Virus record (IMG/VR): IMGVR_UViG_3300043464_000353 | Span: 1-31,489 of that record | Source of the DNA: a virus | Length of the DNA: 31,489 nucleotides | Reading direction: 5' to 3' (one strand) | Part shown: piece after piece, positions 1 through 31,489 of the stretch | Layout of the letters: every line of letters starts with the position of its first letter | How positions within the stretch are numbered: position 1 is the stretch's first letter | Program-made: the position numbers and the translations under genes | The notes under the pieces: generated by a model | Databases searched by the model: none | Told to the model about the DNA's origin: nothing | The model's input: the letters and a program-made list of their open reading frames with translations, nothing else

Positions 1-127
1 ACTTACCTTTCCGACCACGCTCGTAAGCAGCCGTGAACAATAGAACTGACAGGCCGACAAAAATCAGCCCTAATGGAATTGCTATCAAGAATAGTCCATA
101 AGCGATGAGCAGGATTGAGAAAACTTC
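1..127. repeat. Terminal direct repeat, left copy (assembly overlap of a circular genome)
   Basis: These 127 bases are identical to the last 127 bases of the window. A repeat of exactly 127 bases is what a de Bruijn assembler with k=127 leaves at the ends of a circular contig, so I read it as an assembly overlap rather than a biological terminal repeat. A small gene reads continuously across the joint, which supports circularity or circular permutation. Confidence 0.95.
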
Positions 128-145
128 TAGCAGGAAAATAAGCAT
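1..145 (-). CDS. Small membrane protein between terminase and portal (48 aa, crosses the circle junction)
   Basis: The gene starts at the ATG at 145, five bases below the terminase stop, and reads off the left end of the window. Across the circular joint it continues to a TGA at 31363-31361, giving 48 residues. Nearly all of it is hydrophobic (residues 1-40), with one or two membrane-spanning segments, and it ends in a basic tail YERGRKGK. The stop overlaps the portal ATG as TGATG, so it is translationally coupled to the portal. I do not recognise a family. Small membrane proteins between terminase and portal are uncommon, and a role in membrane-associated assembly would be a guess. The coding call is fairly sure because the frame is open across the junction and coupled at its 3' end. 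Confidence 0.75.
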   Translation of the reverse strand, partial: MLIFLLEVFSILLIAYGLFLIAIPLGLIFVGLSVLLFTAAYERGRKGK

Positions 146-149
146 GGCT

Positions 150-1616
150 CTAGACTACAAAGAACCCAGGCACAGGTGCTACCTCTTCACGTCGAGTCGC
201 ACGATCCACAGCCATTGACAACGCAATCGCAGCGTCAATCTTGCGACGAGACTTACCCTTAGACAAACGAAGTCCAGCATCGGTTTGACGTGGCACAGCA
301 GACAACACCTGATCGGTGAACATCGGATCGCCATCATGAGCCAACTGCTGATTCACAATGCACTCATATAGCGTTCCGATAGCAGGCACCATACGTTGAC
401 CAGACTGCGGGAACTCAACCATCGGCAACCCGTCATCAGCCAAAGCCTCAGCTGAACGCTGGAAGAACGCTGGGTCATACGCAAACTCACGCACATTGAA
501 CTCACGATGCAAGCCACGCAGATATTGCTCGACAGCTGCGATGTCAGTCATCGCCCCATCAGGAATCCAAATCTTGGCTCGCACCACCAGACGATGACCT
601 TGAGGTTGACACAACACCACAGCAATCGAGTCATGCTTCAACGCCATGTCAATCCCCACAAACATCGGCAAGTCGGGATCAACCTGCAGTTCTGATTGGC
701 ATTGTTCCCACCCACCCGCAGGAAGCCAAGGTGAGTCTTCCTGTCTGACCCATTGATTCAACCGGTATCTGCGGAACGGAATCTCAGCCGTCTGGTTCAT
801 GCTGACTTCCATGTCTTCCATGTCGAGCAAACCTTCAGCCAAGTTTGGGTTAGCCAAAGCCCAAGCATCTCGGTCATGAACAGCACATCCTTCCGGTGCT
901 TCCCACCACCAAAACCCAAACCGCTCATCGTCACGCTCACCCGAAATAACCTGCTTGCCGTAGTTATACAACCGTCCACAGATCGTGTCCAAGTCAAACC
1001 CTGCTGTTGTGATGGCAACAATCATCGGGTCTTTACGCGCACCCGAACCCAACGTCAACGCATCCCACAGCTCCGAATCGCGCTGAACATGCAACTCGTC
1101 AAACACCACGCACGATGGGTTGAGACCTTGTTGAAGTTTCGCATCACTAGACAGCACTCGATAGATCGCACCCGTAGACGGAACCTCAATCACATCTCGG
1201 TACACCTTGCATACACCTGACAACGCTGGCGACTGAACAATCTGCCACTTCGCCTCATTGAACACAACTCTTGCTTGCTGTCGGTCACCTGCTGCCGAAT
1301 ACACCTCGGCACCTGGCTCACCCTCGATGAGTTGATAAAGAGCTACCAAGGAACCTAGAAGGCTCTTACCATTCTTCCTGCTGAGGCCTACTAGTGAACG
1401 TCGATAACGAAGGAGACCGTCAGCACGACGCTCAAAAAGATCATCCAATAAATCAGACTGCCAGCCAGTAAGCACCAATGGTTCACCCGCACGAACACCC
1501 TTCGACACATGGAGAAAAGTTCTCGCAAAATCGGTGACAAGCCCACCATCAGACCTCGGATACAACCTCGGTGTCGACCACGTTGGCTTTGCGCTTCCTG
1601 AACTGGTCAAGCTCAT
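150..1616 (-). CDS. terL: Terminase large subunit (ATPase and nuclease)
   Basis: This is the DNA packaging motor, which cuts concatemers and pumps DNA into the prohead through the portal. The 488-aa reading has the N-terminal ATPase with a Walker A-like motif SRKNGKS (about residues 79-85) and Walker B VVFDE (170-174). The C-terminal RNase H-like nuclease has acidic residues in GIDMALKHDS (D323), FAYDP (D381) and KIDAAIAL (D461). Length is normal for the family. I chose the ATG at 1616, which overlaps the end of terS by 68 bases; the frame is open further upstream to 1673, but that stretch lies inside terS and looks like shadow sequence. It lies directly downstream of the small subunit and upstream of the small membrane protein and portal. 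Confidence 0.96.
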   Translation of the reverse strand: MSLTSSGSAKPTWSTPRLYPRSDGGLVTDFARTFLHVSKGVRAGEPLVLTGWQSDLLDDLFERRADGLLRYRRSLVGLSRKNGKSLLGSLVALYQLIEGEPGAEVYSAAGDRQQARVVFNEAKWQIVQSPALSGVCKVYRDVIEVPSTGAIYRVLSSDAKLQQGLNPSCVVFDELHVQRDSELWDALTLGSGARKDPMIVAITTAGFDLDTICGRLYNYGKQVISGERDDERFGFWWWEAPEGCAVHDRDAWALANPNLAEGLLDMEDMEVSMNQTAEIPFRRYRLNQWVRQEDSPWLPAGGWEQCQSELQVDPDLPMFVGIDMALKHDSIAVVLCQPQGHRLVVRAKIWIPDGAMTDIAAVEQYLRGLHREFNVREFAYDPAFFQRSAEALADDGLPMVEFPQSGQRMVPAIGTLYECIVNQQLAHDGDPMFTDQVLSAVPRQTDAGLRLSKGKSRRKIDAAIALSMAVDRATRREEVAPVPGFFVV

Positions 1617-2091
1617 TCGCAACCCGAATCTCTGCCAAGCCCAACCTGGCTCTGTCGCTTGGTGTGAAACCAAGCAAACTCATCCACGCTGTGTTCTGCG
1701 CATCCATCTGATCTATCTGCTTGACCGCTGGATGGGTCACGATCTGACCGTTCGGACTGGTATACCAACGACGCTCGACATCCGACCCCAACCAAATCTC
1801 CAGCTCTGCGATCTTGTCGAAGTTTGAACACAACCTGGTCATGAGCGGAGTGTCGTGCAACTCGCTCAGGTGTCTCCGACCAGCCGTCCAATAAATCCCC
1901 CAATACGCCGAACCAACCTGACCCAAAGTTTTCGGCGGTTCCGGTATCGCACCCAAATCCACCAACGCCAACGCAGACTCCGGCATCGGCTGAGCTGCCA
2001 AACCATTCCGAACCCGTGCGCCTCTCGCACGTTTGCGCTCCAACGGTTCGGCCTTGTTCCCTCGTCCAACTCCAGTCGACACTTTCGGCAT
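1549..2091 (-). CDS. terS: Terminase small subunit, P27-like
   Basis: This 180-aa protein is the DNA-recognition partner of the large terminase. It has the pattern of the P27 small-subunit family: a basic N-terminus (residues 13-30), a central helical region, and a C-terminal segment with HPAVKQIDQ followed by LGFTPSDRARLGL. That last motif is the usual family signature. Position immediately upstream of terL, with overlap, agrees. The start is the ATG at 2091; no good Shine-Dalgarno sequence is visible in front of it. Confidence 0.9.
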   Translation of the reverse strand: MPKVSTGVGRGNKAEPLERKRARGARVRNGLAAQPMPESALALVDLGAIPEPPKTLGQVGSAYWGIYWTAGRRHLSELHDTPLMTRLCSNFDKIAELEIWLGSDVERRWYTSPNGQIVTHPAVKQIDQMDAQNTAWMSLLGFTPSDRARLGLAEIRVANELDQFRKRKANVVDTEVVSEV

Positions 2092-2208
2092 GACCCAAGT
2101 GTAGGCGGTAGGGGACTACAGACCACACGATTCTTGCGCACGGCACAGGTAGTTTCGTCGTCAAGCGTTTTGAGTTTGACCCCACCCCCCAGACTGCCGG
2201 TGGGGGGG
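2092..2208 (-). other. Gap between HNH and terS with GC-rich imperfect hairpin (possible cos or terminator)
   Basis: This 117-base gap holds no gene. At 2178-2210 there is a GC-rich imperfect inverted repeat, with GACCCC facing GGGGTC and runs of six and seven G/C inside it. No T-rich tail follows on the minus strand, so it is not a standard intrinsic terminator. A TTGACG hexamer lies at 2159-2164 but I see no matching -10 box. The position, between a packaging-type HNH gene and terS, is where a cohesive-end site would be expected. Confidence 0.4.
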
Positions 2209-2511
2209 TCATGCCTTGCCTCGGTTGCCTCGACTGGCGTTGCATGACCTGTGCGCACCCCGAAGCTCTGAGTTCACGTCACCTGGCACAACATGGTCTG
2301 CTTGCCAAGGGTCTTCAGGGTTGGAGCCTTTGCCACAAAGCCAACAGAGGAGCGTGGTGTCCCGTACTCGCTTCGCACGTGAGGCGTAGTCACCTTGGTA
2401 GTGAACTCGCTTCTTGTTCCTGTTGTGGTTCCATGCCTGCTGGCATGTGTCGCAGCGTTGGATGTTTGTTGTGAGTCGTCTGCACACTAAGCAGGGGCGT
2501 TGGATGGGCAT
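2209..2511 (-). CDS. HNH endonuclease (packaging-associated type)
   Basis: This 100-aa protein has cysteine pairs C7/C10, C20/C23 and C56/C59, followed by the HNH signature ADHVVPG (D72, H73) and AHRSCN (H87, C90, N91). HNH proteins encoded next to terminase genes are known to assist large-terminase cleavage in many cos phages, which would be the role here; a free-standing homing endonuclease is the alternative. The start is the ATG at 2511, two bases after the TAA of the primase-helicase gene. The frame is open further upstream, but that part overlaps the primase and has no HNH features. Confidence 0.88.
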   Translation of the reverse strand: MPIQRPCLVCRRLTTNIQRCDTCQQAWNHNRNKKRVHYQGDYASRAKRVRDTTLLCWLCGKGSNPEDPWQADHVVPGDVNSELRGAHRSCNASRGNRGKA

Positions 2512-2513
2512 GG

Positions 2514-4517
2514 TTACCAGAGTTCCGATTCGAGGTTGATGTTGTCTTGATTGTCTAAGGCTGAGGTGGGCTGGGGCAGGGACGGAACCCCACCGTACCT
2601 TACGGTACGGGGGGTGGTTCCCTTGTCCGTGTTGAGTTCTGTAAAGTGGTTCCCAAGGGTGGTTCCCGTGTCTAGGGGGTCTGGTCGTGGTTGTTGGCGA
2701 CATTGGATGGCTCGTCCGAGTACTGATTTGCGGGCGAGTGTGAGGCCTCGTTCTTTGGCGATGCGTTGGGTTTCGTTGACTCCTGCGTCTTTGGGTATGC
2801 CTAGTTCGTCTAGGCGTTTGGCTAACGCTATTTCGGCTGGTGTCCAGCCTCGTTGTTCTTTGGTGCGGAGTCTGATGGTGATGATGTCGTCTAGGTCTTC
2901 TACGATGAGTGACACGGTTTCTGGTACCCAGCTGATGCGTGTGTGGGTTCGTTTGAGGGTTAGACCATCGTCTGACTTGTCGAGTCGGTACACGATGTCC
3001 ACGTCATCGTTCTTGGCTGATGAGCCTCGCTGTCCTTGTTTCTTGCCTCCGTCTTTGCCTGCGTGGTCTGTGCGTATGCAGGAGATGTTGGCTCTTTTAA
3101 GGGCGAGTCCAGTCGTCCTGGCGAACTCGCGATAACTATCAGCAGAGTTCTCTTCACCATCAATGGCGCGTCCTGTGGTGTCAATCACTACGACTTCAGC
3201 CTTGGTCAGCTCTACGAGTTTCATGATGGCTGAGGCACCTTCGGTGGTGTTGAGTGGTGGGAGGTTGGGAATAAGGGCGTAATGCAAATGCGATAGGTCG
3301 TCGTCTTCTGTGTAGCCGAATTGTTCTAGGCGTTCGTAGAGGTCTGACTCGATCATCTCGTAATCCAAATACAGACAATGGATGGGTGGTTGGGCTGGTT
3401 GTCCGAGGATGGGTTTGCCGGAGGCGAGTGCTGCGACGACGTTGAGTGTGAGCCAGGACTTTCCTGTCTTTGCTCCAGCGAATAGGGCTGTCTGTCTACC
3501 TTTGGCGATGAGTGGTTTGGCTAACCATTCTTCGGTTGCGTGTTCGAGTGACCAGAAGGTTTTCCAATCCACAAGCATCGAAAGCATTTCGTCTGGTGTG
3601 GGGATTGGTGTGGTTGGCTCGGGTTTGCCTTCATTGGTGGCTAGGAAGGCTTGTGAGGCTTGTTTCCAGTCTCCACCATGTTTGGACGCTGCATAGTATC
3701 CGAAGCGGTTGTAGCCACCTTCAGGGAGCCAAGGGATGCTGGAGGTGAAGACGATGAGTGCGTCGTTGCCGTTGTGACCAATGGTGGCTGATGTGCCGTC
3801 TCGTGGGTCTTTGCCTGGTCGAACCCAATGCTGTTCACCATGACGGTCAGTCTTAGCCAATGTCCAGCCGTCAGGGATGAGTAGTTCTTCCCATGTGGTG
3901 CGGGCGCAGTAGCGGGCTGAGGGCGTGTTGGGGTCGGTGAGGAAGTTGTCCGGTTGACCTACAGGTTTGACCATCTCTGGTTGTTTGGTGAGTAGCTTCA
4001 CTAACCAGTCTGGGGCTTTGGCTGGTTTGCGTTCGTGTGGGCTGAGGCCATGTTCCCATTGATAGGCACGACCGTTCGGATGAATCGTTGGGCTTGCGAG
4101 AACCTGCCCTCCACTTCCTCGGATGTCGAGACCTACTCCAAGCCTTGAGCCTGCGTCGTTGCGTATGTCTTCATCACAGTAGAAGTACAGGTGTTGTCCA
4201 CCTGTGCCGGTGATGGCGGTGACGGTCTCTGGTAGTTGACCGTACTTTTCTTGCAGGTCATGCAACGTGTCGGAACCTTTGTATTCTTCTCTATCGTCCA
4301 CGTCGAGTACGAAGATGCGTCCGTGTTTCGTTTGCCCTGTGGCAATACCGATCCCATAACCTGAGTATTGGCTAGTCCACCAGTCGTTGACGACGTGGAT
4401 ATCGTTGGATGCTTTGTCTTGCCATGCTTGCATCGGTGGATACTTTTGCCCAGGCTTGATAGGGATAACCCTTATACCAAGTTCAGCGAGCCTGATGGCT
4501 TCTTCACGCATCGTCAC
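2514..4517 (-). CDS. Primase-polymerase / RepA-like helicase fusion
   Basis: This 667-aa replication protein combines priming and unwinding. Residues about 1-180 are a bifunctional primase/polymerase domain of the archaeo-eukaryotic primase type: LDVDD (D72, D74), TGGQHLYF (H109), and the signature LDIRGSGGQVLASPTIHPNG (from L130). A middle segment (about 205-290) with TSATIGHNGNDALIVF is often seen in phage primase-helicases. Residues about 335-520 are a RepA/RecA-like ATPase with Walker A GAKTGKS (348-354), Walker B VVVID (442-446) and RTDHAGK (482-488). The GTG at 4517 overlaps the stop of the HTH gene; an ATG two codons downstream (4511) is equally possible. No separate DNA polymerase is visible, so host polymerase or the prim-pol itself must extend DNA. 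Confidence 0.93.
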   Translation of the reverse strand: MTMREEAIRLAELGIRVIPIKPGQKYPPMQAWQDKASNDIHVVNDWWTSQYSGYGIGIATGQTKHGRIFVLDVDDREEYKGSDTLHDLQEKYGQLPETVTAITGTGGQHLYFYCDEDIRNDAGSRLGVGLDIRGSGGQVLASPTIHPNGRAYQWEHGLSPHERKPAKAPDWLVKLLTKQPEMVKPVGQPDNFLTDPNTPSARYCARTTWEELLIPDGWTLAKTDRHGEQHWVRPGKDPRDGTSATIGHNGNDALIVFTSSIPWLPEGGYNRFGYYAASKHGGDWKQASQAFLATNEGKPEPTTPIPTPDEMLSMLVDWKTFWSLEHATEEWLAKPLIAKGRQTALFAGAKTGKSWLTLNVVAALASGKPILGQPAQPPIHCLYLDYEMIESDLYERLEQFGYTEDDDLSHLHYALIPNLPPLNTTEGASAIMKLVELTKAEVVVIDTTGRAIDGEENSADSYREFARTTGLALKRANISCIRTDHAGKDGGKKQGQRGSSAKNDDVDIVYRLDKSDDGLTLKRTHTRISWVPETVSLIVEDLDDIITIRLRTKEQRGWTPAEIALAKRLDELGIPKDAGVNETQRIAKERGLTLARKSVLGRAIQCRQQPRPDPLDTGTTLGNHFTELNTDKGTTPRTVRYGGVPSLPQPTSALDNQDNINLESELW
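2584..2667. repeat. Repeat cluster in the 3' end of the primase-helicase gene (candidate origin)
   Basis: On the plus strand GTGGTTCCC occurs exactly three times, at 2614-2622, 2646-2654 and 2659-2667. A related inverted copy, GGAACCCCAC, lies at 2584-2593. Between the inverted copy and the first direct copy is a perfect 7-bp stem CCGTACC/GGTACGG with loop TTAC (2594-2611). Clustered direct repeats with a hairpin inside a replication gene resemble phage and plasmid origins. The region is also coding, so part of the repetition could come from the encoded GTT/GNH residues. Confidence 0.45.
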
Positions 4518-4762
4518 GATGCCAACTCCACTTCATCAAACCAGTTAGACCAAATCTCTGAAGGATGTTTACCAAGTAGGCAAGCATATTTATCTGCTCG
4601 CCATTGGTCTAGGTAGGTGTTGCCTTCACGCCATGTTTGGATTGCAGCTCTACCAACTCCGAGTCGTTCACCGATTGTTGATGCCCACATATTGTCTGGG
4701 AACTCTTTGAGTAAGGCTGAGGCGGGATAGTTGTAACCCTTGTTGACTCGTTTGTGTTTCAT
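4514..4762 (-). CDS. Small helix-turn-helix DNA-binding protein
   Basis: This 82-aa protein is basic at its N-terminus, and its centre, WASTIGERLGVGRAAIQTWR (residues 26-45), reads as a helix-turn-helix. The remainder, with LLGKHPSEIWSNWF, resembles the end of XRE-like or excisionase-like phage regulators. A strong Shine-Dalgarno (GGAGGG) precedes the ATG at 4762. Its stop overlaps the GTG of the primase-helicase gene, so it may regulate or assist replication. It is too short and isolated to call a lysogeny repressor. Confidence 0.72.
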   Translation of the reverse strand: MKHKRVNKGYNYPASALLKEFPDNMWASTIGERLGVGRAAIQTWREGNTYLDQWRADKYACLLGKHPSEIWSNWFDEVELAS

Positions 4763-4797
4763 ATCCCTCCAAGGATTAAGTGTTGCGAGTGTAGTTC

Positions 4798-5088
4798 TTA
4801 TTCGTCTTCGTCTTCGTCATAGCGATTATTGAACGACCTGGCGATCCGATACTTCTCTGCTGCGCTCGCTGATTCGAGTAGGCCGAGGCTGGTTGAGGCC
4901 GTTTGGTTTCGGAGGGTGGTCACCCAGAATGATTGGTCGCCGTTGATGCGCTCAATGTTGGCGATGACGACATAGCCGGTGCAGAGTCCTTCAGCTGATG
5001 CTTCTATGAACTCTGCGATTGGGTCTTCATAGTCATTCTTCAAAGTCGTCTGGCTTGTCTCCGCATAACGGTTTGGACGGTAGCGCAC
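4798..5088 (-). CDS. Conserved-looking acidic small protein, unknown function (about 96 aa)
   Basis: The core of this protein has alternating beta-like and helical segments (GYVVIANIERI, SFWVTTLR, SLGLLESASAA) and ends in a strongly acidic tail, YDEDEDE. It looks like the small single-domain proteins seen in many actinophage early regions, but I cannot name the family. The start is uncertain. The only upstream choice is the GTG at 5088, without a Shine-Dalgarno and inside another small frame; a TTG at 5043, closer to the end of that frame, is possible and would remove 15 residues. Confidence 0.6.
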   Translation of the reverse strand: MRYRPNRYAETSQTTLKNDYEDPIAEFIEASAEGLCTGYVVIANIERINGDQSFWVTTLRNQTASTSLGLLESASAAEKYRIARSFNNRYDEDEDE

Positions 5089-5125
5089 GTTTGGGGATGC
5101 AGTTGCAGATACGGGCTTGGGTCAT
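5033..5125 (-). CDS. Tiny ORF (30 aa), possible coupled gene
   Basis: An ATG at 5125 overlaps the stop of the upstream gene as ATGA and opens a 30-codon frame with three cysteines (CNC and C). Most of it overlaps the 96-aa gene in another frame. The coupling is the same arrangement used by real genes nearby, but the length is too short to be confident. It may instead be a leader that carries ribosomes to the next gene. Confidence 0.3.
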   Translation of the reverse strand: MTQARICNCIPKRALPSKPLCGDKPDDFEE

Positions 5126-5292
5126 GATTGCTCGAAGACTGTGTAATCGGCATGGCTCATCTTGAGCATTCTTCCGTCCGGTTGGATGGCGATCCATGTT
5201 GGGGCATCAGGGTCGCAGAGGCAGCCTTGAAGGATTTGTGTGTCGTGTCTGACCATCGAGCCACACTTGTTGCATTGGACTCGGTAGATCAT
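5122..5292 (-). CDS. Small zinc-ribbon-like protein (56 aa)
   Basis: The sequence begins MIYRVQCNKCGS, has a CxxC at residues 7-10, and a second cysteine pair, GCLCDPD, about 15 residues later; two CxxC-type pairs suggest a small zinc-binding knuckle. It is followed by a short domain containing WIAIQPDGRMLKM. The ATG at 5292 overlaps the stop of the tiny membrane gene upstream as ATGA, which favours it over an in-frame TTG at 5304. No function can be given. Confidence 0.68.
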   Translation of the reverse strand: MIYRVQCNKCGSMVRHDTQILQGCLCDPDAPTWIAIQPDGRMLKMSHADYTVFEQS

Positions 5293-5351
5293 CGGGTCAA
5301 CCAATAGAAGAACGCTGACAGAATGACGATGAGTGCGATGAATGCTTCCAT
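5289..5351 (-). CDS. Very small membrane peptide (20 aa)
   Basis: A 20-codon frame encodes MEAFIALIVILSAFFYWLTR, a single hydrophobic helix with a basic end. Its ATG overlaps the upstream stop as TAATG, and its TGA overlaps the downstream ATG as ATGA. Being fitted exactly between two genes at both ends is good evidence that it is translated, despite its size. Such single-helix peptides in phage early regions can act on host membrane proteins, but nothing here shows a target. Confidence 0.6.
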   Translation of the reverse strand: MEAFIALIVILSAFFYWLTR

Positions 5352-5497
5352 TATTTGTCTAACTCCTCTTTGAGTGCGTCTAGTTCGTTGCGTAATGATT
5401 CAATAAGCTGGTTGGCTTCGTTGAGCATATGCACAAGTTCGTTGCGTTCATAACCCAACATGAACAGGTCGAGGGCTAGTTCGTTGTCTTTGCTCAT
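5351..5497 (-). CDS. Small coiled-coil protein (48 aa)
   Basis: The protein MSKDNELALDLF... is acidic and mostly helical, with heptad-like spacing from residue 18 to the end (LVHMLNEANQLIESL then ELDALKEELDK). The ATG at 5497 overlaps the upstream stop as ATGA, so I prefer it to the longer in-frame start at 5539, which would lie inside the upstream gene. Function unknown. Two other small coiled-coil proteins lie close by (5959-6129 and 6135-6344). Confidence 0.68.
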   Translation of the reverse strand: MSKDNELALDLFMLGYERNELVHMLNEANQLIESLRNELDALKEELDK

Positions 5498-5733
5498 CGT
5501 CGTTCCAGTTTGATTGGTGACGACCATCGAGCGTCCCATGCACTACCTGGCTTGGTTGCGATGGTGACGGTACCGTCTTCGTCAAGGCTGACGAGCAGGT
5601 AGAGGCCGTTTGTGTCTTTGGCGGTCATGATGTCGTGGTTGGCGATGTGTGCCACCCAGTTCGCTGACTGGTCACGATGAGCCAAGACTGAGATGGTGTG
5701 TGGTGCGTCTGGGAAGTTTTCTGTTTGGTTCAT
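5494..5733 (-). CDS. Hypothetical protein (79 aa)
   Basis: This small soluble protein has the segments TISVLAHRDQSANWVAHI and GLYLLVSLDEDGTVTIATK, which read as beta strands, so a small beta-sandwich or OB-like fold is plausible. The ATG at 5733 overlaps the upstream stop as ATGA, and the stop overlaps the next ATG in the same way. I do not recognise the family. Confidence 0.72.
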   Translation of the reverse strand: MNQTENFPDAPHTISVLAHRDQSANWVAHIANHDIMTAKDTNGLYLLVSLDEDGTVTIATKPGSAWDARWSSPIKLERR

Positions 5734-5969
5734 GGGTTTACCTCGTTTGGGTTGATGTCTGTCCAGCTGCCGTTGATGTTGGTGAAGCAGAGGGATTCGG
5801 TTAGGCCGTAGGTGATGAAGGTGGTTTGTTGTCCGGTGATGTCTGCAAACTTGGTGCAGGCTTCACGTTTGGCGTTGACTGCTGCCAAGCTAATTAGGTA
5901 CAGGGCGCACACCATGAGAAGTGTGGTTGCGACTACACCGAGAATGAAGTTCTTGACGCTATCTGTCAC
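5730..5969 (-). CDS. Single-pass membrane protein (79 aa)
   Basis: A short polar start is followed by one strong membrane helix (about residues 7-32, NFILGVVATTLLMVCALYLI) and a roughly 45-residue outer or inner domain containing two cysteines. The start is chosen as the GTG at 5969, which overlaps the end of the upstream coiled-coil gene (stop at 5959); a TTG at 5993 lies deeper in that gene. It could be an inner-membrane exclusion or host-takeover protein, but there is no direct evidence. Confidence 0.68.
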   Translation of the reverse strand: MTDSVKNFILGVVATTLLMVCALYLISLAAVNAKREACTKFADITGQQTTFITYGLTESLCFTNINGSWTDINPNEVNP

Positions 5970-6129
5970 GGAGTGATTCCCGCAGTTCTTCAATGGTGTT
6001 GGTCAATTCATAAACTTCAGACTTTAGGTCTTCGATGCGTCGCATCGCTGAACTAAGTGCGATGTCTTTGATACCGACCTGAACCTCTAGGTCTTTGATA
6101 ATGCCAGCAACCTTGTCTGAGAGAATCAT
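5959..6129 (-). CDS. Small coiled-coil protein (56 aa)
   Basis: An open frame from the ATG at 6129 to the TAG at 5961-5959 encodes a charged, fully helical protein, beginning MILSDKVAG and ending NTIEELRESLRDR. The heptad pattern runs through most of its length. It begins five bases after the stop of the upstream coiled-coil gene and fills an otherwise empty 140-base gap. Function unknown; pairing with the neighbouring coiled-coil proteins is possible. Confidence 0.68.
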   Translation of the reverse strand: MILSDKVAGIIKDLEVQVGIKDIALSSAMRRIEDLKSEVYELTNTIEELRESLRDR

Positions 6130-6134
6130 CGGGT

Positions 6135-6344
6135 TCACAGTTCGGCACCTTGGGCTAGAAAGATGCGTAAACGTGTGATGTCTGAGTTGGCTTGGGTGAG
6201 TGTTGTCCGGCAGGCTTCAAGTTCACGGAACAGGGAGTCTGCTGTGTCTTTGTAGTTGTCACGTTCCTCGATAACCCGTGCAAGGGCGTTCTGTAGGTCG
6301 TTGACTCGCAGCTCTAACTCTGCGAATTGGATACTGTCAATCAT
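6135..6344 (-). CDS. Small coiled-coil protein (69 aa)
   Basis: The protein is predicted to be one long helix with a regular heptad pattern (LELRVNDLQNALARVIEE, then DSLFRELEACRTTL). A strong AGGAGG Shine-Dalgarno lies within the end of the upstream gene, and the ATG at 6344 overlaps that gene's stop as ATGA. It belongs to the run of tiny genes between the SSB-like gene and the HTH gene. No family assignment. Confidence 0.74.
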   Translation of the reverse strand: MIDSIQFAELELRVNDLQNALARVIEERDNYKDTADSLFRELEACRTTLTQANSDITRLRIFLAQGAEL

Positions 6345-6472
6345 TTTTTTTGCCTCCTAGCAATTTCAATTTTAAGTGCTTCAATGGTTTTGAAGAGTCG
6401 TTCTTGGTCGCCTTGACCGACGAAACTTTTCTCAAGAAACGCTATTGCGTTCTTTAGGTCTTGGATGGTCAT
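6341..6472 (-). CDS. Small helical protein (43 aa)
   Basis: An open frame from the ATG at 6472 encodes 43 residues beginning MTIQDLKNAIAFLEKSF and ending in a basic stretch IARRQKK. A good Shine-Dalgarno (AGGAG) lies eight bases upstream, and the TGA overlaps the next gene's ATG. It is the first gene after the structured intergenic element at 6495-6553, so that element may control it. Function unknown. Confidence 0.7.
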   Translation of the reverse strand: MTIQDLKNAIAFLEKSFVGQGDQERLFKTIEALKIEIARRQKK

Positions 6473-6567
6473 GTTGTCTCCTGGCTAAATAAGTGCGACA
6501 GGTTGAGTACCGCAGGGGGCGAATGGGGGTTCGCTCGATACCCAACCTGTCACGATTTATTGTGGGT
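6473..6567 (-). promoter_or_regulatory. Structured intergenic element with nested hairpin
   Basis: This 95-base gap carries a long inverted repeat: 6497-6509 (GACAGGTTGAGTA) pairs with 6539-6551 (TACCCAACCTGTC), matching at 12 of 13 positions. Nested inside is a second stem, GCGAA (6519-6523) with TTCGC (6530-6534), around a loop TGGGGG. On the transcribed minus strand it lies between the SSB-like stop and the Shine-Dalgarno of the 43-aa gene, followed by CTTATTT. It could be a processing site, an attenuator, a weak terminator or a protein-binding RNA. It has no anticodon arm, so it is not a tRNA. Confidence 0.7.
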
Positions 6568-6969
6568 TTACCACATTGATTCTGAATCATCCTTCACGGC
6601 TGGTTCAACCTTGGCCTTGTACAACTTTGGTGCGTTGAAGGCTTTTGATTTCTTTTCGCCATCACCTGTGTACTTGACGGTCAGTTTCGTTCCAACCATT
6701 GTCGATGCACCGATGGCTTGAGCTGCTTCACGGATTGCTTTAACCATGTTGCCTCGTGCCCAAAGGTTACCGATGCCATCGGCTGTGTTCATGGTGAATA
6801 CGAAGACGTATCGCACGTCGCCGTTGTCCCAAGTTTTTACTGTCCCAGCAGGGTCACGGTCTTCGAGCTTCTTTACTTCGATGACTGTGCCGGTGTGGGT
6901 GTCGTTGACATTCTCAAACTTCAAAGCGGGATACTTGCTCCCGCCATCGGATAGGAATATGTCTGTCAT
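6568..6969 (-). CDS. ssb: Single-stranded DNA-binding protein-like
   Basis: The 133-aa sequence has an OB-fold-like beta pattern (ALKFENVNDTHTGTVIEV, YVFVFTM, KLTVKYTG) and ends in an acidic tail, DDSESMW, similar in style to SSB C-terminal tips that recruit partners. It would coat single-stranded DNA during replication and recombination. Neighbours support this: a RecB-like nuclease two genes upstream and the primase-helicase downstream. The ATG at 6969 overlaps the upstream stop as ATGA. Assignment rests on pattern and context, not on a strict motif. Confidence 0.68.
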   Translation of the reverse strand: MTDIFLSDGGSKYPALKFENVNDTHTGTVIEVKKLEDRDPAGTVKTWDNGDVRYVFVFTMNTADGIGNLWARGNMVKAIREAAQAIGASTMVGTKLTVKYTGDGEKKSKAFNAPKLYKAKVEPAVKDDSESMW

Positions 6970-7391
6970 GATGCTTGCTCCTCTATGTGGAATTGATTGG
7001 TTTCTGGGATATAGATCAGGTTCAGCAGGTCACGTGCGATGCCGTGACAAGCGTTAGCGAATCGCTGTGCTTGTTTCACGTCAAGGCAAGCTAGGGCTTC
7101 ACCTGGTTTTGTGTATTTCTGCGAGGTGATTTGGGAACAGATGTCCTTCACCAAGTCTTCATCGAATTGGCCTGAGTCGAACAGAAGGAATAACCCTCTG
7201 GCGATTTCAAACCTTCGAAGAGATTTTGTTTCTTTGAGGCTGATGCTGCGACCAGCAAGTTCGGCTTGCGTGATGAGCATCGCCATCCTTGCCCTGTCTG
7301 CACCTTGAATGCCGTTTAAGCGTTCACGAATGTAGGTGACCGCTTGGTCATCGCCAGGCTGGTCTAGGTCACGACCCTCGATGGCGTTCAT
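6966..7391 (-). CDS. Hypothetical helical protein in the recombination block (141 aa)
   Basis: This is a mostly alpha-helical, soluble protein of 141 residues without obvious catalytic motifs. It is coupled by ATGA overlaps to both the RecB-like nuclease gene upstream and the SSB-like gene downstream, which suggests a recombination or replication accessory role. The segment RRFEIARGLFLLFDSGQFDE is the most distinctive part. I do not recognise the family. Confidence 0.7.
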   Translation of the reverse strand: MNAIEGRDLDQPGDDQAVTYIRERLNGIQGADRARMAMLITQAELAGRSISLKETKSLRRFEIARGLFLLFDSGQFDEDLVKDICSQITSQKYTKPGEALACLDVKQAQRFANACHGIARDLLNLIYIPETNQFHIEEQAS

Positions 7392-8542
7392 TGGATGCTT
7401 CCAATTTCTGCTGTGTCAAACGTCTTGGACTTACGCTTCGCAGGCTTTTTGGCTGTTGGATCAGCGTCAAAGAACGGGATGTCATGTTCAGCTTCAACAA
7501 CCTGTATCGCTGCAACCAGTTTGTCGAGTTGTGCGTTGTCACATTCAACAAGTTTCGGACAGCCTTCAGGCCATGTCACCTTCAGCATGTTTTGTGCTTT
7601 GGGGCTGAGGTTGGCGATTCGTGCTTTCACCCAACCTTGCCGGATGGTGAGTTCGTTTGAGGGTGCAGGAATGTCGTCCTGTGGTATCGGATTAACCACA
7701 GGCACGACATCTCCCTGCTTCTCGTCAGAGAACTTGTAAGGCTTGAACAGGTCTTTACGCTTGCGCCAGTCACGGGTTGCAAACGACATCTTCGCTGCTT
7801 CCCATCCTGCTTCAAGGTCAACTGTGTAGAACTTGCACGTCGCTTCACCGGCTGGAAGATGGCAGATGATGCCTTCTTTCATGTCCAGTCCTGCTGGGAG
7901 CGGTGTGCGTTCGCCAGTTTTCCAGTCATAAATCCAGTCAGCGTGAGCGTACATGGCGAGCTGAACTGCGATTGAACCGAACGAGTACGACAAGTCGGTT
8001 CCAGTCTTCAAATCAAAGATGCAGATTTTGCCATCACGGGTGGTGACAATTCGGTCTGCTGTACCAGCGTATTCATACTCATCATTGATGAGCAGAACTT
8101 CAATCCATTCCTTACGCATACCGAAGTCCCATGCTGCGATTGATGCGACATAGGTTTCAATATCAGCCTGTAATCCTTGAAGGATTTGTGGCTTCATACC
8201 CAGGTCTAACTGCTGGGTGATTGAGTGAAGTGCTGTACCTAGGTTTGCTCGACTGTATGCACCTGCTGCTTCAATCGCATCGTTTGCAATCTTGTTGAGT
8301 TTGCTTCGATCATCCAACGATGTTGATGCTTGAGCAAGCAGGTCGGCTCGTTGAACGATGCCGGTGATTGCCATCCGTGTTTTCCAATCAGCAAGTGATG
8401 ATGAATCATCCAACACTTTTGCGATTGTTGTGACACGTGTGTAGCCACGTTCTTTGCCGGTGGCTGGGTCACTAATTTTGTAGCGACCCCAACGGTCTTT
8501 TGGTGCTTCGGCTAATAAACTGAACTCGTCTGATGTTGACAT
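7388..8542 (-). CDS. RecB-like PD-(D/E)XK nuclease
   Basis: This 384-aa protein has the order of motifs of RecB/Cas4-type exonucleases: LGTALH (H106), AGTADRI (D163), IFDLKTG (D177, K179) and QLAMYA (Q194, Y198). It probably resects DNA ends for recombination or degrades host DNA. No cysteine cluster for an iron-sulfur centre is apparent. I use the ATG at 8542, which has AGGAGG nine bases upstream, rather than a longer frame starting at 8611 that would run through the promoter region. The stop overlaps the next ATG. Confidence 0.88.
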   Translation of the reverse strand: MSTSDEFSLLAEAPKDRWGRYKISDPATGKERGYTRVTTIAKVLDDSSSLADWKTRMAITGIVQRADLLAQASTSLDDRSKLNKIANDAIEAAGAYSRANLGTALHSITQQLDLGMKPQILQGLQADIETYVASIAAWDFGMRKEWIEVLLINDEYEYAGTADRIVTTRDGKICIFDLKTGTDLSYSFGSIAVQLAMYAHADWIYDWKTGERTPLPAGLDMKEGIICHLPAGEATCKFYTVDLEAGWEAAKMSFATRDWRKRKDLFKPYKFSDEKQGDVVPVVNPIPQDDIPAPSNELTIRQGWVKARIANLSPKAQNMLKVTWPEGCPKLVECDNAQLDKLVAAIQVVEAEHDIPFFDADPTAKKPAKRKSKTFDTAEIGSIQ

Positions 8543-8583
8543 TCGCAGGCCTCCTAAAGCTAGGGAATTATGGGTGTGGATTG

Positions 8584-8611
8584 ACAGTAGCAGGTTGAAT
8601 TGCTTTGTCAA
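8584..8611 (-). promoter_or_regulatory. Candidate promoter for the recombination/replication block
   Basis: On the minus strand TTGACA (8611-8606) is followed after 16 bases by TACTGT (8589-8584), a consensus -35 with a TAnnnT-type -10. It lies in the 78-base gap (8543-8620) ahead of the RecB-like nuclease. The same gap has an inverted repeat, TTGACA at 8581-8586 facing TGTCAA at 8606-8611, which could be an operator overlapping the promoter. Confidence 0.6.
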
Positions 8612-8620
8612 GCATTACTT

Positions 8621-8989
8621 CTACGGGGTGGGTGTAACAGGGTTTTGGGTTGGTTGGTCAAGCATGAACATCAGTTCACCCCACACCTTCGCAGGCATCA
8701 CCGCATACCAGTCATCAACATTCGTTGACCCTCTGCGCTTAATAATGACCGTGCCAGTCCACGCTTTAGCGTTCTCCATCTCGACTTCAAGTTCACGCAA
8801 ATAGCCTGGAATATCAATCTTCTTTTCTGCTTTAACTTCGATGCAGACACCAGGCATTCCGTCTATGTCGCCTCTGTCGTCTTGCCATCCGGCACGACTG
8901 CGTTCAGCGTGAATCCAGCCAAGTTTGCGCAACCATTTCGCTACAGCAAGTTCAGCTGCGGAACCTTTACGCTTCTGCGGTGATGTCAC
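8621..8989 (-). CDS. Small PD-(D/E)XK nuclease (Holliday-junction resolvase-like)
   Basis: This 122-aa protein begins with KRKGSAAELAVAKWLRKLG and continues with ERSRAGWQDDRGDIDG and CIEVKAEK. The glutamate of the first helix, the D of GDIDG and the E-x-K of IEVKAEK form the expected PD-(D/E)XK active site, in a size and layout like archaeal Hjc and VRR-NUC enzymes. It could resolve branched DNA before packaging. The GTG at 8989 has AGGAGG seven bases upstream and overlaps the end of the WhiB gene by 23 bases. Confidence 0.83.
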   Translation of the reverse strand: MTSPQKRKGSAAELAVAKWLRKLGWIHAERSRAGWQDDRGDIDGMPGVCIEVKAEKKIDIPGYLRELEVEMENAKAWTGTVIIKRRGSTNVDDWYAVMPAKVWGELMFMLDQPTQNPVTPTP

Positions 8990-9269
8990 CAGTACGCCTC
9001 CTAGACCGTTTCAACCTTTGACGCTCCATAGTAGTCGTACCACCCCAGATGCCTATCTCATCGTTGTCTAGCGCAAACTTGAGACAGATTCGACGCACGT
9101 TGCAACCAGCGCAAAACAGTTTCGCATCAGCGATTGCGTGTGGTGAACCTTCGTTGAAGAACAGTTCTGTCTCGCCTTTACAGCGTGACATTTCTTGCCA
9201 TTCAGGTCTGAGCGGTCTGAAGGTGTTGTCACCGTCTGACCACATGTCAACGACATGACCGCTACTCAT
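8967..9269 (-). CDS. whiB: WhiB-family transcription regulator
   Basis: The 100-aa protein has the four-cysteine iron-sulfur pattern C30, C53, C56, C62 (C-x22-C-x2-C-x5-C), then the family turn GIWGG (73-77) and a basic tail MERQRLKRSRRR for DNA binding. WhiB proteins are confined to Actinobacteria and their phages and bind the primary sigma factor, so this is the best host marker in the window. The ATG at 9269 overlaps the upstream stop as ATGA; a longer frame to 9317 would lie in the upstream gene. It is likely a regulator of host or phage late transcription. Confidence 0.93.
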   Translation of the reverse strand: MSSGHVVDMWSDGDNTFRPLRPEWQEMSRCKGETELFFNEGSPHAIADAKLFCAGCNVRRICLKFALDNDEIGIWGGTTTMERQRLKRSRRRTGDITAEA

Positions 9270-9538
9270 TTGGCGGTTGGATGGTTGTTGCGTGAACGAG
9301 TTTCCATCCGTTCCCAATATCGTTGCTGTGCTTCTTTACGGATTTGGTCTTGGTGTTCACGCACGTTCAAGATGTGCAGATACACAATCGCTGCGAAGTT
9401 GAGTGCGATGAATAGCTTCCATTCGAGCGGGGTTGCTGGTTGCGCATCCGGCAGGTCTTCTGCTGTTGGCATAAGCCAGAATCCCCACAAGATTCCCATT
9501 CCGATAACTGTTCCAATTTGCTTTTGTCTGTTTGTCAT
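9266..9538 (-). CDS. Two-helix membrane protein (90 aa)
   Basis: Two hydrophobic segments are visible: residues about 7-23 (IGTVIGMGILWGFWLM) and 38-57 (EWKLFIALNFAAIVYLHIL), followed by a charged tail, HQDQIRKEAQQRYWERME. The ATG at 9538 has a strong GGAGGG Shine-Dalgarno and is preferred to an ATG eight codons upstream. It is coupled to whiB by an ATGA overlap. It follows a secreted transglycosylase-like gene, so a holin or antiholin role is possible but unproved. Confidence 0.75.
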   Translation of the reverse strand: MTNRQKQIGTVIGMGILWGFWLMPTAEDLPDAQPATPLEWKLFIALNFAAIVYLHILNVREHQDQIRKEAQQRYWERMETRSRNNHPTAK

Positions 9539-9598
9539 GATGCCCTCCTTTGGGTCATTCATGACATTAGAGCAAGACTGGAGCGATGTGGTGGATGG

Positions 9599-10069
9599 TC
9601 AGAGACTCCAATGGCGTAGCCCGCCATTGTCGTAGAGATACTTCGCTACGGATAGGTTGCAGTCGACGTTGAACAGAACAGTCATATCCCCGTATGGGGC
9701 TTTGCATATCTGCGATGTCACGGTCTTCCAGCTGTCGTTAATTTGGACGAGGCCGAGGTCATGTGTTTTATTCCTGTTTAGAGTCGAGTTGTGCGCACGA
9801 ATCCGGCACCGGCTTTCACGCCAGGCGATATAGGAGAACGCTTTAACTGGCAGGCCGTGTTGAGCGAACTTTGGTTCCCATTGTGGGCATCGCTTCGAAG
9901 GGTCTTTGGGTACTCCTGCTGGGAGTATCTCAACCACGTTGGATTGTGGTTCACGGGTGAGTTGGGTTTGGGTGGCTGGGAGGTTTTGGGTGGGGTTTGG
10001 TTGGGCTGCGAAGGCGGTGCCTGCGAAGATGGTGGATAGGGCTATGAGTGTTGCGGTGAGTATTCGCAA
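9599..10069 (-). CDS. Secreted lytic transglycosylase-like protein
   Basis: This 156-aa protein starts with a clear signal peptide (residues 1-22, ending TAFAA). After a linker, residues 75-115 contain AWRESRC (E85 as the probable catalytic acid) and DLGLVQIND (104-112), the two signatures of SLT/resuscitation-factor type transglycosylases. It should cleave glycan strands of peptidoglycan outside the membrane. Two to four cysteines may form disulfides. The start is a TTG at 10069 with GAAGGA upstream. Because it carries its own signal peptide, it does not need a holin. It may cooperate with the M15 endolysin or weaken the wall earlier. Confidence 0.82.
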   Translation of the reverse strand: MRILTATLIALSTIFAGTAFAAQPNPTQNLPATQTQLTREPQSNVVEILPAGVPKDPSKRCPQWEPKFAQHGLPVKAFSYIAWRESRCRIRAHNSTLNRNKTHDLGLVQINDSWKTVTSQICKAPYGDMTVLFNVDCNLSVAKYLYDNGGLRHWSL

Positions 10070-10173
10070 GTTGGTTCCTTCCGGTTGTCCGATATATAAC
10101 GCACACCCAAGGAGGGGGAGGTGTGCGGGATGTTCAAGCCCAATGAAGGCGGGCGAACGATCCGAGGTTTAGT
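10070..10173 (-). terminator. Gap with hairpin at 10100-10127 (possible terminator)
   Basis: CGCACACC (10100-10107) pairs perfectly with GGTGTGCG (10120-10127), an 8-bp GC-rich stem. On the minus strand it is followed by TTATATATCGG, a partly T-rich tract. It lies after the stop of the 95-aa gene and before the transglycosylase gene, so a weak terminator is plausible; the TATATA could also serve as a -10 box for the next gene. Confidence 0.5.
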
Positions 10174-10461
10174 CTACTTGCTTGGTGCTAAGCCTGGGAT
10201 GTTTTTGGTCATGACTTTCATGTCTTGAACCATAGCAACGGGGATACATAAAACCCCGTCAACGTCGTCTGCGTCAGTCTTTGATTGGAATATCGTGATG
10301 TGGTCTTCTTTGCCACCATCGCTGGAGGCTAGTAAGAACCCACAGCTGACGACTTCACAAGGGTCGGTGCCGATGTCATCTATCGGTGTCCACGTGTCAG
10401 TTGCAGAATGAGCGTCATGCCATCTCACCACAACCATCGTCCTCATCTCATCGTGCGACAT
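10174..10461 (-). CDS. Small conserved-type phage protein, unknown (95 aa)
   Basis: The protein begins MSHDEMRTMVVVRWHDAHSA and contains WTPIDDIG, a VVSCGFLL strand and HITIFQSK, then VLCIPVAMVQDM. Small proteins with this order (a VxVxWxDA start and a GxLL/Ixxx middle) are common in actinophages and of unknown function. Its ATG at 10461 lies 14 bases inside the end of the metallophosphoesterase gene, with GGAGAGGA upstream, so the two are probably expressed together. Confidence 0.72.
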   Translation of the reverse strand: MSHDEMRTMVVVRWHDAHSATDTWTPIDDIGTDPCEVVSCGFLLASSDGGKEDHITIFQSKTDADDVDGVLCIPVAMVQDMKVMTKNIPGLAPSK

Positions 10462-11416
10462 AATCTCGTCCTCTCCACCTAGCCCAGCCGTCCCTAATTG
10501 GAATCATTTCTAGGTTGAACTCCCCGTCACCAGGAATATATTCAACGACTGAGAGTCCTTGTTGCCAGTCTTCCGCTCGATACAACGGACGACCATCCAA
10601 GTCATGACCTCCACGTGTTGAAGGCACAGCACCATCAATGCGAGCGAGACAACCAGGTGATGCAGCGAGGATTGTTCTCGCTCCGTCATGGTCATCCCTA
10701 GTCCGTTCTGCCCATTCTCGTCGGTGAATGTGACCGTAGATGACTGAGGTTTTGACTGTTGAGAGGTATTTATGGGCGGTTGAGCCTCCGGATGCGACAC
10801 GGTCTCCGTGAATACAATGAAGACGCTGGTTGATCCAATGCGCTCCCGTCGGGTATCCAGGCAGATACTCAACGTCATAGTCGTCAAGGTTGCACAGATA
10901 CGGCACCGACATCACAGGCCACTCTTCAGGCCTGAGTCCACGCCTCAACCCGAACGCTGCACCAGCACCGTCAAGGATGAAGTTGCCGAGCCGTTCCTCG
11001 TGGTTGCCTGCGATCCAAACGATTCGAGCGTCTGGGGCTAGTTTGCGGAGTTGTGCGCAGAGCTGGCTGGCACGGTCTATTGCTGCTTGGGTGGTTCGTG
11101 CGAACGCTGGGGTGTACCTGTATTTGCCAAACTCACAGAGGTCTAGGTTGTCACCAACCAACACGATCTGGTCGGGCTTGGAGGCTTTGACGATTTGTAG
11201 GGCAACGTCTAAGGCTTGCTCGTCGTGGATGGGTTCGAGTGTGTTGTCGTGTGATCGGAAGTATCCGAGTTGCATGTCTGGTAGGACGACTGCGACTGCA
11301 TAGTCTCGTTGAGGTGTCTTCGTTGTCTTCGTTGTAGGGAGCGCATACTTCTTGCCTTGTTGTATAACAGGCCACGCAGGATAATAGTTGTGCCTAATTT
11401 CATTGAGTAATGACAT
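10448..11416 (-). CDS. Calcineurin-like metallophosphoesterase
   Basis: This 322-aa enzyme has the metal-binding blocks in order: PDMQLG (D47, Q49), GDNLD (G88-D92), GNHEE (137-141), IHGD (202-205) and GHIH (228-231). The first block has D-x-Q in place of the usual D-x-H. Substrates of phage members are mostly unknown; nucleic acid or nucleotide phosphodiesters are likely. It lies downstream of the lysis genes and overlaps both neighbours. The start is the ATG at 11416. Confidence 0.9.
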   Translation of the reverse strand: MSLLNEIRHNYYPAWPVIQQGKKYALPTTKTTKTPQRDYAVAVVLPDMQLGYFRSHDNTLEPIHDEQALDVALQIVKASKPDQIVLVGDNLDLCEFGKYRYTPAFARTTQAAIDRASQLCAQLRKLAPDARIVWIAGNHEERLGNFILDGAGAAFGLRRGLRPEEWPVMSVPYLCNLDDYDVEYLPGYPTGAHWINQRLHCIHGDRVASGGSTAHKYLSTVKTSVIYGHIHRREWAERTRDDHDGARTILAASPGCLARIDGAVPSTRGGHDLDGRPLYRAEDWQQGLSVVEYIPGDGEFNLEMIPIRDGWARWRGRDYVAR

Positions 11417-11627
11417 TGGCAGCCCTGTATCGTGTGATGACTGACGGAGAGAGTTTTATTTGTCGGGCTTGCAACGCTTTAATGATTTGGGTCGGACGAA
11501 TCGTAGGGTCATTCAACGCATCGAGCAGGTCACGCCCATCAGCTTCACCGAGTTTGGCAAGAATGAAGTCAATGCTTCCGCTGTTACCAACGGCCTGACC
11601 TTTAATTTCGCTTAGAAACTTCCCCAC
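11400..11627 (-). CDS. Small helical protein, possible HTH (75 aa)
   Basis: The sequence contains GSIDFILAKLGEADGRDLLDAL and then NDPTIRPTQIIKALQARQIKLSPSVITRYR. The second half reads as two or three helices ending in a likely recognition helix (SPSVITRYR), a layout I have seen in small actinophage proteins annotated as HTH. The GTG at 11627 has GGAGG six bases upstream and overlaps the preceding gene. It may regulate the adjacent lysis or phosphoesterase genes, which is inference. Confidence 0.62.
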   Translation of the reverse strand: MGKFLSEIKGQAVGNSGSIDFILAKLGEADGRDLLDALNDPTIRPTQIIKALQARQIKLSPSVITRYRAANVITQ

Positions 11628-11820
11628 CTGTAGCCTCCTTGAGATGCCAGTCGATATGCGAATCTAACTTACTATCAATTCGCTCTACTTTTCCACCGAC
11701 TGACCGCAGGATTTCCATGACGCTTGCATGGTCGTTCGTGTTTTCTTTCCGTACCTTCAGCAGAATCGTAGTAATGACTCCACCAACTGCGGTGACCAAC
11801 GCTGCGAGGACAACCTCCAC
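11602..11820 (-). CDS. Small membrane protein, holin candidate (72 aa)
   Basis: One N-terminal membrane helix (residues about 2-21, EVVLAALVTAVGGVITTILL) is followed by a charged helical tail of about 50 residues (SVMEILRSVGGKVERIDSKL). This design resembles actinophage membrane proteins encoded beside endolysins and called holins or DUF2746-like. The GTG start at 11820 begins one base after the endolysin stop. Together with two other small membrane genes upstream of the endolysin it makes up the lysis cassette. Confidence 0.68.
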   Translation of the reverse strand: MEVVLAALVTAVGGVITTILLKVRKENTNDHASVMEILRSVGGKVERIDSKLDSHIDWHLKEATGGEVSKRN

Positions 11821-11821
11821 G

Positions 11822-12382
11822 TCACGCCTGCACCTTCGAAGCCAACCAAGCCTTCACCCGCTCCGGTGTCTTACTGCCTGCCACAAACCTCAAGTGCCAA
11901 GGTTCTTGCGGAACAACCTCCCACGAAAACCCAAACGACACAGCATTCTTCTTCAACCACTCAAGCCGTTTACCGTTGGCGTTCGCAATATCAATGGCGA
12001 TCCCGAGGTTATGCTTCGATTGACCAGGTGTCGCCAAGGGAGCCATGCCCTTCTTGAGGTACCACGCTTGGCCTTTGTAGACCTTCGGCTTCACACCCTT
12101 CACAGGCTCCAGCTGATGGCGTTGATAGAAACCGTACTCTTGGGTCTCCAAACTGCGATATGTATCGGCTCGGCTACTGGGAGACAAGTCAATTCCTTCA
12201 GCGTTCGCAGCAGCGTCCATCGCCTCATACGCATCCGCTGCACAATGATGAAGTTTGCCTTTGCCTTCAATCTCTCGAAGCAACTTAGCTGGCAACTTGC
12301 CAGGCACAGCGTTCTTCAAACACGAGCACAGCACAACAGGAATGATCGGAAGGTCAGAGACCTTCTTCTTGGCTGAGGCCAT
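11822..12382 (-). CDS. M15 (VanY-like) peptidase endolysin
   Basis: The 186-aa protein carries the D-alanyl-D-alanine carboxypeptidase/L,D-endopeptidase signature. SRADTYRSLETQ (70-81) precedes SKHNLGIAIDI (H124 and D131 as zinc ligands) and QEPWHLRF (E160 catalytic, H163 third ligand). It cuts peptide cross-links of peptidoglycan. No signal peptide is visible, so it needs a holin, and three small membrane genes flank it. A 45-residue N-terminal stretch with two cysteines could help bind the wall. The ATG at 12382 overlaps the upstream stop as TAATG. Confidence 0.92.
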   Translation of the reverse strand: MASAKKKVSDLPIIPVVLCSCLKNAVPGKLPAKLLREIEGKGKLHHCAADAYEAMDAAANAEGIDLSPSSRADTYRSLETQEYGFYQRHQLEPVKGVKPKVYKGQAWYLKKGMAPLATPGQSKHNLGIAIDIANANGKRLEWLKKNAVSFGFSWEVVPQEPWHLRFVAGSKTPERVKAWLASKVQA

Positions 12383-12609
12383 TACTTAGCCTTGCCGAAC
12401 GCTTCAGCGATTTCCTCTTTGGTGAGAACACCATCGGACGACCATGCACGAAGGAGGGCTTCGGTGACTTTGGCTGCAGCGACGATACCTGCGATTGCTG
12501 CTGCCTTCCAAAGTTCCACGTCGAGGACTGCACCACCGGCAACAGCAGCCAAAGCTGATGAACCGAATACTGCAACGATACGAAGGATGAGGGTCTTGAG
12601 GGTTTCCAT
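12382..12609 (-). CDS. Holin (r1t-like)
   Basis: The 75-aa protein has two hydrophobic stretches: residues about 7-29 (LILRIVAVFGSSALAAVAGG) and 34-52 (WKAAAIAGIVAAAKVTEALL). A charged tail with KEEIAEAFGKAK follows. The spacing and the WKAA(A/L)xAGxxAA motif are typical of actinophage r1t-type holins. It is coupled by TAATG overlaps to the membrane gene upstream and to the endolysin downstream, which is the usual place for a holin. Confidence 0.82.
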   Translation of the reverse strand: METLKTLILRIVAVFGSSALAAVAGGAVLDVELWKAAAIAGIVAAAKVTEALLRAWSSDGVLTKEEIAEAFGKAK

Positions 12610-12773
12610 TAGTTGTTGTCCTTATTGGTGTATGCGCCGATGAAGTGCAGAACGAGAGCTGCTGCTGTGAGCCAGATCACGATCTGTTGCAACTTGCCAG
12701 ACAACGTGAGGATCGTGGTGACTGATGCTGCGATTGTCCATATCAACGCATGGAACTCACCCCAAAACTTCAT
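12609..12773 (-). CDS. Second holin-like or antiholin membrane protein (54 aa)
   Basis: An open frame from the ATG at 12773 to the TAA at 12611-12609 encodes 54 residues with two membrane helices, about 9-25 (ALIWTIAASVTTILTLSG) and 30-47 (QIVIWLTAAALVLHFIGA). Its ATG overlaps the stop of the Thr-rich gene (TGATG) and its stop overlaps the r1t-like holin start (TAATG). Tandem small membrane proteins before the endolysin often act as a holin/antiholin pair. Confidence 0.77.
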   Translation of the reverse strand: MKFWGEFHALIWTIAASVTTILTLSGKLQQIVIWLTAAALVLHFIGAYTNKDNN

Positions 12774-14221
12774 CACCGAATCCTTCTTGCTGGTGCAGGG
12801 GCTACCGTCAAGAATACAGCACCCAAAGCAATCAGCGCACGACGAGTGCTAACCGGCACAGTCGAGTTGAGTGGAACATAGTTGTCTGCGAAACCTTGGA
12901 AGATATTCAGCACAGATTCAAATGCTTTTCTCACGGACGAAGGTGCCGATTGCACAGCTTCGACTACTGCTTCGGCTTCGTCGGGGCTGAGTTCGGTTGG
13001 GGCGATTTCGTTGAAGAGTTGTTCGGCTTGGGCGGTGGTGATGTTTTCTAGTACGGCTGGGCTGGTGATGAGGAGGGTGGCTTGGCTGGTGTCTAGGTCT
13101 TTGCTGAGGACTGAATCCACGATGGCTTCTATGGCCTCTGTGGAGGCTTCTGAGAGGGCTTCTAGGGTGTTTAGTAGTTCTGTTTGGGTGAGTGGTTCAG
13201 GCTCATCTGTGGGGGCTTGTAGCGTTGTGGTCACATCTGGTTGAGATGTGGTCACAGGAGGGACGGTTGATGTCGTTGTTGGTGGATTTGTTGAAGTTGT
13301 GCTGGTTGTTTCTAACGGAGGCGGGAGTGTTGTGGTGGGGGCTAATTCTGGTTCCGTTGTGGTGGTTGTCGTTGTTGTTTCGGGAACAGTAGTTGTCGTT
13401 GCCGGTGGAACATAAACCGTCGTCGTCGTGGTTGTTAGCGTTGGAACATAAACTGTCGTGGTCGTTGTTGGGACTACAGTCGTTGAAGTAGTTGTACTCG
13501 TAGTCGAGCTAGTTGAGGTATCCGTTGAAACTGTTTCTTGGACTGTTGTTGTTGTTTGTGGTGGTTCCGTTGTGGTTGTTGGGACGGACGTTTGAGGAAG
13601 ACTCGAAGTCGTTGTAGTTGTTTCTTGAACTGTCGTAGTAGTCGGGTTGGTGACAGGGACAGTCGTTGACGGGACAGTAGTAGTAGAGGTCGTCGTCGTT
13701 GTTGTGGATGAGGTTGTAGATACCCATTCACCCAAGCCTAATGTCAACCCCGTAATCGTGAGCAGACCTGGTTGGCAGCATGAATCAGTCGAGTACTGCT
13801 GGAACGCAAACACATCACCAGTCTCAACTGTTATGAGTCCTGATCCGGTGGCGTTACTCTGATTCGTCAGCTGAGTCACAACCCCATTGAGAATGATTTG
13901 TGGCGGGTCATAATTCGCACCATCGTTCGTCTGATACGCCCACTGGAAACCGAGTTCAGTTGTCTCCTCTGGGATGATGGCCTCAAGTTTCACCCAATGT
14001 GACTGACCAGCACACGTACCACCATCAGCACCCGTCAACCTAAACCCACCCTCAACCGGCTCAACAAACCCACCCTGCTCAGCAAGACAAGACTTCGAGA
14101 ACTCCCACACACCAAACGCATCAGCCTCAGCCGACGACGCTGTGAAAAGAAAACCTACTAACGCTGGGAAGAAAACTAGATAGCGGGAGACTCGACCCAA
14201 GCCTGATTTGTTTCGTCCCAC
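12773..14221 (-). CDS. Secreted, membrane-anchored protein with mucin-like Thr-rich stalk
   Basis: This 482-aa protein has five parts. Residues 1-33 are a signal peptide with a basic start (GRNKSGLGR) and a hydrophobic core. Residues 34-165 form a compact beta-rich domain with several cysteines (C45, C70, and CC at 148-149) and WVKLEAIIP and FQWAYQT strands. Residues 168-335 are a low-complexity stalk of Thr, Ser, Pro and Val. Residues 336-455 are helical and acidic. Residues 462-476 are a C-terminal membrane helix followed by RRIR. Such Thr stalks and tails are common in Acidimicrobiia surface proteins, so host origin is likely. It sits between tail fibre and lysis genes. It may be displayed on infected cells to exclude other phages or decorate the surface; a virion spike is less likely given both a signal peptide and an anchor. 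The start is the GTG at 14221. Confidence 0.82.
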   Translation of the reverse strand: MGRNKSGLGRVSRYLVFFPALVGFLFTASSAEADAFGVWEFSKSCLAEQGGFVEPVEGGFRLTGADGGTCAGQSHWVKLEAIIPEETTELGFQWAYQTNDGANYDPPQIILNGVVTQLTNQSNATGSGLITVETGDVFAFQQYSTDSCCQPGLLTITGLTLGLGEWVSTTSSTTTTTTSTTTVPSTTVPVTNPTTTTVQETTTTTSSLPQTSVPTTTTEPPQTTTTVQETVSTDTSTSSTTSTTTSTTVVPTTTTTVYVPTLTTTTTTVYVPPATTTTVPETTTTTTTTEPELAPTTTLPPPLETTSTTSTNPPTTTSTVPPVTTSQPDVTTTLQAPTDEPEPLTQTELLNTLEALSEASTEAIEAIVDSVLSKDLDTSQATLLITSPAVLENITTAQAEQLFNEIAPTELSPDEAEAVVEAVQSAPSSVRKAFESVLNIFQGFADNYVPLNSTVPVSTRRALIALGAVFLTVAPAPARRIR

Positions 14222-14257
14222 GAATACTACTTCCCATCCGCAGGAAAAATTAAAAAA

Positions 14258-14569
14258 TTACGGGGCTGGCGGGTATGGATTTGCGTCTTTGATTGCTTGA
14301 ACTGCAGTTTCCCATGCAGCTTGAGTATTTGTGCCGCGTTGCCACTCAAAAAATAGACCGTCTGATTGGGCTTCGTATTGTGTACGGCGTGTCGTCTCAA
14401 CGGCTGTCACTTGGTTGTTGTAGTCCACTTGTGCCCATTGTGCATCAAGTTCGGCTTGTGTTGGTTTGGTGCTTTCACTAAACCATTCAAGCGTGGCGTA
14501 ATCGTTGCCTTCAATAGACCATTCGGTGCCTGCATAGTTGGCTTGTAAAACTGCTACATAGTCGGTCAT
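14258..14569 (-). CDS. Tail fibre assembly-like protein (103 aa)
   Basis: This small protein contains YATLEWFSESTKPTQAELDAQW, a pattern typical of short proteins encoded next to tail fibres in many phages, including XkdW-like proteins and fibre chaperones. A C-terminal helical part ends in NPYPPAP. It is coupled to the upstream fibre-like gene by an ATGA overlap at 14569. It probably assists or caps the fibre. The 36-base gap that follows holds nothing clear. Confidence 0.7.
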   Translation of the reverse strand: MTDYVAVLQANYAGTEWSIEGNDYATLEWFSESTKPTQAELDAQWAQVDYNNQVTAVETTRRTQYEAQSDGLFFEWQRGTNTQAAWETAVQAIKDANPYPPAP

Positions 14570-15186
14570 GCTGAAATCTCCAAAAGTGTCATCGTGCTAG
14601 TCATTGAATCTTCTTGTGCAATTATTGCCGAAGAGGCCGATTCTGCTTTCATTCCGACTGTGTATGTTTGTGCAGAAATTGTTGCTGGACTGTCTAAATA
14701 ATTGCTTGCGACTGTGCATCTTGTAAGACCGCTGCTGTATACGCCAGAAAATCCAAACGAACCTAAAAGGTTTGTTCCTGCGACTGTGCCTCTGAAAATT
14801 GTGAAATAACCTGCACCGTTAGAGTTTGCATTCCGTGCTGGCACAGTCACCATGACCAAAATTTTAGAAGTGGTTGATGATGGCGTGATAGTTGCGTTTA
14901 GCCCTGTTGTGACATAACTTGTGGAAGTGGTTGTGGTTGCCGTGCCAAATGTTGCTTGCACAACCTGCAAAACCTTAGTAATAGCAGTAAAAGATGAACC
15001 ATTGTAAACCTCTAAACCTGTCGCTGTTGAATATGCAACCATTCCAGCGGAGGGGGTTGGGATGGCTGAGGCGCGGGCTGCGGTTCCTGCGAACACCATC
15101 ACCGATTGATCCATCAAATAACCATTAACGTCCGCAGCAGTTAAGGTGTCGCCAGGCGACCATTCTTTTCTTCCAAGTCCAGCCAT
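14566..15186 (-). CDS. Tail fibre or receptor-binding minor tail protein (206 aa)
   Basis: The first 60 residues, including WSPGDTLTAADVNGYLMDQS and SVMVFAGTAARASAIPTP, are a conserved anchor seen at the start of many tail-tip proteins of environmental phages. The rest is Ser/Thr-rich beta sequence (residues 75-206), with little charge, consistent with a trimeric jelly-roll that binds the host surface. It follows the minor tail protein gene and precedes a fibre-assembly-like gene. AGGAG lies ahead of the ATG at 15186. Confidence 0.78.
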   Translation of the reverse strand: MAGLGRKEWSPGDTLTAADVNGYLMDQSVMVFAGTAARASAIPTPSAGMVAYSTATGLEVYNGSSFTAITKVLQVVQATFGTATTTTSTSYVTTGLNATITPSSTTSKILVMVTVPARNANSNGAGYFTIFRGTVAGTNLLGSFGFSGVYSSGLTRCTVASNYLDSPATISAQTYTVGMKAESASSAIIAQEDSMTSTMTLLEISA

Positions 15187-15250
15187 GATTCTCCTACTTT
15201 ACACCATTGTCACAGTAAATATATTTACAGGCAGCCATAGTTCTTAGAGT
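15187..15250 (-). promoter_or_regulatory. Short gap with perfect 14-bp palindrome (15215-15228)
   Basis: GTAAATATATTTAC is a perfect palindrome in the 64-base gap ahead of the tail fibre gene. It is AT-rich, so it could be an operator for a dimeric regulator or part of a promoter. No convincing -35/-10 pair accompanies it. Confidence 0.45.
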
Positions 15251-16504
15251 CTATGCCACAGCAAAATCGGTGTCATCAAGCGGTGAAGAATCAAGCAAGA
15301 ATGGTGACACCAACTGAACCTGACCCAACCCTAAAAACACCTCATGACGTGACGGAGCGATCTGATGTCTAATGGATTCGACCACCACGTTCTGTCGAAC
15401 CACCGAAGGCGTACCAACAGCGAACCGTTTCTCCACCGCCAAAATATCACCAATCTCCAACGAGGCCATCAACTCTTGCTGAGCCGAAGACAAACCGTTC
15501 AACAGCACGCTGGTCTCATTGAACACCACCTCCGGCTCACCATACCTATCAAGTAAAGCAACAGCCAAAGCCGAACCAGCAGCATCATTGACCAATGGCA
15601 AATTGTTCAACGCAAAGTTCTTAATCCCATACTCAGCCTGCGAAGCCGTACCATTCACCACACTCAACACACTCGAACCCTGCACCTGAACCGAAATACG
15701 ATTCAACACAGTCTCAGCACCATACAAATTATTCAACGAACGAATCGGAACATCCGTCACCGCAGTCCCACCCAACACCGCCACAGCCGTCCCAAACGAA
15801 ACCTGAATACGAGGATCAAACACCAACATCCCATCACGGGACGCATAGAACCGACCATTCTCCGAAACCTGCAAAGCCTGCAAAGCCTCCAACACGTTCG
15901 CATTATCCTCATACGCAACCGTCCCAACCGTTGCCAACCCAGGGTTAATTTCACGCAACGCAGTTGACCACGACACCTCATTCCTAGACAAGATTGCATC
16001 AACCCGCTCAGACGTGAGCTGCTGCGAAGGATTGAATCCGACAAGGTTGGTTTGGGATAGTTGTGCCAAAGCATCAACAGCAAGAATCTGTGCTGATGAT
16101 AACTGTGGTTCATCGTATTCAATGTTCAAGTCATAGATGTAACCCTTGAACATCGCAGCCGTTCCAGCCGAACCACCATAAACCTCAACCGCTCGACGTG
16201 GAGCAATACCCAAGTCTCCCTGATACCAAGGTGAGGCTGTGTTCAACGGGTCGAATGACCTGCCAGATGCACGGTCATCAGCGAGGATGGCAAGTGTTCC
16301 GGTGTTGAACGTGTCTACCTGGTTGGTGCGTCCACGATTGATAGTGATGTTCTGAACATACTCAGTAATATCCACAAACTCTGTAGAACCTTCAAGGGTG
16401 TCAGTCCCGTCAAGAAGGCTGGAGTCCAATTTGAAGATGTTGGTCTTGAACCCAACATCCAAATTGACCTTAAGGGTTTCCCCCCATATCGCTTGCTTAG
16501 CCAT
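15251..16504 (-). CDS. Minor tail protein (tail tip/hub)
   Basis: This 417-aa protein carries FDPLNTASPWYQG and IAPRRAVEVYGG (residues about 85-110), a signature of actinophage minor tail proteins that follow the tape measure. The order of long beta-rich stretches fits a distal-tail or hub protein. It begins with a TAATG overlap at the tape measure stop. Its N-terminal phrase FKLDSSLLDGTDTLEG and C-terminal SPLDDTDFAVA resemble phrases in the repeat protein at 28679-29425. Confidence 0.84.
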   Translation of the reverse strand: MAKQAIWGETLKVNLDVGFKTNIFKLDSSLLDGTDTLEGSTEFVDITEYVQNITINRGRTNQVDTFNTGTLAILADDRASGRSFDPLNTASPWYQGDLGIAPRRAVEVYGGSAGTAAMFKGYIYDLNIEYDEPQLSSAQILAVDALAQLSQTNLVGFNPSQQLTSERVDAILSRNEVSWSTALREINPGLATVGTVAYEDNANVLEALQALQVSENGRFYASRDGMLVFDPRIQVSFGTAVAVLGGTAVTDVPIRSLNNLYGAETVLNRISVQVQGSSVLSVVNGTASQAEYGIKNFALNNLPLVNDAAGSALAVALLDRYGEPEVVFNETSVLLNGLSSAQQELMASLEIGDILAVEKRFAVGTPSVVRQNVVVESIRHQIAPSRHEVFLGLGQVQLVSPFLLDSSPLDDTDFAVA

Positions 16505-19113
16505 TAGAAGATAGAACCGATAGAACCAAACGAGAATTGTCCACCGGTGAAGTTCAAGTATTCACGCAAATACTGGTCAATCTCCTGACCCACCTCAATA
16601 CCGCTCGCACCCAACCCAGCATTCACCTCGATATTGACAGTACCCATACCGCCACCATTAAACAAACTTCCAGCATTATTATCAGCCAAAGTTTGTGCGC
16701 CAGTAGCAATAGCAACAGGGTTAGGCATACCACCAAGCACCTTCGGATACTTAGTAATCAACTCAGCAGTCTTCTCCAACGCCTCATTCAAACGCTCCTG
16801 AGCTTCAGCTTCACGATCCTTCGCATCAGCGAGCTTGTCCTGTGCATCAGCCTGACGCTTTTGAGCCTCAGTCAACTCTTCAGAGAACTTCGTATAAAAC
16901 TCAGAACCAATAATCGCCCCATTAACCAACTCATTCAAATATGACTGCGATTCAATCAAACCATCAGTCGCTTCCTTCTGTGAATCAATAGCATCCCTTG
17001 AAGACAACTTCGCCTCAGCCAAAGCAATCTCAGCCTCACGGATAGCTTGAGGAGTAGATTCAGGGTCTTTACGAATTTCAGCCAAAGCCTTCTCGGCATC
17101 AGCTACAGCGAACAACGATTCCTCAATTTGGTATCCAGCACGTTCAACTTCACGCTGAGCCTTACCTAATTCTCTCTGAGCCTTAATTGCTTCAGGTGAA
17201 TCAGCACCATATCCGGCAACAGCTTTATCCAAATCAGCCTGTGCTTTAGCCAAATCAGTATTGGCTGTAGCCAAATCATCCTGAGCAGACTTCGTATCCT
17301 TCTGAGCCTTAGAGAAACTCTTTTGTGCTGAAGTGCTTTTCTTCAAAGCATCCGTGTACATCTCTAACTTTTCTTTAGCAGTCTTCATCGTCTTAGAAGC
17401 ACCACCAGTAGCAGTCTCAGTCTTCTTGGTTTCTTCCTTGAAATCGTTCATGACATCAGAGCCAACCTTCAAAGTCCCGTTAACATCATCAAATCTTTCG
17501 TTAACGGTTTGTAGTTGCGCACCAGTCAGACCAACCTGAGTACCAAGTTTCTTGGTGTCCAAAGTAATCTTGGGGATATTAGGGATCAAAGGAATCTTGT
17601 TAAATACATCAATAAGAGTGTTGACTACAGATACCGCAACATTGGCTAATGCTGTTTTCATTTCACCAAACTTGCCAACAAAACCCTTGACTGTATTGAC
17701 TGCGATGTTTGCAATACCTTTAACGAAGCCAGCAAAGATGTCAGGTACCGCAGCGACTAAAGCAACAATCGCCCCACCAAGACCAACGATGAGTTGTCCA
17801 CCGATAGTCAAAGTCCACTTAATCAGCGACCCAGCAAGTCGAGTACCCATAGCCAGAAGTGCTGGGATACCTTCAGACAATATCCATCCACCGATGACGA
17901 CAAGCATATTTACCAGTTGGGCTGGAAGTTGACGTGCAGCCTTACCAACGAAACTGGCCAGCGTGTCACCCAAAGCCTGCACAGCACTCAAGAGTTGTGG
18001 CAAGCCTTTTGTGTAAATCCAGTCATATCCAGCCATCAGGAACTTAGTCAGGTTGCTGATGAACATTGGGATTCGAGGTTCAATCCAACCAGTCAAGGAA
18101 TCAGCGAGCTGGTTAATTCCTGCATAAAGCATTGGCAGACCAGAAGTCGCAATCCATTCTACGGCCTGGGTAATCATCTGACCCAAAGCCTCCACCACCT
18201 TCGGTGCAGATTCTTTGAACCTGGTGGCGATGAAATCAAACCCGCCTGACAGACCACCTTCTTCTAAAGCTGAAGCAAAATCACGGAAGGCTGGGAGCAT
18301 TGATTCGTTAATGAAGGACACAGCACCGACAAACGCTGGAATCATTACTGAACCAATCTGAGCAGTTACATCTGATAATTGTGCTTTTAAGATTTTCTGC
18401 TGCATAGCCAAGCCACCGCTAGTTCGAGCAGCGTCACCTTGAGCCAATGATGTTTGTTCAAGAATTAAAGCATACGACGCTTCGGTTTTAGCGTTAACAC
18501 TTAATGCTCCAGTCCCCTTATAGAGACCCAACTCACGAGCTTTTTCTTTCAAAAGAACATCGGTGAGCGCAACACCATATTTCTTTAACGGTTCAGCTTC
18601 ACCAGATAGACCAGAACGCAAAGCAAGAATTGCTTCTTCAACACTTGTGTTATTGAATGATCCCAAGTCGGCTGCTAACCCGATGAGGGTTGTACTCATT
18701 TCAGCAGCTTTAGCCTGACCAATCCCAAAGGCCTGCATCAAGTTTCCAAAAGTTCCTGTTGCTTCAAGAGCAGCCTGTTTGGTGATACCAAACGAAGTTG
18801 CAGAAGTTTTAGCAAACTCATTAACAACGTTGGCTGAAGAACCAAAAACTACGTTTACTTTGGATTGTGATTCAGCTAAGTCTGAGGCAGATTGGATTGC
18901 CTTATAGGCACCAGCACTAGCAGCTGCGAATGCAGCAGTACCGGCAACCGCAAATTGTTTGAACGATGGCATGACACTTTTGAACTTTTGACCGAAGCCA
19001 GTATCAACCTGTTTACCCAAAGTCCCTAAGTCATCCCCAACTTTCTTGATGCCTTTGGTGGCACCCATAATATCGGAAATAAACTTAACAACGAACGTGC
19101 GCTCACCAGCCAT
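16504..19113 (-). CDS. Tape measure protein
   Basis: This is the longest gene of the genome (869 aa). The N-terminus has the family pattern, with a long helix, the SASDLAESQSKVNVVFG segment and the LGLAADLG/LRSGLSGEAEPL region around residues 70-190. The middle (about 390-480) has several hydrophobic segments that could cross the host membrane during DNA ejection. Residues about 560-790 are a long charged coiled coil rich in Ala, Lys, Glu and Asp. At about 1.5 angstroms per residue it predicts a tail near 130 nm, so a siphovirus. No peptidase motif was seen. Confidence 0.96.
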   Translation of the reverse strand: MAGERTFVVKFISDIMGATKGIKKVGDDLGTLGKQVDTGFGQKFKSVMPSFKQFAVAGTAAFAAASAGAYKAIQSASDLAESQSKVNVVFGSSANVVNEFAKTSATSFGITKQAALEATGTFGNLMQAFGIGQAKAAEMSTTLIGLAADLGSFNNTSVEEAILALRSGLSGEAEPLKKYGVALTDVLLKEKARELGLYKGTGALSVNAKTEASYALILEQTSLAQGDAARTSGGLAMQQKILKAQLSDVTAQIGSVMIPAFVGAVSFINESMLPAFRDFASALEEGGLSGGFDFIATRFKESAPKVVEALGQMITQAVEWIATSGLPMLYAGINQLADSLTGWIEPRIPMFISNLTKFLMAGYDWIYTKGLPQLLSAVQALGDTLASFVGKAARQLPAQLVNMLVVIGGWILSEGIPALLAMGTRLAGSLIKWTLTIGGQLIVGLGGAIVALVAAVPDIFAGFVKGIANIAVNTVKGFVGKFGEMKTALANVAVSVVNTLIDVFNKIPLIPNIPKITLDTKKLGTQVGLTGAQLQTVNERFDDVNGTLKVGSDVMNDFKEETKKTETATGGASKTMKTAKEKLEMYTDALKKSTSAQKSFSKAQKDTKSAQDDLATANTDLAKAQADLDKAVAGYGADSPEAIKAQRELGKAQREVERAGYQIEESLFAVADAEKALAEIRKDPESTPQAIREAEIALAEAKLSSRDAIDSQKEATDGLIESQSYLNELVNGAIIGSEFYTKFSEELTEAQKRQADAQDKLADAKDREAEAQERLNEALEKTAELITKYPKVLGGMPNPVAIATGAQTLADNNAGSLFNGGGMGTVNIEVNAGLGASGIEVGQEIDQYLREYLNFTGGQFSFGSIGSIF

Positions 19114-19122
19114 GCGACGATT

Positions 19123-19833
19123 CTACTCAATAACAGACAACCCATTCCGCAAAGCCCTGAACTCATTAAGCATCGCCGAATACAACTCTGCGTCTGACAG
19201 ACCATCCCAACGAGAAATATCTACAGGAGCATTCCACCAAGCCTCAGACATCATCTCTGCACCAGCACGACGCTGACGAGGTTGACGCACCTGCTTTGAG
19301 CGAGGTGATACAGGATTGATGACAGGTTCAACATCCAACTTCAACGATGAATCAAGCAACTCGCCATGACCTTCATGGAACTCAAACGGCTGATCTGGTG
19401 CGTGTTGAGGGAGATAAAAAATACGTGCAGGGTCTTTAGTTGCCTCGTCACCACGAAGGTTGATTCGCTGGTGCAGTTCCTCCCAGACCACCCGCCACAA
19501 AGACGCAGGCACCTTCTCCGCTAACGGCAAAACAAGGTGATAGTGAGGATCGTCTAGACGATGCGAATAGGTGGAGTAAGCAAACCATTCCAAACCGTCA
19601 AGACGTGCATGGTCAAACGCTTCACCGTCCATGTCCACAACCAACGCCTCAACAAACCTGACATTACGGTTGCCTCTGGTAGTACCCAAGTCATACTCAA
19701 CCGGTGACCACAACGCCCCAGCCTGTTTGACTGCGTTCTCCTCATGGAACGACAACAGCTCTTTCAACTGCATCCAAGACGAAGCGAACCGCTTCGGATG
19801 TATCGACTTTGTATTAGTAAATAAAACTGCCAT
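19123..19833 (-). CDS. Primase-like protein located in the tail module
   Basis: This 236-aa protein has features of the archaeo-eukaryotic primase fold: EALVVDMDGEAF (D-x-D near residue 67), HYHLVLPL (an sxH-type motif near residue 98) and DPARIFYLPQHAP, a phrase typical of phage and plasmid Rep/primase N-terminal domains. No helicase domain follows; the rest is a basic linker, RSKQVRQPRQRR, and a short C-terminal domain beginning MMSEAWW. The genome also has a prim-pol fusion elsewhere. Its position between a tail gene and the tape measure is odd. A strong AGGAGGAGG lies ahead of the ATG at 19833, so it is expressed. Function could be priming, or nucleic-acid binding only if the active site is incomplete. 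Confidence 0.7.
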   Translation of the reverse strand: MAVLFTNTKSIHPKRFASSWMQLKELLSFHEENAVKQAGALWSPVEYDLGTTRGNRNVRFVEALVVDMDGEAFDHARLDGLEWFAYSTYSHRLDDPHYHLVLPLAEKVPASLWRVVWEELHQRINLRGDEATKDPARIFYLPQHAPDQPFEFHEGHGELLDSSLKLDVEPVINPVSPRSKQVRQPRQRRAGAEMMSEAWWNAPVDISRWDGLSDAELYSAMLNEFRALRNGLSVIE

Positions 19834-19893
19834 AACCCCTCCTCCTAGAAGGGTACAGGAAACTCACTCAAAGTCAAGCATTATTTTTTTCAA

Positions 19894-20520
19894 TCAATCC
19901 TTAACAAAAACCAGGCCAGAACTGGTCATATTCCATGTGCCACCAGCGACAGCACGGGCTTTAGCTTTCTCGGCATTATCATCAGCCAACTTTGCCAAAA
20001 CTCTGTCAATAGCAGCCAAATACTCATTAGCTATGTTTTGCTTTTCTTTACGAACAGTAGGCCAAAAGAAGTAACCGGAACGTCCACGATGACGCAAAAA
20101 TTGTTTTGTCCTAGGCGTAGCCCCACCACCGAACTCGGCACCAAAGAACACATCGCCTCTGGTGACTTTACGCTTCACCCTTCTATGCGTTTTGATGTTA
20201 TAGGAAGAAGTGAACTTGCTTGATTTTGATTGGAAAAGGGAGTTTTCTTGAAGTTTAATAGTTGGGATACGATCTCGACTTGCTCTCATCCCTTTCATTA
20301 CTTCAACAGCCTGACGGCTACGAGTTACAGTTCTAGCCTCATTTTTGGCTTTATCAAGAAGATTCTGTGCAACTGATTCAGCAGCCTTACGCATTTCATT
20401 ATTAAAATTAGCGTTAGCCCTAGAAGCATCACGAAGAAACTTACCGATGCCATCAATCTGAATGGCATCGTTGCCACCAGTAATTGAAACTTGTCCTGCT
20501 CTGCCAAACGCTTCTGCCAT
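19894..20520 (-). CDS. HK97 gp10-like tail/neck protein
   Basis: The 208-aa protein has FLRHRGRSGYFFWPTVR near residues 142-158, the core phrase of gp10-like tail-component proteins, together with a helical N-terminal half (residues 20-65). These proteins usually join tail to neck. Here it is found after the tail chaperones rather than beside the connector genes, which is an unusual order. The ATG at 20520 begins ten bases after the frameshifted chaperone stop. Confidence 0.75.
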   Translation of the reverse strand: MAEAFGRAGQVSITGGNDAIQIDGIGKFLRDASRANANFNNEMRKAAESVAQNLLDKAKNEARTVTRSRQAVEVMKGMRASRDRIPTIKLQENSLFQSKSSKFTSSYNIKTHRRVKRKVTRGDVFFGAEFGGGATPRTKQFLRHRGRSGYFFWPTVRKEKQNIANEYLAAIDRVLAKLADDNAEKAKARAVAGGTWNMTSSGLVFVKD

Positions 20521-20529
20521 AACAACAGA

Positions 20530-20939
20530 CTACTTGTTTAGATGAATTGCTCTCCAACGCAAATAAGCCAGCATTGTAAATAGCATTCGAGGGGTTTCTG
20601 CCAGCAACACCGATGGTGCGATACCTGTCTCAACAGATAGGTATGCAATCATCCAATGGGCTGACTGGTCTCCAAAGGGACGATCACAGCTTGGTCAGCG
20701 TCACCAATCGCTAATGATTCAATGTCATTAATCCATGAATCAAAATCTAAACCTGTTTTCTTTTGACGATGCTCAGAGTGCCAACCTATGTAGGCCAAGT
20801 CTGTGAGTGTTAGTTCTGCTTCAAACTTTGCAACACTTCGGTTGAACTTGTTTTCAAAAGCGATGAAGTCAGGAAACGCAGCAATAACTGTGCGAGTCTT
20901 CTGATCCAATGCCGATGTAACTTCAAGGGCTATTTTCAT
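20530..20939 (-). CDS. Tail assembly chaperone, -1 frameshift product (136 aa)
   Basis: Ribosomes that slip back one base at 20679-20673 leave the first frame and enter a second frame that stays open to a TAG at 20532-20530. The extension adds 47 residues (GDQSAHWMIAYLSVETGIAP, then a segment ending HLNK). Its GIxPSxLLxxxPxxLxTML pattern is that of the second tail chaperone (lambda gpGT type). There is no independent start for the second frame with a good ribosome site. The fusion is made at low frequency and helps assemble the tail on the tape measure. Confidence 0.85.
20649..20939 (-). CDS. Tail assembly chaperone (lambda gpG-like, 96 aa)
   Basis: This is the unshifted product. It is acidic in its second half and contains FPDFIAFENKFNRS and LAYIGWHSEHRQ, the usual phrases of actinophage and Gram-positive phage tail chaperones (FExxFxxS and LAWxAxxR). 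It lies right after the major tail protein gene, as expected, with GGAGG upstream of the ATG at 20939. It stops at 20651-20649, 22 bases after the slippery site. Confidence 0.9.
   Translation of the reverse strand: MKIALEVTSALDQKTRTVIAAFPDFIAFENKFNRSVAKFEAELTLTDLAYIGWHSEHRQKKTGLDFDSWINDIESLAIGDADQAVIVPLETSQPIG
20673..20679 (-). promoter_or_regulatory. -1 frameshift slippery heptamer CCCTTTG
   Basis: In the zero frame the codons read gtC CCT TTG, a perfect X XXY YYZ heptamer, 22 bases before the zero-frame stop. After a -1 slip the reading continues in the only open frame through the gap to 20530. This matches the canonical site seen in tail chaperone genes of dsDNA phages. Confidence 0.85.
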
Positions 20940-20975
20940 TATCTACCTCCGCAGGTAAGGGTTGTTAAAGAAAAG

Positions 20976-21401
20976 TTATGCGCCAGTACCAGTCTTAGTT
21001 ACAGTACCGTCGATTGGGTAGGTGACCGATGCGGTAGCAAGATCGCCAACAGCACCAGCAACAGGAGTCCAAGTCAACGGAAGTACGTTGAATGCGTACT
21101 GTGGGTTTGAAGAAGAGGCTGAGCCTGTTCCGTTTGGCTTAACTGTTACAGGTACAGCAGTACCGGCATTCCAAGCATCGTAGAACAACTTCTCGATGGT
21201 TGGGTAATCCTGATGCAACTCAAGAGTGATGGAGTTGTCTGCAAGACCAGCAACACGAGTTACTGCACCAGACGAACCGAAACTAGTTGTAGCTACTTCC
21301 GCTTTTGAGAGGTTTAATGTAACTGATGCTACATAACTGGTTATGTCTTGGTTAGCTGTGCCGAAGGTGACCGCTACGTTTGTGAGAACTTGCTTTGCCA
21401 T
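20976..21401 (-). CDS. Major tail protein
   Basis: This 141-aa Ser/Thr/Ala-rich protein begins MAKQVLTNVAVTFG and contains DNSITLELHQDYPTIEKLFY (residues 55-74), a hallmark phrase of small siphovirus tail-tube proteins, and a final strand pair ATASVTYPIDGTVT. It lies directly upstream of the tail chaperones and has its own candidate promoter, as expected for a protein made in large amounts. The C-terminal tail is a Gly/Thr string. Confidence 0.9.
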   Translation of the reverse strand: MAKQVLTNVAVTFGTANQDITSYVASVTLNLSKAEVATTSFGSSGAVTRVAGLADNSITLELHQDYPTIEKLFYDAWNAGTAVPVTVKPNGTGSASSSNPQYAFNVLPLTWTPVAGAVGDLATASVTYPIDGTVTKTGTGA

Positions 21402-21445
21402 GTTTGATACTCCTGCCTTCCGGCACTCGAAGAATTACTAATGAA

Positions 21446-21475
21446 ACTATACACGCCAGCAGGACGACGAATCAA
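21446..21475 (-). promoter_or_regulatory. Candidate promoter for the major tail protein gene
   Basis: On the minus strand TTGATT (21475-21470) is followed after 18 bases by TATAGT (21451-21446), close to the sigma-70-type consensus. It lies in the 78-base gap in front of the major tail protein gene; AGGAG precedes the ATG. Confidence 0.6.
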
Positions 21476-21479
21476 CAGA

Positions 21480-21887
21480 CTAAGCGTACACCACCACACG
21501 GAAGTCAACCATCAGATACGTCGCATCGTTGCCATCCATCGTGGAGATATTGCTCGCAGACTCGACTAGCAAGTTCTGCACCACCCCACCCAAAGACCGA
21601 TCCGCTTCCAACGCTGCACGAACCGAAGTCGTACCCTCATAAGACAAAAAGCCATCCAAAGCCCTCTGAGCTGTGCGCTCTGCTGACCTGCCCACAACTA
21701 CAGACACCACGAAGATATGGGTTACTAGCCCGCCACGCATAGCCCCGTTGTAGGTGATTGAATCCAACATAGGCCAAGCGAACGGAGCATTCAGATTGTC
21801 TGGTTGCTGAGCGTAAGCCCGTAAGCCTGGAATCGTGGCAAGCGCGTTAGAGATACCAGTCTTGATGTCGGTGACTGAGTAACTCAT
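21480..21887 (-). CDS. Tail terminator/completion-like protein (135 aa)
   Basis: The 135-aa protein has DIKTGISNALATIPGLRAYA and DSITYNGAM early, a central beta strand THIFVVSVVVG, and LDGFLSYEGTTSVRAAL with a final VDFRVVVYA strand. This order matches tail terminator or neck-2 proteins found between the connector and the major tail protein in siphoviruses. The start overlaps the connector gene's stop as ATGA. Confidence 0.78.
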   Translation of the reverse strand: MSYSVTDIKTGISNALATIPGLRAYAQQPDNLNAPFAWPMLDSITYNGAMRGGLVTHIFVVSVVVGRSAERTAQRALDGFLSYEGTTSVRAALEADRSLGGVVQNLLVESASNISTMDGNDATYLMVDFRVVVYA

Positions 21888-22507
21888 GCAAAAATCCGCA
21901 TACGACGATAAGGCTCGACTAGTTGAGCCATATCAGGGTCAAGGAATCGAGACACACGAATCGCGCCCAAGTCACCGAACCCAGCCACACCAAGAGGCGA
22001 GTCGTAGCGTTTGAAGATGCGTGAAGCCTGAATGATTGTGGCTTGCGTGATTGGCTCCGGCACAGAAGGCCAACCGAACACAGCAGTCACTTGAACCAAA
22101 GCCTGCTCACCATAGTTCGCATTGACAGTTGGGAACAGATAATCGCCAACAGCACGAATCTTGTCGTAGCTCCACTCCAACCCATCAAGGTTTCCGTTCA
22201 ACGGTTCCAACTGATAATCAGAACGACTCCAAGTAATGTCAAAAGTTCCGTCAGCCTGCGACGAAGTTTTCAATGTGATAGCAGTCCCAGCGATGTCATC
22301 AATGGAACAGTAGAAAGAATCCTCAGCCTGATACACACGCGCTGCCGTACCACTCTGCCAAAACTTGCGATTGCAATAACCATCAATCAGACGTGAAGCA
22401 GCCCCAACACAGTTATCAATCAAGTCGTCATCAAAGGTGTCAGCGGTACCGATGCGGAGAGCTGCTTTGACCTGGTTGCGTGTGGCGTAGCCATTGGTGA
22501 TCGTCAT
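21884..22507 (-). CDS. Head-tail connector (gp6-like)
   Basis: This 207-aa protein has a helical N-terminal part with DDDLIDNCVGAASRLIDGYCNRKFW (residues 26-50), the signature of gp6/YqbG-like head-tail connectors, a beta middle, and a C-terminal helix pair around ASRIFKRYDSPLG. It would form the ring under the portal. The position between the glycan genes and the tail terminator agrees with a neck gene. Confidence 0.85.
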   Translation of the reverse strand: MTITNGYATRNQVKAALRIGTADTFDDDLIDNCVGAASRLIDGYCNRKFWQSGTAARVYQAEDSFYCSIDDIAGTAITLKTSSQADGTFDITWSRSDYQLEPLNGNLDGLEWSYDKIRAVGDYLFPTVNANYGEQALVQVTAVFGWPSVPEPITQATIIQASRIFKRYDSPLGVAGFGDLGAIRVSRFLDPDMAQLVEPYRRMRIFA

Positions 22508-22519
22508 GGTGTCCCGATT

Positions 22520-23188
22520 CTAGTTGATTGACGCAGCACCACGATATGGAACACCCTCAAGCGAATAGTTCACAAACGGGTTCAACGAATACACCTGACA
22601 TGAATACACATCCCACAGGCGTTGCTTCATCGCTCGAAGGTGCATCTCATACAAACCCCAATGCGAATCACCTGGCACATAACCGTCAACCCTGTCACGC
22701 CCACCCAACGAACCACAGTCAGCCCCAACAAGGACGATGAACTTTGCGCCCATGTGCGCTGCAAGGTGCATCGCCCCATGAATGCTCGAAGACCCGATAG
22801 TCAACTGCCCTGACAACACAGGCCAATCTTTTCCATGCGGGTCAAAGGATGTGCCTGGTCTGCCGGTACGAGTACCGAACGTGGTGATGTTCGGCATGAA
22901 CCCACCGAACGATCCATCGGTACCATGCTCCCGTTCAGGGGTGAAAACACCAATGCACTCATCTTGCATCGCTTCATGCTTTGAATCTTCGTGATAATGA
23001 CTAAAGCAGTAATAACCTTTCAGACCGAATACTGAGCCAACGAAGTTGACTGCGATGGTTATCTTGTCGTCAAAGAAGTCTGGTGTCAGATAGTCGAGTG
23101 TTGCACCTGAGCCAAGAACATAGATGGTCTCGCCTTCGTGCAGATTCTCGTAATCGTCCATCGGGTCGTAGTGTTCTTTCAATCCCAT
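22520..23188 (-). CDS. MptE/DUF115-like protein (glycan-related)
   Basis: This 222-aa protein opens with ETIYVLGSGATLDYLTPDFF (from residue 19), then ITIAVNF, ending with FIVLVGADCGSLGGRDRVDG. The GSGxSLD...NxxI.....N pattern is that of DUF115/MptE-like enzymes, which act in sugar or surface-glycan modification and are often encoded with glycosyltransferases. Here it follows two such genes with overlap. The ATG at 23188 has AAGGGA in front and is preferred to a TTG at 23218. Confidence 0.7.
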   Translation of the reverse strand: MGLKEHYDPMDDYENLHEGETIYVLGSGATLDYLTPDFFDDKITIAVNFVGSVFGLKGYYCFSHYHEDSKHEAMQDECIGVFTPEREHGTDGSFGGFMPNITTFGTRTGRPGTSFDPHGKDWPVLSGQLTIGSSSIHGAMHLAAHMGAKFIVLVGADCGSLGGRDRVDGYVPGDSHWGLYEMHLRAMKQRLWDVYSCQVYSLNPFVNYSLEGVPYRGAASIN

Positions 23189-23844
23189 CCCAAATCCCTT
23201 CGTCGTGTTAAATCCCAATGTCCCGCATCAGGCAACCCTGACTGCCAACGCATCGCATGAAGCGCACCATTCGCAGCGAAGCTGCGCTGATTCTTTTCCA
23301 TCAACTCTGGTGCAGACAAAATCGTAGAAGAATTATCATGAACAACCCCAGCATCAGAAGTCCAGAACTTGATGTTCAACCGTGTAGCGCGTTCCTGAAA
23401 ATCGTTGTCCTCGAAGTAGGCGGGAACATAACATTCCGAAAACAACCCAACCTTGGCAATTACCTCAGACCCAATCCACGCACAAGACCAACCAGGCTGA
23501 GCCTCAGTCAATGTCACCGAATCAGGTTTGCAATCGTTGTAAAAAACTTCTAACTGTCCAGGCTCAAAGAACGCATCAGAGTTCAGTATTATCCAACCGT
23601 CAGCGTGAGGTGTTGCTTTGATGCCGAGGTTCCACGATGGAGCAACACCGAGGTTCGTTGGCATTGACCAGACGTGATAGTTCTTGATATGGCGACGGTC
23701 AATGACCCAAGGGTAATCGTGCAACGTGGACTGCCCGCCATTGTCGATGACGATGAGTGTTTCCACCGGATAGTCGATGGACTGTAAGCAGCGTTCTAGT
23801 AGGTCATACCTGTTTAGGACGGGGACGATGATGACTGGCACCAT
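23179..23844 (-). CDS. GT2-type glycosyltransferase
   Basis: The 221-aa protein has the GT-A order: VPVLNRYDLLERCLQSI at the N-terminus, LIVIDNGG, NLGVAPSWNLGI, and ILNSDAFF for the metal-binding D-x-D-like site, then an acidic YFEDNDFQERA loop. It transfers a sugar from a nucleotide donor, probably to a capsid or tail protein, or to host glycan. I chose the ATG at 23844 (AAGGAG upstream), giving 31 bases overlap with the GT4 gene. Confidence 0.88.
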   Translation of the reverse strand: MVPVIIVPVLNRYDLLERCLQSIDYPVETLIVIDNGGQSTLHDYPWVIDRRHIKNYHVWSMPTNLGVAPSWNLGIKATPHADGWIILNSDAFFEPGQLEVFYNDCKPDSVTLTEAQPGWSCAWIGSEVIAKVGLFSECYVPAYFEDNDFQERATRLNIKFWTSDAGVVHDNSSTILSAPELMEKNQRSFAANGALHAMRWQSGLPDAGHWDLTRRRDLGWD

Positions 23845-25124
23845 TCCGACAACTCCTTCATGATTGGCTTCCAATGGCTCTCAAATACGGCATCAGCTTC
23901 ATATTGGCTGGCAAAGGCCACAGCCTCGTCTGACACGCCTCTAGGGGCTTCGTAGGCCTCAATCAGAGCCTCCACGATGGATGGCACCTGTGGGGTGCAG
24001 AACCAAGACTTCTGATGGCTATCCCAGAACGGCTGGATTGCCACAGCTGAGCCAACCCCAACCAACTCAGGCTGAGCGGTGTAGTCGGAAACGATGACCC
24101 GTGTACCGCAAGCCTGAGCCTCGATAACAGGGATACCGAAACCTTCACCCATCGAGCAAGCCAACAGCACATCCGAAGCGGTGTACAACGCTGCTAACGC
24201 TTGCTGAGGGAAACCAGTCCGATACGCATACGGGTCAACAATCTTGTATTGCTCAGGCTTCACACCACACGCATCGAGCAGATGTACAAGGTTGATACCA
24301 CCCATCGCACCATCACGTTCTGTGTGCAGATATAGCAAAGCATCAGGACGGTCTTGAGCGAAGATAGCGAACGCAAGAATGTTCTCACCAAAAGATTTGC
24401 GTGAAGGGTTCTGACCTTTGTTCGCAGCGTTCATCATCACAACAAACCTGTCCTCATCCACCTCCATCAACTGTCTGCCTGTGAACTCGCCACGAGTATT
24501 CGACAACTTGTGTGTAGGAACAAACACCTTCTCAAACGCATGAGGCGCATACATCGCATCAACACCCGAGTTCTGCAACATGTCCAAACCAAACTTAGAC
24601 ATCGCAATCGGTTTCACATTAGGACGCTTACACCAAGCCACAACCTCTGGCGGGCAAGGCGCATGGTCAATCGGAACCCACGAAGCGATATTCGGAACCT
24701 GCTCCAACGACGGAGACTTCAAAACCCACACATCAAACAACGTCATCAACATCGCAGGAATCTCACGATTCCCATTCGCCCAATCCATCCAATGCGCAAC
24801 CAGCACATCATCGGAATATGGGGACATCCCTCGTGGATAAAGTTTTATACCATTCCACATCGAAGCCATACCTTCGATGCCGTACATCGCATGGATTGCT
24901 ACTTCGTGTTTTTTGGTGAGCCTTTGGACGACTTGCGCTGTCTGGGTTCCGTACCCTGTTGGGGCGAACGGGGCGTTCGAGTACCAGAGGATTCGTAACG
25001 ATTCGGCATTGGTAAATCTGCCAGCTCTGGCAAGTGCGCTATTCCCCTGTGGAGCAATATCTCTGCTTCCAGGTCTGGTAACTCGACCGGAGTGTTTTTT
25101 ATTATTACGAGCATTACCCACCAT
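23814..25124 (-). CDS. GT4-type glycosyltransferase
   Basis: This 436-aa protein has a Rossmann-like N-terminal half beginning LRILWYSNAPFAPTGYGTQT (residues 44-63), and the C-terminal GT-B half carries MGEGFGIPVIEAQACGTRVI, the E-x7-E retaining GT4 motif that binds the nucleotide sugar. A basic low-complexity N-terminus of about 40 residues precedes the fold. It follows the capsid terminator and starts the glycan island. AAGGAG lies in front of the ATG at 25124. Confidence 0.92.
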   Translation of the reverse strand: MVGNARNNKKHSGRVTRPGSRDIAPQGNSALARAGRFTNAESLRILWYSNAPFAPTGYGTQTAQVVQRLTKKHEVAIHAMYGIEGMASMWNGIKLYPRGMSPYSDDVLVAHWMDWANGNREIPAMLMTLFDVWVLKSPSLEQVPNIASWVPIDHAPCPPEVVAWCKRPNVKPIAMSKFGLDMLQNSGVDAMYAPHAFEKVFVPTHKLSNTRGEFTGRQLMEVDEDRFVVMMNAANKGQNPSRKSFGENILAFAIFAQDRPDALLYLHTERDGAMGGINLVHLLDACGVKPEQYKIVDPYAYRTGFPQQALAALYTASDVLLACSMGEGFGIPVIEAQACGTRVIVSDYTAQPELVGVGSAVAIQPFWDSHQKSWFCTPQVPSIVEALIEAYEAPRGVSDEAVAFASQYEADAVFESHWKPIMKELSEWCQSSSSPS

Positions 25125-25159
25125 TCTCTCCTTCGCAGGTCGCAGGGAATAAAAAGAAA

Positions 25160-25196
25160 TGAGGGTAGGTCGCCCTGCGTGTTCGACCTACCCTCA
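25160..25196 (-). terminator. Intrinsic terminator after the major capsid gene
   Basis: TGAGGGTAGGTCG (25160-25172) pairs perfectly over 13 bp with CGACCTACCCTCA (25184-25196) around an 11-base loop. On the minus strand the stem is followed by TTTCTTTTTATTCC, a classic U-rich tail. It follows the capsid stop by about 43 bases and should end or reduce transcription before the glycosyltransferases. Confidence 0.92.
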
Positions 25197-25203
25197 AACT
25201 TAC

Positions 25204-25221
25204 ACCGATATTGCTATCGGT
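25204..25221 (-). repeat. Small hairpin between capsid stop and terminator
   Basis: ACCGATA (25204-25210) pairs perfectly with TATCGGT (25215-25221) around a TTGC loop. It lies between the capsid stop codon and the intrinsic terminator. It may protect the capsid mRNA 3' end or assist termination. Confidence 0.6.
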
Positions 25222-25239
25222 TGCACTACCTCAAACCAA

Positions 25240-26418
25240 TTATGGCTGGAGGAGGTGCTTGATGTGTGATGTCTGTGGCAGATCGCCGTCAGCGCGGAAT
25301 GTTGCGCGGAAGGTGACGAGGCCTTGGTTGAAGGCAAAGTCATCTGAACGATCCAAACGAAGTCCACCGACGGTTCGCACGAAATACGAAGGCAAGTGAC
25401 CAACGATCACACTCTTCGTACCAGTCGCAACGTCAACCATTGACGGATTCTCATAGATTGGCTTACCAAGCAACATGTCTGGGCTGTCCATTGAAAGGGC
25501 AGGCTGGAAAACATAATTTCCGGCGGTGTCCTTCAACTTGCGAACCTGACCAACGGACTTACCGTTCATCATCCAACCAACACCTGGAAGGTTGCGAGCT
25601 GCACCATCCAAGGAGTAGAGGAGGTCAATGAGGTTGTCTGCGGTGAATGCGGTAGCTGTGCCAGCCGTTCCGCCCACACTCGATGCCGTGACGATTCCGT
25701 TTGCTGTGTCAGTTCCCGAACCAACAGTCAACGCTGAACCAACAGCGTAACCGAGTGCGTTACCAACCTGATCTGCCAAGAATGACAGCATGTCCACGCC
25801 TGAGTCTTCAAGCAGTTCAGTTGATACTTGGGTGAGGAAGCTGTACTTGAACGCGCTCAAAGTGATGAACGAGTTGAATACTGGATCGGATTCACCGATT
25901 GCTGAACCTTCGCCAGTAACAGTTCCAACCGAGTAGGTTGACAACGATGGGATTTGGAGGTTCTCTCCACCAGCGGTGTTCAACACAGTTGAAGTCTGCA
26001 ATACAGGTGCGATCAAACGCGCACGCATGATGACCTGATCGTAGAACGAAGTTGGCACAGGCGAACCGGTGCTTGACTTCAAGATGTCACGCTTTTCAAA
26101 CGTGTGGTTACGCTTCTCACCTGTGAACAATGAACGCAGTTGCGCTACATCGTCGCTTACTGGTGCGCCTGCAATAGGACGAACCTGATCGGCAATTTCA
26201 CGGGTTGCTGAGTCCATGCGCAATTCACGAGCTTCGTCTTCACGAAGTTTCGCGATGGTCTGCGCACGCTCATCCAATTCCTTCGAGATTCGCTCGTAGG
26301 TTTGGGTTTCTTCTGCTGTGAGGTCACGCTTCTCTGCGGTGGCTGCATCCAAGATTGACTTGGCTTCATTCCATGCACGATTGCGAATCTCAACCTGACG
26401 GTCAATATATTCTTTCAT
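25240..26418 (-). CDS. HK97-type major capsid protein
   Basis: This 392-aa protein has an N-terminal delta/scaffold region (residues 1-110) that is charged and helical (NEAKSILDAATAEKRDLTAE), followed by the HK97 fold starting near residue 115 (STGSPVPTSFYDQVI). Typical phrases follow, such as IPSLSTYSVG, ITLSAFKYSFLTQVSTELLE and GWMMNGKSVGQVRKLKD. The delta region would be removed by the upstream prohead protease. It is followed by a strong terminator. Confidence 0.96.
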   Translation of the reverse strand: MKEYIDRQVEIRNRAWNEAKSILDAATAEKRDLTAEETQTYERISKELDERAQTIAKLREDEARELRMDSATREIADQVRPIAGAPVSDDVAQLRSLFTGEKRNHTFEKRDILKSSTGSPVPTSFYDQVIMRARLIAPVLQTSTVLNTAGGENLQIPSLSTYSVGTVTGEGSAIGESDPVFNSFITLSAFKYSFLTQVSTELLEDSGVDMLSFLADQVGNALGYAVGSALTVGSGTDTANGIVTASSVGGTAGTATAFTADNLIDLLYSLDGAARNLPGVGWMMNGKSVGQVRKLKDTAGNYVFQPALSMDSPDMLLGKPIYENPSMVDVATGTKSVIVGHLPSYFVRTVGGLRLDRSDDFAFNQGLVTFRATFRADGDLPQTSHIKHLLQP

Positions 26419-26552
26419 GATGTTTTCCTTCTCCCCGTAGGGATGATGTTGATGTTTGGATACGCAGGAGATTTAACTCAAATCTGGTACGGCTCCGTAC
26501 ACAGCAACATCGAAGGAGGCTCCTCGCATTCGACGCAGTAACGAAAAGATTA
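26419..26552 (-). other. Gap between protease and capsid genes with small inverted repeats
   Basis: This 134-base leader has no gene. It contains GTACGG/CCGTAC (26487-26500), GATTT/AAATC (26470-26484) and a GGAGG/CTCC patch near 26514, so the capsid mRNA leader is probably folded. AAGGA lies ahead of the capsid ATG. I could not find a convincing promoter pair here. Confidence 0.5.
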
Positions 26553-28394
26553 CTAGAAGTTCTTCAGCAATTCAAGATGCTTCGCCAACACACCAACGCT
26601 CGCAGGAGCAGACTGTGGTGTTGGTTCAAGTTTCGCAACTGTTTCACGCAACAACGCAGCATGATCAGGTGCCAAGGTTTGACCTGATTCCAACGCTGTT
26701 ATCGCAACCGCAAGCTGATCGGCATCAATACCGGTGCGAGTAGCAAGCGCATCAAACGAACGAACCGAAGCCGATGTCGCTGCATACGCTGGGAAACCAG
26801 TAACCACCGAAACTTCATAGAGTTTGATTTGACGCAACTCACGAGTCATACCATCATCAGACCAACGGTCACCACCTTGAGGAACCGTGAAACCGAACGA
26901 CATCGAGTCAACGTCTTTGCGTTGCATCAACACCGACAGGTCACGACCAACGGTTGTGTCAGGCAAATCGGCCTCAACAAACAAACCTTTAGAATCCTCA
27001 ACCAAACGCATCGTTTTAGCCCTAGTGGTAGCCAACAGCATTGACGAATCATGGTTCATGTACATACGGATATTGTTCCGTGACTTCAACGACTTAGCGA
27101 ACGCGCCAGGCATAATGCGCTCGATGAACGGGAGTGGCTCAGAGTCAGAGTTGAATACTGCTGCATAACCACTAAAGGTCATGCCGTTGCCCTCTACGGC
27201 TGCACGAAGTTCAAAGTCATTGAATGTTATGCGACGTGTCTCAACCTGTTCAGCCATACCTGAAACATTAGCAACAAAACCACCAAGCGATCTAGAAGAC
27301 TTCGGATGTTCCTTCGGAAGAAGATCATTGTCACCAACATAAGCATCATTCTCAGGTCTGCCGTTACGCAACAAATACAGGAACGCATTCACCCGCGCAT
27401 AAGCCCATTGGTCACGAGTCATGCCTGGACGATGCGAAACGGAATACGCTCCAGCACCACGACGGAACACAGCCCGCAACATCCCAATCGTTGCACGCTG
27501 ACCAGGGTTGTCACCAACATTGTCATTATGTTCCTCAACCTTGTTCGCCAAGCCTGTCTCAATCGCCTCAGACAACTCAATCGTCCCAGCACCAGCAGGA
27601 GAATCAGCCGAGCCAGGAGCGTTCTTATCTGACCCTACGATTTGATCCTTCTTCGGTGCCGGAGCGTCAGCTCGCTCATCCTTGATCTGTTCGGATTTAC
27701 GCGCAAACCAATCCATCGCAGGTTCAGGATTCAACGGGTTAATGCCCCAAAGATAGAAGGCCACAGCACCAGCACCAGGGAACTCCTTGTCATCAGCGTT
27801 CGAGTTCTTTGCAGCATCCAAATCAACCATGTGACGTGCAGCCCAAGCGTTCGCACGAATCACCTTGTCTTCTGTGATCCGACCAGCAACCATCTCACGA
27901 GCCTCACGAACAGTCGAGGCAACAATTCCCGCACCCGCCAACTTCTTACCGTAATAGTCCAAACCTTTACGCGCAGCCGATTTGATGTACTCAGGCAAGT
28001 CAAGATTGACCTCACGAATATCGACACCGATTTCCTGTTCATCTTCAACCTCAACATCGGTGGACTGCCAAGCGTTGCAATAGAACGCACCATCAACAAA
28101 GTCATCCCACTTTTCACACCACGCTTTAGTCCCATCATCGTTCTGGCGTGACTCATCGTAAAACACACAGTTCCCACACGCACGGCCTTCAGGCACATCC
28201 TCAGCCAACGCTGGACGATAGTTGTCCGGCAAAGCCCGCTCACCACCAGGTTCCATCTCCTCAGCAATCGACACAGCGACCATCTGGTCAATCGCATCCT
28301 GCTTAGTCGTATGGCAACCAATCACTTCGCCATCTTCCTTTTCCACAGCCCAACCCGAACAGTCAGCGTTCTTATCAGAAATGAAGTAAGGCAT
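26553..28394 (-). CDS. Fusion protein: Cys-rich head, unknown modules and prohead protease (S78)
   Basis: This 613-aa protein ends in an HK97-type prohead protease (about residues 385-555): MTFSGYAAVF, MPGAFAKSL, MNHDS with H448, MSFGF with S499 and LYEVSVVT with E527. Residues 1-115 are different: CSGW and GCHTTKQDAIDQ (C12, C27), then CGNC, C93 and C106, a four-cysteine metal or HiPIP-like cluster. Residues 130-225 and 300-365 are helical modules; the second has YSVSHRPGMTRDQWAYARVN and NDLLPKEHP, a phrase common in environmental phage head proteins. The protease should mature the capsid. The ATG at 28394 overlaps the upstream stop as TGATG. The usual prohead protease is about 200 aa, so two thirds is extra. 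Confidence 0.88.
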   Translation of the reverse strand: MPYFISDKNADCSGWAVEKEDGEVIGCHTTKQDAIDQMVAVSIAEEMEPGGERALPDNYRPALAEDVPEGRACGNCVFYDESRQNDDGTKAWCEKWDDFVDGAFYCNAWQSTDVEVEDEQEIGVDIREVNLDLPEYIKSAARKGLDYYGKKLAGAGIVASTVREAREMVAGRITEDKVIRANAWAARHMVDLDAAKNSNADDKEFPGAGAVAFYLWGINPLNPEPAMDWFARKSEQIKDERADAPAPKKDQIVGSDKNAPGSADSPAGAGTIELSEAIETGLANKVEEHNDNVGDNPGQRATIGMLRAVFRRGAGAYSVSHRPGMTRDQWAYARVNAFLYLLRNGRPENDAYVGDNDLLPKEHPKSSRSLGGFVANVSGMAEQVETRRITFNDFELRAAVEGNGMTFSGYAAVFNSDSEPLPFIERIMPGAFAKSLKSRNNIRMYMNHDSSMLLATTRAKTMRLVEDSKGLFVEADLPDTTVGRDLSVLMQRKDVDSMSFGFTVPQGGDRWSDDGMTRELRQIKLYEVSVVTGFPAYAATSASVRSFDALATRTGIDADQLAVAITALESGQTLAPDHAALLRETVAKLEPTPQSAPASVGVLAKHLELLKNF

Positions 28395-28672
28395 CAGACA
28401 GGCTCCGTCAACCAAGAAATAACATGACCGTTTTTATTGGATACAGCGTAAAGCAAATCTGTTGGCGAAACCGTCAACTGCAACATCACGCCTTTATCCA
28501 ACTTCAAACCATTCGACGTGGTGACAGCAGAACCACCAAGATAAACAGAGTCCGTGTTGTCGTTGTTATGAATCATCAACCGATAAGGGTTCCCACCATT
28601 AGCACCAATCAACACGCCGTCAACAACAGTCGCAGCCGTTCCGATTGATGTTTGCCCGCTATAGAACGCCAT
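28394..28672 (-). CDS. Small head-decoration-like protein (92 aa)
   Basis: The protein contains PYRLMIHNNDNTDSVYLGGS and VMLQLTVSPTDLLYAVS, a small beta-barrel pattern that I recognise from head-associated proteins of many phages, where it probably decorates or stabilises the shell. It lies between the repeat protein and the protease fusion. The 6-base gap upstream and the TGATG overlap downstream show tight packing. Confidence 0.65.
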   Translation of the reverse strand: MAFYSGQTSIGTAATVVDGVLIGANGGNPYRLMIHNNDNTDSVYLGGSAVTTSNGLKLDKGVMLQLTVSPTDLLYAVSNKNGHVISWLTEPV

Positions 28673-28678
28673 GTCACC

Positions 28679-29425
28679 TCAAACTAAGAGAAGCAGTTCT
28701 GCTTCGTCTTCTAGTATTGACCATGTTACTTCAGCAACAGCACTAGACGACAAGGAACCAACTGATGCTCCTACGCCGAACACTTGGAGAGGAACCCGCA
28801 AAGGTTCAACCACAACCTCCACAACCTCTTCAACACGCTCAACCTTTGGACGACGATACCAAGGATTCCCTCCACCTGGATACTGAGGAGGAGGAGGACT
28901 TGGTGCCGGATCAACCGTTGCCTGCGCCGAAGAAGTCAACCCGCCAAGCAAAGCCGAAGCAGTAACCGAACCAGCAACACTCGCAACCGCAGTCGATGAC
29001 AAGCCACCCAACACCGCTGAAGCCGAAACAAGATTCGACACCGACGCAACAACTGAAGCAACACCCGCACCCAAAGCAGCGTCAGCTGTAACCGTATGCG
29101 CAACCGTCGCATCAGCAGACGCAACAACACCACCAAGCACCGCCTGAGCAGAAACCACATTCAACACCGAAGACGAAGCCGAAGCCTCAACCCCACCCAA
29201 CACCGCCTCAGCCGAAACCACATGCGACACCAACGAAACCGCCCCAGCCGTCAACCCGCCAAGCGGAGCCGAAGCGGTGACAGTTGTTGTGAAGGTGAAG
29301 CCGTCTAACTTCGCAATCGAGTCGAGCGTTGACGTGTCGAGTTTGAAGGCGGGACTGAACCCACCTAAACCGAAGTCAGCATCATCAAGTTGTGACTGGC
29401 CAAGAATGAACCGCTCAACGGCCAT
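28679..29425 (-). CDS. Repeat-containing structural protein (248 aa)
   Basis: After an N-terminal segment with FILGQSQLDDADFGLGGFSP and AFKLDTSTLDS, residues 49-174 are six consecutive 21-residue repeats of the pattern V(T/S)AxAxLGGLxAxAxxxVxxx. A proline-rich linker (PAPSPPPP) and a charged tail with VERVEEVVEVVVEP follow, then one partial repeat. The regular hydrophobic period suggests a beta-solenoid or trimeric fibre. It lies in the head module next to the portal, so it could be a head fibre. No family name can be given. Confidence 0.75.
   Translation of the reverse strand: MAVERFILGQSQLDDADFGLGGFSPAFKLDTSTLDSIAKLDGFTFTTTVTASAPLGGLTAGAVSLVSHVVSAEAVLGGVEASASSSVLNVVSAQAVLGGVVASADATVAHTVTADAALGAGVASVVASVSNLVSASAVLGGLSSTAVASVAGSVTASALLGGLTSSAQATVDPAPSPPPPQYPGGGNPWYRRPKVERVEEVVEVVVEPLRVPLQVFGVGASVGSLSSSAVAEVTWSILEDEAELLLLV
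28904..29281 (-). repeat. Six tandem 63-bp coding repeats (21 aa each)
   Basis: Six exact-length units of 63 bases encode 21-aa repeats, each starting VTA or VSA and most carrying LGG. They differ in sequence (the second and third are closest), so this is an old duplication rather than a recent slippage. Unit four has LGAG instead of LGG. Confidence 0.85.
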
Positions 29426-29433
29426 CTAGGAAC

Positions 29434-29817
29434 CTAGCTTGCGACAGTCAATGAAACAGTCAAACCACCAGACGAAATCGTGTAGGTGTCACCAGCTGTG
29501 TAAGCGTTGCCTGTGATCGTTCCAGAGAACAAGAAGTTTCCTGTCGTCAAGTTATCCCAAGCGGTGAAGTGTGTTGCATCCTGTGACCCTGCGATGTTCG
29601 TCCACACCACATCAGCATCCGATGCCAAAGAACCAGCCGATGAAGCACCGAAACTCACAGACTTACGAGTTGTCTCAGTCGCAGGATTACTTGTGCCATT
29701 CGCACCAGGATCGCCAACATGCAACTTCACATACGGGGTAGTGACAGAGAACGAGGTTGCATTACCTAAAGCATCCAACCAAGCGTTCGCCAAATATGCG
29801 GAAATACCAGTAGCCAT
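29434..29817 (-). CDS. Small structural protein (127 aa)
   Basis: The 127-aa protein starts MATGISAYLANAWLDALGNATS and contains YVKLHVGDPGANG, a common pair of phrases in small phage virion proteins encoded near the portal or tail genes. The rest is Ser/Thr/Gly-rich beta sequence. The start overlaps the portal stop as TAATG. It may be a capsid decoration or tail adaptor protein; I cannot decide. Confidence 0.7.
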   Translation of the reverse strand: MATGISAYLANAWLDALGNATSFSVTTPYVKLHVGDPGANGTSNPATETTRKSVSFGASSAGSLASDADVVWTNIAGSQDATHFTAWDNLTTGNFLFSGTITGNAYTAGDTYTISSGGLTVSLTVAS

Positions 29818-31361
29818 TAGTCCTCAGTCCTCTCGATGATATTCAGAATGCGACCATCAGCGTCACGCTCAACCGTGCGAATCGTAGGTTTGTTCTGAGG
29901 CAAGTTCACACGAACCACAGTCTCAGGAACATTGATAACAGGAGCAGGAATGTTGATCGCTGGAGGCGTGTAGTTCATAACCGTCTGAGGAAGATTGATG
30001 TCCATGTTCTGCGACTTCACCTCATACGCTGACTTCGGGTCAAGTGGTGCGACAGTAGAAATCTGTTGCAACTGACTCGAAGGCAAACCAGTATGACCAA
30101 TCGCAGGAAGACCAACCGTCGCCAACACCTCAGCCGGATCAAACCCAGCCAAAATCAAACGCTGAGCAATCTCAGCCTTCGACTGCATCTCAGCCAAGTT
30201 CGCAGCATTGATGTCCACGTTCGCCAACGGCACACGATACGAATCTCCACCATCCACAGGAGGCATGTCCTCAAGACGATGAATGTCGTTGATTGACAAG
30301 AAGCCTGATTGGAGACCTGTTGAGAACGATGTGTACCGTGACGCTTGGTCACCACGCAACAACCCATCCACATTGAACTTCATAAAGGCACGACCCTCAA
30401 GCAAACGGGAATACCCTTCCTCAATCTTTTCAATGTAAGGCCTAAGCGTATGGGTCACATACTGGATGCCGTTCTGTTCCACCGACGCATACGACATCGC
30501 CCCAGCCGTAGTCACACCAAGCATGCTCGGAGGCACACGGAAGATACGGGCAATCTCTTCAACAGCGAAACGACGTGACTCTAGGAACTGTGCCGAATCA
30601 TTGTCCACAGTTGTCTTCGTGAACTTAGCCCCACCGAACAACACACCTGGACGATGCGAACGACGCAAACCTTTATGGCCTTCTTCAAAGCCTGACACCA
30701 AATCTTTAGCCTGCTCACGGGTCAGGTTGCCAGGGAACTCGATGATGCCGGAAGCTGATGAGCCTTGACCGAAGAACCGTGCAGCGAACTCCTCCAACGC
30801 TTTCGCAAGACCCAAGTTTTCCTTCATGAAGTCAATGCGTGAAATGCCACGCATCTCACCAGGCAAACGAAGCTCGGTGATATGAATCATGTCTTCAGCC
30901 GAAATCACGTCACGACTTTCATACACATAAATCGGACGACGAGTCACACGGTCACGACTGCACTCCACCCTCTGAGGGTTCAACACAACTAGCGCAGCAA
31001 TCCCCTGATCGTCGCGCACGATACGAGTGAACGAGTTACCGTTCAACATCAACGAAACCAACACCTGCTGGAAATGTTCGATACGAGTCACACCCGACTC
31101 AGGTATATCTAACCATTGTGGACGAGGACGGAACGGTCTACGAGTCCCATCCAAACGAAGGAACGTGTCAACAGGTAGCGTAGAAATTGAATCCGAAATC
31201 ATACGCACACACGCATAGACCGCTTCAATCTTGAGCGAATCTTTTTCCGTGATAACAGTTCCGCTATTTGTGGTGACACTAAATCCGTCACCTAATGCAA
31301 ACAAAGACTGCGTAGATATTGCTCGGCTTTCGTTGCCATCACCCAACAGTCTTGACAACAT
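29817..31361 (-). CDS. HK97-type portal protein
   Basis: The 514-aa protein shows the HK97 portal order: AVYACVRMISDSISTLPVDT (about residues 48-67), LNGNSFTRIVRD, the clip-associated region and FRVPPSMLGVTTAGAMSYAS (about 275-294), then TLRPYIEKIEEGYSRLL. It forms the dodecameric DNA gate of the head. The C-terminal 90 residues are low-complexity (IPAPVINVPETVVRVNLP). The ATG at 31361 overlaps the stop of the small membrane gene (TGATG); a GTG one codon upstream is possible. Confidence 0.95.
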   Translation of the reverse strand: MLSRLLGDGNESRAISTQSLFALGDGFSVTTNSGTVITEKDSLKIEAVYACVRMISDSISTLPVDTFLRLDGTRRPFRPRPQWLDIPESGVTRIEHFQQVLVSLMLNGNSFTRIVRDDQGIAALVVLNPQRVECSRDRVTRRPIYVYESRDVISAEDMIHITELRLPGEMRGISRIDFMKENLGLAKALEEFAARFFGQGSSASGIIEFPGNLTREQAKDLVSGFEEGHKGLRRSHRPGVLFGGAKFTKTTVDNDSAQFLESRRFAVEEIARIFRVPPSMLGVTTAGAMSYASVEQNGIQYVTHTLRPYIEKIEEGYSRLLEGRAFMKFNVDGLLRGDQASRYTSFSTGLQSGFLSINDIHRLEDMPPVDGGDSYRVPLANVDINAANLAEMQSKAEIAQRLILAGFDPAEVLATVGLPAIGHTGLPSSQLQQISTVAPLDPKSAYEVKSQNMDINLPQTVMNYTPPAINIPAPVINVPETVVRVNLPQNKPTIRTVERDADGRILNIIERTED

Positions 31362-31489
31362 CACTTACCTTTCCGACCACGCTCGTAAGCAGCCGTGAAC
31401 AATAGAACTGACAGGCCGACAAAAATCAGCCCTAATGGAATTGCTATCAAGAATAGTCCATAAGCGATGAGCAGGATTGAGAAAACTTC
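31361..31489 (-). CDS. Small membrane protein, 3' part (second copy across the joint)
   Basis: This is the 3' end of the 48-aa membrane protein described at 1-145, repeated because the window ends overlap. It is truncated at the window edge and completed by the left end of the window. The stop is at 31363-31361. Confidence 0.72.
   Translation of the reverse strand, partial: EVFSILLIAYGLFLIAIPLGLIFVGLSVLLFTAAYERGRKGK
31363..31489. repeat. Terminal direct repeat, right copy
   Basis: Identical to bases 1-127. It marks the closure point of the circular assembly. Confidence 0.95.

Follow-up and report, generated by a model that had tools for sequence, protein, structure and literature searches.

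The phage analysed here carries, inside its tail module, a small gene that we call aep. It is a real gene and encodes a primase-like, stand-alone archaeo-eukaryotic primase (AEP). Phages often carry members of the AEP superfamily, and the enzyme itself is known in kind. A literature search, of partial coverage and therefore no proof of novelty, turned up neither a primase gene described among tail genes nor a stand-alone AEP fixed in a tail module behind a promoter of its own that was exchanged once. Taking the sequences and a structural model together, we consider it probable, with some reserve, that aep is a fixed, moron-like cassette for an active primase that is expressed apart from the tail operon and acts on DNA in the cell.

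The gene and its setting

The window, by which we mean the whole stretch of DNA analysed, is 31,489 bp long, has a 127-bp end repeat and a GC content of 0.50, and is a complete-looking virus record with nearly all of its genes on the minus strand. The aep ORF is intact and its ATG start is preceded by a strong Shine-Dalgarno sequence (Table 1). The spacing is 60 bp from the gp10-like gene upstream and 9 bp to the tape measure gene downstream. Comparison with PHROGs identified the neighbours as a major tail protein (1.4e-16), tape measure families, a tail terminator and a head-tail adaptor. The first-pass annotation had placed the gene between a gp10-like gene and the tape measure in a genome with a separate prim-pol fusion, and we found both to be correct; the fusion, a PF09250 Prim-Pol joined to AAA_25, lies in the replication block.

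Table 1. Positions of aep, its neighbours, its motifs and the promoter-like elements in the window.
Feature	Position	Strand	Basis
Stand-alone AEP primase-like gene (aep), 236 aa	19123..19833	-	ORF; PHROG primases 2e-14; AlphaFold2 (AF2) model; AEP fold; dN/dS median 0.19
Shine-Dalgarno AGGAGGAGGGG of aep	19836..19846	-	Sequence
Gp10-like/neck gene, upstream, constant left neighbour of aep	19894..20520	-	Weak PHROG 5 match; synteny
Tape measure gene, downstream, constant right neighbour of aep	16504..19113	-	PHROG tape measure families; synteny
Other AEP of the same phage, PF09250 Prim-Pol fused to AAA_25	2514..4517	-	Pfam 4.7e-39 and 1.8e-21
Promoter-like element TTGACT-N16-TACCCT, directly upstream of aep	19850..19877	-	Conserved in 29/34 representatives and 8/8 genomes
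The one further strict promoter-like element, before the recombination exonuclease gene (7388-8545)	8584..8611	-	Pattern scan
Promoter-like TTGATT-N18-TATAGT before the major tail gene	21446-21475	-	Conserved in the aep clade
Motif I, D67-M-D69	19627..19635	-	Invariant in the family alignment and 34 representatives
H97-Y-H99, motif II region	19537..19545	-	H97 and H99 invariant; basic residues here in VirE-type relatives
Motif III/IV, D129-x4-D134-x2-R137 before IFYLPQ	19423..19449	-	Invariant; pattern common to VirE-type primase-helicases

Several other minus-strand genes of the window were of interest in their own right. A WhiB-like transcription factor (8967-9254; PF02467, 3.2e-17) points to an actinobacterial host. 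Three ORFs between the capsid and connector genes (22520-25124) look by eye like glycosyltransferases or sugar-related enzymes, and Pontimonas phage phiPsal1 has annotated glycosyltransferases at the matching place. The head maturation protease (26553-28388) has an N-terminal extension of about 390 residues ahead of the protease domain, and a 482-aa protein (12773-14221) with a long threonine/serine-rich low-complexity stretch is possibly a surface or fibre protein.

Profile and fold relationships of the aep protein

Two PHROG families of DNA primases matched the aep protein (phrog_9765 at 2e-14 and phrog_256 at 3e-9), and tblastn against isolated phages hit VirE/helicase/primase proteins in their N-terminal AEP part, at 24-30% identity; no phage of the isolate collection was found to carry aep itself. 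Searches of Pfam (E up to 10), NCBIfam, PADLOC and PDB sequences gave no relevant match; lacking a PADLOC match, aep was rejected as a defence protein. Relatives of aep were encoded in 341 candidate stretches of viral contigs.

We built an AlphaFold2 model of the protein on a 29-sequence alignment. Its pLDDT is 80 overall, about 90 for residues 1-165 and under 50 for residues 166-189, and the layout is that of an AEP core (approximately residues 1-165) followed by a disordered basic linker (approximately 166-189) and C-terminal helices (approximately 185-232). The protein ends about 70 residues past the AEP core without a helicase part, and Pfam and PHROG profile searches with it found no ATPase match. 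The model contains the RRM-like palm with an N-terminal unit that characterizes the AEP superfamily. Foldseek ranked the AEP domain of S-2L PrimPol (6zp9) first, at 8.3e-05, and VIA-align gave this pair a Z of 9.4 over 137 residues at 14% identity. The VIA-align ranks below were also AEPs: 2atz, which has been counted among AEP structures (PMC8065100), RepB' of RSF1010 (3h20/3h25; Z 6.7-6.8), CAPP and human Pri1 (both about 6) and LigD, whereas Rep/HUH structures scored about 3. Among viral models, the best match was an uncharacterised protein of an uncultured phage (60% identity), followed by AEP domains of primase-helicases. The gene had at first been described as being in the style of Rep or primase domains; the primase half of that description holds and the Rep half is not supported.

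In an alignment with the family profile of aep, VirE-type proteins match at DxD, Y[ST]TxSH and D..T.[DE]..R.[FM]Y.P. By sequence, aep is closest to the AEP halves of VirE-type primase-helicases of phages, and not to the phage's own PF09250 prim-pol. The latter did not match the aep family profile; the genome thus encodes AEPs of two subfamilies, and aep is not a duplicate of the other gene. The PF09250 match occurred once per genome, at the other gene and never at aep.

VirE-type primase-helicases (phrog_9765, phrog_256), such as Brevibacillus phage Emery gp96 and Corynebacterium phage Adelaide gp43, belong by profile to the same AEP subfamily as aep. These proteins are about 800 aa long, are annotated as helicase, VirE or hypothetical, and in the examples inspected their genes lie with replication genes and others of non-structural function. 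By contrast, the aep protein has about 236 aa and a unique HxH, and its gene lies in the tail module with its own promoter; it has the AEP domain of the subfamily and lacks the C-terminal helicase/ATPase domain. The phage's own Prim-Pol is in the AEP superfamily too, but is of the other subfamily, is helicase-fused and is encoded in the replication block. RSF1010 RepB' is, like aep, a small AEP without a fused helicase. It is a plasmid primase in which the motif II His is replaced by Gln (PMC5862659).

Position and history of aep

In all 207 aep loci (207/207), wherever the contig reached that far, aep stood between an upstream gp10-like gene and a downstream tape measure gene; the few flagged exceptions were, by inspection, artefacts of ORF overlap or partial matches. 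These loci span 42-93% identity, and the median dN/dS of 0.19 is in the range of purifying selection.

Relatives with and without aep were gathered by a separate pattern search with the connector protein. We found an empty site in 44 dereplicated aep-less records, in which the tail order is kept and no AEP precedes the tape measure. These include phiPsal1, EBPR siphovirus 6 and viral contigs. The tail modules of these two phages have homologous connector, terminator, tail tube and p96 genes in the order seen in the window, and at the site itself the gene in the gp10 position is followed by the tape measure. phiPsal1, which has RepO-type replication genes, has been described as lytic (PMC6106888).

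On a tree of the concatenated connector, terminator, tail tube and p96 proteins, all aep carriers formed one group. A fast IQ-TREE run on a thinned set grouped the carriers again with an SH-aLRT of 60, which is weak support for an exclusive carrier clade, and joined the carriers and their sister group at 99.7. The empty site in relatives and the grouping of carriers fit one old acquisition before the clade diverged, with loss not seen among carriers. The first-pass annotation had raised a recent insertion and proposed a comparison of gene order in related phages. The gene is indeed absent from the site in those phages, but the synteny of all 207 loci and their 42-93% identity refute a recent gain; the gain appears to be ancestral to the whole clade.

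Over whole records, aep was present as a single copy in 20/20 carriers and absent from 18/18 others. Carriers whose contigs extend to the region of the PF09250 gene have that gene (11 records by protein search and 10 by family), as do 0/18 non-carriers, and the co-occurrence of the two genes may come from a single ancestor. In one carrier record (that of L146, G013), the Prim-Pol/AAA_25 homologue at 24295-25659 is broken by stop codons (one TGA, two TAA), unlike in other carriers.

A host or prophage origin was rejected since about 85,000 species genomes gave one match, on a 5.5-kb MAG contig. This contig (L299, CAMAQQ010000092.1) is the only bacterial-genome contig with a detected primase relative, at 45% identity; it probably comes from a phage and was binned into an actinobacterial MAG. 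The aep-bearing phage group is widespread and mostly aquatic.

A conserved promoter-like element precedes aep

Upstream of aep, the pattern TTGnnn-N16-18-TAnnnT was present in 29 of the 34 representatives, compared with 2.3 expected. Before other genes of the module it was found 0 to 1 times, with the exception of the major tail gene (4/22). When 43 genes of eight larger genomes were scanned, the element preceded aep in 8/8 (0.7 expected), the recombination exonuclease gene in 5/8 (0.2 expected) and the major tail gene in 4/8 (0.6 expected), with at most one such match for every remaining gene. All of these counts take related sequences as separate, and the expectations are guides, not probabilities. 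In the window alone the strict pattern occurred twice against 2.3 expected, which is no more than chance, so the case for the aep promoter rests on conservation across relatives. The other strict element precedes the recombination exonuclease gene, which we labelled an early gene. A generic promoter scan missed the aep element because its second hexamer, TACCCT, departs from TATAAT.

The promoter could exist for the tape measure and the tail genes downstream of it, with aep an ordinary operon member that happens to stand behind it. A distance of 9 bp separates aep from the tape measure gene, and no terminator-like site was seen at its end; the tail genes may thus also be transcribed from this promoter. 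In the aep clade, the major tail gene has a promoter too (23/33, compared with 6/44 in relatives where 4.3 are expected), so a promoter alone is no proof of early aep expression. However, the tape measure genes of aep-less relatives have such a promoter in 1/44 against 3.9 expected, so promoter and aep appear together, and a regulator insertion in one sub-clade falls exactly at the aep start. We regard a promoter that exists for the tail genes, with aep as a mere operon member, as unlikely.

That insertion, 400-540 bp long, is found between gp10 and aep in nine loci of a group at about 45% identity (L101, L110, L114, L118, L122, L137, L174, L180, L192), where it replaces the usual aep promoter. 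It has its own promoter, TTGCAT-N17-TAnnTT (TTGCTA in L118), that contains two TTGT[CT]TTAC repeats exactly 21 bp apart; in L114, for example, the repeats read TTGTCTTAC with this 21-bp spacing. The cassette also encodes a variable small ORF and a 46-aa CopG-type RHH protein (PF01402, 1.4e-7), and the end of the RHH gene overlaps the aep start. To judge from its sequence, the cassette looks like a regulator-controlled version of the promoter and aep unit. RHH genes often precede toxins; a toxin-antitoxin pair of RHH and AEP was rejected as a general reading because the RHH gene occurs in these nine loci only and is absent from the window. The conserved sigma70-type promoter and the regulator cassette favour separate expression over plain membership in the tail operon, and aep is likely transcribed separately from it.

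Separate expression also bears on whether the protein is a virion component. The first-pass annotation had suggested a nucleic-acid-binding virion protein that is injected with the DNA. On this view the primase might be packaged alongside the tape measure, in the tail or else in the head, and prime or repair the phage genome on entry. In all loci aep adjoins the tape measure gene, and there are precedents in co-transferred primases and virion RNA polymerases, as well as injected proteins linked to late genes (PMC5512222). TraC, Sog and the N4 virion RNA polymerase are polymerase-type enzymes delivered with DNA (PMC5512222) and provide the model for such a role; they are Toprim primases or an RNA polymerase, not AEPs like aep. 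PrimPol domains of injected polyvalent proteins have been reported only from conjugative elements (PMC5512222). The conserved promoter and the regulator cassette set aep apart from the structural operon, and a search for a signature of packaging found none. We find packaging rather unlikely, and it is more doubtful still that an active AEP is loaded with the tape measure and injected for priming or end repair before phage gene expression, with its separate and partly regulator-linked promoter setting the dose. Were the aep protein injected, a tailed phage would, to our knowledge, be shown for the first time to deliver an AEP.

Active-site residues of the aep protein are conserved

Alignment of 34 representatives, clustered at 90% and with 42-100% identity to the window sequence, showed that D67, D69, H97, H99, D129, D134, R137 and Y47 are invariant (residues checked in 29 to 34 sequences). 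Part of this set was retrieved by the pattern DPARIFYLP, which forces conservation from D134 to P142 in those loci and leaves that of D67, D69, H97, H99 and D129 unforced. The D-x-D, the H-x-H-like motif and the RIFYLPQ that the first-pass annotation had noted, together with the lack of a helicase, correspond to D67-M-D69, H97-Y-H99 and residues 137-143, and the conservation of acidic residues and histidine that it proposed checking extends to 42% identity. Profile match, fold and active site all bear out its view of the gene as primase-like, and neither of the outcomes that it had named as counting against this view was observed.

The arrangement agrees with the motifs of the AEP superfamily: VVDMD fits the hhhDhD/E of motif I, and there is a motif II His or substitute, an acidic motif III and an Rh motif IV. 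By analogy with characterized AEPs (PMC8065100, PMC5862659), D67 and D69 are the predicted metal ligands of motif I, D129 and D134 would form motif III, and the invariant R137-I138 would be the Rh motif IV as defined in PMC5862659. H91, which is upstream of H97-Y-H99 and nearly invariant, H97 and H99 are the candidates for the motif II His. The acidic, His and Tyr positions are comparable to those of the AEP domain of S-2L PrimPol, the best solved fold match, and Y47 is at about the spacing of its putative counterpart, the steric-gate tyrosine (PMC8065100). S-2L PrimPol is a multi-domain protein with a PriCT-2 domain and is the sole possible polymerase of its phage (PMC8065100).

HxH (H97-[YW]-H99, with Y or W at position 98) is specific to the aep family and takes the place of basic residues in VirE-type proteins. 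This difference, the missing helicase and an own promoter such as many morons have are what might be expected of a catalytically altered AEP that binds nucleic acid or targets the host, in counter-defence or superinfection, and is not a primase. We think this improbable: even between distant family members, none of the acidic residues of the active site varies, nor does the arginine of motif IV, and PADLOC gave no match. A Rep-type nuclease is very improbable: the invariant H-[YW]-H has the form of an HUH motif and is followed 41 residues on by an invariant tyrosine, Y140, as a possible nicking residue, but Rep structures reach a Z of about 3 against 9.4 for an AEP, the DxD is invariant, and Y140 belongs to a motif common to AEPs, R.[FM]Y.P, that VirE-type AEPs have without HxH. 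Helix 110-123, in the place of the helix that bears the catalytic Tyr after HUH in Rep proteins, has no invariant Tyr.

Discussion

Our best reading, from sequence comparison and the model, is that aep encodes a single-domain AEP nucleotidyltransferase, a primase or primase-polymerase, of the VirE-type primase-helicase branch, without the helicase. The gene would have been acquired once by the ancestor of the clade, between the gp10-like and tape measure genes, and kept under purifying selection. Its transcription by host sigma70-type RNA polymerase would start at its own promoter and be separate from the main structural transcript. In the protein, D67, D69 and D129/D134 may hold two metal ions that catalyse nucleotidyl transfer directed by a template, H97/H99 and R137 may bind the triphosphate, and the basic linker and helical C-terminus may dock it on single-stranded DNA or on a partner. 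It could then make primers or short patches on phage DNA in replication or recombination, perhaps helped in trans by the helicase of the phage's Prim-Pol/AAA_25 protein.

As the proposed cassette for a separately expressed, active primase, aep shares some features with morons. Compared with close relatives such as phiPsal1, aep is an extra gene at a clean site, and sequence conservation indicates a promoter of its own. It has no terminator of its own and does not come and go as a dispensable gene would; because it is never lost among carriers of the clade, we call it moron-like rather than a moron.

Few gene orders are as conserved as those of phage structural operons, and replication enzymes are normally encoded elsewhere. 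Here a second, unrelated primase appears to have been put inside the tail module once, and it persists in the clade down to 42% identity; in one lineage another promoter, accompanied by a regulator gene, has taken the place of the usual one. The gene lets one ask what need a phage of 31 kb has for two primases, and if either of the two works as the genome enters the cell.
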